DNA from: Streptomyces bathyalis
Lineage (GTDB): Bacteria; Actinomycetota; Actinomycetes; Streptomycetales; Streptomycetaceae
NCBI RefSeq assembly: GCF_015910445.1
Contig: NZ_CP048882.1
Coordinates: forward strand, 496,001 to 560,000
Reading direction: 5' to 3'
Length of the DNA: 64,000 nucleotides
The notes under the pieces were generated by a model that saw only the letters and a program-made list of their open reading frames with translations, was not told the DNA's origin and ran no database searches. The position numbers and the translations under genes were made by a program. Positions within the stretch are counted from its first letter, which is position 1; each line of letters begins with the position of its first letter. Of this stretch, positions 1-64,000 are shown in pieces.

Positions 1-156
1 CAGGCCGACCACAAGTACTCGGTCGACGCCTGCATGGGCGCGAAGCCGGCCTCCCTGTACTGGCCGGTCCAGCTCGTCGAGACCGGCTTCGTTCTCCTGC
101 TCGCAGCGCTCGTCGCGGCAGCTGCCTTCTGGCTGCTGCGCCGCCGCACGCCCTGA
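1..156 (+). CDS. C-terminal end of a membrane-anchored protein (5' end outside window)
   Basis: Frame 1 is open from the first base and ends at a TGA at 154-156, giving the last 51 residues of a protein. The visible part is a short soluble stretch followed by one hydrophobic helix rich in Leu and Ala (about residues 25-46 of the fragment) and a closing cluster of three arginines. That is the pattern of a C-terminal single-pass anchor with the positive end in the cytoplasm. No enzymatic motif is visible, so no function is proposed. It could be the tail of a secreted, anchored or multi-pass membrane protein. Confidence 0.55.
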   Translation, partial: QADHKYSVDACMGAKPASLYWPVQLVETGFVLLLAALVAAAAFWLLRRRTP

Positions 157-315
157 TCCCGGCGCCGCGTCGCCGCCGCCCCGCAGTTTCGGGGACGGCG
201 GCGGAGTTTGGCGCGACCCGGTGCGGTGAGGCTCGCGCGCCCATCCGGCGCCGCACCGACCACCGGCCTCACCGCCCACGCGGGCCCGAACACACCACGA
301 CCGAACGAGGGGACC

Positions 316-1752
316 ATGACAGCGACGAAGGTGACGGACCGCGCCGTGCCCGCGGCCGGGAAAGCCCGTTGGAGGCGGGACGCCCGAGTGTGGGAGCCGC
401 TGGGCCTGGCGCTGTGCGGGGCGATGGCCCTTGCTCTTGCCCTCTCCTCTCCCCTGTTGGTTCCGCAGCAGATATGGGGCATCTGCGCCGCGTTCGCCTA
501 CACGGCCGCCGCGCTGGCAGCGGTGGGAGCACGCGCACGCTGGGCACCCTCCACCGCCGTCATCGCCACCGCCGGGGCCGTCGCGTTGCCGTTCGTCGTC
601 CTGGTCGTGCTGGGGAAGGCGCAGATGGAAGTCGGTGTCATCGAGAGGGCCGGCGACCTGCTCCTGTCCACGGGCAATCCGTATGTCGAGGACCCCGGCC
701 GGGTCAGCGACTTCAACCCCTATCTGCCCGGCATGGCGCTGTTCGGCCTGCCGAGCGCGCTGTTCGGCGAAGTGCCGGGCGCGGGAATTGTCGCCGGCCC
801 GCGCTGGTGGCTCGCCGCGTGCTTCCTCGCGACGATGGTGGCCGCAGCCCGTGTGGCGGGACTCGGCAGGCGGACGCGTCCGGCGGTGGCGCTGGTGGGC
901 GCCTTCCCGGCTGTCGCACTGCCGCTGGCCATCGGTGGCGTGGACCCGCCGGTGGTGGGGCTGATGTGTCTGGGTCTGGCCTACGCGGGCCGGGGGGACG
1001 GGGGTCGCGCCGGCGTCGCCCTGGGGCTGGCCGCCGCGCTGAAGTGGACAGCATGGCCGGCTCTGCCCGTGGTCTTCGCCCTGCTGATGACCCGAGGCCG
1101 AGGTAGGGCCGTACTGCGGTGCGCGGTGTCCGCGGCCGGCGTTCTCGCGCTGGTCTGCGCACCGGTGCTGGTGACCGGTCCGCGAGGGTGCGTACAGCAC
1201 GTCGTGCTCTATCCGCTGGGACTCGCGGATGTGCCGTCGTCGGCAGCGAGTCCGCTCCCGGGGCACCTGCTGGCCACTCATGTCCCGCACGGCAACGCCC
1301 TCACGCTGACGGCTCTCACCGTAAGTGCCGCCCTGATGGCCGCGTCGCTGGTGCTGCGCCCGCCTCGCAGTGCTTCGGCCGCCGCCGACCGGATCGCGCT
1401 GGGTCTGACACTGGCCATGATGCTCGCACCGGCGACCAGAAGCGGTTACGTCATCTACCCCCTCCTCCTCTTCGCCTGGTTCCGCATCACGGCCCGGACC
1501 ACCGACGAGGGAGTAACCGCCTCCGCACGGGTCGCGGCGGCTTGCCGGTACGGACGGCTGCACTCCCTCAGTGGGAGGCGGGGAGCGATTCGCCCGCTCT
1601 GCCGCCGTGCCCTGAGGGCTGCGTGCCGTCACCCTCGGTCGGGACGTAACGGGGGCCCGGCCGTATGCGGATGCGCCGATCATCGGCCTTCGGCGTCAGG
1701 GGCTTCCTGCACTGCGACTTCCCCGGTGCGTGCCGGCCGCCGCCGTCGCTGA
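316..1752 (+). CDS. Polytopic membrane protein, GT87/DUF2029-type glycosyltransferase-like
   Basis: The frame is open upstream from 208, but the ATG at 316 is preceded by a good GAGGGG ribosome site and is the likely start (478 aa). The protein has many hydrophobic helices. A loop between helices contains the sequence GNPYVEDPGRVSDFNPYLPG, typical of the acceptor/donor loop of polyprenyl-phosphate-dependent (GT-C, GT87) mannosyltransferases of actinobacteria, which add sugars on the outer face of the membrane. The last ~90 residues, after LLLFAWFRI, are Arg/Cys/Ser-rich and have no membrane character, so the original stop may have been lost by a frameshift near 1500. The specific sugar and acceptor cannot be told from sequence. 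Confidence 0.7.
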   Translation: MTATKVTDRAVPAAGKARWRRDARVWEPLGLALCGAMALALALSSPLLVPQQIWGICAAFAYTAAALAAVGARARWAPSTAVIATAGAVALPFVVLVVLGKAQMEVGVIERAGDLLLSTGNPYVEDPGRVSDFNPYLPGMALFGLPSALFGEVPGAGIVAGPRWWLAACFLATMVAAARVAGLGRRTRPAVALVGAFPAVALPLAIGGVDPPVVGLMCLGLAYAGRGDGGRAGVALGLAAALKWTAWPALPVVFALLMTRGRGRAVLRCAVSAAGVLALVCAPVLVTGPRGCVQHVVLYPLGLADVPSSAASPLPGHLLATHVPHGNALTLTALTVSAALMAASLVLRPPRSASAAADRIALGLTLAMMLAPATRSGYVIYPLLLFAWFRITARTTDEGVTASARVAAACRYGRLHSLSGRRGAIRPLCRRALRAACRHPRSGRNGGPAVCGCADHRPSASGASCTATSPVRAGRRRR

Positions 1753-1832
1753 TGTCGAGTGCGGCGGGTCCCGGGACAGCGGCGCGTGGATCGGCAGGAC
1801 GTCCTGTCGGTGCCTCTGGGCATGCTGACCTC

Positions 1833-2078
1833 ATGACCTACACGCATCCGAGACGGCCGTGTCCGGTCTGCCGCCGCCTCATCTCGACGCCGGCCGGGAA
1901 ATTCGCCCGGCACGACCCTCCGGACCGCGGTGGCGTCCGCGCATTTCTCGTCTCGTGCACCGGCAGCCTCCGCGACGCGCCGCCGGGCGGAGAGCAGCCG
2001 CTGCTGCCGCCGTTCGAGGACGGCGACAGGAGCGACGACGGCATGGTGCAGGAGGAGCTGTTCCCCGAGGACCGGTGA
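1833..2078 (+). CDS. Small CxxC-containing hypothetical protein (81 aa)
   Basis: An ATG at 1833 opens an 81-residue frame beginning MTYTHPRRPCPVCRRL. It has a single CPVC knuckle near the N-terminus, a short basic stretch and an acidic C-terminus (EDGDRSDDGMVQEELFPEDR). This looks like one of the many small zinc-knuckle-type hypothetical proteins of Streptomyces. One CxxC pair alone cannot build a full zinc site, so metal binding is only a possibility. The frame continues open upstream to 1665, but that part is low-complexity and unlike a protein. No function is proposed. Confidence 0.45.
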   Translation: MTYTHPRRPCPVCRRLISTPAGKFARHDPPDRGGVRAFLVSCTGSLRDAPPGGEQPLLPPFEDGDRSDDGMVQEELFPEDR

Positions 2079-2172
2079 CCGGCGCGCCCGGACACCCGGA
2101 CGCCCGGGGCAACCCGACCGGATCCGGTCCGGGCTCAACTGCCCGGCGGCGTGACCGCGATGAGAGACCGGA

Positions 2173-3225
2173 TCAGTCGGCGGTGAACGAGTGGACCGTG
2201 CGGGAACGGAGGATCTCGCCGGGGCGCAGCACCGTGGTGGGGAAGCCCGGCCGGTTCGGGGAGTCGGGGAAGTGCTGCGTCTCCAGGCAGAGGCCGTCGC
2301 CCTGCCGGTAGATCGTCCCGGAGCTGCCGGTCAGCGTGCCGTCCAGGAAGTTGCCGCTGTAGAACTGCACGCCGGGTTCGGTCGTGGCGATGTGCATCGT
2401 GCGGCCGGACTCCGGGTCGTGGAGCGTCGCTGCCCACTCCGGTTCCGCCATCACGCCCTTGTCGAGGACGAAGTTGTGGTCGTAGCCCTGGGCGTGCAGG
2501 AGCTGCGGGTGCGCCACCCGCACGTCGCGTCCGATCTGCTTGCCGGCACGGAAGTCGAACGGCGTGCCCTCGACCTCCGCCAACTCGCCGGTCGGGATGA
2601 GCGTCGCATCGACAGGCGTGTAGCGGGCGGCGGCGACCTCCAGCACGTGGTCACGCGCGCTGCCTGCGCCCTCCCCGGCGAGGTTGAAATACGTGTGGCT
2701 GGTCAGGTTGACGACCGTGGGTGCGTCCGTCGCCGCCTCGTAGGCGATGCCGAACCTGCCGTCGGAATCGAGCGTGTAAGCGACCTGGACCTGCAGCCTG
2801 CCCGGATAACCGGCCTCGCCGGCCGGGCTGACATGGCGCAACAGCAGGCCTGCGTCCCCTTCTTCCTCATACGGTTCCACCGTCCACATCTGCTTGTCGA
2901 AGCCCTGGTCACCGCCGTGCAGGCTGTTCGGGCCGTCGTTGACCGGGAGGCGGTACGGCGAGCCGTCGAGGGTGAACGTGCCGCCTGCGATGCGGTTTCC
3001 ATAGCGGCCGATGAGCGCGCCGAAGTAGGGGCTGCTGTCGACGTACGACGCGAGGTCGCCGAAGCCCAGTGCCACGTTGGCCTGCCGGCCGTGCCGGTCC
3101 GGCACTTCGAGCGACTGGACGACACCGCCGTAGGACAGCACCCGCAACCGGGTGCCGCCCCGGTCCATGGTCCACCAGTCGACACGGGTGCCGTCGGGCA
3201 GCGTGCCGAAGTCCTCTTTCTCCAC
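2173..3225 (-). CDS. galM: Aldose 1-epimerase (mutarotase)
   Basis: A 350-residue protein with GalM-family landmarks in order: NRIAGG near residue 92, the substrate-pocket SLHGG near 122, SHTYFNLAGEG with the catalytic-type His near 180, and a YDHNFVLD motif near 250. GalM interconverts alpha and beta anomers of glucose and galactose so they can enter the Leloir pathway. Length and motif order fit the family. It starts with GTG. The next gene on this strand, an alpha/beta hydrolase, lies upstream at 3289, 63 bp away, so both may be co-transcribed. No signal peptide is apparent, so it is expected to be cytoplasmic. Confidence 0.92.
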   Translation of the reverse strand: MEKEDFGTLPDGTRVDWWTMDRGGTRLRVLSYGGVVQSLEVPDRHGRQANVALGFGDLASYVDSSPYFGALIGRYGNRIAGGTFTLDGSPYRLPVNDGPNSLHGGDQGFDKQMWTVEPYEEEGDAGLLLRHVSPAGEAGYPGRLQVQVAYTLDSDGRFGIAYEAATDAPTVVNLTSHTYFNLAGEGAGSARDHVLEVAAARYTPVDATLIPTGELAEVEGTPFDFRAGKQIGRDVRVAHPQLLHAQGYDHNFVLDKGVMAEPEWAATLHDPESGRTMHIATTEPGVQFYSGNFLDGTLTGSSGTIYRQGDGLCLETQHFPDSPNRPGFPTTVLRPGEILRSRTVHSFTAD

Positions 3226-3288
3226 GGTGTGGCCTGCCCCTTTCGCCGTTCGTGCTTTCCTTCCGTACCGCGCTCTCGCCCCTTCGGG

Positions 3289-4068
3289 TCAGCTCAAGCG
3301 CTCGACGCGCGCGAGCCACTCGGTGAGGAGGGCGCGCAGGAGTTCCGGTTGCTCGTGAGGCAGGGCGTGGCCCGCGTCGTCGAGCACGGCGAGTGAGGCG
3401 TGCGGGTAGTGGCCGACGAGGTCGGTGGCGGCGGCGTACCCGACCGTCGAGTCCAGCCGTCCCGCCACGACCACTGTCGGACCGGCGAAGGCCGGCGCGT
3501 GATCAGGAGTGAGCGCCCACCGTTCGCCGATCCGCTCGAGCGCCGCCTCATCGACGAGCGCGGCGGCCGGGGCGACGTGACGTTCGTACCGTTCGAGCAT
3601 CTCCGGGGTTTGGATGACGAAGTAGCCCCGGAAGACGTCGTCACCGAGCTCACCCGATCCGGCGACGACGCGGTGCTCCGGCACGTCGCGCAGTCCGGGC
3701 AGCAACGGACAGACGAGCGCCAGACCAGCGACCTGCGCCGGACGTCTCTCGGCCATCGCCTGCGCGTAGTACGCGCCCGCCGAGTGCCCGACGAGGAGGT
3801 AGGCGGTCCCGCCCATGACCTCGTCGGCGAAACCGAGCAGCGTGTCGAGGACGTCGTCGGCGCTGCGCAGTGTCTCGGGAGCGCTGGTCCGGCCCATTCC
3901 GGGGAGGTCAGGGTAGATCCGCCGCATCCCCGCGATGCCGTCGAAACCCGACTCGAAGCAAGCCTCGGCCTCGCGGTGGTCGACCCCGGCGCCGTGGAGC
4001 ACCAGCACGGGTCGACCGGTGCCGTACTCCACGTAATGGACCGCCACCTGGCCCACTCGGATCTCCAT
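3289..4068 (-). CDS. Alpha/beta hydrolase
   Basis: A 259-residue protein with a complete alpha/beta-hydrolase triad: oxyanion HGAG at residues 25-28, nucleophile elbow GHSAG with Ser96, an acid in GRLDS (Asp206) and a His in DDAGH (His234). The fold family includes esterases, lactonases and C-C hydrolases, and nothing here narrows the substrate. The ATG at 4068 is the natural start, with no longer convincing N-terminus. It is followed 63 bp later by galM on the same strand. Upstream is a hairpin terminator closing the PHP-domain gene, so transcription of this pair should begin in 4069-4185. Confidence 0.8.
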   Translation of the reverse strand: MEIRVGQVAVHYVEYGTGRPVLVLHGAGVDHREAEACFESGFDGIAGMRRIYPDLPGMGRTSAPETLRSADDVLDTLLGFADEVMGGTAYLLVGHSAGAYYAQAMAERRPAQVAGLALVCPLLPGLRDVPEHRVVAGSGELGDDVFRGYFVIQTPEMLERYERHVAPAAALVDEAALERIGERWALTPDHAPAFAGPTVVVAGRLDSTVGYAAATDLVGHYPHASLAVLDDAGHALPHEQPELLRALLTEWLARVERLS

Positions 4069-4185
4069 CCCCGCAAGCTATCGCAGGGGGCGTGACGACA
4101 GCGCTGCCGCAACGGGACCGTCCGCGCACGGAGCATCCTGCCGAACTCGTCCGGCCCGCGCGGATTGCCGACTCCCCACGTCCCC

Positions 4186-4219
4186 AGGGTGGTTGGCCCA
4201 GCCGAAGGCCAACCACCCT
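4186..4219 (-). terminator. Hairpin terminator downstream of the PHP-domain gene
   Basis: A perfect 13-bp inverted repeat (AGGGTGGTTGGCC at 4186-4198, its complement at 4207-4219) with an 8-nt loop lies 16 bp beyond the stop codon of the PHP gene. There is no U-tract, as is usual for Streptomyces terminators. Confidence 0.75.
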
Positions 4220-4234
4220 GTGGTGCGGAGGGAG

Positions 4235-5482
4235 TTACGCCTGGAGCCACCACGGGCTGGAGTACGCCACGCCCCAGTCGTTGCACGGGTGGTCGGCGGG
4301 GCCCGGCGAGGGGTTGGCTTGGCTCGGGTCGGAGATGCGCAGGACGATCCAGTTGCCGTCGTCCGCGTTGAGGGGGACGGTGAACTTCGTCAGCTGGTTG
4401 GACTGGGTCTCGATGACGTCCGCGACGGCCGGCGCGTCCGAACCGGGGCGCAGGACCTGGACGTTGAGGGGCTTGCCCTCCCACTCGGGGCCGCGGTCGA
4501 GGTCGACGGTGAACTGGACGTCGCCGGACGTCACGCCGAGGGTGCCGCCCATCTGGACTCCGTTGGCCACCGCGTCAAGTCGCAGGCCGGACACGCGCGT
4601 TGCGAAGAACCGGCGGGCCCGCATCGCCTCGAAGACGCCCGCGCGGGTGTTCTCGGTGACCCACAGCCCGCTGCGTCCCTTGCCCTCGGGGAAGCCCCAG
4701 TTGGTGCCGTGCTCGTCGGTGACGCCCGTCAGGCCGGTGCGCCAGCCGGCGTTGAGGCACGCGACGAGGGGTGAGCGGCCCTTGTCGGACCAGCCGTCGA
4801 AGATGTAGTCGTCGCCCCGGTTGAACATCTCCAGGCCGACCATCTTCTCCAACACCCCTGCGGAGAAGCTGAAGTTGTCGAACATCTGGGCCTCGCGCCC
4901 CGGGTGGTTGAAGCTGGCGACGGCGTCGCGGCTCTGCAGCCAGCTGTAGAGCGAGTCCGGGCTGCCGGCGCCGCCGAGGTCGACCCATTCGTCGGTGAAC
5001 CAGACGTTGGCGTGGCCCTGAAGCGGGTGGGACCACTCGAAGCCGCGGATGGCGGTGTAGGCCCCGGGGTCGTTGGCGGCATCGGCCAGCTGGCCCGTGC
5101 GGTCCCATTCCTCGGAGCTGAGGCCCTCGACGGACAGCAGGGTGGCGTGGTCGGTGAGGGCGGCGACGTCCAGCCCCGCGTCACGCAGCGAGGCGAAGGC
5201 GAGCTCGGGGTCGCCGTCGCCGTCCGACATGGCGGTGTGGTTGTGCATGTCGGCGTGGACGAGGGTGGTGCCCTGGGTGAGGCGGGAGGCTCTGGCCGCT
5301 CCGGTGCGCTTGACCGGTATGTCGGACGATCTGGCGGTCCGGGTGCTGGCCGCACTCGCGGCCCCCGGCGCCGAGGCGAGAATGAGGAGGCCGCTCGCAC
5401 CGGCGAGCATTGCCCGTCTGCTGGGCGTGCGGTGGTGACCGTGGTCGTGACCGTGGCTGTGTTGGTGGTCGTGTGTCGTCAT
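4235..5482 (-). CDS. Exported PHP-domain / CehA-McbA-type metallohydrolase
   Basis: Taking the ATG at 5482 (415 aa), the protein opens with a His-rich segment (MTTHDHQHSHGHDHGHH), then SRRAMLAGAS and a hydrophobic Ala-rich stretch ending AASA: a Tat-like signal peptide with Arg22-Arg23. The mature part begins near 75 with VHADMHNHTAMSDGDG, a PHP metal site (His80, His82), and later has TDHATLL and FNHPGREA. The C-terminal ~90 residues look like a beta-sandwich. PHP proteins hydrolyse phosphoesters using two or three metals. An exported copy suggests phosphate scavenging or carbohydrate-ester cleavage, but the substrate is unknown. The N-terminal His run may help metal loading (inference). Confidence 0.78.
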   Translation of the reverse strand: MTTHDHQHSHGHDHGHHRTPSRRAMLAGASGLLILASAPGAASAASTRTARSSDIPVKRTGAARASRLTQGTTLVHADMHNHTAMSDGDGDPELAFASLRDAGLDVAALTDHATLLSVEGLSSEEWDRTGQLADAANDPGAYTAIRGFEWSHPLQGHANVWFTDEWVDLGGAGSPDSLYSWLQSRDAVASFNHPGREAQMFDNFSFSAGVLEKMVGLEMFNRGDDYIFDGWSDKGRSPLVACLNAGWRTGLTGVTDEHGTNWGFPEGKGRSGLWVTENTRAGVFEAMRARRFFATRVSGLRLDAVANGVQMGGTLGVTSGDVQFTVDLDRGPEWEGKPLNVQVLRPGSDAPAVADVIETQSNQLTKFTVPLNADDGNWIVLRISDPSQANPSPGPADHPCNDWGVAYSSPWWLQA

Positions 5483-5722
5483 GCGGGGTATTTCAGCGCA
5501 GCGCGGCCTACTCGTCAGTACCCCGCGCACGACGGATGGTTGAACTCTTCCCCTTCGGAGCAAATCCGCGACCGCGTTCCCAACTGCAACCAGGAAAGCG
5601 GAAGTTGACCTTCATGTCGCACTGGGGTCGGAAGCTCCGCTGCGTCTCCCATCACCGGCCCGTACGAATGAACCGATTCCCGCCGTAGGCTGAAAGTCGC
5701 GCGCGAAGGACAGGAGGCTGAG

Positions 5723-6409
5723 GTGGCCGAGGCGACGCTGACCGAGACGACCGTGGCCGAGGTGATGGCCGAGCTGGCCGAACTCGAGGACCCGAAGATA
5801 CGCGAGGTGAACGAGAGACACGGTGACGATCACGGTGTGAACCTCACCAAGCTCCGCGCTCTCGCCAAGCGGCTGAAGACGCAGCAGGAACTCGCGTGCC
5901 GTCTCTGGGAGACGGGCGACACCGCCGCGAGACTGGTGGCGATCCTGATCTGCCGCCCGAAGGCATTCGAGCGTGACGAGCTGGACGTCATGTTGCGCGA
6001 GGCGCGACGGCCCAAGGTGCACGACTGGCTCGTGAACTATGTGGTGAAGAAGAACCCGCACTCCGAAGAGCTGCGCCAGACCTGGTACGCCGATCCGGAT
6101 CCGGTGGTCGCGAGTGCCGGCTGGGCGCTGACCACCGAACGCGTGACGAAGAAGCCCGAGGTACTCGACCTCGCGGGACTGCTCGACGTCATCGAGGCGG
6201 ACATGAAGGACGCCCCGGATCGCCTGCAGTGGGCGATGAATCACTGCCTTGCCCAGATCGGGATCGACCACGCCGAGCACCGCGCTCGTGCGATGGACAT
6301 CGGTGAGCGCCTGGAGGTGCTCAAGGACTATCCGACTCCCCGGGGTTGCACGTCACCGTTCGCGCCCATCTGGATCACCGAGATCGTGCGCCGACAGAAC
6401 GAGAAGTAG
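5723..6409 (+). CDS. AlkD-like DNA alkylation repair protein
   Basis: A 228-residue all-helical protein with ALK/HEAT-like repeats: a leading helix with KIREVNERHG, then RALAKRLK, then VHDWLVNYVVKKN, then DPDPVVASAGWALTTERV. This is the family of DNA alkylation repair enzymes that excise N3- and N7-alkylated bases. Start GTG 5723 is set by AGGAGG at 5712-5717. It is transcribed divergently from the PHP gene across a 240-bp gap and ends at a strong hairpin. Whether the catalytic Asp/Trp pair of true AlkD is intact cannot be decided by eye; some relatives bind DNA without glycosylase activity. Confidence 0.75.
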   Translation: MAEATLTETTVAEVMAELAELEDPKIREVNERHGDDHGVNLTKLRALAKRLKTQQELACRLWETGDTAARLVAILICRPKAFERDELDVMLREARRPKVHDWLVNYVVKKNPHSEELRQTWYADPDPVVASAGWALTTERVTKKPEVLDLAGLLDVIEADMKDAPDRLQWAMNHCLAQIGIDHAEHRARAMDIGERLEVLKDYPTPRGCTSPFAPIWITEIVRRQNEK

Positions 6410-6473
6410 GAGGGTTCGCGCGCACGCTCGTGCCGGAACTCCCTCAGAACCCCGCCGTCCCGAAGTCACGTCG

Positions 6474-6514
6474 AAGCCCGCCGGCTGAGAGCGAATCTCC
6501 AAGCCGGCGGGCTT
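6474..6514 (+). terminator. Hairpin terminator after the AlkD-like gene
   Basis: A perfect 13-bp stem (AAGCCCGCCGGCT at 6474-6486, complement at 6502-6514) with a 15-nt loop, followed by a short T-rich stretch. It separates the repair gene from the glycosyltransferase promoter. Confidence 0.8.
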
Positions 6515-6613
6515 TCGGCTTTCTCGTGGAATGGCTGGCGTCCCCCCGCCGTCTGCGGCGTGCCGCCGCTCCGCGAAGAAGTTGCCCGTCCGCTGTGGGG
6601 CGACAAAGCGAAA

Positions 6614-6639
6614 GGCAAGGAGGTCGTCCGCTCCTTGCC
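6614..6639. promoter_or_regulatory. Perfect 9-bp inverted repeat upstream of the glycosyltransferase
   Basis: GGCAAGGAG at 6614-6622 and CTCCTTGCC at 6631-6639 form a perfect inverted repeat with an 8-nt spacer. A TATAGC hexamer follows at 6650-6655 and could be a -10 box. The repeat shares the GCAAG/CTTGC core with the 19-bp element at 6663. It could be an operator or a second terminator. Confidence 0.45.
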
Positions 6640-6662
6640 ACTCTCAACGTATAGCGCACGGG

Positions 6663-6681
6663 GGGCCTTGCGGCAAGACCC
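6663..6681. promoter_or_regulatory. 19-bp inverted repeat resembling the rifamycin-associated element (RAE)
   Basis: GGGCCTTGCGGCAAGACCC is a 19-bp imperfect inverted repeat centred on CTTG-CGG-CAAG, 60 bp upstream of the glycosyltransferase start. As I recall it, the RAE found upstream of rifamycin phosphotransferase, glycosyltransferase, monooxygenase and helR genes in Streptomyces has this length and the same central core, with only about two differences here. The RAE mediates rifamycin induction. The match is from memory and needs an alignment. Confidence 0.6.
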
Positions 6682-6740
6682 GGGGTGTGCCGCAGAATCA
6701 CCCGCCGAAGCCACAAACGGGCGGAAATGGGGGGTGCGAA

Positions 6741-7976
6741 GTGCGTGTGGTGTTGTCGACGTACGGGTCGCGAGGGGACGTCGAGCCGCTGGTGGGGCTG
6801 GCGGTGCGGTTGAGGGAACTCGGCGCGGAGGTGCGGGTGTGCGCCCCGCCCGACGAGGACTTCGCACAGCGGCTGGCCGGTGCCGGTGTGCCGCTGGTGC
6901 CCGTCGGTCCCTCGGCGCGCGCGCTGACGAAGGCTGCGCCGGCACCGTCATCTCTGCCCCAGCGTGCGGCCGAGTTGATCGCGAGCCAGTTCGACGTGCT
7001 CCCCTCGGCAATCGAGGACTGCGACGCGCTGGTGGCGACTGGCGTGATGCCGGCGGCGGCCGGCGCGCTGTCGGTGGCCGAGAAGCTGGGCATCCGCTCG
7101 GTGTCCGTCACCTTCCAGCAGCTCACCCTGCCCTCACCGCACCATCCGCCGCTCGCGTACCCGGGCCGGCCGTTCCCTCCGGACGTGACCGACAACCGCG
7201 TGCTGTGGGATCTGGACGCCCGGAGCATCAACGAGCTGTTCGGTGAGGCGCTCAATACGAACCGGGCGACGATCGGCCTGCCTCCGGTGGGCGACGTCCG
7301 CGGCTACGTCATCGGCGAACAGCCGTGGCTTGCGACGGATCCCGTCCTCGACCCGTGGCTGGAGCCGTCGGATCTCGGCACCGTACAGACCGGCGCGTGG
7401 ATCCTGCCGGACGAACGCCCGCTACCGGACGGGCTGTTGGCGTTCCTCGACGCGGGCGCGCCACCGGTGTACGTGGGCTTCGGCAGCATGCCCATGCACA
7501 CCGCGGCGGACGTGGCCCAGGTGGCAGTCGAAGCGGTCCGCGCGCAGGGCCGCCGCGCGGTCGTCCTCCAGGGCTGGGCCGACCTGGCACTGACCGACGA
7601 CCGGGACGACTGCTTCGTCGTCGGCGAGGTCAACCAGCAGGCACTCTTCCGCCGGGTGGCTGCCGTCGTGCACCACGGCGGCGCGGGCACCACGACGACA
7701 GCCGCACGGGCCGGCGCGCCACAGGTGGTGGTGCCGCAGGCAACCGACCAGCCGTACTGGGCGAGTCGTGTGACCCGGCTCGGAATCGGCGCGGCACACG
7801 ACGGCCCGGCTCCGACCGTCGAGTCCCTGTCGGCTGCGCTCAGAACGGCACTGACCCCCGAGACCCGCGCACGGGCGTCCGCCGTGGCCGGCACGGTCCG
7901 CACCGACGGAGCGGCGGTGGCCGCGAACCTGCTGCTCGACGCGATCAGCCAGGACAAGGCACCCGTCTCCGTGTGA
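6741..7976 (+). CDS. rgt: GT-B glycosyltransferase, probable rifamycin glycosyltransferase
   Basis: Start GTG 6741 (411 aa) follows a G-rich ribosome site and gives the family N-terminus MRVVLSTYGSRGDVEPLVGL. The C-terminal half carries the nucleotide-sugar motif HHGGAGTTTTAARAGAP (about residues 311-327) and VPQATDQPYWASRV. This is the actinobacterial antibiotic glycosyltransferase family that includes vancomycin-type enzymes and rifampin-inactivating Rgt. The RAE-like repeat 60 bp upstream and the helR-type gene downstream suggest it glycosylates and inactivates rifamycins, the sugar blocking the ansa hydroxyl that contacts RNA polymerase. Alternatives are another macrolactone or aglycone acceptor. 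Family is certain, substrate is inferred from context. Confidence 0.72.
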   Translation: MRVVLSTYGSRGDVEPLVGLAVRLRELGAEVRVCAPPDEDFAQRLAGAGVPLVPVGPSARALTKAAPAPSSLPQRAAELIASQFDVLPSAIEDCDALVATGVMPAAAGALSVAEKLGIRSVSVTFQQLTLPSPHHPPLAYPGRPFPPDVTDNRVLWDLDARSINELFGEALNTNRATIGLPPVGDVRGYVIGEQPWLATDPVLDPWLEPSDLGTVQTGAWILPDERPLPDGLLAFLDAGAPPVYVGFGSMPMHTAADVAQVAVEAVRAQGRRAVVLQGWADLALTDDRDDCFVVGEVNQQALFRRVAAVVHHGGAGTTTTAARAGAPQVVVPQATDQPYWASRVTRLGIGAAHDGPAPTVESLSAALRTALTPETRARASAVAGTVRTDGAAVAANLLLDAISQDKAPVSV

Positions 7977-8164
7977 ACCACGCGGCTCATCGAGCCCGGC
8001 CCCGCAACACCAGAACCCGCACGCCCTCGCGACCCGACCCGGCAACACCACGGAGCCGCACATCGGACGGGGCATCGCTCGTCGTGGAGACCGGGTTCGT
8101 CACGCCGGTCCCTGCGCTTGCTCCGCGCGGTGGCCGCGAGCGACCCCAGATCGGAACTGATGAG

Positions 8165-11781
<3,617 letters not shown>

Positions 11782-11785
<4 letters not shown>

Positions 11786-12189
11786 TCCGTGATGGTGGGG
11801 GGCTCGGTCAGGAACGGGCGCAGCTCGAGCCACTCATGGATCGGCTTCCCGTCCGCCCCCGGGGCGGCCGACAGCTCCCCGGCAAGCTCGACGGCGCGCT
11901 CATAGGTGTCCACGTCGATCACCATCCAGCCGGCGATGACGTCCTTGGTCTCGGCGAACGGTCCGTCGGTGACCGGCGGGCGCCCCTCTCCGTCGTAGCG
12001 GACCCATGTCCCCTCGGGGGCGAGCGCCTGACCGTCGACGAACTCCCCTGTCTTCTCCAGCCGGGCCGCGAAGTCGTTCATGTACTGGATGTGCGCCGAG
12101 ATCTCCTCCGGCTTCCACTGGTCCATGGGCACGTCGTTGACCGCCGCCGGTGCGCCGCGGTAGTGCTTGAGCAGCAGGTACTTGGACAT
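11782..12189 (-). CDS. YCII/DGPF-domain protein, partner of the ECF42 sigma factor
   Basis: Start ATG 12189 with GAGGAG just upstream gives 135 aa beginning MSKYLLLKHYRG. The diagnostic motif DGPFAETKD lies at residues 75-83, within a compact alpha/beta ferredoxin-like fold. DGPF proteins are almost always encoded next to ECF41/ECF42 sigma genes and are probably both target and partner of that regulon; their biochemical activity is unproven. The gene precedes the sigma gene and their ends overlap by four bases (GTGA), indicating translational coupling. Confidence 0.88.
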
Positions 12190-12970
12190 CGTGTCTCTCC
12201 TCGGTACTGGTGCGACCATTCTGGCCGCGTTCATACCGGGGACGGAGCCGGTCCCGGGTTCTCGACATCACCGGCCAAGATTTTTTGCCCTCATCGGAGA
12301 AGCCCGGGTGAGCCGTCCCGTCGTGTCCGGCAACAGGCCCGGCGCAGCGTCGGACGCCGCTGGTCACGGGACCGTGCCGTGAGCCGTCCCGTCGAAGTAC
12401 CGGTCCTGGAGTTCCCGTGCCCTTCTGCGGACGCGAGCGATTCCCGAGGGCCGGTTGAACGGGGCATAGGGCGGCCACAGGAAGACGAGGACGGCGAGCT
12501 CCTCTGCCACCAGGGCGCGTTCCAGAGCGACGCGGTCGCAGCGGCGGCCGTCCAGACAGGAGTGGATCAGCTCGCGAGGGACCCTCACTCGTTGCCCAAC
12601 CGCCCGCCGCCGGGCCCTCGCGGCCGCGGCAGGCCGACCGCAGGCGCGGCACCAGAGCCTGCAGGGCGACCTCGTGCCGGGCACGGACGAGCACGCCCTA
12701 GCCTCCGCGCGCTGCCGCTGACCAGCGCTTTCGCTATCACTAGGGTATTCCCTACCTCCGCGCGGCAAAGAGGGCATCCCCGCACACGCCCTGCCTAATC
12801 TGTGGGCCGTCACCTTGCACGGCCGTTCGGCACGCAACCTCACCCGGCCCCCCGCCGGGTGCGCCGCTGTGCCTGAACGGGCCCCCGCGCAGCCGCTGTT
12901 CCCCGGCACACACACCGCTTGGCCAAATGAGCCGGCGCACGACCGCACTTCCCAGGAAAGAGGTCTGCCG
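12190..12970. other. 781-bp intergenic region, no convincing gene
   Basis: Frames are open on both strands but none has a family signature or a good ribosome site. The best minus-strand candidate (GTG near 12588 to 12364, about 74 residues, with ELAVLVFLWPPYAPFNRPSG) is not recognised and may be a gene fragment. TAGGG-TATT-CCCTA, a perfect 5-bp-arm repeat, lies at 12741-12754. The region presumably contains the promoters for the DGPF-sigma pair and for the oxygenase operon at 12971. Confidence 0.4.
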
Positions 12971-13849
12971 ATGGCGACGACCGTCAAGCCGGTGAAGCTG
13001 GATCTGCACCGGCTCGAAGTGATGGCGGAGTCCGACTACTACAACCCGTACACGGTCTTCGACTGGCCGGACACCCTGGAGGAGGACCGGCCGTGGATGA
13101 GCGAGGACCTGGTGACCCTCGCCGGGACGGAGAAGTGGGACGAGCTGACACGTGAGCAGCAACTCGCCCTGACCCGCCATGAGGCCGTGAACTTCTTCAG
13201 CCTCAACGTGCACGGCATCCGGGAACTGCTCAGCGAAGTCGTGCTCCGCATCCACACCAGGACTTATGCCGAAGCCTCGGAGTTCCTCCACCACTTCATC
13301 GGCGAGGAGAACGAGCACATGTGGTTCTTCGGGACCTTCTGCCGCCGCTATCTGGGCAAGGTGTATCCGGCGGTCCCGCAGGTGGGCGTGAGCCGGCTGG
13401 AGGGCGTGAGCGAGGCCGCACACGAGTTGCTGGTCTTCGCGCGCATTCTGATCTTCGAGGAGATCGTCGACTACTTCAACGCCCGCATGGCCACGGACCA
13501 GGCGCTCCCGCACATCGCACGGGAGATCAACCGCGTGCACCACCAGGACGAGAGCCGCCATGTCGCGTTCGGCAGGCGCCTGTTCACGCAGCTCCTGACC
13601 CAGGTTCAGGAGAACAGTCCGCAGGACGTCCCGGTTCTGGCGGAGTACCTGGAGAAGTACCTGCAGTACAGCGTCCAGAGTCTCTACAACCCGGCCGTCT
13701 ACCGCGACGCCGGGCTGGCCGAGCCCCTGGAGCTGAGGCGTCACCTTCTGGCGCACCCCGCCCGCCACGCCGCGCACGACCGCATCCTGCAGCGCACGCG
13801 GAGATTCCTCGCACGCAGCGGCCTCGACACGCAGGGAGCCACGGCATGA
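12971..13849 (+). CDS. AurF-like diiron oxygenase
   Basis: ATG 12971 with an upstream GGAAAGAGG gives 292 aa. All seven metal ligands of AurF-type N-oxygenases can be placed: Glu85, Glu113 and His116 (from EENEH), Glu163 or Glu164 (from IFEEIVD), His190, Glu194 and His197 (from HHQDESRH). The i/i+4/i+7 spacing of the last three matches the family. AurF oxidises an arylamine to a nitro group and relatives oxidise amines on carrier-protein-bound substrates. The next gene, a carrier protein, overlaps by four bases (ATGA), so the substrate may be an aminoacyl thioester (inference). Hydroxylation at carbon is an alternative outcome. It is the first gene of a six-gene operon. Confidence 0.82.
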   Translation: MATTVKPVKLDLHRLEVMAESDYYNPYTVFDWPDTLEEDRPWMSEDLVTLAGTEKWDELTREQQLALTRHEAVNFFSLNVHGIRELLSEVVLRIHTRTYAEASEFLHHFIGEENEHMWFFGTFCRRYLGKVYPAVPQVGVSRLEGVSEAAHELLVFARILIFEEIVDYFNARMATDQALPHIAREINRVHHQDESRHVAFGRRLFTQLLTQVQENSPQDVPVLAEYLEKYLQYSVQSLYNPAVYRDAGLAEPLELRRHLLAHPARHAAHDRILQRTRRFLARSGLDTQGATA

Positions 13850-14091
13850 GCGACGACAAGATCGCCAAGATCCTCGCCTTCATCCACGAGCGCAACCCGG
13901 AAGCGGGTGAACTGGGCCTGGACGACGACCTGATCGACCGACGGGCGGTCGACTCGCTTGCCTTCGTCGAGTTCCTCTACCTGCTGGAGGAGCTGAGCGG
14001 CGAGACCATCGATCCGGAGGAGCTCGACCTCGAGGACTTCCGCACGCTCCGGGCCATCGACAAGCGCTTCCTCTCGGGAGCGGTGCACTGA
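13846..14091 (+). CDS. Stand-alone acyl/aminoacyl carrier protein
   Basis: An 81-residue acidic helical protein with the phosphopantetheine site VDSLAF (Ser37) after a hydrophilic loop and followed by a long amphipathic helix. The size is that of a free carrier protein. It overlaps the oxygenase stop by ATGA and its own TGA overlaps the next ATG by one base, so the three genes are tightly coupled. The following gene encodes an amino acid:carrier-protein ligase, which loads an amino acid onto the arm, and a PPTase two genes further on can install the arm. There is no adjacent NRPS or PKS module, so it likely acts as a discrete shuttle. Confidence 0.88.
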   Translation: MSDDKIAKILAFIHERNPEAGELGLDDDLIDRRAVDSLAFVEFLYLLEELSGETIDPEELDLEDFRTLRAIDKRFLSGAVH

Positions 14092-14942
14092 TGGACACCG
14101 GCACCGGGACGACGGTGAACGACGGGCTGGACGTGCTCGGCGCGGACGAACTGCGCCTGCTGCGCGTCCTCGATGACCTGTTCACGGAATGGGGGGTGCG
14201 ACTCGGCGCCGAGGAGCGCCGCTACCCGTTCCTGCTGAAGCCGCGTGAACTCGAAGACGTCGACTACTACGAGAACTTCCCGCACCTGGGGCTGGCCGCG
14301 GCGACGGCCGATCCCAAGCTGCTCGGCGAACTGCGGGCCGTCCGCGAGGCCCCGCTCGCCGAACTGCCAACGGAGGTCCTCCACGACGCCGCTCTGGCGC
14401 TGCCTTCGGCCGCCTGCTACTCGGTCTACTTCCATCTGCGCGGGCAGACGCTGCCGTCGGAGGAGAACCGGGTCACCACCCGCGCGACCTGCTTCCGCAA
14501 TGAGACGCAGTACGAGGGCCTGCGGCGGCTGCTCGGCTTCTCCATGCGCGAGATCGTCTTCGTCGGCCACGCCGCCGGCGCCACGGAGCACCTGGAGCGG
14601 ACCAAGGAGCTGGTGCTGGGTTTCGCGGACGCACTCGGCCTCGCGATGGACACCCGCACGGCAACTGACCCGTTCTTCGACAGCCGCAGTTCGCGCGCCA
14701 CCATGCAGCGGCTGTTCCCGGTGAAGGAGGAATTCGTCGTCGACGGTCTGGCCGTCGGCTCGGTGAACTACCACCGCAACTTCTTCGGGGAGCGCTGCGC
14801 CATCGCCCTCCCGGACGGCACGCCCGCGTCCACCAGTTGCTGCGCCTTCGGTCTGGAGCGATGGGTGCACATCCTCAGCACCCGCTTCAGCGGCGCCCGT
14901 GACGCCGCCGAGGCAGTAGCTCGCAGCAGCGTGAACGCGTGA
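14091..14942 (+). CDS. Amino acid:[carrier protein] ligase (class II aaRS-like)
   Basis: A 283-residue protein resembling the catalytic core of atypical seryl-tRNA synthetases without a tRNA-binding arm. Motif 2 appears as TRATCFRNETQYEG (residues 130-143) and motif 3 as CCAFGLERW (250-258). Cys109, Glu154 and Cys250/251 are spaced like the zinc ligands Cys-Glu-Cys of the aa:CP ligases first described in Bradyrhizobium. Such enzymes activate glycine, alanine or a related small amino acid with ATP and pass it to the phosphopantetheine of a small carrier protein. The preceding gene is precisely such a carrier. Amino acid choice cannot be read from the sequence. Confidence 0.87.
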   Translation: MDTGTGTTVNDGLDVLGADELRLLRVLDDLFTEWGVRLGAEERRYPFLLKPRELEDVDYYENFPHLGLAAATADPKLLGELRAVREAPLAELPTEVLHDAALALPSAACYSVYFHLRGQTLPSEENRVTTRATCFRNETQYEGLRRLLGFSMREIVFVGHAAGATEHLERTKELVLGFADALGLAMDTRTATDPFFDSRSSRATMQRLFPVKEEFVVDGLAVGSVNYHRNFFGERCAIALPDGTPASTSCCAFGLERWVHILSTRFSGARDAAEAVARSSVNA

Positions 14943-14984
14943 ACTCTCCCTTCCGCCCTCCGACTTCCCACCGAAGGTGAACCG

Positions 14985-15836
14985 ATGACCGACATGACCG
15001 TCGACGACGTGCTCGAGACCGGCACCGTCCAGGTGTCCGACGACATCCGGCTCAGCTACGAGAGACGCGGATCCGGCACGGACATCGTGCTGCTCAACAA
15101 CTTCTTCGTGGACCGCAAGTCCTGGCGGGCCTACACGGGGGACCTCGCCGCTGCGGCACGCCTCACCGCCTACGACCTGAGAGGTCAGGGCGAATCGACC
15201 CCGCTGGCCGACGAACCGGTGTGGGAGGAGCACATCAGCGACCTCAAGGCGCTCTTCGACGGTCTGGGTATCGAGAAGGCGTTCCTGGTGGGCACGTCCT
15301 TCTCGACGCTGCTCTGCCGGGACTTCGCGATCGCCCACCCGGACCGGGTGCACGGGCTGGTGCTCGCCAGTCCCGCGCTGAGCCCGTACGGGCCACAGCG
15401 GCTGCGCCGGCTCACCAAGTCCTGGCTGCACACGCTCGACACCTCGGGCCTGGCCGTCCTGCACGACCAGGTCTATCCGCTGGTGTGCAGCGACCGTGCC
15501 GTGGAGGAGGTGGGCACCGCCGGATTCCTGGGTTACAAGCAGAACTTCCTCGGCATCCACACCGTCGAGTCGCTGCGGGCCGGCCTGCTGGCCTCGACGA
15601 AGGCGCCCCTCGACCCGCAGACCCTCACCCAAGTGCGGCAGCCGACACTGCTGTTCGTCGGCGGCGACGACTTCTCGCTGAGCCTCGACGCAACGGAACG
15701 GCTGACCAAGCTCCTGCCGGACGCCACCGCGGTCATCGTGCCGCACGGCGGGCACGCGGCCTTCGTCGAGGAGTCCGAGTGGTTCAACCGGGAAGTGCTG
15801 GCCTTCGTCCGGCGAGTGACCGGAACGGATGAGTGA
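14985..15836 (+). CDS. Alpha/beta hydrolase, possible carrier-protein release enzyme
   Basis: A 283-residue alpha/beta hydrolase with nucleophile elbow GTSFS (Ser105), Asp227/228 in VGGDDFS and His256 in PHGGHAAF. The usual HG oxyanion motif is replaced by LLNNFFVD (residues 36-43), so substrate recognition is unusual. It follows the ligase by 42 bp and its stop overlaps the PPTase start. In this operon a hydrolase would be needed to free a product from the carrier protein, so a type II thioesterase or condensing/hydrolytic role is plausible (inference). Lactonase or haloperoxidase-like roles remain possible. Confidence 0.72.
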   Translation: MTDMTVDDVLETGTVQVSDDIRLSYERRGSGTDIVLLNNFFVDRKSWRAYTGDLAAAARLTAYDLRGQGESTPLADEPVWEEHISDLKALFDGLGIEKAFLVGTSFSTLLCRDFAIAHPDRVHGLVLASPALSPYGPQRLRRLTKSWLHTLDTSGLAVLHDQVYPLVCSDRAVEEVGTAGFLGYKQNFLGIHTVESLRAGLLASTKAPLDPQTLTQVRQPTLLFVGGDDFSLSLDATERLTKLLPDATAVIVPHGGHAAFVEESEWFNREVLAFVRRVTGTDE

Positions 15837-16564
15837 GCCCGCTCCTTCCCGGAACGTCTCCACCTGGACGGGCAGCGGTGAACGCCGGTCCTGCCGGTCC
15901 GCAGTTCTGCGATGAGCTGCTGCTGCACGGCCCCGGCGGCAGTGTGCGCGTCGTGGTGGAGACCGCTCCGGTGCGTCCGCCCCGCACCGTCGCCGAGCAG
16001 CACCGCGCCGGTCGCCTGGCAACCGCCGCGGCGCTGCGGCGGGCCGGAAGCAGGGTGAGAACCGTGGGCCGGCGGCGCGATGGTGCACCGAAGTTCCCGC
16101 CGGGCATCGCCGGCTCCCTCACGCACACCGAGGACCTGGCCGTGGCGGCGGTGGCACCAGGCGCCCGCGGAGTCGGCGTCGACCTCGAACCGCGCCTCCC
16201 GGAGCGGCGGTTGCACCGGTTCCTGCTGAACGAGGAGGAGCGTGCCCTGCTGTGGCGGGACGGTGACCGGGCGGGGCTGCGGAGGCTGTTCGCCGCGAAG
16301 GAGGCCGCTTTCAAGGCGCTGTCCGGCTACCGCGGCGCGCACGGCGGTCTCTTCTGGCGGGTCCGGCTCGTCCTGTTCGGGGATCAGCTGTGGGCGCGTG
16401 CGGGTGACCAGTACGCGCTGGTCCGGGCAGCCGCCGCGCCGGACTTCGCGTTCGCCGTGGCAGTCCGCCTCGATGAGCCTCCCCCATTTGCCAACTCGCC
16501 CCGCACGCAACGGGCTTGGCGTCCGGCAACGGAGAGAGGACCACAGCCGCCGCATCGCCTGTGA
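15833..16564 (+). CDS. 4'-phosphopantetheinyl transferase (Sfp type)
   Basis: Start GTG 15833 overlaps the hydrolase stop by four bases (243 aa). Sfp-type landmarks are present: GSLTHT (94-99), VGVDLE with Mg-binding Asp117 and Glu119, and FAAKEAAFKA (153-162) with Lys156, Glu157 and Lys161. These enzymes move the phosphopantetheine arm from CoA to the serine of a carrier protein. Having a dedicated copy in the operon strongly suggests Ser37 of the stand-alone carrier protein is its target. The C-terminal 30 residues are Pro/Arg-rich and probably disordered. Confidence 0.92.
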   Translation: MSPLLPGTSPPGRAAVNAGPAGPQFCDELLLHGPGGSVRVVVETAPVRPPRTVAEQHRAGRLATAAALRRAGSRVRTVGRRRDGAPKFPPGIAGSLTHTEDLAVAAVAPGARGVGVDLEPRLPERRLHRFLLNEEERALLWRDGDRAGLRRLFAAKEAAFKALSGYRGAHGGLFWRVRLVLFGDQLWARAGDQYALVRAAAAPDFAFAVAVRLDEPPPFANSPRTQRAWRPATERGPQPPHRL

Positions 16565-16614
16565 GTGGGAGCTCCGCGAGTCATCCGAGTCACCCGAGAA
16601 GGGACCACGGACCC

Positions 16615-17439
16615 ATGCAAGCCGTTTCCTACACCGCCCAGTGGATGGCCGCCGCCCGCGCGCTGGAATCCGAGCGCGACGACGCGCTGTTCACCGACCC
16701 GCTGGCCGAAGCGCTCGCCGAGCCCAGGGGCTCCGAGATGATCGAACGCTATGCGGGCGGCGGGCTGCTGCCGTTCATCTCCATCCGCACCCGCTTCCTG
16801 GACGACGCGATCGGCGACCTGCTGGCGGACGGCTCCATACGGCAGGTGGTGCTGATCGCCGCCGGGATGGACACCCGGGCGTTCCGGCTGCGGTGGCCCG
16901 ACGGCACCGATCTGTACGAGGTCGACCACGGCCCGCTCATCGAGGAGAAGCGGCGCCGCCTGGAGGCCCTCGGCGCGACGCCGGCGGTGCGGCGCCACGA
17001 GCTGTCCGCCGATCTCACCCAGGAGTGGCTTCCCGAGTTGGAGATGGCCGGGTTCGATCCGTCGCGCCCCACGCTCTGGATCGCCGAGGCGCTGACGTTC
17101 TTCCTCACCGAGGCTCAGGCGGCAGGGCTGCTCCGGCTGCTGGCCTCCCACTCGGCTCCCGGCAGCCACATCGCTCTCGACATCCTCGGCAGAGGACTGC
17201 TGCGCAACCCCTTCTCCAGGACCTTTCTGGACCGCCTGGCCGCCGACGGCACTCCGTGGGTCTTCGGCACGGACGAGCCCGAGGAGTTCCTCGCGGCCAA
17301 CGGCTGGGACGTCGTATGCCTCAGGGAGCCGGGGCAGCCGGGCGCCGGTGAGGGCCGCTGGCCCTACCAGGTCCAGCCCCGCGACCGCCGCCACGCCAAC
17401 CGCCTGTGGCTCATCCGCGCACGCCTGGCGGCGGGGTGA
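16615..17439 (+). CDS. SAM-dependent methyltransferase, LCMT/TIGR00027 family
   Basis: ATG 16615 gives 274 aa beginning MQAVSYTAQWMAAARALES. The SAM-binding motif AAGMDTRAFR is at 82-91 and YEVDHGP at 101-107; together these identify the leucine carboxyl methyltransferase-like family common in actinomycetes. Members are thought to O-methylate carboxylates or hydroxyls of small molecules. It is the last gene of the carrier-protein operon, 50 bp after the PPTase, and may methylate the released product (inference). It runs into the convergent LuxR-type gene with only 19 bp between stops and no clear terminator. Confidence 0.82.
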   Translation: MQAVSYTAQWMAAARALESERDDALFTDPLAEALAEPRGSEMIERYAGGGLLPFISIRTRFLDDAIGDLLADGSIRQVVLIAAGMDTRAFRLRWPDGTDLYEVDHGPLIEEKRRRLEALGATPAVRRHELSADLTQEWLPELEMAGFDPSRPTLWIAEALTFFLTEAQAAGLLRLLASHSAPGSHIALDILGRGLLRNPFSRTFLDRLAADGTPWVFGTDEPEEFLAANGWDVVCLREPGQPGAGEGRWPYQVQPRDRRHANRLWLIRARLAAG

Positions 17440-17458
17440 CGCACTCGCGGGCCCCGGG

Positions 17459-18451
17459 TCAGATCCACCGCCGGCGAGTGGCTTGCACTCCGGCCTCGAA
17501 CCGGCTGGAGGCTCCGAGCCGCTTCATCAGCTCGCTCACCATCCGCCGCTCCGTGCGGACCCCGATACCCAGGGCGCGCGCCGCGGCTTCGTCCGTGAGG
17601 CCGGTGCCGAGGAGCTGGAGCAATTTCCGCTCCTGCGGGGTGAGTTCGCAGGACGGAGCGTCACTCACGTCGACGAGCTGGTTGGCGGACGAGGCGTGTT
17701 CCCAGTACGCCTCGAAGAGCGCGCGCATCGCGAGCACCACGGGCTGCCCGGTGAAGAGCAACGCCGACGTCCCGCTCTGCCCGGGCAGGCCGGCGACCAT
17801 CGCCGCGCTCGTGTCGATGACGAGCAGCTGCAGCGGCAGGGTCGGGGAGGTCCGGACGTCGCCGTTGTTCTCCATCATCCACTGGGCGTGCGTCCGGCCC
17901 ACACGGTCGTTGGCGATGCTGTCGAGATAGATCGAGCGGAACTTCACGCCCCGCGCCAGCGCCTGCTCGATCAGGGACCGTCCCGTCTGGATCGCCCCCA
18001 CCCCCGGTCCGCTCCCGGGGTGGAAGGCGAGGAACTCGGTCGTGCAGGACTCGGCGAGGGCCTCCAGCCGGATCCGTATCTCGTCGAGGTGGTGCAACTC
18101 CTCGACGCGGTCGCCGGCTTCGGACTGGCGGGAAGCGGTGTATTCGGCGTCCAGTGACGCGAGTGCTGCCCGCTCCTGCTCGATGCGCTGCTGACGCCAG
18201 GTCAACTCGTCCTGCTCACGCCGCAGAAGCATCTTCAGGCCGATCCGGGGGTTCACCGCGCGCAGTGTGCCGGGCGCGTCCCGGGAAGGAGCCAGGAGGG
18301 AGAGGTCGGCCAAGCGCTGAAGTACGGCCTCCACCTCGTCGGTCTCCAACTCCAGCAGCTCGCTGAGCGTCACCGAGTCCTGCTCCTTGTGGAAGAGGAT
18401 CGCCCGGTACACCTCGAGGGCCTGCTGGTCGAGCAACGCGCCCCTGTCCAA
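17459..18451 (-). CDS. TrmB-like/LuxR-type transcriptional regulator
   Basis: A 330-residue protein. Residues 1-60 form a winged-helix-like TrmB segment (VTLSELLELETDEVEAVLQR). A central region (70-250) resembles a phospholipase D-like effector domain. The C-terminal 65 residues are a LuxR helix-turn-helix: LTPQERKLLQLLGTGLTDEA followed by AARALGIGVRTERRMVSELM. Such regulators are frequent inside Streptomyces biosynthetic loci and typically activate them. It sits between the carrier-protein operon (convergent) and the diterpene cluster, so either could be its target. No phosphorylation site is apparent. Confidence 0.85.
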   Translation of the reverse strand: MDRGALLDQQALEVYRAILFHKEQDSVTLSELLELETDEVEAVLQRLADLSLLAPSRDAPGTLRAVNPRIGLKMLLRREQDELTWRQQRIEQERAALASLDAEYTASRQSEAGDRVEELHHLDEIRIRLEALAESCTTEFLAFHPGSGPGVGAIQTGRSLIEQALARGVKFRSIYLDSIANDRVGRTHAQWMMENNGDVRTSPTLPLQLLVIDTSAAMVAGLPGQSGTSALLFTGQPVVLAMRALFEAYWEHASSANQLVDVSDAPSCELTPQERKLLQLLGTGLTDEAAARALGIGVRTERRMVSELMKRLGASSRFEAGVQATRRRWI

Positions 18452-19040
18452 TTGCCCCCCTGAGAACCCGTGTCACATGCCGCCCGTAGGCCGGGCCGGT
18501 GCCGGCCATCCGGTGCCCGCGGCAACGATCCGTTCCGACCGGCTGAAAATCCCCCCGACGCTACCCAGCCGGAGGACCCGGTATCCGCCGCGCCGGTCCG
18601 CGGACCGCACCTGCCGCGCCGCGGGCCCCGTTGCCGGTCACGGCGAGATTGGACCACATGCGGGGCGCCTGCCGGGCGGCGTTCGCGATAGTGGGCTGCC
18701 CGAGCGGCGCGGCACCCACCGAGGCTGTGCGCGAATCTGCCGCCGCAGAGTGACGACCGGGACGCCCGGGGCCGCCAATTCAGGACGGCGACAGAACGGG
18801 ATCTTCCGCACGGATCGCCCTGTGCAGCTTGCTGCCCGGCAGCTTGTTGCCTGCGGCGGCGTGACCCCAGGAGTGCCCCGCCTTGGGAATATGTCCCCCG
18901 GTCCGGCCGCGCAGACGCGCTCGGCTCTGCGCCTGCCGGACGCAGTCCCCCGGCGTGTGGTCCCGCGCTCGTCATGCGCGCCCGGCCACACGTGGCGCAG
19001 TGGTCGCACGTCCGTATGCATTCCGAGAAAGGTCTGCGTT
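18452..19040. other. 589-bp intergenic region between two regulators
   Basis: No gene is recognised. It holds the promoters for two outward-facing regulators (17459-18451 minus, 19041-19745 plus). The only striking structure is the tandem repeat at 18824-18851, annotated separately. Confidence 0.5.
18824..18851. repeat. Tandem 13-bp direct repeat, possible operator
   Basis: GCAGCTTGCTGCC (18824-18836) and GCAGCTTGTTGCC (18839-18851) differ at one base, are 15 bp apart start to start, and contain a GCTGCC/GGCAGC inverted repeat at 18831-18843. It lies about 190 bp upstream of the PAS-LuxR regulator. A direct-repeat binding site for a regulator is possible. Confidence 0.4.
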
Positions 19041-19745
19041 GTGAGATCGCAAGGGCACACCGAACCCCGCTCCGTCCCGCGTTCCCGGTCGGCCAACGGC
19101 CGGCGGGCCCATCTGGCCAGCCTGGACGCCTCGTTGACCGTCATCGCGGCGGACGTGGGATTCCTGCGGCAGTTCGGCGGCACGGCGGCCGAGATCTGCG
19201 GCCGGAGCATCTGCGACCTGCTGCGCCTCAACGCCTCCCCCGCACTCGACGAGCACTTCAACCGGCTGCTCGACGGCCGCAGTTCGCGCTTCACCGAGCG
19301 TGTGGTCGGTCTCTGCGGTCCGCACGCCGGCTTCTCCGCCGGGCTGACGGGAATCGCCGTGCACACCGAGGCCACCTCCGTGGCCTGTGCCGTCCTTCTC
19401 CGACCGGACGACGGTTCGCCTCTCCCCCACGCGGACGGCGTCCCCCACCAGGAACGGGAGGCGCTGCTACCCCTCGGTGCCCGGATACTCGAAGGCGTCG
19501 CGGGCGGCGCCTCGACCGAGCAGCTGGCTTCCCGTCTCTACCTCAGCAGGCAGGGCGTGGAATACCACGTGGGGCAGATGCTCCGTCAGCTCGAAGTGCC
19601 CAACCGCGCCGCCCTCGTGGCCCGAGCCCACTCCAAGGGCATGTTCGCGCCGGGTGTCTGGCCGCCGCGGATCCTTCCGGGGTCCGTCAAGCAGTTCCGC
19701 CGGCGCGTACCTGCCACCGCTTCGCAGGGGCCCTTCTGTCCGTAG
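19041..19745 (+). CDS. PAS-LuxR-type transcriptional regulator
   Basis: Start GTG 19041 (234 aa) follows GAGAAAGG. Residues ~25-115 form a PAS-like fold (SLTVIAADVGFLRQFGGTAA with RSICDLL), and the C-terminus is a LuxR helix-turn-helix (STEQLASRLYLSRQGVEYHV followed by GQMLRQLEVPNRAALVARA). Small PAS-LuxR proteins often act as cluster-situated activators in Streptomyces. It lies 249 bp upstream of cotB1 on the same strand, which makes the diterpene cluster its likeliest target (inference from position). No ligand-binding residue can be assigned. Confidence 0.8.
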   Translation: MRSQGHTEPRSVPRSRSANGRRAHLASLDASLTVIAADVGFLRQFGGTAAEICGRSICDLLRLNASPALDEHFNRLLDGRSSRFTERVVGLCGPHAGFSAGLTGIAVHTEATSVACAVLLRPDDGSPLPHADGVPHQEREALLPLGARILEGVAGGASTEQLASRLYLSRQGVEYHVGQMLRQLEVPNRAALVARAHSKGMFAPGVWPPRILPGSVKQFRRRVPATASQGPFCP

Positions 19746-19994
19746 GGACCAAGGGAATGCGCCGGGCCCCAACGTGGCGTCTTTCCCGTCCGATTGACGT
19801 GGACCTCGGCGACCGAAGGCTCAGCGGTCACCGCGCGGGCCCGGGAGACGAATGTGGCGGTGATCGGCCAATGAATTCCCGACCGCGCGGCAGTTCCTGT
19901 CCGGCGTTCCACCGTGCACTTCCCGGTGCCTGAGTCGCGCGCCCGTCCCGGACGGTGAGTCCGGTCGGGCGAACCTTCGAGGGAGAAGAACAAC

Positions 19995-21062
19995 ATGAGC
20001 ACGCAGACGTTGGATCTCGGCAGAACCAGCGCGGCGGAGACGAGAGAGTCCGTCGCGAATTTCCTTGAGAAGTTCCTCACCGAGAAGAAGGAGAAGGCCG
20101 TACTCCCGCAGGCGGAGCGACTGCCTCAGATCCTGGCGGAGTTCCTCACGGGAGGAAAGCTCATCCGCCCCCTGCTCACGGTGACCGGATGGGTGGCGGC
20201 GGGCGGGGCGAGGGACAGTGAACAGGTCGTACAGGTCGCCGCTTCACTGGAGATGTTCCACGCGTTCGCCCTGATCCATGACGACATCATGGATCACAGT
20301 GAACTCCGCAGAGGCCGCCCCACCGCTCACCGCCAGCTCTCCGCGGATCAACAGGGCTCCGGTGCCAGGCACTTCGGTGTCGGCGCGGCAATACTGCTGG
20401 GCGATCTCGCTTTCACGTGGTCCGACGAGATACTGCACCGGGCAGACCTCACTCCCGTTCAGTTCGCATCGGTTTTCCCGGTCATCAGCGAGATGCGCAG
20501 CGAGGTGATGCTGGGGCAGTATCTCGATCTGCGGGGCACGGGAAACCCGACGGACGACGTGGAGTCGACGCTGACGGTCAGCCGCTACAAGACCGCCAAA
20601 TACACGGTCGAGCGGCCCCTGCACATAGGAGCGGCCCTTGCGGGCGCCGGCCTCGGGACCATGGACGTCTTCACCGCGTATGCCATTCCGCTGGGCGAGG
20701 CCTTCCAGCTCCGCGACGATCTGCTCGGCGTCTACGGCGACGCCCGGACAACCGGGAAGTCCCATCTCGACGACCTTCGCGTCGGCAAGAACACCACGCT
20801 TGTCGCGCTCGCCCTGCGTGCCGCCGACCCCGGACAGGCCGCCCTGCTGCACGAGTTGATCGGAAATCCCTCCCTGGACGAAGCGGGTGCCGAACAGGTG
20901 CGGAAGATCTTCGCCGAAACAGGCGCCAAAGACACCGTCGAAGAAATGATCGAGAACCGCTACCGGGAGTCCGTCGAAGCGCTGGATGGTGCGCCGTTCG
21001 CCGCTGAGGCGATTCACGCCCTCCAGGATCTCGCCCGCAATGCCACTAGGAGGACGTCATGA
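19995..21062 (+). CDS. cotB1: Geranylgeranyl diphosphate synthase, CotB1-like
   Basis: A 355-residue trans-prenyltransferase with ATG 19995 after GAGGGAG. The first Asp-rich motif is DDIMD (96-100) within ALIHDDIMDHSELRRGRP. The second is RDDLLGVYGD from about residue 240. GGKLIRP (53-59) binds isopentenyl diphosphate. The enzyme condenses IPP with allylic diphosphates to give GGPP. Its stop overlaps the cotB2 ATG (ATGA), and the downstream gene is a CotB2-type cyclase, so GGPP is the expected product. It is first in a four-gene operon with the same order as the cyclooctatin cluster. Confidence 0.88.
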   Translation: MSTQTLDLGRTSAAETRESVANFLEKFLTEKKEKAVLPQAERLPQILAEFLTGGKLIRPLLTVTGWVAAGGARDSEQVVQVAASLEMFHAFALIHDDIMDHSELRRGRPTAHRQLSADQQGSGARHFGVGAAILLGDLAFTWSDEILHRADLTPVQFASVFPVISEMRSEVMLGQYLDLRGTGNPTDDVESTLTVSRYKTAKYTVERPLHIGAALAGAGLGTMDVFTAYAIPLGEAFQLRDDLLGVYGDARTTGKSHLDDLRVGKNTTLVALALRAADPGQAALLHELIGNPSLDEAGAEQVRKIFAETGAKDTVEEMIENRYRESVEALDGAPFAAEAIHALQDLARNATRRTS

Positions 21063-21997
21063 CCCCTGACACCGTCACCCGGCACCCCGCGCCGCTCGCG
21101 GACGGCGTTTCCCAAGGCACCGGAATGGCGCGTCGCCTGCCGGGATGTACGGACAGATTCGCCTCGCTGTTCTCTCAGCATGTTGCGCACGAGGCGGAAA
21201 AGGTGCCGATGTCGGACGCAGAACTGCGCGAGGTCATGGACACCTGCAACCGTGCGGTGGCGCCGCTGGGGAAGGACGTCTCCGACAAGCGCTGGATCTC
21301 GTACATGGACGTGGTCCGGTGGTCCCAATCCGCCCGCCACATCAAGGACATGGAAGCGTTCAAGGCTGTCTGCGTGCTGAACTGCGTCACCTTCGTGTGG
21401 GACGACATGGATCCCGCGCTGCACCGGTTCGATCTCTTTCTGCCCCAGGTGAGCGCGGTGTGCGAACGCTACTACGCACCACAGGACGCGGCATTCGCCT
21501 ATGAGGGAGCCCGCGCGTTCATCACCAGCGACCACATGTTCCGCGATTCGCCGATCAAGAAGACGCTCTGCAGCACCTCTCCCGAGCAGTACTTCCGGTT
21601 CCGGGTCACCGACGTCGGCGTGGACTTCTGGATGAAGATGTCCTACCCGATCTACCGGCACGCGGAGTTCACCGAGCACGCCAAGACGGGGCTCGCCGCA
21701 CGCATGACCACGCGCGGACTGGCGATCGTCAACGACTTCTACTCCTACGAACGCGAGAACGCGCTCGGCCAGATCACCAACTGCTTCGAACTGTGCGACG
21801 TGGACGACGACAAGGACTTCGAGCGCTTCTTCGAGGAGCGGCTGAAGGACATGACGGAGGACATCGAATGCGTCAAAGCCTTCGACGAGACCACCGCGGA
21901 CATCCTCCTGGACCTTCTCCGCGGCAACTTCGTGTGGACGACACGTGACCGGCGCTACAAGGCGGCCGTGAACGACGTCAACTCGTTCATCCGATAG
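21059..21997 (+). CDS. cotB2: Cyclooctat-9-en-7-ol synthase (class I diterpene cyclase)
   Basis: A 312-residue cyclase with start ATG 21059 and a perfect AGGAGG. Long stretches match CotB2 of Streptomyces melanosporofaciens as I remember it, with a constant offset of five residues: DDMD at 115-118, NDFYSYERE at 225-233, Phe112 (F107), Phe154 (F149), Trp191 (W186) and Trp293 (W288). The Asp-rich motif binds Mg-diphosphate; the aromatic residues steer the cation cascade to the fused 5-8-5 ring. One change in the NSE triad region is YER in place of YDR. Product cyclooctat-9-en-7-ol is predicted, unless unseen pocket changes redirect the cascade. Confidence 0.92.
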   Translation: MTPDTVTRHPAPLADGVSQGTGMARRLPGCTDRFASLFSQHVAHEAEKVPMSDAELREVMDTCNRAVAPLGKDVSDKRWISYMDVVRWSQSARHIKDMEAFKAVCVLNCVTFVWDDMDPALHRFDLFLPQVSAVCERYYAPQDAAFAYEGARAFITSDHMFRDSPIKKTLCSTSPEQYFRFRVTDVGVDFWMKMSYPIYRHAEFTEHAKTGLAARMTTRGLAIVNDFYSYERENALGQITNCFELCDVDDDKDFERFFEERLKDMTEDIECVKAFDETTADILLDLLRGNFVWTTRDRRYKAAVNDVNSFIR

Positions 21998-22007
21998 GAG
22001 CCGCCCG

Positions 22008-23366
22008 GTGCCGAACACGATCTCTCCCCCGGCGGACCGCACTTGGCGGACCGGCAAGGCCCCCGGCGCCCTCCCGCTGCTGGGGCACGTCCTTCCGCTC
22101 TGGCGCGACCCGCTGGGCTTCCTGGCCTCACTGCCCTCCCACGGCGACGTGGTCGAGGTCCGCATCGGCCCCGGCCGCGCCTACCTCGTCAACCATCCCG
22201 AGCTGGTCAGACACGTACTGCTCCACCCGCGGGTCTTCGACAAGGGCGGGATCTTCGACAAGGCGCGGCAACTGCTCGGCAACAGCCTGTCCGTGTCCCG
22301 CGGTGAGGAGCACCGGTACCAGCGCCGGCTCGTCCAGCCCGCCTTCCGCCCGGGGAAGATCGCCGAGTACACGCGCGCCGTCGCCGACGACACGAACTCG
22401 GCGATCGCCGCATGGAGTTCGGGCGACGTACGGAACATCAGCGACGAGATGCACGCACTGCTGATGCGCGTGGCCGCGCGGACCCTCTTCTCCACGGGTC
22501 TTGACGACGCCACGATCGAAGAGGCCCGGCACTGCCTGCGAACCGTTTCCCTGGGGATCTACAAACGGGCCATGGCACCGCTGGGAGTCATGGAGAAGCT
22601 GCCCACTCCGGCGAAGCGCGCCTACGACCACGCCAACACCAGGCTGCGGGAAATCGTGGCGACGATGATCGACACCCAGCGGCGGTCCCCCTCCGACCGG
22701 CAGGATCTGGTGTCGACGCTGCTGCGTGCCGAGCATCCGGTGACCGGGGAGAAGCTCACGGACCGCGAACTGCTGGACCAGGTCGTCACGTTCCTGATCG
22801 CCGGCAGTGAGACCACGGCCTCGACGCTCGCCTTCGTATTCCACCTGATGGGGGCCTTCCCCGAGGTCGAGAAGCGGGTCCACACGGAGATCGACGAGGC
22901 CGTCGGGGACCGGGCTCCGGCCTACGAGGACCTGCCGTCACTCCCCTACACGCGCAACGTCATCACCGAGGCGCTGCGCCTCTACCCGCCGTCCTGGATG
23001 GCGATGAGGGTGGCGGTCGAGGACGTCGAACTCGGCGGCCTGCCGGTCCGGTCGGGCGCCATGGTCCTCTACAGCGCCTACGCCATGCACCGCAATCCGG
23101 AGCTGTTCCCCTCCCCGGAGACGTTCGACCCCGGGCGCTGGGAAGCGGACCGGGCCGCGCGGGTGCCCCGCGGCGCGCTGCTGCCGTTCGGCGCCGGCAG
23201 CCACAAGTGCATCGGCGACGTGCTGGCGCTCACCGAGACGACGCTCATCGTCGCGGCCATCGCGGCGGGTTGGCGGCTGCGCCCGGTGCCCGGAACCCGG
23301 CTGCGCCCGGAACCGAGGGCGACGCTCGAGGCCGGACCGCTGCCCATGATCTGCGAACGGCGTTGA
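22008..23366 (+). CDS. cotB3: Cytochrome P450, CotB3-like (C-5 hydroxylase candidate)
   Basis: GTG 22008 with AGGAG at 21996-22000 gives a 452-residue P450. The I-helix motif is AGSETT (265-270), ExxR is EALR (321-324) and the heme-binding loop is FGAGSHKCIGD with Cys401. It is of the longer, CYP170-like bacterial type. In the described cyclooctatin pathway CotB3 hydroxylates cyclooctat-9-en-7-ol at C-5. The assignment rests on gene order (third gene after the cyclase, 10-bp gap) as well as family. No ferredoxin or reductase gene is included, so electrons must come from elsewhere. Confidence 0.82.
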   Translation: MPNTISPPADRTWRTGKAPGALPLLGHVLPLWRDPLGFLASLPSHGDVVEVRIGPGRAYLVNHPELVRHVLLHPRVFDKGGIFDKARQLLGNSLSVSRGEEHRYQRRLVQPAFRPGKIAEYTRAVADDTNSAIAAWSSGDVRNISDEMHALLMRVAARTLFSTGLDDATIEEARHCLRTVSLGIYKRAMAPLGVMEKLPTPAKRAYDHANTRLREIVATMIDTQRRSPSDRQDLVSTLLRAEHPVTGEKLTDRELLDQVVTFLIAGSETTASTLAFVFHLMGAFPEVEKRVHTEIDEAVGDRAPAYEDLPSLPYTRNVITEALRLYPPSWMAMRVAVEDVELGGLPVRSGAMVLYSAYAMHRNPELFPSPETFDPGRWEADRAARVPRGALLPFGAGSHKCIGDVLALTETTLIVAAIAAGWRLRPVPGTRLRPEPRATLEAGPLPMICERR

Positions 23367-23454
23367 CCCCCGCGTGCACCCGCCCGCTTCGTGCGCCGCA
23401 CCTCATGTCCCACCGGCTTTATCCCCGTCACCGCCGCAACCGAGGAGAGCTCCC

Positions 23455-24690
<1,236 letters not shown>

Positions 24691-24710
24691 TGCCGCAGGC
24701 CCGGCGGGGA

Positions 24711-24741
24711 CGGACGGCGACCGCTTCTGCGGCGCCGTCCG
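24711..24741 (+). terminator. Hairpin terminator closing the cotB cluster
   Basis: CGGACGGCG (24711-24719) pairs perfectly with CGCCGTCCG (24733-24741) across a 13-nt loop, 20 bp after the cotB4 stop. Confidence 0.65.
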
Positions 24742-25044
24742 CCGCGCGCGGGCCCATCCGCGCTCCAGCACGCACTCTCCGGTGGGCTGCGAACGGCCCA
24801 CGGTGCACGGCCAGTTGAGGGCCCGGCCTGGGGACGGCCGGAGCGGAACGACCGCCCGGCGCAGGTGGGGAGGCGAAGCCCGGGAAGGGGGTGGCGGAGT
24901 ACGGGCAGGCGCAGAGTCTTCCGCCCCGTTGCCCGGCGTGATTTCCTGTGGCCCCCCACGCGCCTCACCAGGGCCTCCCCCGGCCATGCCGTCCCCCAGT
25001 GCGCGCCGCATCACAGCGCACGCATCGCTCCCCTCGGAGATCGC
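24742..25044. other. 303-bp gap between cotB4 terminator and MFS gene
   Basis: GC-rich DNA with no gene or clear promoter motif recognised. It should contain the promoter for the MFS/ThDP-enzyme pair. Confidence 0.4.
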
Positions 25045-26367
25045 GTGACTTCTGACTCCGCTCCCGCCGAACCCGCCCCCGCGACGCCGCAGCCCGGGCC
25101 TGCCGGCCGTACCCGCTCCAGAGCCCTTGTCGTCGCCCTGTGCTGCGCGACGATCATCATCGACGGCTACGACCTGATCGTCTACGGCACCGTCGTGCCC
25201 AGCCTCCTGGACGGCTCGGCCGAGTGGAAACTCTCCGAGGCCGAGACCGGACGCATCGGTGCCTACGCGCTCGTCGGCATGCTCTTCGGCGCCATGATGA
25301 CGGGCACCGTCACCGACCTCGTCGGCCGCAGGCGCATCATGCTCGGCTGCATCGCCTGGTTCACGGCGGCCATGGGGATCGCGGCGATCGCTCCGACGCC
25401 GGACTTCTTCGGGTTCGCACGGTTCCTCGCCGGTCTCGGGCTCGGCGGCGTCGTACCCACCGCCATCGCGCTGACCATCGAGTACGCGCACCCCAGGCAC
25501 CGCAGCCGCACCAACGGCCTGATGTTCTCGGGCTATTCCGTCGGCGGCATCCTGGCCGCGCTCACGGCGATCGTCGTGATCCCGCAGCTTGGCTGGCGCG
25601 CGATGTTCTGGGTCGGCGTCGTGCTGGGCGTCGTACTCCTCCCGATCGCATGGCGGCTGCTGCCCGAGTCGGCGAGCTTCCTGCTCGCGCGGGGCCGCAG
25701 GGACGAAGCGGAGACGCTGGCCCGCCGCTACCGCCTCGCCCTAGAGGAGCCGCCCGCCGCCGGGGCCGACGCCCCTCGCGGGCTGTCCACGCTGAAGGCC
25801 CTGTTCGTTCCGCGCTACGTGGCCGGCACGCTGCTGTTCTGGCTCGGCACCGGAGTGGGGCTGCTGCTGGTGTACGGACTCAACACATGGCTCGCGCAGA
25901 TCATGCGGGAGGCCGGCTATCCGCTGGGATCGGCGCTGGCGTTCCTGCTGGTGCTCAACCTCGGCGCCATCATCGGTACGCCGCTGTTCGGCGCACTCGC
26001 CGACCGCGTCGGGTCCAAGCCCGTGACGCTGGGCATGTTCCTCACCGCCGCGCTGTGCATCTTCCTGCTGAGCTTCGAACTGCCGAGCTTCCTGCTGTTC
26101 GTGCTGGTGGGCATCGCGGGTGCCTGCACGATCGGAACGACGATCCTCGTGAACGCCTACACGGCGAACTTCTATCCGGCCCACATGCGGGCCACCGGTC
26201 TCGGCTGGGCACTCGGTGTGGGGCGGCTGGGCGCCATCCTCGGTCCGATCTACGGCGCCTTCATCCTCGCCTCGGGGTGGGGACTCGACGCGAACTTCTA
26301 CGCGTTCGCGGCGCCGGCCGTGCTGGGAGCGGTCTCGATGCTGCTGATACCCGCGCTGCGCAAGTAG
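25045..26367 (+). CDS. MFS transporter, aromatic acid:H+ symporter (AAHS) type
   Basis: The GTG at 25045 gives 440 aa; no better start is visible. The first helix carries DGYDLIVYGTVVPSLL, the hallmark of AAHS carriers such as BenK and PcaK. It is followed by the loop-2/3 signature GTVTDLVGRRR and the repeat in the second half GALADRVGSKP. Twelve hydrophobic segments are expected. It likely imports an aromatic or short hydroxy acid with protons. It is 62 bp upstream of a ThDP enzyme. The benzoyl-CoA (box) genes begin ~6 kb further on, so benzoate uptake is a reasonable but unproven guess. Confidence 0.82.
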   Translation: MTSDSAPAEPAPATPQPGPAGRTRSRALVVALCCATIIIDGYDLIVYGTVVPSLLDGSAEWKLSEAETGRIGAYALVGMLFGAMMTGTVTDLVGRRRIMLGCIAWFTAAMGIAAIAPTPDFFGFARFLAGLGLGGVVPTAIALTIEYAHPRHRSRTNGLMFSGYSVGGILAALTAIVVIPQLGWRAMFWVGVVLGVVLLPIAWRLLPESASFLLARGRRDEAETLARRYRLALEEPPAAGADAPRGLSTLKALFVPRYVAGTLLFWLGTGVGLLLVYGLNTWLAQIMREAGYPLGSALAFLLVLNLGAIIGTPLFGALADRVGSKPVTLGMFLTAALCIFLLSFELPSFLLFVLVGIAGACTIGTTILVNAYTANFYPAHMRATGLGWALGVGRLGAILGPIYGAFILASGWGLDANFYAFAAPAVLGAVSMLLIPALRK

Positions 26368-26429
26368 GGCCGGGAATCAAGGGGCGACGCTGGGCCGCGC
26401 TGTCGTCCGGAGAGAGGAGAGATGCGCTG

Positions 26430-28133
26430 GTGATCGTCGCGGAGGCCGTCGGCCGTACGCTCGTCCGTCTCGGCGCCGACAGGGCGTTCGGGGTGGTCGG
26501 CAGCGGGAACTTCCACGTCACCGACGCAATGGTCGCCGCGGGCGCCCGGTATGTCGCGGCGCGGCACGAGAGCGGCGCGGCGGTCATGGCCGACGCCTAC
26601 GCGAGGGTCTCCGGAAAGCTCGGTGTCGTCACGGTGCATCAGGGCTGCGGCCTGACCAACGCCCTGACCGGCGTCACCGAAGCGGCCAAGAGCCGTACCC
26701 CGCTCGTCGTTCTCGCCGCCGACACCCCTGCGGCGGACCTGCGTTCCAACTTCCGTGTCGACCAGGACGCGTTGGCACACGCCGTGGGCGCGCGGGCGGA
26801 GCGGGTGCACGGAGCGGACACCGCGGTCGCCGACACGGTGCGGGCCTGCCGGCTGGCGGTCTCGGGTCGGCGGACCGTCGTGCTGAACCTCCCCATCGAC
26901 GTGCAGAGCCGGCAGGTTCCCGAACCGCTGCCGGAACCCGATCCACTCCGGCTGCACCGGCCGGCACCCGCGCCGGAGGCCGTGGCCGAACTCGCCCGGC
27001 TGCTGGGGCAGTCGCGCCGTCCCGTCTTCATCGCGGGTCGCGGTGCGCTCCCCAGGCCCTGCGCGGAGGAGGCGGAGGAGAGGTCCGCCGCGGACGCGCT
27101 GCGTGAACTCGGCGCCGCCACGGGCGCGTTGCTCGCGACCTCGGCCGTCGCGCGCGGTCTGTTCCACGGCGATCCCTGGTCCCTCGATGTCTCGGGCGGC
27201 TTCTCGTCGCCCTTGGCGGCCGAGCTGATCTCGGAAGCGAACCTTGTCGTCGGCTGGGGGTGCGCCCTCAACAAGTGGACGACGCGCCACGGTTCGCTGA
27301 TCGCGGCGGACGCGTCCCTGGTGCAGGTGGACGTCGAGGCCGAGGCGATCGGGGCACACCGCCCCGTCGACCTCGGCATCGTGGGCGACACCGCGGCGAC
27401 GGCCTCGGCGGTGACGGCGTTGCTCGCCGGCGACGAACGCTCCCCTGCGCGGGGCCAGTTGCAGAACGGCCGACGGGGTTACCGGTCGCCCGAGGTGGGA
27501 GCACGCATCGAGCGCGAACTCGCCTGGAACACCGTGCCCTACACGGACGATTCGACGGGCGAGAACATCGATCCGCGCACGCTGTCCATCCGGCTCGACC
27601 AACTGCTGCCGCGCGAGCGCGTTCTCGCCGTCGATTCGGGCAACTTCATGGGCTATCCGGCCATGTTCCTGTCCGTGCCGGACGAGCGGGGTTTCTGCTT
27701 CACGCAGGCGTTCCAGTCGATCGGGCTCGGCCTGGCCACCGCCATCGGAGCCGCCCTTGCCCGGCCGGACCGCCTTCCGGTGGCCGCGCTCGGGGACGGC
27801 GGTGCGCTCATGGGCGTCTCGGAGCTGGAGACGGTGGTCAGGCTGGGTCTGCCCATGGCGGTCGTCGTCTACAACGACCGCGCCTACGGCGCCGAGGTGC
27901 ACCACTTCGCCGGCGACGGCGTCGACCTGAGCACCGTGACCTTCCCCGACACCGACATCGCCGCGCTCGCCCGCGGCCTCGGCTACACCGCCGTGACGGT
28001 GCGCGGCGAAGGCGACCTGGAGCCCGTCGCCGCATGGGTGGACGGGCCGCGCAGCACGCCGCTCCTGGTCGACGCCAAGATCACATCGACGGAGGGCTCC
28101 TGGTGGCTGAAGGAGGCCTTCCGCGGGCACTGA
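26430..28133 (+). CDS. Thiamine diphosphate-dependent enzyme (acetolactate synthase-like)
   Basis: GTG 26430 follows AGAGGAGAG and gives 567 aa (the ATG at 26422 is out of frame and stops at once). The three-domain ThDP order is clear: an N-terminal pyrimidine-binding domain with catalytic-type Glu47 in ARHESGA, a middle domain with a Trp-rich loop, and a C-terminal PP domain with GDGGALMGVSELET (from about residue 455) and the closing VVYND. Relatives include acetolactate synthase, benzoylformate decarboxylase and benzaldehyde lyase; substrate cannot be assigned. Its place behind an aromatic-acid transporter favours a catabolic decarboxylase or lyase over amino acid synthesis, and no small regulatory subunit is nearby. 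Confidence 0.78.
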   Translation: MIVAEAVGRTLVRLGADRAFGVVGSGNFHVTDAMVAAGARYVAARHESGAAVMADAYARVSGKLGVVTVHQGCGLTNALTGVTEAAKSRTPLVVLAADTPAADLRSNFRVDQDALAHAVGARAERVHGADTAVADTVRACRLAVSGRRTVVLNLPIDVQSRQVPEPLPEPDPLRLHRPAPAPEAVAELARLLGQSRRPVFIAGRGALPRPCAEEAEERSAADALRELGAATGALLATSAVARGLFHGDPWSLDVSGGFSSPLAAELISEANLVVGWGCALNKWTTRHGSLIAADASLVQVDVEAEAIGAHRPVDLGIVGDTAATASAVTALLAGDERSPARGQLQNGRRGYRSPEVGARIERELAWNTVPYTDDSTGENIDPRTLSIRLDQLLPRERVLAVDSGNFMGYPAMFLSVPDERGFCFTQAFQSIGLGLATAIGAALARPDRLPVAALGDGGALMGVSELETVVRLGLPMAVVVYNDRAYGAEVHHFAGDGVDLSTVTFPDTDIAALARGLGYTAVTVRGEGDLEPVAAWVDGPRSTPLLVDAKITSTEGSWWLKEAFRGH

Positions 28134-28318
28134 CGTGTTCCGACGGCCCGACCGGACGCCCTGCCCCGACACCGAACCTGACGTGTGCCGTCGTCGCCGA
28201 CCGTCCGCGGCCGGGCCCTGCGGTCTCGCACCGGACGTGGCTCCTCATCGCGGCATGATGCACTGGCAGTGCACCGATGACGTGACCGCTGTGACCGGCG
28301 ACGACCAATGGGGGGCCT

Positions 28319-29548
28319 GTGCGGGAATATCTACTGACGCTGTGCGTCACGGCTGCCGTCACGTACCTGCTCACCGCCCCGGTGCGTAAGTTCGCCATCC
28401 TCATCGACGCCATGCCGCAGATCCGTGCACGTGACGTGCATCGTGAACCCACTCCGCGACTGGGCGGGATCGCGATGTTCGGAGGGCTGTGCGCGGGACT
28501 CCTCGTGGCCGGCCAATTGACGAACATTCACGAGGTCTTCGAGACGACGAGCGAGCCGCTGGCACTCCTCTCCGGCGCTTCCGTGGTCGGGCTGCTCGGC
28601 GTGCTGGACGACAAGTGGGGCCTCAGCGCGCTGCTCAAGCTCGGTGGCCAGGTGATCGCCGCAGGGGTGATGGTCCTGCAAGGGCTGACGGTCCTGTGGC
28701 TGCCGATTCCCGGGGTCGGCCCAGTCCCGCTGTCGGAGGAACAGGGGATGTTCCTCACCGTGACGGTGGTCATCGTCACGATCAACGCCGTGAACTTCGT
28801 GGACGGCCTGGACGGACTCGCCTCCGGCATCGTGTGCATAGCGGCAATGGCCTTCTTCATGCACGCCTACCGCATGTGGTACGGCTACGGCATCGAAGGG
28901 GCCGCTCCCGCAACGCTGTTCGCGGCCGTCCTGATCGGCATGTGCCTGGGATTCCTGCCGCACAACATCCATCCGGCACGGATATTCATGGGTGACTCGG
29001 GGTCGATGCTCATCGGGCTGGTGATCGCCGCGAGCGCGGTGTCCGTGACCGGCCAGGTCGACTCGGACCTTCTCGTCGAGAGGGCGGGCAGCTCCCGCGA
29101 AGCCACGCACGCGATGATGCCGGTCTACATTCCGCTGCTGCTGCCGCTGACGGTCATCGCCCTCCCGGTCGCGGATCTGCTTCTGGCGATCGTGCGCCGC
29201 GTCTGGAAGGGGAGGTCGCCCTTCGCCGCCGACCGCGGCCATCTGCACCACCGGCTGCTGGACATCGGGCACTCGCACCGCCGCGCCGTCTTCGTCCTGT
29301 ACTTCTGGTCCGCGCTGATCGCCTTCGGAACGATCGCGCTCTCCGTGCACGACGGAAGCGTGTGGGTCGCGGCCGGCATCGTCCCCTTCGGCTTGGTGGG
29401 CCTCGTCCTGTTGCTGCTGCCCCGCCTGGCGCCACGCCGGGCTCGGCGTCCGGGAACAGCAGGGAGCACTCCCCGAACGCAGGACGCGTACGACGCCGAA
29501 CGCCGCGAGCTCAGCGGGACGGCCGAGGGCGGACCGCATCAGCCGTGA
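28319..29548 (+). CDS. WecA/MraY-like polyprenyl-phosphate GlcNAc-1-phosphate transferase
   Basis: GTG 28319 after a G-run gives 409 aa with about eleven membrane helices. Family motifs are in order: DDKWGLSALLK, NAVNFVDGLDGLA, FMGDSGSM and the basic HLHHRLLDIGHSHR loop. These Asp/His clusters bind Mg and the UDP-sugar. The enzyme transfers a sugar-1-phosphate to a polyprenyl phosphate lipid, the first step of teichoic acid, arabinogalactan-like or O-polysaccharide synthesis. The long C-terminal tail after the last helix (about 45 residues) is polar and probably cytoplasmic. There is no neighbouring cell-wall gene, so this may be a paralogue of the copy usually found near atp genes. Confidence 0.85.
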   Translation: MREYLLTLCVTAAVTYLLTAPVRKFAILIDAMPQIRARDVHREPTPRLGGIAMFGGLCAGLLVAGQLTNIHEVFETTSEPLALLSGASVVGLLGVLDDKWGLSALLKLGGQVIAAGVMVLQGLTVLWLPIPGVGPVPLSEEQGMFLTVTVVIVTINAVNFVDGLDGLASGIVCIAAMAFFMHAYRMWYGYGIEGAAPATLFAAVLIGMCLGFLPHNIHPARIFMGDSGSMLIGLVIAASAVSVTGQVDSDLLVERAGSSREATHAMMPVYIPLLLPLTVIALPVADLLLAIVRRVWKGRSPFAADRGHLHHRLLDIGHSHRRAVFVLYFWSALIAFGTIALSVHDGSVWVAAGIVPFGLVGLVLLLLPRLAPRRARRPGTAGSTPRTQDAYDAERRELSGTAEGGPHQP

Positions 29549-29638
29549 CGTGAGGACTGCCGCAGGTCATCGCCGGATGATCTCTGGCTGACATCCGCCC
29601 TTGTGCACGGGCTTCGTCCCGATGAATCATGATCAGCG

Positions 29639-29878
29639 ATGCCCGCCAATACGCTGCAGCTTCCGACCGATGACGGACAGGCCGACGCTTTCGCCGCCTT
29701 CCCCGAGCCCGGCCAACGGCACCCGGGAGCCGCAGGTGTCCGCTACAGCTCCGAGGTCTACCCCGGCACCATCCACGGCTTCACCATGTCCGACACCGAC
29801 ACGTTCGACGCCTCGGCGCTGCAGCGCCATTGGGACCGCCTGCTTCCCCTCCTCGACCGCACCCTGAACAACGCCTGA
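29639..29878 (+). pseudogene. Dienelactone hydrolase-family gene with large internal deletion
   Basis: The ATG at 29639 opens only 79 codons. The first ~30 residues (MPANTLQLPTDDGQADAFAA) match the N-terminus of Streptomyces dienelactone hydrolases. From about residue 36 the sequence is the C-terminus: YSSEVYPGTIHGFTMSDTD, with the catalytic-type His in HGF, then the tail QRHWDRLLPLLDRTL. Roughly 150 residues, including the nucleophile and acid, are missing while the frame is preserved across the junction near 29740. It cannot be an active hydrolase; a short stable relic or an internally deleted pseudogene is the best reading. Confidence 0.7.
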
Positions 29879-30099
29879 GCCTCCGGCGGGAGTTCAGCGC
29901 CATCGAACGTTCAGGCGCTCGGGGAGCCGACTCGGCTCTCCCGACTTGCCGGGCGAGCCGGAATTCGTCGGCTTCACGGATGAGTTCCTGAGAGCGGAAC
30001 CGGTGCAACTCGAAGCAGTTCGTCCTCCGCCTGCACCCGTGTCAACGCACGCCGCGAAGGGCGCGCCGTTGAAGCTGCGCCATCTTGCAGCGGATGAGG

Positions 30100-30663
30100 T
30101 CATTTTCGGCGCGGTACGGCTCCGTCCTGCCAGCGGTAGAGGTCGCGCAGCAGGGAAATCTCGGCGCCGTGATGGATCAGCTCCCTGTTGACGTGCAGGA
30201 CGATGCCCTCCATGGGAAACCGCTCGGGACCCACCGTGGGCGGATTGTCCAGGTCAGCGTCCGACAGTTCGCGGACCCCCGCGTTCCATCTCCCATACAT
30301 CTCATCGAGCTGTTCCAGCGCCTCGTCAGCGGTCCCCGCGTAGGCGAATGTCTGGGAGTCGACGTCCTGGCCGCCGAAGTGCCATCCGACCCGGTAGCCC
30401 AGGCAGGAGACGATGATGTGCGCCAGCCGCCAGGCAATCGTGGTCACCGGCGCCGGCACCGGGTCAGGGGACGCGGAGTCCATCGTCCACTTCCCCGAAC
30501 CTGCCGACATCGGTGCGGCCGACGTGCCACGTGGCCGGATGCTCCAGCAGCCACGCACGGGCTCCCAGAAGTACTCCTCATCGGCAAGACCGTGCAGCCG
30601 CGGCCGCAGGTTCTTGTGCCAGTGCCGGTCCAGTTGGTCCGCGATTCGCTCGCTTCTTGTCAC
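30100..30663 (-). CDS. DinB-family protein
   Basis: A 187-residue helical protein beginning MTRSERIADQLDRHWHKNLR. A helix with TIAWRLAHIIVSCLGYRVGW and a C-terminal VNRELIHHGAEISLLRDLY supply the scattered His residues typical of the DinB/maleylpyruvate isomerase-like four-helix bundle. Many actinobacterial members are mycothiol- or bacillithiol-dependent transferases; others are uncharacterised. The WEPVRGCWSIRPRG segment near residue 35 is also family-typical. It is a single gene on its strand between the relic hydrolase and the box operon, with no partner that suggests a substrate. Confidence 0.75.
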   Translation of the reverse strand: MTRSERIADQLDRHWHKNLRPRLHGLADEEYFWEPVRGCWSIRPRGTSAAPMSAGSGKWTMDSASPDPVPAPVTTIAWRLAHIIVSCLGYRVGWHFGGQDVDSQTFAYAGTADEALEQLDEMYGRWNAGVRELSDADLDNPPTVGPERFPMEGIVLHVNRELIHHGAEISLLRDLYRWQDGAVPRRK

Positions 30664-30751
30664 TTCCGCACACTACATACGACGGAGACCTGGCTGCGCC
30701 CCTCGCGCAATGACCCAAATGTGACAGCTCGCCCCGGGCTCCCGGGATGCG

Positions 30752-31297
30752 TCAGTCCACGCGGCAGTCGTCCACGTCCACCCGGGTCATCGCCTTGGGA
30801 TAGCGGCGGGCGAAGTCGACGTAGACATCCACCCCGTGGTCGACCCGGCCCTTGAGCCGGTCGTCCGGCAGGGGCTTCACCCGGCCCGGGACCCCCAGCA
30901 CCATCGAGTGTTCGGGCACGTCGAGCCCTTCGGGTACGAGTGCCGCGGCGGCGACGACCGAACCGGTGCCCACGACGGCCCTGTTGAGCACCGTCGACAT
31001 GGACGCGATCAGGCAGCGGTCTGCGACCGTGCAGCCCTCAAGGTGGGCGTTGTGCCCGACGACGCACTCGTCCCCGATGATGGTGGGCCACTCCTTCGTC
31101 GTGTGGATGATGGTGCCGTCCTGGATCGACGTCCGTGCCCCGACCTCGATCCGGCCGTGGTCGCCCCGCAGAACGGCACCCGGCCACACCGACGACTCGG
31201 GGCCCAGGCTGACGTGCCCGATCAGCACCGCGTCGGGGTGGACGTAGGCGTCGGCACTCACCCGCGGACGTACTCCGTCGAACGCGTAGACAGGCAT
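30752..31297 (-). CDS. paaY: Gamma-carbonic anhydrase-like hexapeptide protein (PaaY type)
   Basis: A 181-residue left-handed beta-helix protein. Repeated hexapeptide turns run from VHPDAVLIGHVSLG to VVGTGSVVAAAALVPEG, and the metal-binding His residues sit in RGDHGRIEVG, IIHTT and VVGHNAHLEG. In the phenylacetate pathway PaaY is a thioesterase that rescues CoA from dead-end intermediates. Here it is the last gene of the box operon, 3 bp after the amidohydrolase, suggesting a similar clean-up role for benzoyl-CoA intermediates. True carbonic anhydrase activity is the alternative. Confidence 0.78.
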   Translation of the reverse strand: MPVYAFDGVRPRVSADAYVHPDAVLIGHVSLGPESSVWPGAVLRGDHGRIEVGARTSIQDGTIIHTTKEWPTIIGDECVVGHNAHLEGCTVADRCLIASMSTVLNRAVVGTGSVVAAAALVPEGLDVPEHSMVLGVPGRVKPLPDDRLKGRVDHGVDVYVDFARRYPKAMTRVDVDDCRVD

Positions 31298-31300
31298 GCG

Positions 31301-32167
31301 TCACTCCCTTTCGGGGTCGAGGCCGTGGTAGACGCGCATGGCGTTCTCCCCCAGCACAAGCGGCACCGTCTCGTCGGAGAACCCCAGCCCGGCAGCAGCC
31401 CGAGCGTTCACGGCGGTTCCGGGGACACCGGGCCAGTCGGTGCCGAAGATCCACTTGCGCGCGAGCCTGTTCAGATCATGGCGTGCGTAATACGTCGTCA
31501 GGCGCTTGGGGGGCAGTCCGGACAGTTCGATCCAGACGTTCTCGTTCGAGAGCGCGAGGAACGCCGCGGCGTCGTACCACCAGCCCCGGCCCCCGTGTGC
31601 GAGGACGACCTTGAGATCGGGGAACATCCTGAGCACCGGGTAGAGCTGCGTCGGGTCCGCGTTCTCGTTCATCGACCCCGGGAAGGACGACGTCCCGCAG
31701 TGCATCACGAGCGGGACGTTCCGCTCGACGAGCACCGAGTACGCCGGAAACAGCGCGGGATCGTCCAGGCGGAACCCACCGTGCACGGGGTGCAGTTTGA
31801 GCGCGGCCGCACCCAGGTCGAGCTGCCGCCGCAGCTCCCGGTCGACCGGGAAGTGCAGATGCGGGTTGACGTTCGCGACGGGACGGAAGCGCCGCGGGTT
31901 CTGCTCGATGAGCGGCAGCAGGTCGTCGAAGTGCTGGTAGCCCGTGGCCTTCGGGCTGTACTCGCAGAACAGCAGCGCCACATCGACGCCTTCGGCGGCG
32001 AACAGGCTGTCCAGCTTCGCCGGGTCCGGGTTGCCGTCCGCGTCCCAGACGAGTCCCAGCACGCCCTCGGGCCCGAAGTCACGTGCCCACTGCGACCATG
32101 CGGGGGCGATCGAGGACAGCAGGGGCACGTGCACATGGGCGTCGACCAGGAGATGACCGTCCAACAT
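31301..32167 (-). CDS. Amidohydrolase-2 family (ACMSD-like) TIM-barrel enzyme
   Basis: A 288-residue TIM-barrel metallo-enzyme with VDAHVHVP near residue 8 (HxH), LKLHPVHG near 126, MHCGTSS near 155 and FGTDWPG near 243 carrying the conserved Asp. This is the amidohydrolase-2 group that includes decarboxylases such as ACMSD and gamma-resorcylate decarboxylase. Its position inside the box operon (15 bp after fdxA, 3 bp before paaY) shows it works on a benzoate-related compound or side product. It is not part of the standard box pathway, so its reaction is unknown. Confidence 0.8.
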   Translation of the reverse strand: MLDGHLLVDAHVHVPLLSSIAPAWSQWARDFGPEGVLGLVWDADGNPDPAKLDSLFAAEGVDVALLFCEYSPKATGYQHFDDLLPLIEQNPRRFRPVANVNPHLHFPVDRELRRQLDLGAAALKLHPVHGGFRLDDPALFPAYSVLVERNVPLVMHCGTSSFPGSMNENADPTQLYPVLRMFPDLKVVLAHGGRGWWYDAAAFLALSNENVWIELSGLPPKRLTTYYARHDLNRLARKWIFGTDWPGVPGTAVNARAAAGLGFSDETVPLVLGENAMRVYHGLDPERE

Positions 32168-32182
32168 CCGTGGAACTCCTGC

Positions 32183-32521
32183 CTAGTTGCCGGGGTGCTT
32201 CGAGACAAGCGGAGTGTCGACGCCGATGTCGCCGGTCAGCCGCGAGCCGCCGGGTGTGCCTATCGGCTCGTCCCGGCCGGGCAGCACCTCGCTGAAAAAG
32301 GTTCTGTTGTCCTCGATGAACTCCTGCTGCTCCTCCGGTACCCGGCGGTCCTGGGAGATCGCTTCCACGGGGCACACGGGTTCGCAGGCGCCGCAGTCTA
32401 TGCACTCCTTGCCGTTGATGTAGAGCTTGCGCTCGCCGACGTAGATGCAGTCGACCGGGCACTCCTCGACGCAGGACTGGTCGGTGATGTCGATGCAGTC
32501 CGACATGATCACGTAGGGCAT
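32183..32521 (-). CDS. fdxA: Seven-iron ferredoxin
   Basis: A 112-residue FdxA-type ferredoxin. Cys9, Cys17, Cys21 and Cys25 in SDCIDITDQSCVEECPVDC, and Cys40, Cys43, Cys46 and Cys50 in CIDCGACEPVCP, give one [3Fe-4S] and one [4Fe-4S] site in the usual arrangement. It lies 13 bp after the ferredoxin-NADP reductase gene and inside the box operon. Together the two probably supply electrons to BoxB, replacing the BoxA fusion protein of proteobacteria (inference). Confidence 0.92.
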   Translation of the reverse strand: MPYVIMSDCIDITDQSCVEECPVDCIYVGERKLYINGKECIDCGACEPVCPVEAISQDRRVPEEQQEFIEDNRTFFSEVLPGRDEPIGTPGGSRLTGDIGVDTPLVSKHPGN

Positions 32522-32534
32522 CGTGGTGTCCTCC

Positions 32535-33575
32535 TCAGGCCGCCGCCGCGGCGACGGGTGCCTCGTCGGTGCTGTGTCCGGGGAACAACGAGGCCTCGGG
32601 GTCGAGATGCACCGCGGCGTTGTTGACCGCGGTGGCCACCTCGCCGAAGCCGACCGAGATCAGACGCACCTTGCCCGGGTACTCGGAGATGTCCCCTGCC
32701 GCATAGACGCCGGGCAGGTCGGTCGCCATTCTCGAATCGACCATGAGGTGGCGGTTGTCGTGCAGGTCGAAGCCCCACTCGCGCATCGGCCCGAGGTCGG
32801 CCAGGAAGCCGAGCGCGGCCACGACCCGCTGTGCGGGCAGCACGAAGGGGTCCTGGTTCTTCGGGGTCACTTCGACCTTCTCTATCGTTCCGTTGCCCTC
32901 GATGCGGGTCACCTGTGCGTCGGTCATCACCGTGGCGCCGCAGGAGCGCACCGCGTCGACGGTGGCGGCGTGCGCGCGGAAGGCGGTCCGCCGGTGCACG
33001 AGCGTCACCGACCTGGCGATCGGCTTCAGCGCGAGCACCCAGTCGCAGGCGCTGTCGCCACCGCCGACCACGACGACGTCGGTGCCGGTGAAGTCGCCGA
33101 GCGACGGCACGAAGTACGACAGCCCGCGGCCGAGGAAGTCCTCCCCGGCCGGCAGCGGCCGGGGAGTGAAGGTGCCGATGCCGCCGGTCACCACGACCGC
33201 GCCGCAGTCGATCACCGTCCCGTCGGACGCCGTCAGCCGGAACCGGTCCGGGCCGTCGCCGGACGGGACGGACTCCAGCGACCGGGCCTGCCTGCCGAGG
33301 AGGTACAACGGGCTGTACCGGTCGGCCTGTTCGACGAGGTTGTCGACGAGCTCCCGCCCCCGCACGCTGGGAAAGCCCGCGATGTCGAAGATGGGCTTCT
33401 CCGGGTACATCGCCGTGACCTGGCCCCCCGGTTCGGGCAGTGAGTCCACCAACGCGACGCGCAGCCCGCGGACGCCGGCGTAGTAGGCGCCGTACAGCCC
33501 GACGGGTCCCGCTCCGACGAGCACGAGGTCCACCTCGTGGCGGTCGCCGGAGGGAGTCTGCTCCCCACTGGTCAT
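32535..33575 (-). CDS. Ferredoxin-NADP+ reductase, thioredoxin-reductase-like type
   Basis: Start ATG 33575 follows AGGAGCAG and yields 346 aa; an in-frame ATG 15 bp upstream lacks its own ribosome site. The FAD site is VGAGPVGLYGAYYAG near residue 18, the NADPH site VVVGGGDSACDW near 170 and the C-terminal flavin motif VYAAGDISEYPGKVRL. There is no CxxC redox pair, so it is the ferredoxin-NADP reductase branch and not thioredoxin reductase. It is encoded between benzoate-CoA ligase and the ferredoxin and likely reduces that ferredoxin for benzoyl-CoA epoxidation. Confidence 0.88.
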   Translation of the reverse strand: MTSGEQTPSGDRHEVDLVLVGAGPVGLYGAYYAGVRGLRVALVDSLPEPGGQVTAMYPEKPIFDIAGFPSVRGRELVDNLVEQADRYSPLYLLGRQARSLESVPSGDGPDRFRLTASDGTVIDCGAVVVTGGIGTFTPRPLPAGEDFLGRGLSYFVPSLGDFTGTDVVVVGGGDSACDWVLALKPIARSVTLVHRRTAFRAHAATVDAVRSCGATVMTDAQVTRIEGNGTIEKVEVTPKNQDPFVLPAQRVVAALGFLADLGPMREWGFDLHDNRHLMVDSRMATDLPGVYAAGDISEYPGKVRLISVGFGEVATAVNNAAVHLDPEASLFPGHSTDEAPVAAAAA

Positions 33576-33601
33576 CTGCTCCTCCTGCATGGTGCTCGCG
33601 C

Positions 33602-35227
33602 TCAGCTGACGGCTTCGGGCTCGGCGGACGTCCGGGCGGCGCTTTCCGCCGGGGGGCCCGCGGCGCCGGCTTCGGCGGCCATCTGACGGATCTTGAAGCG
33701 CTGCAATTTGCCGCTCGCGGTGCGCGGCAGCGTCTCCACGCACACCACGCGGCGGGGCGCCTTGAAGTGGGCGAGGCCGTCCCGGCAGAAGCCGATCAGG
33801 TCCTCGGGTGTCGCGGTGGCACCCTTCGCGAGCACCACGTAGCCCACCGGCTTGTCCAGGCCCTCGCCGTCCGGTACGCCGACCACGGCGGCCTCGATCA
33901 CATCCTCGTGCTCGATCAGGCGGCTCTCGACCTCGCCCGGCGACACCCAGATGCCGCCGGCCTTCAGCATGTCGTTGGAGCGGCCGAGGCAGGTGTAGCG
34001 GCCCTCGTCGTCGCGCACGTAGGTGTCTCCGGTGGCCAGCCAGTCGCCCTGGAAGACATGGCGGCTGGTCTCGGTACGGCACCAGTAACCCGTCGCGATC
34101 GACTGGCCCTTGACGTACAGCGAACCCGGCTCGCCGGGGGGACGCACGGTGCCGCGCTCGTCCCGTATCTGCAACTCGTAGCCGGGCACCGGGAATCCGC
34201 TCGTGCCGGGACCGATGTCGTCGGGCCGGTTCGACAGGAAGATGTGCAGGGCCTCGGTGGAGCCCAGGCCATCGATGATCTTCACGCCGAAGTGCTCCTG
34301 CCAGCGGTGCAGCAGCGGCGCCGGCAGGGCCTCACCGGCCGAGACGGCAAGACGAACCGACGACATCAGGTCCGCTGGCAGATCGGCGGCCAGCATCCCC
34401 GCGTAGAAGGTGGGGACGCCGAAGAAGAGGGTCGGCCGGTCGGCGCTCACCCGCTCCGCGATCACCTCCGGGGTGGGGCGCCGCGGTTCCAGCACGGTCG
34501 TCGCACCGGCCGAGAGGGGGAAGAACGCCGAGTTGCCGATCCCGTAGGCGAAGAAGAGCTTCGCGACGGACAGGCACCGGTCGTCGGGATGTATCCCCAG
34601 TACCTGCTGCCCGTACGTCTCGCACACGTGCCGGATGTTGACGTGCCGGTGCATCGCGGCCTTCGGCATGCCGGTCGTTCCGGAGGTGTAGAGCCACAGC
34701 GCCGGTGTGTCCTCGACGGTGCCGGCGAGCGGGCCGTCCGGCGGTGCGAGCCCGCCGGTGAACTCCGCCCACGGCAGCCGCACCACCCGCTGAGGCACCT
34801 CCGGTTCGGCCTCCCCCACCACGACGAGGTGGCTCACGTCGGGTGACGCCAGCACCGCCTCGCCGCATGCCTCGGCGAACTCCGAGGTGCACACGAGCAC
34901 ACGGGCTCCGCAGTCGGCGAGGATGGCGCCGAGCTCCTTGCCGGTCAGCATCGTGCTCACCGGTACGGCGACCAGCCCGGCGCGGAAGGCGCCCAGGATG
35001 GTCGTCAGCAGTTCCGGGGTGTCGGACATGCAGCACATCACGCGCTCGTCGCGGTGCATGCCGATGCGCAGCAGCGCACCGGCCACGCGGGCGGTCTCCG
35101 CGGACAGCTGCGCGTAGGTGATGTCCCCTTCCGCGTGGCGGACGGCGGTGTGGTGGCCGCGCCCGCCGTCGAGGTGCCGGTCGACAAGGTAGCTGGCGGC
35201 GTTGAAGGACCGTGAGGGCATGGACAT
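33602..35227 (-). CDS. bclA: Benzoate-CoA ligase
   Basis: A 541-residue adenylate-forming enzyme of the benzoate-CoA ligase branch. The AMP-binding P-loop is LYTSGTTGMPKAAMHRH, followed by FFAYGIGNSAFFPLSAG and GSTEALHIF, both typical of benzoate/2-aminobenzoate ligases; the hinge is LATGDTY and the catalytic lysine lies in PRTASGKLQRF. It converts benzoate, ATP and CoA to benzoyl-CoA, the entry step of the box pathway. It is 38 bp after boxC on the same strand. Start ATG 35227 was chosen over MPS four residues in; the difference is small. Confidence 0.92.
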   Translation of the reverse strand: MSMPSRSFNAASYLVDRHLDGGRGHHTAVRHAEGDITYAQLSAETARVAGALLRIGMHRDERVMCCMSDTPELLTTILGAFRAGLVAVPVSTMLTGKELGAILADCGARVLVCTSEFAEACGEAVLASPDVSHLVVVGEAEPEVPQRVVRLPWAEFTGGLAPPDGPLAGTVEDTPALWLYTSGTTGMPKAAMHRHVNIRHVCETYGQQVLGIHPDDRCLSVAKLFFAYGIGNSAFFPLSAGATTVLEPRRPTPEVIAERVSADRPTLFFGVPTFYAGMLAADLPADLMSSVRLAVSAGEALPAPLLHRWQEHFGVKIIDGLGSTEALHIFLSNRPDDIGPGTSGFPVPGYELQIRDERGTVRPPGEPGSLYVKGQSIATGYWCRTETSRHVFQGDWLATGDTYVRDDEGRYTCLGRSNDMLKAGGIWVSPGEVESRLIEHEDVIEAAVVGVPDGEGLDKPVGYVVLAKGATATPEDLIGFCRDGLAHFKAPRRVVCVETLPRTASGKLQRFKIRQMAAEAGAAGPPAESAARTSAEPEAVS

Positions 35228-35265
35228 GGGCTCTGCGCCTCCTTCTTCCTCGGCTCGGCGGTCCG

Positions 35266-37014
35266 TCAGACCCGCTTGACGTCGAAGTCGGCGCGCTTCC
35301 CGGTACCGAAGCGGCGCAACGCGCCCTCCGGTCCGGAGGCGTTGGGACGGTTGAAGATCCAGTTCTGCCAGGCGGTCAGCCGGCCGAAGATCTTCGTCTC
35401 CAGCGTCTCGGGCCCCACGAAGCGGTGGTTGGCCTCCATGCCGGTCAGGGCGTCCGGGGAGAGCGAGGCGCGCTCCTCGAGCACGATGCGCAGCTCGTCC
35501 TCGTAGTCGATGTCGTCGAGTGCCATGGTGACGAGGCCGAGTTCGGCCGCGTCGTCGGCGGTGAGCGGTGTCCCGGTGCGGGCGATTGCCGCCTCCAGGT
35601 CCTCGTCTGCCGCGTAGAAGCGCGACTGAAGCCGGCTCAGGCCGTTGCCCATCGGGTAGGCGCCCTGATTGGCCCGGCCGACGACGAGGGCCGCCGGCTC
35701 CGCGTCGGGGTCGACATCCTCGAAGACCCCGGCCAGCATGTACTGCCGGTCGCAGGCCAGCGCGAGCTCCAGCAGCGTCCCCGCGAAGCAGCTGCCCGGC
35801 TCGATCAGCGCGACGAGGCTGCGGCTGGTGACGTCGAGGCGCTTGAACGTGCGCTTGAGGTAGTGCCGCACCTCGTTGACGAACCAGTCGTCGGCGAGGT
35901 CGTCGAGCTGTGCGTCGTGGGCGAGCACCGTGCCGGCATCGCCCGCCGTGCGGAACACCCAGGTACCGAGCTCGAGTTCGTTGGTGCGCAGTCGCAGGAT
36001 CAGGTCGTCGAGCTCGCGGGCGAGCGCGAGCGGCCAGTAGTCCGTGCCCTGTTCACGTGCTGCTGCGGCGTCGGCCGGCGGTTCACCGGCGGGCGCCTCG
36101 ACCGTGATCTCGACTCGGCGCTGGTCGCGCAGCAGTTGCGCCTTGACGTGGGGGTAGCTGATCGAGTCGCTCGTCTCCGTGCGGTCCAGCGGCGTCAGTT
36201 GGACGCCCTGCGCGTCCGACGGGCGGTGTGAGCGCTTCGCGGCCTCCTCGGCCCGCGACTTCACCTCGGCGTCGAACCGGCCGCGGGAGACGGCGGCGTC
36301 GACCAGCTTCCACTCGACGGCGGTGTTGCCCTTGATGCCTTCGGACTTGGTGGCGAAGATGTCGGCCCGGTCCTTGCGGACGTGCCGCTTGTCGACCACG
36401 CGGGTCAGGCCGCCGGTTCCGGGCAGCACGCCCAGCAGCGGCACCTCCGGCAGCGCGACCGCGGACGAGCCGTCGTCGACGAGCACGATCTGCTCACAGG
36501 CCAGGGCGATCTCGTAACCACCGCCGGCGGAGGTGCCGTTGACGGCGGCGATGTAGGTCTGCCCGGAGTGCTCCGTGGCGTCCTCGAACCCGTTGCGGGT
36601 CTCGTTGGTGAACTTGCAGAAGTTCACCTTCCAGGCGTGCGTGGACTGGGCGAGCATCTTGATGTTCGCTCCCGCGCAGAACATCCGCTCCAGGCCTCCC
36701 GTGATCACCACGGACTTGACCCGCGGGTGCTCGAACCGCAGCCGCTGCACGGCGTCGTAGAGCTCGATGTCGACGCCCAGGTCGTAGGAGTTGCTCTTGA
36801 GCTCGTAGCCCGGGACGATCCCGCCCTCCTGGTCCACGAGCAGCGTGAGCGTCGCGATCTCGCCGTCGACGTCGAGCTTCCAGTGCCGGTACCGGCCGGG
36901 CGAGGTGTCGAACGAGACCTTGGGTGCCGCCTCGGGGGCCGGAGCCGCCTCGACGTCCGCAGCGCCCGCTTCGGTTACGGGCGGCTGGGTGCTGGGTTCG
37001 ACCGCGGCGGTCAT
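35266..37014 (-). CDS. boxC: 2,3-Epoxybenzoyl-CoA dihydrolase
   Basis: A 582-residue double-crotonase protein. After an Ala/Pro-rich leader, the first crotonase core has GLERMFCAGANIKML near 107 and NGTSAGGGYEIALACE near 159. The second half has LIEPGSCFAGTLLELALACD near 407, and the C-terminus is GKRADFDVKRV. BoxC opens the epoxide ring of 2,3-epoxybenzoyl-CoA with two waters to give 3,4-dehydroadipyl-CoA semialdehyde and formate. It is the first gene of a six-gene operon (boxC, bclA, reductase, fdxA, amidohydrolase, paaY). The promoter and operator lie at 37041-37089, shared with the divergent paaX gene. Confidence 0.94.
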   Translation of the reverse strand: MTAAVEPSTQPPVTEAGAADVEAAPAPEAAPKVSFDTSPGRYRHWKLDVDGEIATLTLLVDQEGGIVPGYELKSNSYDLGVDIELYDAVQRLRFEHPRVKSVVITGGLERMFCAGANIKMLAQSTHAWKVNFCKFTNETRNGFEDATEHSGQTYIAAVNGTSAGGGYEIALACEQIVLVDDGSSAVALPEVPLLGVLPGTGGLTRVVDKRHVRKDRADIFATKSEGIKGNTAVEWKLVDAAVSRGRFDAEVKSRAEEAAKRSHRPSDAQGVQLTPLDRTETSDSISYPHVKAQLLRDQRRVEITVEAPAGEPPADAAAAREQGTDYWPLALARELDDLILRLRTNELELGTWVFRTAGDAGTVLAHDAQLDDLADDWFVNEVRHYLKRTFKRLDVTSRSLVALIEPGSCFAGTLLELALACDRQYMLAGVFEDVDPDAEPAALVVGRANQGAYPMGNGLSRLQSRFYAADEDLEAAIARTGTPLTADDAAELGLVTMALDDIDYEDELRIVLEERASLSPDALTGMEANHRFVGPETLETKIFGRLTAWQNWIFNRPNASGPEGALRRFGTGKRADFDVKRV

Positions 37015-37040
37015 CGAACTCCTCCAAACGATCGGGTCAC

Positions 37041-37056
37041 TAGAGTTATGACTCTA
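37041..37056. promoter_or_regulatory. Operator-like inverted repeat overlapping the boxC -10 box
   Basis: TAGAGT-TATG-ACTCTA is a perfect 6-bp-arm repeat. Read on the minus strand, TAGAGT (37056-37051) is also a good -10 hexamer, 16 bp from TTGACG (37078-37073). A repressor bound here would block boxC transcription directly, and PaaX encoded divergently is the natural candidate. Confidence 0.65.
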
Positions 37057-37072
37057 CAATGACATGGCGAGT

Positions 37073-37089
37073 CGTCAATAGTAAGTAGC
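37073..37089 (-). promoter_or_regulatory. box motif copy 1 (boxC promoter), containing the -35 box
   Basis: On the minus strand GCTACTTACTATTGACG, fitting the consensus GCTACWTNNNNNTGACG that also occurs at 39659-39675 and 41326-41342. Its last six bases are the boxC -35 TTGACG. Confidence 0.65.
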
Positions 37090-37132
37090 ATGTCTTTCTG
37101 ACGGGCCGGTCCGGGACAACCCCCGGCCGGAC

Positions 37133-37138
37133 TAGAAT
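37133..37138 (+). promoter_or_regulatory. Probable -10 box of paaX
   Basis: TAGAAT on the plus strand, 40 bp before the GTG start of the PaaX gene. No convincing -35 precedes it. Its proximity to the boxC operator suggests paaX may be autoregulated. Confidence 0.4.
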
Positions 37139-37178
37139 CCGGGTGTTCCTCCCGGCCTCTTCGAAAGGACCCCACGCC

Positions 37179-38048
37179 GTGGCCGCTGCCGGCAGCACCG
37201 CAGAGAGCCCATCGCGCACGGGGCGCGCCTGGCCCGGCTCCACGAGCGCGCGCTCCTTGCTGCTGACCGTGCTCGGAGAATTCGTGCTGCCCCGCCACGA
37301 GCCGGTGTGGACGGGCGCGCTGCTGCGGGCACTGGAGTCCCTCGGCATCGAGGAGAAGGCGGCACGGCAATCGCTGGCCCGCTCCTCCACCGAGGGGCTG
37401 CTGGTCTCGGACCGGGTCGGCCGGCGCACCCGCTGGAGCCTGACCTCGAACGGTGAACAGCTGCTGGAGGAAGGCACCGAGCGGATCTACTCGTTCATGC
37501 GGCACACCCGGCGCTGGGACGGCCGGTGGCTGGTGCTGGCGGTGACGGTGCCCGAGACGCAGCGACGACTGCGGCACAAGCTGCGCACCCGGCTCACCTG
37601 GGCCGGCATGGGGTCACCGGCGCACGGGCTGTGGGTGGTGCCCGACGCGGAGCGGGCGGACGAGGTCAAGGCCATCGTTCGGGAGCTCGGCATCGAGCAC
37701 AGCACCATGTCCTGGACGGGCCCTTCGGCCGGGATCGGCGACCCACAGGACGTCGTGGCCGCCGCCTGGCCACTCGACAAGATCGAGACGGCGTACGGCG
37801 AATTCGTCGAGCAATTCGGCAGTCTGGAAGTGAGCGGCCAGCAGGAGGCGTTCGTCGCCCAGGTGCATCTGGTGCACGCCTGGCGGCGCTTCCCCGCGCT
37901 GGACCCGGCCCTTCCCGCGGAGCTGCTCGATCACGACTGGCCCGGCCCCGACGCCGCCACGCTCTTCCACCGCCGCCACGAGCGCTGGCACCGCCGCGCC
38001 CAGGCCTACTGGGAGCATCTGTGCGCCGGGGCCGACGACCGCACCTGA
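37179..38048 (+). CDS. PaaX-family transcriptional repressor
   Basis: GTG 37179 with GAAAGGA gives 289 aa. The N-terminal winged helix includes VLGEFVLPRHEPVWTGALLR and KAARQSLARSSTEGLL, then the wing RRTRWSL; the central RWDGRWLVLAVTVPE and the C-terminal domain HAWRRFPALDPALPAELL are diagnostic of PaaX. These repressors bind aromatic CoA thioesters such as phenylacetyl-CoA, which releases DNA. Divergent orientation to boxC and location before boxB indicate control of the box regulon, probably with benzoyl-CoA as ligand (inference). Proteobacterial box clusters use BoxR instead. Confidence 0.87.
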   Translation: MAAAGSTAESPSRTGRAWPGSTSARSLLLTVLGEFVLPRHEPVWTGALLRALESLGIEEKAARQSLARSSTEGLLVSDRVGRRTRWSLTSNGEQLLEEGTERIYSFMRHTRRWDGRWLVLAVTVPETQRRLRHKLRTRLTWAGMGSPAHGLWVVPDAERADEVKAIVRELGIEHSTMSWTGPSAGIGDPQDVVAAAWPLDKIETAYGEFVEQFGSLEVSGQQEAFVAQVHLVHAWRRFPALDPALPAELLDHDWPGPDAATLFHRRHERWHRRAQAYWEHLCAGADDRT

Positions 38049-38055
38049 CGCACGG

Positions 38056-38085
38056 AGCGCCCGGCCCGCCTGCGGACCGGGCGCT
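38056..38085. terminator. Bidirectional terminator between paaX and boxB
   Basis: AGCGCCCGG (38056-38064) and CCGGGCGCT (38077-38085) form a perfect 9-bp stem with a 12-nt loop, 7 bp after the paaX stop and 40 bp after the convergent boxB stop. Confidence 0.7.
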
Positions 38086-38124
38086 TTGCGGCAGTGCGCG
38101 GGTACGCGGTGACTCCGCGCCTGC

Positions 38125-39603
38125 TCAGTTGTCCTCCTGCCAGAAGCGCACGTAGTCGAACTCCACGCCCAGCTTGTTGATGCCCTGCGCGGGCGGTGCG
38201 ATCCACCCGGCGAACTCGCCCGGCTCGTACACGGGCCGCATCAACGACCGCACGTCGGCCATGTCCTGCTCCGAGGGCAGCCACTCGTGGACCTTGGCGT
38301 CCCACTGTTCCTGGGTGAGCACCTCGCCGTCGGGGCTGACCTTGCTGTCGGCGTACACACCGACCTGGCGGTTGAAGCCCTCGTGCGGGAGCGTCAGGCG
38401 GTGCGGCAGCCCGGCGTCCTCCAGCGCCTGGTTCCAGCGTCGGATGCCGTTCTCGCAGTCGGCGACGTACTCATCGCGCAGGTCGAGGTTGAGCGCGTTG
38501 AGCAGCGGGACGGTCTCGGTGACCAGTTCGCCGTTCTCGACCTTGGTCATCTCACGCGTCTGGTCCTGCAGTTGGTGGTCGTCCTTCCGCCGGCGCTCCT
38601 GCCAGCGGCCCTTCAGCCCGGCGGTGTAGTACGCCGCCGCGTTCGAGGAGAGCTCGGAGCCGAACAGGTCCATGGAGACGGAGAACTGCTGGTTCAGGTA
38701 CTTCTGGATGATCGCGAACGGGATCCCGCCGTGCTGAAGGATGTCGTCGGTGCCGTGCTCCTTCATCAGCTCGGCGGTCCGATCGACGACGCGCTGGATC
38801 CCGGTGGTGCCCACGAACATGTGGTGGGCCTCTTCCTTGAGCATGAACTCGCAGGTGCGGGCGAGCGGATCGAAGCCGCTCTCCTTCAACGTGCCGAGCT
38901 GGTACTTCCCGTCGCGGTCGGTGAAGTAGGTGAACATGAAGAAGTTCAGCCAGTCCGTGGTGTCCTCGTTGAAGGCGCCGAGGATGCGCGGGTTGTCGTA
39001 GTCCCCGCTGTTGCGGCGGAGCAGCTCCTCCGCCTCCTCGCGTCCCTCGCGTCCGAAGAACGCCTGCAGCAGGTAGACCATGGCCCACAGGTGACGGCCC
39101 TCCTCCACGTTGATCTGGAAGAGGTTGCGCATGTCGTACAGGCTCGGCGCGGTGGCCCCCAGCTGCCGTTGCTGCTCCACGCTGGCCGGCTCGGTGTCCC
39201 CCTGGACGACGATGAGCCGCTGCAGCTCCGCGCGGTACTCGCCGGGGACCTCGGTCCAGGCCTTCTCGCCCTTGTGCTGACCGAAGGTGATCTCGCGGTC
39301 CGGGTCGGTCTCGGCGAGAAAGATGCCCCAGCGGTACTCCTCCATCGGCACGAAGTCGTAGACCGCCCACCCGTCGCGGTCGATGGCGACGGCGGTGCGC
39401 AGATAGACCTCCTTGGTCGGCACCTGCGGGCCGAGGCTCTTCCACCAGTCGATGAACTTCGGCTGCCAACGCTCGAGCGCCCTCTGGAGCTTGCGGTCGC
39501 CGGCCAGATCGACGTTGTTGGGGATCCGCTCGCTGTAGTCGATCCTGCTCACCGGGCCGGTGGGCTCGGGTGCGGCTCCCAGGCGGTCATCCGTCGTCGT
39601 CAT
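38125..39603 (-). CDS. boxB: Benzoyl-CoA 2,3-epoxidase, oxygenase subunit
   Basis: A 492-residue diiron protein matching BoxB over its length. Iron-ligand signatures are EEGRH (about 167-171) and KEEAHH (about 256-261), with NEDTTDWLNFFMF between them. BoxB uses O2 and ferredoxin-type electrons to epoxidise benzoyl-CoA at C2-C3, the oxygen-dependent step of the pathway. ATG 39603 follows GAGAGAAGGG. It is transcribed on the same strand as boxD, 80 bp downstream of it, with its own promoter-like region holding a box motif and a TAGTC-N3-GACTA repeat. Confidence 0.95.
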   Translation of the reverse strand: MTTTDDRLGAAPEPTGPVSRIDYSERIPNNVDLAGDRKLQRALERWQPKFIDWWKSLGPQVPTKEVYLRTAVAIDRDGWAVYDFVPMEEYRWGIFLAETDPDREITFGQHKGEKAWTEVPGEYRAELQRLIVVQGDTEPASVEQQRQLGATAPSLYDMRNLFQINVEEGRHLWAMVYLLQAFFGREGREEAEELLRRNSGDYDNPRILGAFNEDTTDWLNFFMFTYFTDRDGKYQLGTLKESGFDPLARTCEFMLKEEAHHMFVGTTGIQRVVDRTAELMKEHGTDDILQHGGIPFAIIQKYLNQQFSVSMDLFGSELSSNAAAYYTAGLKGRWQERRRKDDHQLQDQTREMTKVENGELVTETVPLLNALNLDLRDEYVADCENGIRRWNQALEDAGLPHRLTLPHEGFNRQVGVYADSKVSPDGEVLTQEQWDAKVHEWLPSEQDMADVRSLMRPVYEPGEFAGWIAPPAQGINKLGVEFDYVRFWQEDN

Positions 39604-39635
39604 CCGCTCTTGCCCTTCTCTCCGGGTACAACCGT

Positions 39636-39648
39636 TAGTCCACGACTA
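39636..39648. promoter_or_regulatory. Inverted repeat in the boxB promoter region
   Basis: TAGTC-CAC-GACTA, a perfect 5-bp-arm repeat 33 bp upstream of boxB, analogous in position to TAGAGT-N4-ACTCTA at boxC. Confidence 0.45.
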
Positions 39649-39658
39649 TTAATCGTCA

Positions 39659-39675
39659 CGTCAGTTGAATGTAGC
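39659..39675 (-). promoter_or_regulatory. box motif copy 2 (boxB upstream)
   Basis: On the minus strand GCTACATTCAACTGACG, matching GCTACWTNNNNNTGACG. The bases just 5' (AGACGT) also resemble those at the boxC copy (AGACAT). The terminal CTGACG could serve as a -35 box. Confidence 0.65.
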
Positions 39676-39683
39676 ACGTCTGC

Positions 39684-41243
39684 TCAGGATGCGGTCCCCG
39701 CGAGAGCGTCCAGGACGCGCGGTGCTGCCTGAACTGCCGTGCGCTGGAGGTGATGTGCGACAGCACGCAGGCCGCCTTCCTCCTCACCGCCGCCCGCGCG
39801 GCCGGGCCCGCCGTGCACGAGCTGCGGCATCGGGGTGCCGTGGCCGGTGCTCTCGCCGGCGTCGTCGCGGTCGAGCACGAGGATGCGTCCGTGGTGCGCC
39901 GCGGCGCCGAGCACGATCTCGCGCACCGTCTCGTCGTCGTGGGAGACGACCGAGGCGACGAGCGAGCCCTCTCCGCGTGCCAGCAGGTCCACCGCGTGCG
40001 CGGGATCGCGGTAGCCCATGAGCGTGCTCACCGGGCCGAACGCCTCGACGGTGTGCGGTTCCGGACGTGCCGGGTCGTCACAGCGCAGCAGCGTGGGCGC
40101 CATGAACGCACCCGTCGTGGAGTCGGCGCCGGCGACCTCGGCCGGCGGCCCGCCGCCGGTGACCACCGTGGCGGCCGTCTTCAACCGGTCCACGGCCGCG
40201 AGCACTTCGCCGCGCTGGGCCTGCCCGACGAGGGCGCCCATGGTGACGCCTTCCGCCCCGGGTGCGCCGATGACGACCTTCGCGAGGCGGTCGGAGACCG
40301 CGTCGGAGACCTGGTCCAACAGCTCCTCGGGCACCAGCGCCCGCCGGATCGCCGTGCACCTCTGTCCCGCCTTGCAGGTCATCTCGTGGACGAGGGCGTC
40401 GGCGAAGAGCTCGAACTCGGGGGTGCCGGGGACCGCGTCCGGACCGAGCACGGATCCGTTGAGCGAGTCCGCCTCGGCGTTGAACCGCACCGAGAGCGCG
40501 GTCACGGCCTCGTGCCCGCGCAGCTTGGCGGCGGTGCCGGCCGAGCCGGTGAAGGACACCAGATCCTGCCCGCCGAGGTGGTCGAGCAGGTCGCCGATCC
40601 CGCCGCACACGAGCTGCAGCGCACCGTCGGGCAGCAGGCCGGTCTCGTCGAGGATGCGGACGGCGTGTTCGGTGACGTAGGCGGTCTGCGTGGCCGGCTT
40701 GACGATGGTGGGCACCCCGGCGATCAGCGCCGGCGCCAGCTTCTCCAGCATCCCCCAGACGGGGAAGTTGAACGCGTTGATCTCCACCACGACGCCGCGC
40801 CGCGGGGTCAGGAGGTGCCGTCCGGCGAACGTGCCGCCCTTGCCGAGGGGTTCGGCGTCGTCCTCCGCGAGCACGTTTCCGTCCGGCAGCTGCTTGGCTC
40901 CCTTGCCCGCGAAGACCAGAGCGGTGCCGATACCTCCGTCGACGTCGACGGAGGCGTCCGCGGCGGTGGCGCCCGTGCGCGCGGACAGCTCGATCAGTTC
41001 CTGGCGCCGTTCCTTCAGCGCGAGCGCCAACTGCTTGACCAGCGCGGCCCGTTCGGCGAAGCCGCTCTGCCTCAGCGCCGGGCCGCCGACCTCGCGGGCG
41101 TACGCCACGGTGGCCGCGGTGTCGAGGCCGTTGCTCGAGACCGCGGCCACCGGCTCGCCGGTGACAGCGTCGGTCACCTCCAGTCCACGACCCTCGGGGG
41201 CCCACCAGGCTCCGCGGGTCCAGCTGTGCAGTGTTCGTGCCAC
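39684..41243 (-). CDS. boxD: 3,4-Dehydroadipyl-CoA semialdehyde dehydrogenase
   Basis: GTG 41243 with AAGGAG six bases before gives 519 aa (the frame is open further up but without a ribosome site). It is an aldehyde dehydrogenase of the PaaZ/BoxD branch: EINAFNFPVWGMLEKLAPAL near 154, the Glu in FNAEADSLNG (Glu258) and the nucleophile in CKAGQRCTAIRR (Cys296). It lacks the hydratase domain of PaaZ. In the box pathway it oxidises the ring-opened semialdehyde to 3,4-dehydroadipyl-CoA with NADP+. It is followed on the same strand by boxB. Confidence 0.88.
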   Translation of the reverse strand: MARTLHSWTRGAWWAPEGRGLEVTDAVTGEPVAAVSSNGLDTAATVAYAREVGGPALRQSGFAERAALVKQLALALKERRQELIELSARTGATAADASVDVDGGIGTALVFAGKGAKQLPDGNVLAEDDAEPLGKGGTFAGRHLLTPRRGVVVEINAFNFPVWGMLEKLAPALIAGVPTIVKPATQTAYVTEHAVRILDETGLLPDGALQLVCGGIGDLLDHLGGQDLVSFTGSAGTAAKLRGHEAVTALSVRFNAEADSLNGSVLGPDAVPGTPEFELFADALVHEMTCKAGQRCTAIRRALVPEELLDQVSDAVSDRLAKVVIGAPGAEGVTMGALVGQAQRGEVLAAVDRLKTAATVVTGGGPPAEVAGADSTTGAFMAPTLLRCDDPARPEPHTVEAFGPVSTLMGYRDPAHAVDLLARGEGSLVASVVSHDDETVREIVLGAAAHHGRILVLDRDDAGESTGHGTPMPQLVHGGPGRAGGGEEEGGLRAVAHHLQRTAVQAAPRVLDALAGTAS

Positions 41244-41325
41244 GACCGCTCCTTCGCGGGGGTTGTCACCAGGCGCGGAAGCGCTGATCCCGCGCATGCC
41301 TCGCGTCCTGACCGTCCTCAAACAC

Positions 41326-41342
41326 GCTACATATCCATGACG
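41326..41342 (+). promoter_or_regulatory. box motif copy 3 (upstream of boxD, opposite orientation)
   Basis: GCTACATATCCATGACG on the plus strand, 83 bp upstream of boxD, matches GCTACWTNNNNNTGACG exactly. Orientation is reversed relative to boxC and boxB copies, so it is more likely a protein-binding site than a promoter element. Confidence 0.6.
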
Positions 41343-41464
41343 CGTCGCGTAAAGAACGTGGCATTGTTCATCTGCCGGGCCTGGCCGAGAGGACCCATGC
41401 GACGCGGCCCGCAGCATGCGGACCACATCGCGGTCTCCTTCGCTTGCGGCGGGAGGCGCGCGGC

Positions 41465-43102
41465 TCAGCCGGCCAGGTACTCGTGCATCAGGCGCACGGC
41501 CGTGGACCCCTCACCCACCGCCGAGGCGACGCGCTTGATGGACCCGTTCCGTGTGTCCCCGGCCGCGAACACACCGGGCATGCTCGTCTCCAGCACCATG
41601 GGGTCCCGGTGCAGGGTCCAGCCCGCGGAGGAGTCCTCACGGACTTCGTGGCCGGTCACCAGATAGCCCTGCTCGTCGCGTTCGATGCTGCCCTGCAGCC
41701 ACTGCGTGTGCGGTTCACCGCCGATCATGATGAACAGCCCGGTTGCCGGGACCCGCTCGACGGTGTCCGCCTCACGGTCCAGGAGCGTCACGTGTTCCAG
41801 GCGCCCGTTGCCGCCGCCGCCGACGACCTCGGTGCCGTGGCGGACGATGATGTTCGGCGTCGCCTCGACGGCGCCCACCACGTATGCGGATGCGGATTTC
41901 GCCAGGCTGTCACCCCGTACCACCAAGGTGACCGTGCGAGCGTGCTTGGCCAGGTGCACCGCGGCCTGGGCCGCGGAATTGCCGGCACCGACGATGAAGA
42001 CGTCCTGGTCCCTCATGGAACGGCTCTCGCCGACGACCGTGCCGTAGAACACGCCCGAGCCGACCAGGGCTTCCAGAGCGGGGACACCCAGACGCCGCCA
42101 GTCGACCCCGGTGGCGATCAGCACCGTGCGTGCGTTGATCTCGGAGCCGTCGAGCATGTGCACAATTCGCCGGTCGCCGCGGCGTTCGAGCGCGACCGCC
42201 TGCTGCGCGAAGACGATGTGAGTCCCCATCAGCCACGCCTGCTCGCAGGTCTGAGCCATGAGATCGTCTCCGGCGATGCCGTGGGGGAACCCCGGGTAGT
42301 TCCTGATCATCGGGCTCGTCCCGGCCTGTCCGCCGGACATGGCCTGCTCCAGGAGCACGGTGTCGAGTCCTTCGGACGCCGCATAGACGGCCGCCGTCAG
42401 TCCGGCGGGCCCCGCGCCGACGATGGCGACGTCGCAGACGTCCATGTCGTTGGTGACGTTGACCCCGAGCGCGCGCGCCAGATCGGGAAGTTGGGGGTGG
42501 ATGAAGGCCTGACTGTCGTACCGGACCACCGCAGGCAGGTTCGACGCGTCGATGCCGGCTTCCCTCATCAGGCGCTGTCCGGCCTCCTCTTCGGCCGGAT
42601 AGATCGCGAACGGCAGGTTGAAGCGGGCCATCACCTCGCACACCTGCTGCACACTGCTGTCGTCCTTCGCCGCGACGACCCGGAACAGCTCGAAGACGGG
42701 TTCCTGGTCCCGCGTCCACGAGGACAGGAACTCGCTCATCGCGCGGTAGAGCATTTCGTCGTCCACCCACGGCCGCACGATGTGGTAGTCGGCGCGGTCG
42801 AGCGCGATCGCCTGGACGGCCGGACTGGTCGACGAGTAGTCGCGGTCCACGAGCAGCACACGCTTGGCGCGCGGATACAGCTTGTGTGCCCGTGTGAGTA
42901 CGTCGATCGACTCGTCGTCCACGAGCAGCAGTGCGAGGGATTCGCCGGACTGTGCCAGGTCCCCCACGGCGACGAGCGCAGCATCCACCGAGCCCGCGCC
43001 CCGCACCGTGAACGCTCTGCCGAACCGTCGCGTGAGGTCGGCCAGCAGAACACGGAGTGAGCTCGGGTCGTGATCCACGACGAAGATGACTGGCCACGTC
43101 AC
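41465..43102 (-). CDS. Receiver-like domain fused to thioredoxin-reductase-like flavoprotein
   Basis: A 545-residue fusion. Residues 1-130 resemble a response-regulator receiver (VVDHDPSS at the start, LLLVDDESI near 60 as possible phospho-site). Residues 135-215 look like a thioredoxin/glutaredoxin-fold insert (VFELFRVVAAKDDSSVQQVC). The rest is a two-dinucleotide flavoprotein: VGAGPAGL at 228-235, SGGQAGTSPMIRNYPGFP, VGAGNSAAQAA and VFAAGDTRNG. At the usual CxxC position it reads VFYGTVVGES, so disulfide reductase chemistry is excluded. A redox sensor or a reductase for a non-thioredoxin partner is possible. It is transcribed alone, divergent from the beta-glucosidase. Confidence 0.8.
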   Translation of the reverse strand: MTWPVIFVVDHDPSSLRVLLADLTRRFGRAFTVRGAGSVDAALVAVGDLAQSGESLALLLVDDESIDVLTRAHKLYPRAKRVLLVDRDYSSTSPAVQAIALDRADYHIVRPWVDDEMLYRAMSEFLSSWTRDQEPVFELFRVVAAKDDSSVQQVCEVMARFNLPFAIYPAEEEAGQRLMREAGIDASNLPAVVRYDSQAFIHPQLPDLARALGVNVTNDMDVCDVAIVGAGPAGLTAAVYAASEGLDTVLLEQAMSGGQAGTSPMIRNYPGFPHGIAGDDLMAQTCEQAWLMGTHIVFAQQAVALERRGDRRIVHMLDGSEINARTVLIATGVDWRRLGVPALEALVGSGVFYGTVVGESRSMRDQDVFIVGAGNSAAQAAVHLAKHARTVTLVVRGDSLAKSASAYVVGAVEATPNIIVRHGTEVVGGGGNGRLEHVTLLDREADTVERVPATGLFIMIGGEPHTQWLQGSIERDEQGYLVTGHEVREDSSAGWTLHRDPMVLETSMPGVFAAGDTRNGSIKRVASAVGEGSTAVRLMHEYLAG

Positions 43103-43358
43103 CCCTCCAAGGCTAGTGGCGCCCGGCGCGAAATGCCTGGTGACAGCGGGTCGCCGACCGTGACCGTCCGGACGCCCGGGCCGCCTTCAGAAAGCCGCCA
43201 GGCCTGCGGAGTCACCGTTCCCCGGGCGCGTGAGCCGCCGCGGATCGGCCCTACCGGCATTCCCCGCGCCGTGGATGGGGATATCTCAAGCAAACAGAAC
43301 GTGTACATGTCAGTCGCCTGCGAGGCCGCCGAGGCGGCAGAAAGGACGTGCTGAGGTG

Positions 43359-45482
43359 ATGGGACCTCCTCGGCCCCTCGTCCGGGTCGCGACCGCCCTG
43401 GTGTTCTCCGCCGCGCTGACGATGCCGGCCCCCGGCCCGCTCCCCTCCGGGGAGGCGACAGCCTACGCCTCCTCGTCGGGCACCCAGGACAACCGTCCGT
43501 GGACCGACAGATCGCTCAGCCCCGAGGAGCGTGCCGATCTGCTGCTGGACGCGATGACCCTCGATGAGAAGGTCCGCATGCTGCACGGCACCGTCGGCTC
43601 CCCCGTGCCCACCACGGGCTATATCGCGCCGATACGGCGCCTCGGGGTGCCCGGCGTGACGATGACCGACGGACCCGCCGGCGTCCGCAACGGACAGCAG
43701 GCCACAGCGCTGCCGGCCCCCGTCGCGCAGGCCGCCAGCTTCGACACCGAGGTGGCGCGGGAGTACGGGCGCACCCTCGGGCGCGAGGCACGCGCGAGAG
43801 GTCAGATGCAGGTCTTCGGGCCGGGCACGAACATTCAGCGGGTCCCCGTGAACGGCCGCAACTTCGAGTACTACAGCGAAGACCCCTACCTCGCGGGCAC
43901 CATGGCGGGCGCCGACGCCACCGGCATCCAGTCGCAGGGCGTCATCGCCACCGTCAAGCACTTCATGGCCAACAACCAGGAGACGGACCGCATGACCGTC
44001 TCGGCCGACATCGACGAACGCACGCTGCACGAGATCTACGGCAAGCCCTTCGATCTCGCGGTGCAGAAGAGCAGGCCGGGTTCCGTGATGTGCTCGTACA
44101 ACCGCGTCAACACCGTCTATGCCTGCTCCAACTCTCAGACCCTGCGCACGATGCTGCGCTCCCGGTTCGGCTTCGACGGGTACGTGGTCTCCGACTACCC
44201 CTCCACCCACCGCACTTCCGACCTCGCCGCCGGCCTCAACGTCGAACTGCCCCTGCCGGTGCTCGTCAACTCCCTCACCGTCCGCGCCGCGAAACTCAGG
44301 GGCGCGCTCCCCCAGGAGGCCATCGACCAGCGCGTACGTGAAGTGCTCACCGTCCTGTTCAGGTTCGGCTTCTTCGAGCGCGACGGCACGGCCACGTCCC
44401 CGGTCGACGAGGCGGCGGGGAACGCCACGGCGCAGCACGTTGCCGAGCAGAGCGCCGTCCTGCTCAAGAACGACGAGGCCCTCCCCCTGACGGGCTCCGC
44501 GAAGAGGATCGCCGTCATCGGCTCCGCCGCCGCGGACTCGGTGCAGGGCGGCGGCAGCAGCAAGGTCGACCCGCTCTCGGAGGACACGGCGCTCGGCGCG
44601 GTCAGGAAGCGCGCCGGCGACTCGGCCCAGGTCACCTACCACGACGGGAGACTTCCCGGGCTCGCGGCGAAGGCCGCGAGGTCGGCGGACGTGGCTCTCG
44701 TCTTCGCACAGGACAAGGAGGAAGAGGGAAGCGACCGCGCCGACTTGTCCCTGCCCGGCAACCAGGACGAGCTGATCGCGAAGGTGGCCGAGGCGAACCC
44801 GCGGACGATCGTGGTGCTCCAGACCGGCGGTCCCGTGCTGATGCCCTGGCTGCCGCAGGTCAAGAGCGTTCTGGAGACCTGGTATCCGGGCGCGCGCGGG
44901 GGCGCCGCCACCGCGCGGCTGCTGTGGGGGGATGTGAACCCCTCGGGCAAGCTCCCCCAGACCTTCCCGGTCCGCGAGGACGAGGTGCCGGCGAACACCA
45001 AGGCGCAGTACCCGGGTGTGAACGGCACGGCGCACTACACAGAGAGGGTCGACGTCGGCTACCGCTGGTACGACGGGACGGGCACCGAGCCCCTCTTCCC
45101 CTTCGGGCACGGCCTGTCCTACAGCAGCTTCGCCTACTCGGACCTGCGGCTGGAGAAGAACTCCGGCGGGCCTGACGACCCGGTGGAGCTGTCGTTCACG
45201 GTCACCAACTCCGGGACGCGCGCGGGCTCCGAGGCACCACAGGTGTACGTCAGCAAGCCGGACACCGAGGTGGACAGCCCGCCCAGGGAACTGGGCGGCT
45301 ACCGGAAGGTGAGTCTGGAGCCCGGTGAGAGCAAGGAGGTGCGGGTCTCGGTCGACCCGCAACAGCTGTCCTACTGGGACACGGGCTCCGACGAGTTCCG
45401 AGTGCGCAAGGGCGAGTACGGGATCGCCGTCGGCTCCTCGTCGCGCGCACTCCCGCTCGACGCCTCCTACCGGGTCGAGTGA
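43359..45482 (+). CDS. Secreted glycoside hydrolase family 3 beta-glucosidase
   Basis: A 707-residue protein with a Sec-type signal (RPLVRVATALVFSAALTMPA, cleavage probably near residue 30-40). The GH3 N-terminal barrel has MTDGPAGVRNG, VKHFMANNQE and the nucleophile in GYVVSDYPSTH. The second domain has AVLLKNDEALPL and WYPGARGGAAT, and the C-terminal fibronectin-III-like domain begins near FGHGLSYSSF. Such enzymes release terminal glucose or related sugars from beta-linked oligosaccharides outside the cell. ATG 43359 is preceded by GTG at 43356; AAAGGA at 43341-43346 serves either. No sugar-repressor operator is obvious upstream. Confidence 0.9.
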   Translation: MGPPRPLVRVATALVFSAALTMPAPGPLPSGEATAYASSSGTQDNRPWTDRSLSPEERADLLLDAMTLDEKVRMLHGTVGSPVPTTGYIAPIRRLGVPGVTMTDGPAGVRNGQQATALPAPVAQAASFDTEVAREYGRTLGREARARGQMQVFGPGTNIQRVPVNGRNFEYYSEDPYLAGTMAGADATGIQSQGVIATVKHFMANNQETDRMTVSADIDERTLHEIYGKPFDLAVQKSRPGSVMCSYNRVNTVYACSNSQTLRTMLRSRFGFDGYVVSDYPSTHRTSDLAAGLNVELPLPVLVNSLTVRAAKLRGALPQEAIDQRVREVLTVLFRFGFFERDGTATSPVDEAAGNATAQHVAEQSAVLLKNDEALPLTGSAKRIAVIGSAAADSVQGGGSSKVDPLSEDTALGAVRKRAGDSAQVTYHDGRLPGLAAKAARSADVALVFAQDKEEEGSDRADLSLPGNQDELIAKVAEANPRTIVVLQTGGPVLMPWLPQVKSVLETWYPGARGGAATARLLWGDVNPSGKLPQTFPVREDEVPANTKAQYPGVNGTAHYTERVDVGYRWYDGTGTEPLFPFGHGLSYSSFAYSDLRLEKNSGGPDDPVELSFTVTNSGTRAGSEAPQVYVSKPDTEVDSPPRELGGYRKVSLEPGESKEVRVSVDPQQLSYWDTGSDEFRVRKGEYGIAVGSSSRALPLDASYRVE

Positions 45483-45519
45483 GGCCCGTCGGCCCGGCGA
45501 GCGGTGGGCGCGACGACGT

Positions 45520-45560
45520 ACCGGCCCGCCCCGGGAGCGGTGACCCGGAGGCGGGCCGGT
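45520..45560. terminator. Bidirectional terminator between convergent genes
   Basis: ACCGGCCCGCC (45520-45530) and GGCGGGCCGGT (45550-45560) form a perfect 11-bp stem with a 19-nt loop between the GH3 gene and the convergent membrane protein gene. Confidence 0.75.
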
Positions 45561-45606
45561 CGACGATTCGGGACCGATCAGGTCGGTCGTTCAGGACCGT
45601 GAGCCG

Positions 45607-46980
45607 TCAGAGGTAGCCGAACACCGGCGGGAAGACCAGGGCCACCACCCATGCCCACACGGCATACACCGGGAGGTAGTTGGTCTGCCAGCTCTCCAGC
45701 GCCGCGAACGGAGTGCGCCGCCGGACGAAGCCCAGCACCAGCCATGCCGACCAGGTGAGGTTGGCCAGCAGGATGATGTTCTCGCCGAGTGCCGCCGCCT
45801 TGTTGGGTGTGGTGCCGTACTCGGTGATGCGTCCGGTGATCTCCACCATCACCAGCACGTCGATGGCGAGCGCGCTGACCACGAGGGCGACCTGCAGCTT
45901 GTCGAACAGGCCGGGCGAGGCCAGCGGATCGCGGGCCGAGATCGAGTAGAGCAGCAGCCCGAGCACCACGACCAGCAGAAGGTCGAAGAGGATCAGCGCC
46001 TCCCGCTCCACGTCGATGCCGGCGCTGGTCACGCCGAAGGCCACGAGGAAGGCCAGCATCACCAGGGTGACCAGCGGGGTGAACAGCCGCGCCAGCACCG
46101 GCGCCATGTTCTCCACGACGCTCTGCTTGGCCTCGACGAGCCACCCGCCAACCACCACCGCTGACACGCCCCCGCAGGGAAGCAGCCACTGGACGACGAA
46201 GTCCTCGGGGTTCACCCCGATGGCCTTGAACGTCCCGAACACGAGCGACATCAGCACGCCGCCGCCGGCGGCGATGAGCGAGAGATAGACGAACCATTCG
46301 CCGGTGAAGCGGATGAAGTCCATGCGCCGGCGCGTCGATCGCAGGTCGTCGGCGACATACGCCAGACCGACCGCGAACCACAGGGCGATGGGCAGATGGA
46401 TGCCCGTCAGGACCGCCGACTGGGAGTCGTCCGCGAGCGAATAGACATTGGCCGCCACGGCGCCGAGCGCGAACAGCCCGACCAGAATTCCGATCACCGG
46501 TCGTGCGGCGCGACGGCGCCAGGCCAGGAAGGCCGCGAGCCACGGCAGCGCGAACAGGCTGAAGTTACGGCCGTAGAAACCGGGGTCATCCTCGAAGCTC
46601 ATGCCGAAGAGCGCCGGAAGCTTGACGGACATCGCCGCTCCCGCAACGCAGATGATCATGGCGTACACATCACGCCGCGACCGGTCGTCCGCCGCCGCGC
46701 TGTCGGCCTCGCCGGTCAACACCAGCTGTTTCCATAGCCGTTCGGAATGCTCGCGGGCGAACTCGCGGGAGAGATCGTCCAGGCCGCCCATGCGTTTGAC
46801 CGCGACCAGGAACGCCTCGTCGGGGCGCAGGCCGACGGCTATGAGCTCGTCGACGGAGTCCCGCAGGTGGTCTTCGAGCTCATCGGCGTCGGACTGCCGC
46901 AGCTCCGGGCGGCGTTGCACGTAGTGGCGCCACTGAGCGAACTGGCCCTCCAGGTCGTCCTGACCGTCCAGCGCTGTCAT
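45607..46980 (-). CDS. Polytopic membrane protein with permease-prefix domain, PadR partner
   Basis: A 457-residue protein from ATG 46980. The cytosolic N-terminus (MTALDGQDDLEGQFAQWRHY, then DELEDHLRDSVDELIAVGL and VKRMGGLDDLSREFAREH) is the permease prefix domain seen on PadR-linked membrane proteins. It is followed by about ten hydrophobic helices. There is no ABC or transporter motif. It overlaps the PadR stop (ATGA), so the two are translationally coupled. In such pairs the PadR protein represses its own operon; the membrane protein's job is unknown, possibly envelope-stress or drug related. Confidence 0.8.
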   Translation of the reverse strand: MTALDGQDDLEGQFAQWRHYVQRRPELRQSDADELEDHLRDSVDELIAVGLRPDEAFLVAVKRMGGLDDLSREFAREHSERLWKQLVLTGEADSAAADDRSRRDVYAMIICVAGAAMSVKLPALFGMSFEDDPGFYGRNFSLFALPWLAAFLAWRRRAARPVIGILVGLFALGAVAANVYSLADDSQSAVLTGIHLPIALWFAVGLAYVADDLRSTRRRMDFIRFTGEWFVYLSLIAAGGGVLMSLVFGTFKAIGVNPEDFVVQWLLPCGGVSAVVVGGWLVEAKQSVVENMAPVLARLFTPLVTLVMLAFLVAFGVTSAGIDVEREALILFDLLLVVVLGLLLYSISARDPLASPGLFDKLQVALVVSALAIDVLVMVEITGRITEYGTTPNKAAALGENIILLANLTWSAWLVLGFVRRRTPFAALESWQTNYLPVYAVWAWVVALVFPPVFGYL

Positions 46981-47351
46981 GCCGGGCCCTCCAGCGGTAT
47001 TGCCGTCAACGTCTTCAGATCGCCGGTGCCGAGCCAGACCTGCTTGAGCGCGTCCACGACCGTGTCCCATTGCCGGCGTTGCTCTGCGAGCTCGGCCAGG
47101 CCGCTGTCCGTGATGCGGTAGTACTTGCGCCGCCGCTCGCCAGTGACCGCCTGCCAGCTCGACTCCACATGGCCGAGGCGCTCGAGCCGGTGCAGCAACG
47201 GGTAGAGCAGCCCCTCCGTCCAGTCCAGCTCTCCGCCGGACAGCTCGTTGATCCGTCTGAGGATGGCGTAGCCGTAGCTCTCCCCCTCGGCCAGGATGCC
47301 CAGCACCATCGGCGTCGCAGAAGCGGCGACGAGATCCTTGGTGACCCTCAC
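46977..47351 (-). CDS. PadR-family transcriptional repressor
   Basis: GTG 47351 with GGAGG just upstream gives 124 aa. The winged helix has MVLGILAEGESYGYAILRRI and TEGLLYPLLHRLERLGHVES, ending with the wing GERRRKYYRITDSGLAEL, all typical of PadR. These repressors usually sense small phenolic or amphiphilic compounds and control an adjacent gene, here the coupled membrane protein. A long-armed repeat covers the probable promoter upstream. Confidence 0.92.
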   Translation of the reverse strand: MRVTKDLVAASATPMVLGILAEGESYGYAILRRINELSGGELDWTEGLLYPLLHRLERLGHVESSWQAVTGERRRKYYRITDSGLAELAEQRRQWDTVVDALKQVWLGTGDLKTLTAIPLEGPA

Positions 47352-47369
47352 GAGACCTCCCTGCGGCCC

Positions 47370-47405
47370 ATACCTAGGACCCTGATGCATAGTAGCGCTA
47401 GGTAT
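47370..47405. promoter_or_regulatory. Promoter and inverted-repeat operator of the PadR operon
   Basis: ATACCTAG (47370-47377) and CTAGGTAT (47398-47405) are perfect complements with a 20-bp spacer. Read toward PadR, TACTAT within the spacer is a plausible -10 about 18 bp from TTGTCG. The layout suggests autoregulation. Confidence 0.6.
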
Positions 47406-47727
47406 CAATCCGCGACAAGGAACCGGATCTTCCACGGGGACGGGGCAGTACGGGGCGATTCCTCGCGGCATCGGCTGCGCGGCGGGGAGGGATATGGCCG
47501 GGCGACGCCGAAGAAGGGCGTGAGGCGGACACGGGGGTGCCTGCATCCCGGCAACAGGACGAGTGCCGCGCTCACTTCGTACCGAGTGCAGGCGTCAGGC
47601 TGACGTAGGGGGCGCAAGCTGCCCATGGCCAGCGGTCGGCGCGGGTCCGTTCGGGGCCGTCGCCGTCACCGCCGCGAGGAGGCGGCCCTGCCTCACCGCT
47701 GTGCGCCCGGCCGCTCTCCTCGGTTCG
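47406..47727. other. 322-bp gap downstream of the LamG fusion gene
   Basis: No gene or clear hairpin is recognised beyond the end of the PadR promoter. It should hold the 3' end signal of the sigma-LamG gene (stop at 47728). Confidence 0.4.
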
Positions 47728-49671
47728 TCAGGACTCCCGCGCCAGGGACGCGGCCTCCGCCGAGGAGACCGCCCTGCCCACGGCGCGCACGTCGTCGACA
47801 GCCCCGTCGAGCCCCTGGAAGAACGCGTTGCCCGACAGACCGCGGCCGACGACGAAGTTCCCACCGGAAGCGAAGTCGTCCTCGTGATCGGCGGTTCCGG
47901 CGAGCCTGCCGTTGACGTACAGGCGCAACTCGTCGTCGGCGTCGTCGTAGACACCCGTCAGATGTACGGACCGGCCCGCTTGGGGCTCCAGCGCCGAGAC
48001 GGCCTCGTCGGCGTCGGAGCCCGCGTCGCCGGTGTCCTCCTCCGGCATGCTCATCTCGAACCGGGACTCGTCGGCGTCGTACTGGAGCATGAAGGCGCTG
48101 GAGTCCGACCCGTCCTGACTCAGGATCGTCTGGGAGACGTCCGTGCGGTCGAGCCTGACCTGCGCAGAGACGGTGAAGCTTCCGGTCGTGTCGATCAGGG
48201 GACCGTTCGACGCGACGAACTGTTCGCCGTCGAAGGCCAGCGCTCCCCCGGGCGTGGGTCTTGGACGGGACGCGCCGAAGAGCGTGCCCGCGTTGTTGTT
48301 CGCCGAACTGTCGGGCGTCACGCCGTCGCTGCTGACCTTGTCGAACAGCCACTCCACGGCCACGTTGCGCACGGCCGGCGACGAGGGCCGGTCGTCCGAA
48401 CCGCCGCCGGGCGGCGCCGGCCGCGTCCTGGTGGGCTTCGACAAGGGCTTCCCCGTGGGGTTCGAAGTGGACTTCGCCGTCGCTGTCGCACGGGAAGGTC
48501 CTGCGGACTTCGAAGGGGAGGGCGAGGCCTTGACCGGCGACACCGGATCCTTCGCCTTCGGCTTCCCCGGGTCGGAGTCCCCGACGAATCCGAAGGCGAA
48601 GGCGGCGCCGACCGCGCAGACGCCGGCGACGGCCGTGCACCGCACGACCAGGTCGGTACGTCGCTTCGCCGTACGTGAGGCCGCACCCGTTCCGGCCGCA
48701 TCGGGGGCGGCGTGCCGTCCCTTGCCGGCCGCGCGGCCCCCGAACCCCTGGCCTCCGGCACCAAGGGAGCCGGACATCGGACCCTGCGGCATCTGGCTGC
48801 CGGCGGGCAGAGCAGGGATCGCCGCGGTGGGAGCCATGCCGGCCCCGGGCATGAGCTCCTCGCGCACGCCACCCTGGTTCGCGTTCGCACTCTGCGCGGC
48901 GTACTCCGAACCGCCCCACGGCAGCAGCGCCTGCGCCAGGAGCGTGCCGGGGTCGTGCCGCAGACGCCCGAGATCACCGACGGCCCGGGAGCAGCGGGCA
49001 CAACGCTCCAGGTGCGGCGCGACCTCGGCGGCGACGTTCGCGGACCTCGTGTCCCCGTAGGCGAGCACCAGCCGGTGGTAGAGACGGCATTCGTCCTGCA
49101 TCCCGTTCAGCAGGACCTGGACGTAGGAGTTGTACAGCTCCTCCTGCGCACGGCCGGTGGCCACGACCACCTCACCCGGGCTCGCACCGATCAACCACCC
49201 GGTCAGCGCGTTGTCGTCGCGCTCGACCAACTGGTGCCACAGGACCGTCTGGCTGCGGCAGGGAATGCCGGCGACGGCGCGTGCCACGAGTGACGGGCGG
49301 TGGAATCCCGCCGGCGCGGTACTCCCCGGCACCACCAGGCTGTTGGCTTCCATCCACGCCGCCAGTTGGGGATTCAGCGCCGCCCGTCCGCTCGCGCGCG
49401 CCCATGCTGACGCCGTCTGAAGCACCGCGGAGAGCGCACCCGCACGTACGGCACCGCTGACGCTGCCCTCCGCCTGCTGCTGGAGCGCCTGCTGCCATGC
49501 CTGGTACGCGAGTTCGTCGGCGGCCCGCGGGCTCACCGCGCCGAAGGCGGCGTAGGCCCGAACGGCAGGGAAGTGGCGCCGCTCGAGCTCGTGCAGCGCG
49601 GCGCGGGAGATCTCTCCCCCTTCCCATATGAGACGGACCAGCTCCGCGTCAGAGAGGTATGCGCAATCCAT
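47728..49671 (-). CDS. Sigma-like / transmembrane / LamG fusion protein
   Basis: ATG 49671 after GGGGGAAA gives 647 aa. Residues 5-75 resemble ECF sigma region 2 (SDAELVRLIWEGGEISRAAL). Near 140-190 a region-4-like helix pair appears (ASPGEVVVATGRAQEELYNS). Then HLERCARCSRAVGDL looks like an anti-sigma zinc knuckle. A Gly/Ala-rich linker leads to one membrane helix (about 340-365). Outside follow a Ser/Thr/Pro/Lys-rich stalk and a LamG/concanavalin-like jelly roll from about 440 (WLFDKVSSDGVTPDSSANNN, GALAFDGEQF, LDGAVDDVRA). The protein could bind a polysaccharide outside and act on transcription inside. Whether the sigma part still binds RNA polymerase is unknown. Confidence 0.75.
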   Translation of the reverse strand: MDCAYLSDAELVRLIWEGGEISRAALHELERRHFPAVRAYAAFGAVSPRAADELAYQAWQQALQQQAEGSVSGAVRAGALSAVLQTASAWARASGRAALNPQLAAWMEANSLVVPGSTAPAGFHRPSLVARAVAGIPCRSQTVLWHQLVERDDNALTGWLIGASPGEVVVATGRAQEELYNSYVQVLLNGMQDECRLYHRLVLAYGDTRSANVAAEVAPHLERCARCSRAVGDLGRLRHDPGTLLAQALLPWGGSEYAAQSANANQGGVREELMPGAGMAPTAAIPALPAGSQMPQGPMSGSLGAGGQGFGGRAAGKGRHAAPDAAGTGAASRTAKRRTDLVVRCTAVAGVCAVGAAFAFGFVGDSDPGKPKAKDPVSPVKASPSPSKSAGPSRATATAKSTSNPTGKPLSKPTRTRPAPPGGGSDDRPSSPAVRNVAVEWLFDKVSSDGVTPDSSANNNAGTLFGASRPRPTPGGALAFDGEQFVASNGPLIDTTGSFTVSAQVRLDRTDVSQTILSQDGSDSSAFMLQYDADESRFEMSMPEEDTGDAGSDADEAVSALEPQAGRSVHLTGVYDDADDELRLYVNGRLAGTADHEDDFASGGNFVVGRGLSGNAFFQGLDGAVDDVRAVGRAVSSAEAASLARES

Positions 49672-50054
49672 CCGTTTCCCCCGATCCCGGTTCACGGCGT
49701 CTCCGGCGAGTCACGAAGATCACGAGGTCGTCTGGTCACGGGACTGATGCTTCGCGGGGGCTCGGGTGCCGGGTCCGAGTCGATGTCATGGGCGGTCGTC
49801 CCCAAGTCCAGCGCAAACAAGCCCCGAACGCCATAGTCAGCGCACACCTGAGGCGGAAGTGTGTGGGACCGGTGAGGTGGTTGGTGACCAGTGGTGGCGG
49901 TTCGTCCCTTCCACCGCGACGGCTCGTGCGGCGCCCGTTCACGCGGCTCGGCGCCTCCGGCGGGAGCCGGATGCCACCGAAGCGGTGCCAGTGATCGACG
50001 GGAGAGCGCCGGAAGCGATCACCAGGACGCTCCGCGGGGGCCGAGCCGGGGCGC
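49672..50054. other. 383-bp intergenic region, no gene seen
   Basis: Lies between the 5' end of the LamG fusion gene and the 3' end of a TetR gene, both on the minus strand. It should hold the promoter of the fusion gene. No convincing repeat or frame was found. Confidence 0.4.
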
Positions 50055-50636
50055 TCACTTGCCGCCGGCCGCTCCCGCTCGCAGCCCGTCCATGACGAGA
50101 TCGAGGAGCCGGCTGACGCGTGGCTGCCACTCGCCCCGCGGATCGATCTGCCAGAGGCCGGCGATGGCGAGGAGGAAGTCGTCCGCGGTCACTCCCGGAC
50201 GGATGGTGCCGGCCTCCTCGTTGGCACGGAGCAGGAGTTCGGCGGCCCGCGTCACCGGTCCGTGGCCCGGCTTCTCCGCGTTCCCGGGCGCGCTGGTGGC
50301 CTGGCGGATGGCCTCCGCCAAACCGGCCTTGGCCATGGCGAACCGGGCGAGGCGGTCCATCCACTCCCGCAGCGCACGGTCCGGTTCGTAGGTCTTGATC
50401 AACTGGGCCGCGGCGTCAGCGACTTGCTGCATCTCGTGGCGGTAGACCTCCAGCACGAGGGCCTCGCGGCTGGGGAAGTTGCGGTAGAACGTGCCCTGCC
50501 CGACGCCTGCCTTCTTGGCGATCGCACTCAACGGGACGTTCGTGGATCGCGTCAGCTCTGCCAGGGCCACGTCGAGGATGCGCTCACGGTTGCGTCGTGC
50601 GTCCGAGCGCAGAGGCGCCTCCTTGCTCTGCCGCAC
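50055..50636 (-). CDS. TetR-family repressor of the molybdenum oxidoreductase genes
   Basis: GTG 50636 with GAGGAGG just upstream gives 193 aa (the frame extends to 50687 without a ribosome site). The helix-turn-helix is LSAIAKKAGVGQGTFYRNFP, preceded by RERILDVALAEL. The C-terminal ligand domain is helical. It is divergent from the three-subunit aldehyde/xanthine oxidoreductase, with two GGACAAC-containing repeats in the shared region, so it most likely represses those genes until an aldehyde or heterocycle inducer binds. Confidence 0.9.
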   Translation of the reverse strand: MRQSKEAPLRSDARRNRERILDVALAELTRSTNVPLSAIAKKAGVGQGTFYRNFPSREALVLEVYRHEMQQVADAAAQLIKTYEPDRALREWMDRLARFAMAKAGLAEAIRQATSAPGNAEKPGHGPVTRAAELLLRANEEAGTIRPGVTADDFLLAIAGLWQIDPRGEWQPRVSRLLDLVMDGLRAGAAGGK

Positions 50637-50681
50637 TCGTCCTCCTCGCGGGTTCGCGCCCGAACCCGGGCTTGCCAAAAC

Positions 50682-50693
50682 GGACAACTGTCC
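50682..50693. promoter_or_regulatory. TetR operator candidate 1
   Basis: GGACA-AC-TGTCC has perfect 5-bp arms. The longer word ACGGACAAC (50680-50688) recurs at 50711-50719, 31 bp away, so the two sites lie on the same helix face. A TTGCCA hexamer (50672-50677) abuts the repeat and could be the -35 of the oxidoreductase operon. Confidence 0.55.
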
Positions 50694-50708
50694 ACTACGT
50701 TCTCCCGG

Positions 50709-50729
50709 TAACGGACAACCCTCCGGTTA
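50709..50729. promoter_or_regulatory. TetR operator candidate 2
   Basis: TAACGGA-N6-TCCGGTTA is an imperfect inverted repeat sharing ACGGACAAC with candidate 1. Confidence 0.45.
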
Positions 50730-50883
50730 GGTCCACCATAACGGCGAACGGGGCCGTCGGCGCTCCTCCTTCCCTCCCCGTTCTCGCAGCCGCCGTCGAT
50801 ACGTACGGTCCGTACGGCCGCGTCCCGTTCCTCTGCCTGCCGGAGGGTTCCGACGCGCTCCGATACGCGAAAGAAGGCTGAGC

Positions 50884-51444
50884 ATGGACCCATCGACGTC
50901 CAGCGCCATCACCCTGAACATCAACGGCGAGAAACACACGCTGTCCGTCGACCACCGCACCACTCTCCTCGACGCGCTCCGCGAGCGTCTCGACCTGACG
51001 GGCACCAAGAAGGGCTGCGACCAAGGGCAGTGCGGCGCATGCACCGTTCTGCTCGACGGGCATCGGGCCGTCTCCTGCCTTCAGCTGGCGGTGGCCGCCG
51101 AGGGGCGCGAGATCACCACCATCGAGGGCGTGGCCGACGGGGAGCGGCTGCATCCGGTGCAGCAGGCGTTCCTGGACTTCGACGGCTACCAGTGCGGCTA
51201 CTGCACACCGGGACAGATCTGTTCAGCCGTCGCCATGATCGAGGAGCACGCGGCGGGCTGGCCGAGCGCCGTCACGAGGGACGTGAGGAGTGCACCGCCG
51301 CCGCTGACTCCGGACGAGATACGGGAGCGGATGAGCGGCAACCTGTGCCGCTGCGGCGCCTATGTGCAGATCGTCGAGGCCGTCGCCCGGGCGGCTGCGG
51401 CCGGGACGGAGGCCGGGCAGGCCCGGAACGGGGCGGTGGCATGA
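50884..51444 (+). CDS. [2Fe-2S] subunit of molybdenum aldehyde/xanthine oxidoreductase
   Basis: A 186-residue protein with the two ferredoxin sites of the xanthine oxidase family: plant-type cluster at Cys45, Cys50, Cys53 and Cys65, and the alpha-helical cluster at Cys104, Cys107, Cys155 and Cys157 (GYCTPGQ and NLCRCGAY). It passes electrons from the molybdenum subunit toward FAD. No Tat signal precedes it, unlike E. coli PaoA, so the complex is probably cytoplasmic. It overlaps the FAD-subunit start (ATGA) as first gene of a three-gene operon. Confidence 0.92.
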   Translation: MDPSTSSAITLNINGEKHTLSVDHRTTLLDALRERLDLTGTKKGCDQGQCGACTVLLDGHRAVSCLQLAVAAEGREITTIEGVADGERLHPVQQAFLDFDGYQCGYCTPGQICSAVAMIEEHAAGWPSAVTRDVRSAPPPLTPDEIRERMSGNLCRCGAYVQIVEAVARAAAAGTEAGQARNGAVA

Positions 51445-52433
51445 GGGAGTTCGGCTACCAGCGCGTCCTCGATGTGTCCGGCGCCGTCGCACAGCTCGCG
51501 GCCGATCCGCAGGCCCGCTTCCTCGGAGGCGGCACCAACCTCGTCGACCTCATGAAGACCGGCGTCGAGCGGCCCGCTCTGCTCGTCGACGTCACGCGGC
51601 TTCCCCTCGGAGAGGTCGAGAGGACCGAGGACGGCGGCCTGCGCATCGGTGCGACCGTCACCAACAGCGACCTGGCCGCGCACCCCGAAGTCCGCCGCGA
51701 CTACCCGGCGTTGGCGCAGGCAGTGCTCGCCGGCGCGTCCGGGCAGCTGCGCAACATGGCCACGGTCGGCGGGAATCTGCTCCAGCGCACCCGCTGCGGC
51801 TACTTCGCCGACGTGTCCCAGCCGTGCAACAAGCGCTCCCCCGGCACCGGTTGCCCCGCCATCGAGGGCGAGCACCACAACCACGCGATCCTGGGCGCCT
51901 CCCACCACTGTGTGGCCGTGCACCCCTCGGACATGGGCGTGGCGCTGGCCGCCTTCGACGCCGTCGTGCAGTACGAAACGGCGGACGGGCCGGGCCGGTT
52001 GCCCATGACGGAGTTCTACACGCCTGTCGGAGACACCCCGCATCTGGAGACGGCGCTGCCTTCCGGAGCGTTGATCACCGGCGTCACTCTGCCACCCGCT
52101 GCGGTCGCCGCCAACTCCCGCTACCGGAAGGTCCGCGAGCGGGCCTCGTACGCGTTCGCGATCGGATCCGTGGCCGCCGCGCTCGACGTCCGGGACGGTG
52201 CCGTGCACGATGCGCGCCTGGCCTTCGGGGCTGTCGCCTCACGTCCGTGGCGGGCCCGCGCGGCCGAGCGGGTGCTGGCCGGGGCACCGGCCACCGCCGA
52301 GACCTTCGCCGCCGCGGCGGAAGCGGAGCTCACGGCCGCCGAACCGCTGCCCCAGAACGGATACAAGGTGGGCCTGATCCGCAACCTGGTGGTGGCCGTG
52401 CTGACCGAACTGTCCGAGGAGGCCGCCCGATGA
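51441..52433 (+). CDS. FAD subunit of molybdenum oxidoreductase, PaoB-like
   Basis: A 330-residue FAD-binding subunit of the CoxM/PaoB family: LGGGTNLVDLMK (28-39) contacts the flavin diphosphate and NMATVGGNLLQRTRCGYF is the second flavin loop. Cys119, Cys129, Cys138 and Cys157 lie in and after an insertion (CGYFADVSQPCNKRSPGTGC) that in PaoB holds an extra [4Fe-4S] cluster. This points to the aldehyde oxidoreductase PaoABC branch more than xanthine dehydrogenase. It overlaps both neighbours by ATGA. Confidence 0.9.
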   Translation: MREFGYQRVLDVSGAVAQLAADPQARFLGGGTNLVDLMKTGVERPALLVDVTRLPLGEVERTEDGGLRIGATVTNSDLAAHPEVRRDYPALAQAVLAGASGQLRNMATVGGNLLQRTRCGYFADVSQPCNKRSPGTGCPAIEGEHHNHAILGASHHCVAVHPSDMGVALAAFDAVVQYETADGPGRLPMTEFYTPVGDTPHLETALPSGALITGVTLPPAAVAANSRYRKVRERASYAFAIGSVAAALDVRDGAVHDARLAFGAVASRPWRARAAERVLAGAPATAETFAAAAEAELTAAEPLPQNGYKVGLIRNLVVAVLTELSEEAAR

Positions 52434-54577
52434 CGACCACCACGACCGGAACCACTCCGGCGAAGAGTTCCCACGGCGCCGCGCACACCCGCGTGGAGGG
52501 CCTGGAGAAGGTCACCGGCGCGGCCCGCTACGCCGGCGACATCCCCTTCGCCGAACTCGCCCACGGCTGGCTGGTGTTGTCCACCGTCGCCCGCGGCCGC
52601 GTCGTCTCCGTCGAGACCGGACCCGTCCTCGAGATGCCCGGCGTTCTCGAAGTCCTGCACCACGGGAACGCGCCGCACGTGAACACCGACTATGTCGGCC
52701 TGCTCGGGCCTCCCGACCCGACCGTCGCCGTCTTCCAGAACGACCGCGTGCCGCACAGGGGCTGGCCGGTGGCGCTCGTCGTCGCCGAGACCTCCGAGCA
52801 GGCCAGGGAGGCCGCCGAGGCGCTGGTGGTGCAGTACGAGGAGGAGCCGCACGACATCGCGTTCGCCGCGGGCCGTCCTGACGCGTACGCGCACGACGGC
52901 ATGGGTTCGGCGGTCGAGGAGAAGGGCGACCTAGAGGCCGAACTCGCCTCGTCCGCCGTGGTCGTGGACGAGGAGTACACGACGCCGGAGGAGCACCACA
53001 ACCCGATGGAGCCGCACGCGGCGGCTGCTCGCTGGGAGGGCGGCCGCCTCGAAATCGTCGACTCCAACCAGGGCAGCACGTGGATCGTGAACGAGCTGGC
53101 GCAGCTGTTCTCGCTCGACCCGTCCTCCGTGCGGGTGGTGTCCGAACACGTCGGCGGAGCCTTCGGTTCCAAGGGCGTGCGTGCGCACCAGGTGGCCGCC
53201 GTGATGGCGGCGACCGTCCTCCAGCGCCCGGTCCGGGTCGTGCTGACCCGCCGGCAGATGTTCTCGCTCATCGGCTACCGGAGCCCGACGGCGCAGCGGA
53301 TCAAGCTCGGGGCCGACGCCGACGGCCGGCTGCGCGCCCTGCAGCACGACTCGCTCAGCCTCACCTCGACCGTGCACGAGTTCGTCGAGGGATGCGCCGC
53401 TGTGGGGCGGGTGATGTACGACGCCGACGCCCACCACACGGCCAACCGGATCGTGCGGCTCGACGTGCCGAGCCCGACGTTCATGCGCGCGCCGGGTGAG
53501 GCACCGGGCTCGTTCGCGATCGAGTCGGCGCTCGACGAACTCGCCGAGAAGTGCGGCATCGACCCGATCGCGCTGCGCGCCCGCAACGATCCGCAGACCG
53601 GCCCCGTGTCCGGGCTGCCGTTCAGCAGCCGCCGCGTGATGGCCTGCTTCGAGGAGGGCGCCCGCAGGTTCGGCTGGGAGGGCCGGGACCCGCGTCCGGC
53701 CGTGCGGCGTGAGGGGCGGCTGCTGGTGGGGACCGGCACCGCCGCCGCCTCCTTCCCCGCACGTGCCGTTCCGTCCACGGGGGCGGTGACGGCGGAAGCG
53801 GACGGCACGTTCACGGTGCGGATCACAGCCGCCGACATCGGAACCGGCGCGCGCACCGCCCTGACCCTCGTCGCCGCCGAGGAGCTCGGCGTGGCTCCTG
53901 AACAGGTGCACGTCCGCATCGGCGACAGCGACTTCGGCCAGGCGATGATCGCCGGCGGTTCGATGGGGACCCGGTCCTGGGCGTGGGCGGTGACGTCCGC
54001 CGCGCGCGATCTGCGGGAGCAACTGGCCCTGGGCGGCAGCATTCCACCGGAGGGCATCACGGCGCGCTCCGACACCGCCGAGGCGATCGGGGCGCTCGCG
54101 GAGACCGAACGGCACTCGTTCGGGGCGCAGTTCGCGGAGGTCGCGGTGGACACCGCCACCGGCGAAGTACGTGTGCGGCGCATGCTCGGCATCTTCGCGG
54201 CGGGCCGGATCGTCAACCCGCTGACTGCGCGCAGCCAGTTCGTCGGCGGAATGACGTGGGGCATTTCCATGGCGCTGCACGAGGAGGCGTTCCGGGACCA
54301 GGCATCGGGAGCCAACGTCGGTGCGGACTTCGCGGGTTACCACGTCTCGGCGAACGCTGACGTGCCGCACATCGAGGCGGACTGGGTCGACGACCCGGAG
54401 CCGGACGACCCTGTCGGCATCAAGGGCATCGGCGAGATCGGCATCGTGGGCGCCGCCGCGGCGATCGCCAACGCGGTCTGGCACGCCACCGGCGTCCGGC
54501 ACCGCGATCTGCCGATCCGGCCCGACCGCGTACTGACGGCGGAGGCCGGAGCAGGAGTCGCTGCGCCTGCTCCGTGA
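52430..54577 (+). CDS. Molybdenum-cofactor subunit of aldehyde/xanthine oxidoreductase, PaoC-like
   Basis: A 715-residue large subunit. EHVGGAFGSKG (about 239-249) contacts the molybdopterin, RAPGEAPGSFAIESALDELA is the family substrate-channel signature and the catalytic glutamate lies in IKGIGEIGIVGAAAAIANAV near residue 668. It hydroxylates aldehydes or N-heterocycles with water as oxygen source. The upstream subunits and lack of XdhC/MocA-type maturation genes nearby mean cofactor sulfuration must be supplied elsewhere. Substrate is unknown. Confidence 0.92.
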   Translation: MTTTTTGTTPAKSSHGAAHTRVEGLEKVTGAARYAGDIPFAELAHGWLVLSTVARGRVVSVETGPVLEMPGVLEVLHHGNAPHVNTDYVGLLGPPDPTVAVFQNDRVPHRGWPVALVVAETSEQAREAAEALVVQYEEEPHDIAFAAGRPDAYAHDGMGSAVEEKGDLEAELASSAVVVDEEYTTPEEHHNPMEPHAAAARWEGGRLEIVDSNQGSTWIVNELAQLFSLDPSSVRVVSEHVGGAFGSKGVRAHQVAAVMAATVLQRPVRVVLTRRQMFSLIGYRSPTAQRIKLGADADGRLRALQHDSLSLTSTVHEFVEGCAAVGRVMYDADAHHTANRIVRLDVPSPTFMRAPGEAPGSFAIESALDELAEKCGIDPIALRARNDPQTGPVSGLPFSSRRVMACFEEGARRFGWEGRDPRPAVRREGRLLVGTGTAAASFPARAVPSTGAVTAEADGTFTVRITAADIGTGARTALTLVAAEELGVAPEQVHVRIGDSDFGQAMIAGGSMGTRSWAWAVTSAARDLREQLALGGSIPPEGITARSDTAEAIGALAETERHSFGAQFAEVAVDTATGEVRVRRMLGIFAAGRIVNPLTARSQFVGGMTWGISMALHEEAFRDQASGANVGADFAGYHVSANADVPHIEADWVDDPEPDDPVGIKGIGEIGIVGAAAAIANAVWHATGVRHRDLPIRPDRVLTAEAGAGVAAPAP

Positions 54578-54672
54578 GCGCATGGGACAGGTGGGATGAG
54601 CGGCGGAACCGCCGGCCCGGGATCGGCAGTTGCAGCTGACCCCGGACAGCGGCCACTCCCCCGCGATCCACG

Positions 54673-54718
54673 GCGGATGCCGGCGGAGTTCCTGACCGGG
54701 AACCCCGCCGGCATCCGC
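54673..54718. terminator. Strong bidirectional terminator
   Basis: GCGGATGCCGGCGG (54673-54686) and its perfect complement (54705-54718) give a 14-bp stem with an 18-nt loop that contains a further GTTCC/GGAAC pairing. It sits between the oxidoreductase operon and the convergent membrane protein gene. Confidence 0.82.
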
Positions 54719-54734
54719 AGCGCCGTCCGCGACG

Positions 54735-55688
54735 TCAGGTGCGCACCGCTTCGCCGGGTACGGCCTGCGGCTGTCCGGCGAGTGCCTCTGCCTCGGGCCG
54801 GGCGTGGTCGTCCGGCTGCTTCCCCCCGTCCCGTCCGCCGCGTGACGTCGGGGCGTCGGGGAGGCCCAGCAGCCCGAAGACCCGGTGGGCCGCGCCCGTC
54901 TCCCTCCGCAGGACCAGCCCCCAGACGGCGAGTGCGGCAAGGGGCGTTCCCGCCCACCAGCCGAGTTGGTGGATGAGCACGCTCGCGAGGACGGCAGAGC
55001 CCAGCGCCAGCCCGAAGACGGCGAGCAGGAAGGTTCCGACGATACGGAGCGCGCTGCGCATCTCGACGCCCGCCTCCCGCTGTCCGCTGCGGATCGCCGT
55101 GACCAGCACGTAGAACAGCACCGGCAGGAGCACCACACCCATGCCGGCCAGGGTCAGCCCGACGGCCGAGACCGCCCAGTCACCGGCCCGAGAGAGCAGC
55201 TCGCCGGGGCCGTGGCTCGCGGGCCACTCGGCGAACTCCTCGCGCCCCGGCGAGAAGAAGCGCTGGTAGCCCCGCCCGTCCCAGCCGTGGACGAGGATGA
55301 GGAACATCCCGAGGTAGCCGACGCCGGTCTGCAGAAAGGCCGCGTACACGCGCCCGCGTACGACGAGACGCCGTGCCACCTCGTATCCCAGCAGCCCCTG
55401 GCTGACGTTCGTGAGCGCGAACAGCGCGACCAGCCAGCCGGGCAGAGCCCCGTGCCCGCCGGCGACCTGCATGGTCTCCCAGTCGGGAAAGCTCCACAGC
55501 AGCCATATCCCGCTCGGCGCGAACAGCATGCCGCAGTAGACGGCGGTGGCGAGGAAGTAGGGGGGCGGCTGCTGCGGACCGCCCTTCCCGGACGGCCGTT
55601 GGGGGCGCGCCTGCCGGAGGTGGAAGGCCGCGGCGGTCCCGAAGCCCGCCCCGATCCCGTAGGCCCAGAAGACGTCGACTTGCACCAT
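54735..55688 (-). CDS. Multi-pass membrane protein of unknown function
   Basis: Start ATG 55688 (317 aa, MVQVDVFWAYGIGAGFGTAA) is preferred because the earlier in-frame ATG codons fall inside or beside the TetR operator at 55707-55722. Hydrophobic helices number about seven; loops include QQPPPYFLATAVYCGMLFAP and DWETMQVAGGHGALPGWLVA, with HGWDGRGYQRFFSPGREEF outside. The C-terminus is polar. I do not recognise the family. The identical-type operator upstream of the neighbouring TetR gene shows it is part of that regulator's small regulon. Confidence 0.75.
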   Translation of the reverse strand: MVQVDVFWAYGIGAGFGTAAAFHLRQARPQRPSGKGGPQQPPPYFLATAVYCGMLFAPSGIWLLWSFPDWETMQVAGGHGALPGWLVALFALTNVSQGLLGYEVARRLVVRGRVYAAFLQTGVGYLGMFLILVHGWDGRGYQRFFSPGREEFAEWPASHGPGELLSRAGDWAVSAVGLTLAGMGVVLLPVLFYVLVTAIRSGQREAGVEMRSALRIVGTFLLAVFGLALGSAVLASVLIHQLGWWAGTPLAALAVWGLVLRRETGAAHRVFGLLGLPDAPTSRGGRDGGKQPDDHARPEAEALAGQPQAVPGEAVRT

Positions 55689-55706
55689 GAGCTGGATCCC
55701 TTCTCG

Positions 55707-55722
55707 GAATGACATGTCATTC
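55707..55722. promoter_or_regulatory. Perfect 16-bp palindromic TetR operator (membrane protein)
   Basis: GAATGACATGTCATTC is a perfect palindrome 18 bp upstream of the membrane-protein start. The same sequence with GT in place of AT at the centre occurs at 56421-56436 ahead of the TetR gene. Confidence 0.82.
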
Positions 55723-55781
55723 TGCTCGGTGGGCAAAGAAAAGGCCGGGGCTGCTTCGCCCCGGCCGGCGGGCCGCCGGCG

Positions 55782-56393
55782 TCAGGTGCCTCCGAGCCCG
55801 TCGAACATGAGCGTCTCCACCGTCCGGATCCACGAGGTGCGCATCTCCTCGGCGTCCCGGACGTGGAGCAGTTGCGCGCACCCGGCGAGGATCATGCCGT
55901 TCACGGCCAGACCGACCACCTGCGGGTCCAACTCCCGGCGTACGAAGCCCCTCGTCTGACCGTTGCGGATGAAGGCGGCCGTATAGGCGCCTGCGTTCTC
56001 CACGGCGGAGCCGAGGACTCCCGGGTCGGTACGTGCTATGGCCGCCGCGTCGTAGAACAGCACCCGGGCCAGATCGGGCTCGGCGACCACGAGGTCGAAG
56101 AGCTTGTTGCCGATGCGCCGCACCTGCTCCCGGTACTCCCCCAGGGAACGGGAGGACTGCGGATCCTCATCGGCGATCGCGTCCTGCATCTGCCCGAGTG
56201 CGCGGACGACGAGGCTGCGGGCGATGTCCTCCTTGTTCTTGAAGTAGCGGTAGAACGTCCCGTGCCCGGCGCCCAGTTCGCGGGCGATGTCGGCGATCCC
56301 GGTCGCGTGGTACCCCTTCTCGGCGATGACCTTGCCGGCAGCACGGAGGATGACCTCCCGCTTGTCCACCACACCTTGGGGCACAGCGCTCAC
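55782..56393 (-). CDS. TetR-family repressor, autoregulated
   Basis: GTG 56393 after AAGGAA gives 203 aa. The DNA-binding part reads VILRAAGKVIAEKGYHATGI and ADIARELGAGHGTFYRYFKN, standard for TetR. The C-terminal domain has the helix pattern VRRELDPQVVGLAVNGMILA seen in actinobacterial TetR_C members. A near-palindromic operator lies 28 bp upstream of its own start and another in front of the downstream membrane-protein gene, so both are probably repressed by it. The gap to that gene is 93 bp. Confidence 0.9.
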   Translation of the reverse strand: MSAVPQGVVDKREVILRAAGKVIAEKGYHATGIADIARELGAGHGTFYRYFKNKEDIARSLVVRALGQMQDAIADEDPQSSRSLGEYREQVRRIGNKLFDLVVAEPDLARVLFYDAAAIARTDPGVLGSAVENAGAYTAAFIRNGQTRGFVRRELDPQVVGLAVNGMILAGCAQLLHVRDAEEMRTSWIRTVETLMFDGLGGT

Positions 56394-56420
56394 CTGGTTC
56401 CTTCACCGCCGATCCGACCG

Positions 56421-56436
56421 GAATGACGTGTCATTC
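56421..56436. promoter_or_regulatory. TetR operator at its own promoter
   Basis: GAATGAC-GT-GTCATTC has perfect 7-bp arms and differs from the operator at 55707 only in one central base. Confidence 0.8.
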
Positions 56437-56572
56437 TCGTGTCGGGTCCGGTGAGTGTCAACCCGGCCAGGCGCACTTCGCGGGCAGGGACGTCCCAACT
56501 CGCGGCGTTCCCCCTCGTCTTCGGCGCCGTGAGAATGCCCGGCTTCGGCCGACGGCGTCGCCGGTTGTCCGG

Positions 56573-58036
56573 TCAGCCGGTGGGACGGGATATGTAGCGT
56601 CCCTCCGGCCGGCCCGTCACCTCACCGTTCGCGCAGACGGGACGGCCGCGCAGGAACGTCGCCCTCACGCTCGCGCCGATCTCCAGGCCCTGCATGGGCG
56701 AATACTCCTGCACCGACTCGGAGTTGGCCGCGTCCACCGTCCATGAGCGGTCGGGATCGACGAGGGCCAGGTCCGCGTCGTAGCCCTCGGCGATCATCCC
56801 CTTGGAGCGAAGACCGAAGCGCTGTGCGGGATTCCAGGACGTGAGCTCCGCGACCTTCTGGAGCGGGAGGCCGTGGGAGCCGGCGGCGCCGGCCAGGCCC
56901 GGGAGCAGGTACTCGGTACCGCCGAAGCCCGACTTGGCCGCGAAGACGTCGCTCTTCGGGTCGCCGAACTTCACCTCCTCCTTGCAGCACGCGTGGTCGC
57001 TGACGACCCAGTCGACGTTGCCCGCCACGAGGTGCTCCCAGAGCGCGTCGACGTCCTCCTGCGGGCGCAGCGGCGGGTTGACCTTGCCGCCGATGCCCGA
57101 GGCGGTCTCGATGTTCACGAGCAGGTGGCCGATGGTGACCTCGCGGCGGAAGTCGACCTGGGGGAAGGTCCTGGCCATCAGCATCGCGGACTCGATCGCC
57201 CGGCGCGAGGAGAGGTGCAGCAGATTGATGTTGGGCAGTTCGGTCTCCGCGGCGAGGAAGCTCGCGATGGTGACCGCCAGCCCCTCCGAGTGCGGCGGCC
57301 GGGACGCGCTGTAGGCGGCGAGGCCGGTCAGTTCGCCCTCCTCCTCGACGAGCTTGGTGTACGCCGTCATGATCTCCGCGGTCTCGCAGTGCAGGGACAG
57401 GGAGATCGCGTCGGCCAGCTCGGGGTACTTCTCCCGCGCCGCCTGCACGCCGCGCATCACGAACTCGAAGTGCGCCAGGTCGTACCGCTCGTCCGGCGGG
57501 ATCATCAGGAACGAGTTCTGGTCCGACGAGCGGCCGTGCAGGCCGTGGCTCCCGTAGAACATGAACACCTTGAACGAGGGGACACCGAAGCGGCCGATCA
57601 GCTCCGGGATCTCCTCGATGTGCGACTTCTGCATCGGGGCGAGATGGAAGCCGTAGTCGACGTGGCTGCGGCCCTCGGAGGCCTCGAGGACGAGGGGGAA
57701 GACCTCGTCGTAGCTGCCGCCGCGGTTCATGTAGTACTGCCCCGTGCGCATGTACGTGAGCGCCGTCGTCACTCCGCCCTGTGCGCAGGCGCGGCTCTCG
57801 CTCGCCGTGTCGTCGGACAGCGGGTTGTAGATCCCCCAGTGCTGGTGCGCGTCGACGACGCCCGGGAAGGCCAACAGCCCCTTGCCGTCGGTCACTTCGC
57901 GCGCGTTCTCGGCCGGGATGTCCGGTGCGATGCGCCGGAAGACGCCGTCCGAGACGGCGATGTCCGTCGTCGGGATGTCCGCCACGTCGTGCCTCACCAG
58001 TCGCACGTTCTTGATCAGCCGGTCGAATTCCGTCAT
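56573..58036 (-). CDS. Hydantoinase/dihydroorotase-like amidohydrolase
   Basis: ATG 58036 (487 aa). The cyclic amidohydrolase landmarks are present: VDAHQHW with His64 and His66, a lysine positioned for carbamylation in SFKVFMF (Lys156), LHCETAE and INLLHLSS with the next His pair, and SDHACCKEEV with the catalytic Asp. The family opens cyclic amides (hydantoin, dihydropyrimidines, allantoin, dihydroorotate). It overlaps the upstream flavoprotein by ATGA and lies in an IclR-linked catabolic locus, so it probably opens a ring during degradation of an N-heterocycle. The exact substrate cannot be seen. Confidence 0.85.
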   Translation of the reverse strand: MTEFDRLIKNVRLVRHDVADIPTTDIAVSDGVFRRIAPDIPAENAREVTDGKGLLAFPGVVDAHQHWGIYNPLSDDTASESRACAQGGVTTALTYMRTGQYYMNRGGSYDEVFPLVLEASEGRSHVDYGFHLAPMQKSHIEEIPELIGRFGVPSFKVFMFYGSHGLHGRSSDQNSFLMIPPDERYDLAHFEFVMRGVQAAREKYPELADAISLSLHCETAEIMTAYTKLVEEEGELTGLAAYSASRPPHSEGLAVTIASFLAAETELPNINLLHLSSRRAIESAMLMARTFPQVDFRREVTIGHLLVNIETASGIGGKVNPPLRPQEDVDALWEHLVAGNVDWVVSDHACCKEEVKFGDPKSDVFAAKSGFGGTEYLLPGLAGAAGSHGLPLQKVAELTSWNPAQRFGLRSKGMIAEGYDADLALVDPDRSWTVDAANSESVQEYSPMQGLEIGASVRATFLRGRPVCANGEVTGRPEGRYISRPTG

Positions 58037-59430
58037 CGCGCTGTGCCCTCTCCATGTGCGTACGTGCATGACAGGGTGTTCGCCGCCTGCCAGGCAAGAC
58101 CCAGCGCGGGCAGCAGGCCGTTGCCCGCGAGATAGCCGTCGGCGCCGTGGCCCGAGATGCCGTGTGCCGCGCCGCCCGATGCGAAGAGACCGCCGATCGG
58201 TGCGCCGTCCCGGTTCAGCACCCGCGCCTCACCGTCGACGGCGAGCCCGCCCTGCGTGTGGAACAGGGCGGGAACGACCTCAACGGCCGCGTACGGTGCC
58301 CGAAGTGGCTGCTCGAAGTAGGTGCGGCCGAACCTGTCGTGCCCTCCCGTACCGGAGGCCCGCGACACCTGTTCCGCGACGGAGGCCGCCAGCGCCTCCG
58401 GGTCGAGTCGGGTGCGCTCGGCGAGCGTGTCGACGTCGTCGGCCCACAACAGCGCACCCGCCTCGACGGTCCGCCGGAAGTCGGTGAAGGAAGCACACAG
58501 GTCGTGAATGCGCCGGTCGAGCACGATCCAGCCGCGCGAGCCGGGGCGGGCCGCGAGCGCCGCGGCGAACTCCGAGTAGCCGGTGGTCTCGTCGCCGAAG
58601 CGGTCGCCCGCCGTGTCGACCATGATCCCGCCGTGCATCACCGTGGCCCAGCCGACCAGCGTCCGCGAGCGGCGGGCGAGTGCGGCGTGACCCTGGTAGG
58701 CGTCCATGAAGGCGGACGCGGCCCCCTGGCGCAGCCCGATCTCCAGGCCGTCCCCGAGCGAGAACTGCCCGCCGTGGTACTCGGCCGTCGCAGCCTCCGG
58801 CATGTGCCGCGTCACCAGCTCGCGGTTCGCGCCGTATCCGTTGGTCGCGAGCAGCACCCCGCGGGCCGGGACGGTCTCCCGGTAGGCGCTCGGGTACTGG
58901 ATCACCGCCCCGGTGACGTCGCCGACGGCATCGAGGGTGACGTCCACGACGCGGGCCGGCACCAGCAGATCGACGCACGGCTGAGCCCGCACCCGTCCGT
59001 ACAGATGGCGCAGCAGTGCGGATCCGTGCCGCCCGTCGACCGTGTGCAGCCGGTCGGCGGAGTGCCCCGGGTAGCTGAAGTCCCGTACGAGGTGGAGGGG
59101 AAGGTCCGCGCTGTCGGCCAGCCACTCCACGAGAGGCGCGCTGAGCCCGGCGAGCGCGGCGGCCAGCACGGGGTCGGCGGCGCCGCGCGTCTTGGCGGAG
59201 ATGTCGGCGAGGAAGCGCTCCGGGCCGTCCTCGACTCCCGCCGCCGACTGCCAGCGTGTGCCCGCCCCCGGGATCATCGCCGTGGACATCGAGGTGTTGT
59301 TGCCGCGCAGGAAGTGCTCGTCCGGGTCCACGACCAGCACGCTGAGTCCGGCTTCGGCCGCTCGCAGGGCACCGGCCAGGCCTCCGCCGGCGCCGGCCAC
59401 CACCAGGTCGACCGCCGCCTGGTACCTCAT
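58033..59430 (-). CDS. Fumarate reductase/ketosteroid dehydrogenase-like FAD protein
   Basis: ATG 59430 (465 aa) begins MRYQAAVDLVVAGAGGGLAG, a dinucleotide-binding loop, followed by VVDPDEHFLRGNNTSM. Later LLATNGYGANRELV and the C-terminal LFASGGAAHGISGHGADGYL then AGNGLLPALGLAWQAA are the FAD_binding_2 flavin-binding signature. Family members reduce or dehydrogenate C-C bonds next to a carboxylate or ketone (fumarate, 3-ketosteroids, tricarballylate). It starts the minus-strand arm of the locus; the hydantoinase-like gene follows with an ATGA overlap. The electron partner is unknown. Confidence 0.85.
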   Translation of the reverse strand: MRYQAAVDLVVAGAGGGLAGALRAAEAGLSVLVVDPDEHFLRGNNTSMSTAMIPGAGTRWQSAAGVEDGPERFLADISAKTRGAADPVLAAALAGLSAPLVEWLADSADLPLHLVRDFSYPGHSADRLHTVDGRHGSALLRHLYGRVRAQPCVDLLVPARVVDVTLDAVGDVTGAVIQYPSAYRETVPARGVLLATNGYGANRELVTRHMPEAATAEYHGGQFSLGDGLEIGLRQGAASAFMDAYQGHAALARRSRTLVGWATVMHGGIMVDTAGDRFGDETTGYSEFAAALAARPGSRGWIVLDRRIHDLCASFTDFRRTVEAGALLWADDVDTLAERTRLDPEALAASVAEQVSRASGTGGHDRFGRTYFEQPLRAPYAAVEVVPALFHTQGGLAVDGEARVLNRDGAPIGGLFASGGAAHGISGHGADGYLAGNGLLPALGLAWQAANTLSCTYAHGEGTAR

Positions 59431-59475
59431 GCCGTCACTCCGGTCGGCGGGCACCTTCTCCACCTCCCTCGGTTC

Positions 59476-59492
59476 GTTCCGTTCAGCGGAAC
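59476..59492. promoter_or_regulatory. IclR operator candidate 1 (flavoprotein side)
   Basis: GTTCCG-TTCAG-CGGAAC, a perfect 6-bp-arm repeat 46 bp upstream of the flavoprotein gene, of the TTCCG-N5-CGGAA type used by many IclR proteins. A related 17-bp site is at 59618-59634. Confidence 0.6.
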
Positions 59493-59565
59493 ACTCTGGG
59501 ACCACGATGATTTCAACGCCGCCGGAGGACGTCAATGCCTGACGAGGAATCCAAGTAACAGCCTC

Positions 59566-59582
59566 GTTGTTCGAGGAACAAC
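59566..59582. promoter_or_regulatory. Perfect inverted repeat in the divergent promoter region
   Basis: GTTGTTC-GAG-GAACAAC has perfect 7-bp arms and lies midway between the two IclR-like sites. Confidence 0.5.
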
Positions 59583-59617
59583 CCTTGACCGTCGTCGAGT
59601 ACCGGTGCTTCCCTGTC

Positions 59618-59634
59618 GTTCCATTGAGCGGTAC
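59618..59634. promoter_or_regulatory. IclR operator candidate 2 (iclR side)
   Basis: GTTCCATTGAGCGGTAC matches candidate 1 at 13 of 17 positions with the same GTTCC-N7-GG layout, 53 bp upstream of the iclR start. Confidence 0.5.
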
Positions 59635-59686
59635 GGCTTCGGTGCCGTATCAAATCTCGCGGAAGGGAGCAGGTGAGAATGGGCCC

Positions 59687-60475
59687 ATGACGACTCAATC
59701 CGGAACCGAGACCGCGGGCCGCGTGATCGACGTCCTGCTGCTGTTCACGGACGGGACGGACGAGCTCGGGGTGTCCCGGATCGCACGCGAACTCGGCCTG
59801 AGCAAGGCCGTCGTGCACCGCATCCTGCAGACGCTCGTCGCCCGCGGCATGGTGACGCTCGACCAGCACACCCGGCTCTACCAGCTCGGTCCCACAGCGG
59901 CCGCACTCGGTGCACGCGCCCTGCGCGATCTCGACCTGCGGGCCGTCGCCGCGAACACCCTGCGGCGGCTTCAGGAGGAGACGCGCGAGACGGTGACCCT
60001 CACCGCGCTGGTGCCGGGCGGACGGGCCTACGTCGACCAGATCGTCAGCACCCACGAGGTGAAGATGACCGTCGAACTCGGCCGCAGATTCCCGCTGCAC
60101 GCCGGCAGTTCCGGCAAGGCGGTGCTGGCGTTCCTGCCGGAGGGACGGCGCGAGGAGATCCTTGCCGCCGGGCTTCCGGCGCTGACCGGCAGCACGCCGA
60201 CCGACGCGGCGCGTCTGCGTGCCGAGCTGGACTCGGTACGGGACTCGGGATACGCGAGCTCCGCCGGTGAGCGTCAGGCCGACGCCGGATCGGTGGCCGC
60301 GCCCGTCTTCGGCCTCGACGGCGACGTCCGCGGAGCGGTGTCCGTATGCGGTCCGCGTTCCCGCTTCACGCCCGAGTTCGTCCGCGACTGCGCGCCCCAC
60401 GTCCTCGATGCGGCCCACGACATCTCCCATGCGCTCGGATGGCCCGGCGCGAAGGAAGGATCACGATCTCCATGA
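59687..60475 (+). CDS. IclR-family transcriptional regulator
   Basis: ATG 59687 (262 aa; upstream GTG/ATG codons are out of frame). The winged helix reads GVSRIARELGLSKAVVHRIL then QTLVARGMVTLDQHTRLYQL. The effector domain has VTLTALVPGGRAYVDQIVST and HAGSSGKAVLAFLPEG, standard for IclR. It is the first gene of the plus-strand catabolic operon (ATGA overlap with the CoA transferase) and faces the flavoprotein/amidohydrolase operon, so it likely controls both arms. The ligand is presumably a pathway acid or CoA intermediate. Confidence 0.9.
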   Translation: MTTQSGTETAGRVIDVLLLFTDGTDELGVSRIARELGLSKAVVHRILQTLVARGMVTLDQHTRLYQLGPTAAALGARALRDLDLRAVAANTLRRLQEETRETVTLTALVPGGRAYVDQIVSTHEVKMTVELGRRFPLHAGSSGKAVLAFLPEGRREEILAAGLPALTGSTPTDAARLRAELDSVRDSGYASSAGERQADAGSVAAPVFGLDGDVRGAVSVCGPRSRFTPEFVRDCAPHVLDAAHDISHALGWPGAKEGSRSP

Positions 60476-61689
60476 CCGACACCGACCCCGCGGACGCAGC
60501 CGGGTCCGGCGCCGCGCTCGACGGCGTCAAGGTGCTGGACATCGCCACGCTCTTCGCGGGCCCCCTCGCCGCCACCCTGCTCGGCGACTACGGCGCCGAC
60601 GTCATCAAGGTCGAGCACCCCAGAGGCGACCCGGTGCGCAGCCACGGGGCGAGCAAGGACGGCGTGGGCCTGTGGTGGAAGATGCTCTCCCGCAACAAGA
60701 AGGCGATCACCCTGTACCTCGGCAGCCCCGAGGGGCAGGAGACCTTCCGCCGCATGGTCGCGGACGCCGACGTCGTCATCGAGAACTTCCGGCCGGGGAC
60801 TCTTGAGCGCTGGGGCCTCGGCCACGACGTGCTCAGCGAGATCAACCCCCGCCTCGTCCTGGCCCGCGTCACGGGCTTCGGCCAGTACGGGCCGTACTCC
60901 GGGCGTCCCGGATTCGGCACCCTCGCCGAGGCGATGAGCGGGTTCGCGGCCATCACCGGCGAACCCGACGGGCCGCCCACGCTGCCGCCCTTCGGGCTGG
61001 CCGACGGGGTGTCGGCCCTGACTGCCGCGTTCGGCATCATGACCGCGCTGCACGCGCGGGAGCGCACCGGCCGCGGCCAGGTGCTCGACCTCGCGATCAT
61101 CGAGCCGATGGTCACCCTGCTGGGACCGCAGGCCATCACCTACGACCAGCTCGGCGAGCTTCAGCCGCGCACCGGCAACAGGTCCGCGAACAACGCGCCA
61201 CGCAACACCTACCGCACCAGGGACGGCAGTTGGGTCGCCGTCTCCACCAGTGCCCAGTCCGTCGCGGAGCGGGTGATGCGGCTCGTGGGCCGTCCCGAGT
61301 TCGTGGACGAGCCGTGGTTCGCCTCGGGAGCCGAGCGTGCGAAGCACGCGGACGAGCTGGACGAGGCGGTCGGCTCCTGGATAGCGCAGCGCACCCGCGG
61401 CGAGGTCACCGAGGCCTTCGAGGCGGCGAACGCCGCCATCGCCCCCGTCTACGAGATGAGCGACATCTTCACCGACCCCCAGTACCAGGCGCTGGAGACC
61501 ATCACCACGGTCGACGACGAGGAACTGGGTCCCATCCGCTTCCAGAACGTGCCGTTCCGGCTCAGCGAGACGCCCGGCGAAGTCCGCTGGCCGGGACCCC
61601 GGAAGGGCCGCGACAACGCAGAGGTGCTCGGTGCGTACGGCGTCGGCGCCGACGAGCTCGCCGACCTGGCCGAACGGGGCATCGTATGA
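60472..61689 (+). CDS. CaiB/BaiF family (type III) CoA transferase
   Basis: A 405-residue protein with the family start LDIATLFAGPLAATLLGDYG and KVEHPRGDPVR; the catalytic Asp lies in the GQVLDLAIIEPM segment near residue 200. Type III CoA transferases move CoA from succinyl-CoA or acetyl-CoA to a carboxylic acid. The next gene is a CitE-like lyase, with ATGA overlap, so the acid is probably activated here and then cleaved. This order resembles itaconate and mesaconate/citramalate degradation. Confidence 0.9.
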   Translation: MTDTDPADAAGSGAALDGVKVLDIATLFAGPLAATLLGDYGADVIKVEHPRGDPVRSHGASKDGVGLWWKMLSRNKKAITLYLGSPEGQETFRRMVADADVVIENFRPGTLERWGLGHDVLSEINPRLVLARVTGFGQYGPYSGRPGFGTLAEAMSGFAAITGEPDGPPTLPPFGLADGVSALTAAFGIMTALHARERTGRGQVLDLAIIEPMVTLLGPQAITYDQLGELQPRTGNRSANNAPRNTYRTRDGSWVAVSTSAQSVAERVMRLVGRPEFVDEPWFASGAERAKHADELDEAVGSWIAQRTRGEVTEAFEAANAAIAPVYEMSDIFTDPQYQALETITTVDDEELGPIRFQNVPFRLSETPGEVRWPGPRKGRDNAEVLGAYGVGADELADLAERGIV

Positions 61690-62555
61690 CCGCCCCCGGC
61701 CGGACCGGCACCGGCCCTCCGCCCGTCACGGCCGTGCGGTCCTGGCTGTACGTCCCCGCCACCAGGCCCGAACTCCTGGAGAAGGCGATGAGCGGCTACG
61801 CCGACGCCGTCGTGCTCGACCTCGAGGACTCGGTGCCCGACCAGCGCAAGGACGAGGCACGCTCCTACGCGGCCGAGGCCGCCGCACGTACCTGGCCCAA
61901 GCCGCTGTGGATCCGCATCAACCAGGTCCAACTCGCGCACGGCAAGGCCGACTTGGCCGCCCTCGCCGACGTACCCGTGCAGGGCCTGAGGCTGCCCAAG
62001 TGCGAGGCGCCGCAGCAGATCGCGACCGTTCTCGGCCGCGTCGAGGCGCCTGTGCATCTCCTCATCGAGACCGCGCTCGGTGTCGAGCGCGCCTTCGAAC
62101 TCGCCACCGCCGCGCCGCAGGTGACGCTCGTGTCGCTCGGCGAGGCGGACCTCGGCGCGGACCTGCGGGTGCGCGCGGACGACGCGCTCGGCTGGGCCCG
62201 CGGTCGCGTCGTCAACGCGGCCCGGGCCGCCGGACTCGCCCCTCCCGTGCAGAGCGTGTGGACCGACGTGGCGGACCTGGAAGGTCTCTCGGTCAGCACC
62301 GAGCGGGCCCGCGACCGCGGCTTCCACGGCCGGTCCGTCGTGCACCCGGCGCAGATCGGCCCCGTCAACGATGCCTTCACTCCGAGACCGGCGGAAATCG
62401 AGGCCGCCCGCCGGCTCGTCGACTCCCTGCGGAAGGCCGGTGACGCCGGCAGCGCCGCCTGGCTCGACGACGACGGCCGGCTGATCGACCCGGCGGTCGT
62501 CGCCCGGGCCCATTGGGTCCTCGAACTGGCGACGGGCCGCGTACCGGCCGGCTGA
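61686..62555 (+). CDS. HpcH/HpaI-CitE family CoA-ester lyase
   Basis: A 289-residue aldolase-type barrel: RSWLYVPATRPELLEKAMSG, VLDLEDSVPDQRKDEAR with the metal-binding Asp/Glu, PLWIRINQ, LPKCEAPQQI, LLIETALGVE and HPAQIGPVNDAF. This is the CitE-like branch including malyl-, beta-methylmalyl- and citramalyl-CoA lyases. It would split a 3-hydroxyacyl-CoA formed by the preceding CoA transferase into acetyl- or propionyl-CoA and a keto acid. A 107-bp gap precedes the next gene. Confidence 0.9.
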   Translation: MTAPGRTGTGPPPVTAVRSWLYVPATRPELLEKAMSGYADAVVLDLEDSVPDQRKDEARSYAAEAAARTWPKPLWIRINQVQLAHGKADLAALADVPVQGLRLPKCEAPQQIATVLGRVEAPVHLLIETALGVERAFELATAAPQVTLVSLGEADLGADLRVRADDALGWARGRVVNAARAAGLAPPVQSVWTDVADLEGLSVSTERARDRGFHGRSVVHPAQIGPVNDAFTPRPAEIEAARRLVDSLRKAGDAGSAAWLDDDGRLIDPAVVARAHWVLELATGRVPAG

Positions 62556-62662
62556 CCAGGCGGACGCGGAAGCGCACAGCACCTTCCCACTCCCCACCCA
62601 TTCCTGATCCCCACTCAGCTTTAGGCTCCTCCTTTCCCCTCACCGTTCACGCAAGGCAGGAC

Positions 62663-63490
62663 ATGACCGCAGTACCGCACCCCCCTAACCCGTTGCTCGA
62701 CGCGTTGCCTTCCGAGCCGCACATCGTCGAGCTGGGCCAGCCGTTGTTCACCGGCATGCCGTGCTCGCCCAACCACCCCGGATTCCGGATGACCCTGGCA
62801 CGCCGCCACGGCGACATGGTCCGGGCCGACGGGGGTTCCGCCTCCAGCGAAGTGATCATCACGGGCGGTCACGTGGGCACCCACATCGACGCCCTGTCCC
62901 ACGTCAGCCACGACGGCAAGCTGCACGGCGGCGTCGACGCCGGCGAGGCGCAGTCCGGCGGCGCTTTCTCACAGCACGGTGCCGAGCAGATCCCGGCCAT
63001 GGTGACGCGGGGCGTCCTCCTCGATGCCGCCGCCGCCCTCGGAGCGGACACGCTGCCCGGCGGATACGGCGTCACCGCCGAGGACCTGGAGCGCGCTGCC
63101 GCACTCGGCGGTGCGGAACCCCGCCAGGGCGACGTCGCTCTCGTACGGACCGGCTGGGCGCGGAACTTCGACGACCCGGTGGCCTATCTCGGCAAGGAGT
63201 CCGGCGTGCCGGGCATCACCGAGAGCGCCGGCGAATGGCTGGCCGCCCGCGGTGTCCGGGCCGTCGGCGCGGACACGACCGCGTGCGAGCAGATCCCGGC
63301 GGGTGCCGGTCACAGCCTGCTGCCCGTCCACCGGCTGCTGCTGGTCGAGAGCGGCATCTACATCATGGAGCACCTGGCACTCGATGATCTCGCGGCCGCC
63401 GGCGTGCACGAATTCCTCTTCGTCGTCGCTCCGTTGAGGATCGTCGGCGGCACCGGCTCCCCGATCCGCCCGCTGGCGGTGGTGGCATGA
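62663..63490 (+). CDS. Cyclase-family (kynurenine formamidase-like) metal hydrolase
   Basis: ATG 62663 with GGCAGGA upstream gives 275 aa. The cyclase-family metal site HVGTHIDALSHVSHDGKLHG is intact (HxGTHxD), followed by RGVLLDAAAALG and VRTGWAR. Such Mn/Zn hydrolases open formamides, lactones or isatin rings. In this locus it may hydrolyse an amide or lactone intermediate made by the amidohydrolase arm (inference). It overlaps the MmgE/PrpD start by ATGA. Confidence 0.85.
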   Translation: MTAVPHPPNPLLDALPSEPHIVELGQPLFTGMPCSPNHPGFRMTLARRHGDMVRADGGSASSEVIITGGHVGTHIDALSHVSHDGKLHGGVDAGEAQSGGAFSQHGAEQIPAMVTRGVLLDAAAALGADTLPGGYGVTAEDLERAAALGGAEPRQGDVALVRTGWARNFDDPVAYLGKESGVPGITESAGEWLAARGVRAVGADTTACEQIPAGAGHSLLPVHRLLLVESGIYIMEHLALDDLAAAGVHEFLFVVAPLRIVGGTGSPIRPLAVVA

Positions 63491-64000
63491 CATTCGCGGC
63501 TCCCGCCGGGCTCACTCCGGCGCAGCAGCTCGCCCGGTTCGCCGTCGAGGTGGCCTCGGAGGGCCTCGACGCCGACTTGAGCGAGAAGGTCGCAGGACAC
63601 CTGCTCGATCTGCTCGGCAACAGCCTCGCCGCGCTGCCCATGCGCCCGGGCATGGCGGTGCGTGAACTGGCCGAGGAGTGGGGCGGTTCCCCCACCGCCA
63701 CCGTCATCGGCTCCCTCACACGGCTGCCCGCGCCGTCGGCCGCGCTCGTCAACGGAACCCTCGCGCACAGCCTGGACTTCGACGACACCCATCTGCCCTC
63801 CGTGCTGCACCCCTCGTCCTCGGTGCTGCCGGCCGCGCTTGCGGTCGCGGAAGCGTCCGGCGCCAGCGGGGCACGGCTGCTGGCCGCGTCCGCCGCCGGG
63901 ATCGAGGTCACCTGCCGGCTCGGTATGGCCCAGTACGACGAGGAGTTGGGCAACTCGGTCTTCTTCGACCGCGGTCTGCACGCGACCGCCATATGCGGTG
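63487..64000 (+). CDS. MmgE/PrpD-family protein, cut by window end
   Basis: ATG 63487 overlaps the cyclase stop. The 171 visible residues (MTFAAPAGLTPAQQLARFAV, LLDLLGNSLAAL, NGTLAHSLDFDDTHLPSVLH, then GLHATAICG) are the N-terminal part of MmgE/PrpD proteins, which include 2-methylcitrate dehydratase, cis-aconitate decarboxylase and iminodisuccinate epimerase. The DFDDTH segment carries the conserved acidic/His pair. Together with the CoA transferase and CitE-like lyase it supports a branched C4-C6 dicarboxylate pathway. The C-terminal ~280 residues are beyond the window. Confidence 0.88.
   Translation, partial: MTFAAPAGLTPAQQLARFAVEVASEGLDADLSEKVAGHLLDLLGNSLAALPMRPGMAVRELAEEWGGSPTATVIGSLTRLPAPSAALVNGTLAHSLDFDDTHLPSVLHPSSSVLPAALAVAEASGASGARLLAASAAGIEVTCRLGMAQYDEELGNSVFFDRGLHATAICG

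What the first reader, a model, noticed from the sequence alone, without database searches (positions are those of the whole stretch)
12971..17439. Self-contained carrier-protein operon for amino acid N-oxidation, product unknown
Six coupled genes give a complete chemistry without an NRPS or PKS: an aaRS-like ligase loads a small amino acid onto a stand-alone carrier protein, a dedicated PPTase arms it, an AurF-like diiron oxygenase with all seven metal ligands can oxidise the tethered amine, an alpha/beta hydrolase with an unusual oxyanion loop may release it, and an LCMT-type methyltransferase may cap it. Sequence shows the families and the ATGA/TGATG couplings; the N-oxidation logic is inference from AurF and aa:CP ligase chemistry. 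A hydroxylamino, oxime, nitro or N-N-bonded small molecule is the predicted output.
Basis: partly seen in the sequence, partly recalled or inferred. Interest (0 to 1): 0.75.

Follow-up and report, generated by a model that had tools for sequence, protein, structure and literature searches.

The report
Stand-alone O-methyl nitronate operon
This is a six-gene Streptomyces operon predicted to load a small amino acid, likely glycine, onto a carrier protein, oxidise its nitrogen to a reactive nitronate and likely cap that with a methyl group; it looks like a variant of a published pathway, and its genes are a mosaic of two lineages, which suggests that one exchangeable gene would decide what becomes of the nitronate.

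Summary
In detail: 12971-17439 (+) encodes an AurF-type diiron oxygenase, a carrier protein, an aa:CP ligase (LIG), an alpha/beta hydrolase, a PPTase and an LCM-type methyltransferase. Three of five junctions overlap. The oxygenase-carrier-ligase triad is not new in kind: the 30 closest AurF homologs in 150 related genomes all start within 1.2 kb of a LIG, and 40 of 106 LIG loci carry a nitronate monooxygenase (NMO) family gene. This fits the published glycine-derived nitronate logic (He & Ryan 2021, seen only as citations): a carrier-bound nitronate is O-methylated or denitrified. New here: (1) NMO (40) and LCM/F65 methyltransferases (27) co-occur in none of 106 loci; (2) 52 of 54 LCM homologs at >=48% identity lie within 13.5 kb of a LIG, 0 of 22 at 39-44%; (3) the window is a mosaic: its AurF groups with NMO-type cassettes, its LCM with the O-methylation lineage (AU test p 5e-5 against one clade of LCM-bearing AurFs). 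Best reading: a small stand-alone O-methyl nitronate cassette whose product the hydrolase releases or transfers. Glycine, nitronate formation and O-methylation are inferred; the product is unknown.

The parts
12971..13849 (+). AurF-type ferritin-like diiron oxygenase (292 aa); predicted to oxidise the amine of the carrier-bound amino acid to a nitro/nitronate
13846..14091 (+). stand-alone carrier protein (81 aa), predicted phosphopantetheine site Ser37
   Evidence: PF00550 21.0 bits; DSL motif; ATGA overlap with the oxygenase
14091..14942 (+). class II aaRS-like amino acid:carrier-protein ligase (283 aa); substrate predicted glycine
   Evidence: NF005479 1.3e-31, below its cut-off; profile hit to Bll0957 4.3e-42; C109/E154/C250 align with the zinc ligands of Bll0957 (which residues these are is recalled) and are invariant in 19 sequences
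14985..15836 (+). alpha/beta hydrolase (283 aa), predicted to release or transfer the acyl group from the carrier
   Evidence: PF00561 1.9e-19; model pLDDT 90.1; S105, D228, D229, H257 in 32 of 32 sequences; Asn in the oxyanion loop
15833..16564 (+). 4'-phosphopantetheinyl transferase (243 aa from the GTG at 15833), predicted to arm the carrier protein
   Evidence: PF17837 6e-11, PF01648 5e-8; GTGA overlap with the hydrolase
16615..17439 (+). LCM/TIGR00027-type SAM methyltransferase (274 aa), predicted nitronate O-methyltransferase
   Evidence: PF04072 1.2e-46, TIGR00027 4e-63; 52 of 54 homologs at >=48% identity lie within 13.5 kb of a LIG; in none of 106 loci together with NMO
17459..18451 (-). 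convergent LuxR-type regulator (330 aa), possible pathway regulator
   Evidence: GerE 3.5e-5; homologs over 50 bits in six other LIG loci (L097, L144, L145, L147, L148, L150); such regulators are common, so this is weak

Best explanation
The operon is a self-contained cassette predicted to make a small O-methyl nitronate: the ligase would load glycine onto the carrier protein, the diiron oxygenase would oxidise its amine to a carrier-bound nitronate, the LCM-type methyltransferase would likely O-methylate it, and the alpha/beta hydrolase would release or transfer it. Shown here: the six genes, their families, the conserved catalytic residues, the conserved triad, the absence of NMO wherever LCM/F65 was found in 106 loci, and the mosaic ancestry. 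The locus has the oxygenase-carrier-ligase-hydrolase-PPTase backbone of the NMO (denitrification-type) cassettes but no NMO gene, and it carries a methyltransferase of the O-methylation lineage. Inferred: glycine as substrate, six-electron oxidation, methylation at the nitronate oxygen, the release step, and the order of steps.
For: (1) Triad: 30 of 30 AurF homologs with E<1e-50 in 150 related genomes start 0.8-1.2 kb from a LIG; the listed weaker AurF homologs (31% identity or less) that share a contig with a LIG, 24 of them, are 56 kb or more away (the list was capped). (2) Of 106 non-duplicate LIG loci 96 have this AurF; within 8 kb NMO in 40, LCM or F65 methyltransferase in 27, both in 0. 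(3) LCM: 52 of 54 homologs at >=48% identity in 392 Streptomyces genomes lie within 13.5 kb of a LIG, 0 of 22 at 39-44%. (4) Mosaic: window AurF/LIG identities are 69/57 and 68/55% to NMO-type L054 and L070 but 51/43 and 53/46% to L144 and L145, whose LCM is 76% identical to the window's. AurF tree: the window and L059-L062 (94) plus 29 NMO rows form one group (100*); LCM tree: window with L062, L144, L145 (99*); AU test against one clade of LCM-bearing AurFs p 5.0e-5. (5) Structure: the AurF model is closest to CmlI and AurF. (6) LIG matches Bll0957 with the zinc residues conserved. (7) Citing sentences on He & Ryan 2021: diiron oxygenase, nitronate, O-methylation of a glycine unit.
Against: No chemistry was tested. 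Glycine rests on distant similarity to Bll0957 and on the published system. The NMO label is itself uncertain: PF03060 matches (117 bits) and RefSeq says nitronate monooxygenase, but the best NCBIfam match of three members is the enoyl-ACP reductase FabK, far below its cut-off (88-121 vs 453 bits). The exclusion counts related loci: the tree needs only 7-9 label changes. In 30 of 96 AurF loci neither NMO nor LCM/F65 was seen, so other fates exist. Two of 54 LCM homologs at >=48% (65% and 50%) are not near a LIG. In the nearest relatives (L059-L061) the LCM is about 13.5 kb from the triad across phenazine genes, so there LCM or F65 could methylate the phenazine. The operon has no condensation enzyme of the kind that amides such as enteromycin would need. 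Foldseek alone gave AurF only E 4.6e-4 with RNR-like proteins close behind. I did not see to which family the published nitronate O-methyltransferase belongs.
Confidence: 0.6

Rival explanations
1. The oxygenase stops early: glycyl-carrier becomes a hydroxylamine or oxime, and the methyltransferase makes an O-methyl oxime or a methyl ester of the released acid (akazaoxime-like chemistry).
For: [quoted passage not shown] LCM-type enzymes are carboxyl methyltransferases by name.
Against: An NMO-family gene is a frequent extra partner of the triad (40 of 106 loci), and NMO and LCM/F65 were not found together, as if they shared one substrate.
Confidence: 0.17
2. Nitrogen is lost without NMO: the hydrolase, or an enzyme elsewhere in the genome, turns the nitronate into a C2 acid plus nitrite, and the methyltransferase acts on something else.
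For: The same hydrolase family accompanies NMO in 27 of the 39 NMO loci that have AurF; backbone ancestry is with NMO cassettes.
Against: No close NMO in the genome (one hit, 38% over about half the length, E 2.5e-11); this LCM subfamily lies near LIG in 52 of 54 cases.
Confidence: 0.13
3. The oxygenase acts on a free aromatic amine or a phenazine, and the ligase-carrier pair supplies a separate aminoacyl group that the hydrolase transfers.
For: Near relatives of the cassette lie in a phenazine cluster (L162: PhzG 319 bits over the cut-off of 270, PhzF 193 over 76) and beside p-aminophenylalanine-type genes (L062); AurF and CmlI oxidise arylamines.
Against: The AurF-LIG link (30 of 30) holds in architectures without recognised aromatic-amine genes; tblastn of eight proteins of the phenazine cluster and two L062 genes found in the window only one 90-aa match (33%, E 4.6e-4) to the PabAB-like protein, at 10535-10777.
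Confidence: 0.07

Closest known systems
Glycine-derived nitronate pathway of enteromycin carboxamide and the related denitrification cassettes (He & Ryan, Nat Chem 2021; not held, seen as citations, abstract recalled)
   Same: Carrier-bound amino acid, diiron oxygenase, then a methyltransferase or an oxidative denitrification step (recalled)
   Different: Here a six-gene stand-alone operon with its own PPTase and hydrolase, no NMO and no condensation enzyme; backbone and methyltransferase have different ancestries. Whether the published ligase is aaRS-like was not seen
Akazaoxime / A-76356 cluster of Micromonospora (PMC9967187)
   Same: Diiron oxygenase plus nitronate O-methyltransferase on a glycine unit, as proposed there
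   Different: There glycine is said to be loaded on an NRPS and joined with leucine and methylmalonyl-CoA; here an aaRS-like ligase and a free carrier protein
Amino acid:carrier protein ligases such as Bll0957
   Same: Class II aaRS core without a tRNA-binding domain, zinc residues conserved
   Different: Forms a subfamily often tied to AurF oxygenases (96 of 106 loci)
AurF and CmlI arylamine N-oxygenases; Dob3 hydrazone oxidase
   Same: Fold and diiron ligands
   Different: 13-15% identical to AurF/CmlI in the structural alignments; predicted substrate is a carrier-bound aliphatic amine

Membership tests
AurF-type ferritin-like diiron N-oxygenases | Sequence family and fold | tested here: met
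AurF-type ferritin-like diiron N-oxygenases | Seven metal ligands (4 Glu, 3 His) | tested here: met
   E71, E113, H116, E163, H190, E194, H197 invariant in 38 sequences; four of six intervals equal those of Dob3
AurF-type ferritin-like diiron N-oxygenases | N-oxygenation activity | not testable with these tools
   no assay
Amino acid:carrier protein ligase | Class II core without tRNA-binding domain | tested here: met
   283 aa; profile aligns with residues 77-322 of the Bll0957 chain, 4.3e-42; NF005479 match is below its curated cut-off
Amino acid:carrier protein ligase | Zinc-binding Cys/Glu/Cys | tested here: met
   C109, E154, C250 align with the Bll0957 residues (their role recalled) and are invariant in 19 sequences
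Amino acid:carrier protein ligase | Loads an amino acid on a carrier protein | not testable with these tools
   no assay
Glycine-derived nitronate cassette | Diiron oxygenase, carrier protein and amino-acid activating enzyme together | tested here: met
   operon; 96 of 106 LIG loci have the AurF
Glycine-derived nitronate cassette | Glycine is the substrate | not testable with these tools
   inferred from Bll0957 similarity and citations
Glycine-derived nitronate cassette, O-methylation branch | Cassette-bound methyltransferase | tested here: met
   LCM near LIG in 52 of 54 homologs at >=48% identity
Glycine-derived nitronate cassette, O-methylation branch | Methyltransferase homologous to the published nitronate O-methyltransferase | not tested
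   paper not held, sequence not available
Glycine-derived nitronate cassette, denitrification branch | Nitronate monooxygenase in the cassette | tested here: not met
   none in the operon; one genome hit, 38% over part of the length
Enteromycin-type amide pathway | Condensation enzyme for the amide | tested here: not met
   no condensation domain in the six genes; tblastn of the L091 condensation protein finds nothing in the 64-kb window

The most novel reading that the evidence does not exclude
The operon is a free-standing maker of a small O-methyl nitronate, a ready-made 1,3-dipole, built by exchanging the nitronate monooxygenase of a denitrification cassette for a nitronate O-methyltransferase from another lineage. 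The fate of a carrier-bound nitronate would then be set by one swappable gene, and the hydrolase would release or hand over the dipole without any NRPS or PKS.
Probability: 0.35. Interest if true: 0.7.

Novelty: new variant of a known kind. Interest (0 to 1): 0.52.

Why it matters
O-methyl nitronates are rare, reactive groups. If the reading holds, this is a minimal gene set for making one on a free carrier protein, handy for biocatalysis and genome mining. The 106-locus survey gives a simple rule to test: an NMO or an LCM/F65 methyltransferase next to the triad would predict denitrification or O-methylation. The mosaic points to a switch of branch within one backbone lineage, which makes branch choice directly testable by mixing purified proteins.

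Tried and rejected
Paper searches whose listings and passages did not show this triad with an aaRS-like ligase; the library lacks most subscription journals.

Dropped before counts: one search scored 121 gene-called loci less five without a called LIG (L098 and L133, where my high-GC gene caller found no genes; L157; L162 and L163 were added later) = 116, less ten duplicates = 106; L058 was left out from the start and short loci (L001-L033) were not used. Genes farther than 8 kb from LIG were not scored, so the LCM of L059-L061, 13.5 kb away, is not counted there. Near-identical loci of different species remain. All 96 AurF rows went into the large tree; the AU tree used 35 of 96 rows chosen by me to span the groups, and the tested group was named after the first tree was seen. 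One search scored at most six candidates per genome. Gene calls in unannotated loci are from my own GC-based script, so some starts are approximate.
Full report
What is there. The window lies in a 7.38-Mb single-contig genome at C1:496001-560000. The genome is taken as a Streptomyces: a genome called 'same genus' (G002) holds a 42,422-base contig that matches the S. triticagri contig of L062. Six plus-strand genes fill 12971-17439: AurF-type diiron oxygenase, carrier protein, aa:CP ligase (LIG), alpha/beta hydrolase (ABH), PPTase, LCM-type methyltransferase. Three of five junctions overlap, two have gaps of 42 and 50 nt. A convergent LuxR-type gene follows at 17459-18451.

Are the active parts intact? 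Seven predicted metal ligands of the oxygenase are invariant in 38 sequences, and four of six ligand intervals equal those of Dob3 (residues printed in PMC13061610, passages read). The AlphaFold model (pLDDT 91.4) is closest to CmlI and AurF by Z (19.9-21.5 over 263-281 residues, 13-15% identity), then R2-type proteins at 17.3 or less; Foldseek alone separates them less well. LIG matches Bll0957 (4.3e-42), and C109, E154 and C250 align with its zinc residues, whose identity I recall. ABH keeps S105, D228, D229 and H257 in 32 of 32 sequences, with Asn in the oxyanion loop in 30 of 32; its fold is a common esterase fold, which says nothing about the acyl acceptor.

How general is the triad? LIG is found in 42 of 150 related genomes. 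All 30 AurF hits with E<1e-50 lie 0.8-1.2 kb from a LIG; 30 of 56 LIG hits have such an AurF (from the tables). Of the weaker AurF hits listed, 24 share a contig with a LIG; the nearest is 56 kb away. A scan of genome contigs gave 378 relatives of LIG, of which the best 80 were kept, reaching records named Elusimicrobia, Blastocatellia, Chloroflexi, Tistrella and Burkholderiaceae.

What goes with it? In 106 non-duplicate LIG loci (8 kb around LIG): AurF 96, NMO 40, ABH 32, LCM 24, F65 methyltransferase 4; LCM or F65 in 27; NMO together with LCM or F65 in 0. Among the 96 with AurF, the chance of no overlap would be 2.6e-8 if loci were independent, which they are not: the tree needs 7-9 label changes. 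Thirty of 96 have neither. The NMO name rests on PF03060 and RefSeq; the best NCBIfam match of three members is FabK, far below its cut-off. Recurrent architectures: window type; F4-AurF-ACP-LIG-NMO-ABH-ACP2-PPTase; LCM plus a SAM-recycling set; LCM plus KAS III; condensation domain plus agmatine-deiminase family; NRPS; type II PKS.

Does the methyltransferase belong? In 392 Streptomyces genomes 76 LCM homologs at E<=1e-45 are listed. Of the 54 at >=48% identity, 52 lie within 13.5 kb of a LIG (E<=1e-40); two (65% and 50%) do not; of the 22 at 39-44%, none does. In three near relatives (L059-L061) the LCM is 81-82% identical and sits about 13.5 kb from the triad on the same contig.

Mosaic. 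To NMO-type L054 and L070 the window is 69 and 68% identical in AurF; to L144 and L145 51 and 53%. Yet the LCM is 76% identical to those of L144 and L145. AurF tree, 96 rows: the window and L059-L062 (94) form with 29 NMO rows one group (100*). LCM tree, 25 rows: the window with L062, L144 and L145 (99*). An AU test on 35 chosen rows rejects one clade of LCM-bearing AurFs (p 5.0e-5). The trees cannot tell gain from loss, so NMO loss with LCM gain is one reading, not shown.

What is known. [quoted passage not shown] PMC12154687 (passages) lists nitronate among diiron N-oxygenase products with the same citation. The paper itself is not held; I recall from its abstract that glycine on a carrier protein is oxidised to a nitronate that is O-methylated or denitrified. 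The window fits that scheme as a stand-alone O-methylation-type variant.

Verdict. Most likely function: a small O-methyl nitronate cassette (0.6). Substrate, oxidation state, methylation site and product are untested.

Noticed in passing
L162 and L163 (S. griseoluteus, Streptomyces sp. APSN-46.1): The closest relatives of the cassette lie in a phenazine cluster (L162: PhzG and PhzF over their cut-offs; DAHP synthase and TrpE/G-like proteins below theirs), with LuxC/LuxE-like genes (by resemblance) beside the LCM. A glycine-derived unit on a griseolutein-type phenazine is a possible product.
   Followed up: partly
L046, L048-L052, L153 and relatives: LCM-bearing cassettes with what read like SAM-recycling genes (MetK, adenosine kinase, MetH, MetF, AhcY; by reading translations), a Met gamma-lyase-like enzyme and a MaoC protein.
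   Followed up: no
L080:7976-8842 and 41 other loci (38 in all without duplicates): F4, a protein of about 289 aa next to AurF on its upstream side; the member scanned has no Pfam or NCBIfam match.
   Followed up: no
L054, L066, L070, L078 and relatives: NMO-type cassettes near acyl ligases, a PigE-like aminotransferase fusion (below its cut-off), or a PLP decarboxylase with an APC permease; glycine-derived nitrite for N-nitrosation is one idea.
   Followed up: no
   Followed up: no
L144, L145, L147, L148: LCM-bearing cassettes followed by a KAS III-like enzyme (Pfam scan of the L144 one; the others by resemblance), which may take the O-methyl nitronate as a starter.
   Followed up: no
window 31301-41177: Minus-strand genes that look like an aerobic benzoyl-CoA (box) pathway, by reading the translations only.
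   Followed up: no
window 19995-24690: Polyprenyl synthase, terpene synthase and two P450-like genes, a likely separate terpene cluster.
   Followed up: partly
G412:C123:32880, G304:C16:333832 and G296:C32:172134: Three LCM homologs carry one in-frame stop each; the first two are near a LIG.
   Followed up: no
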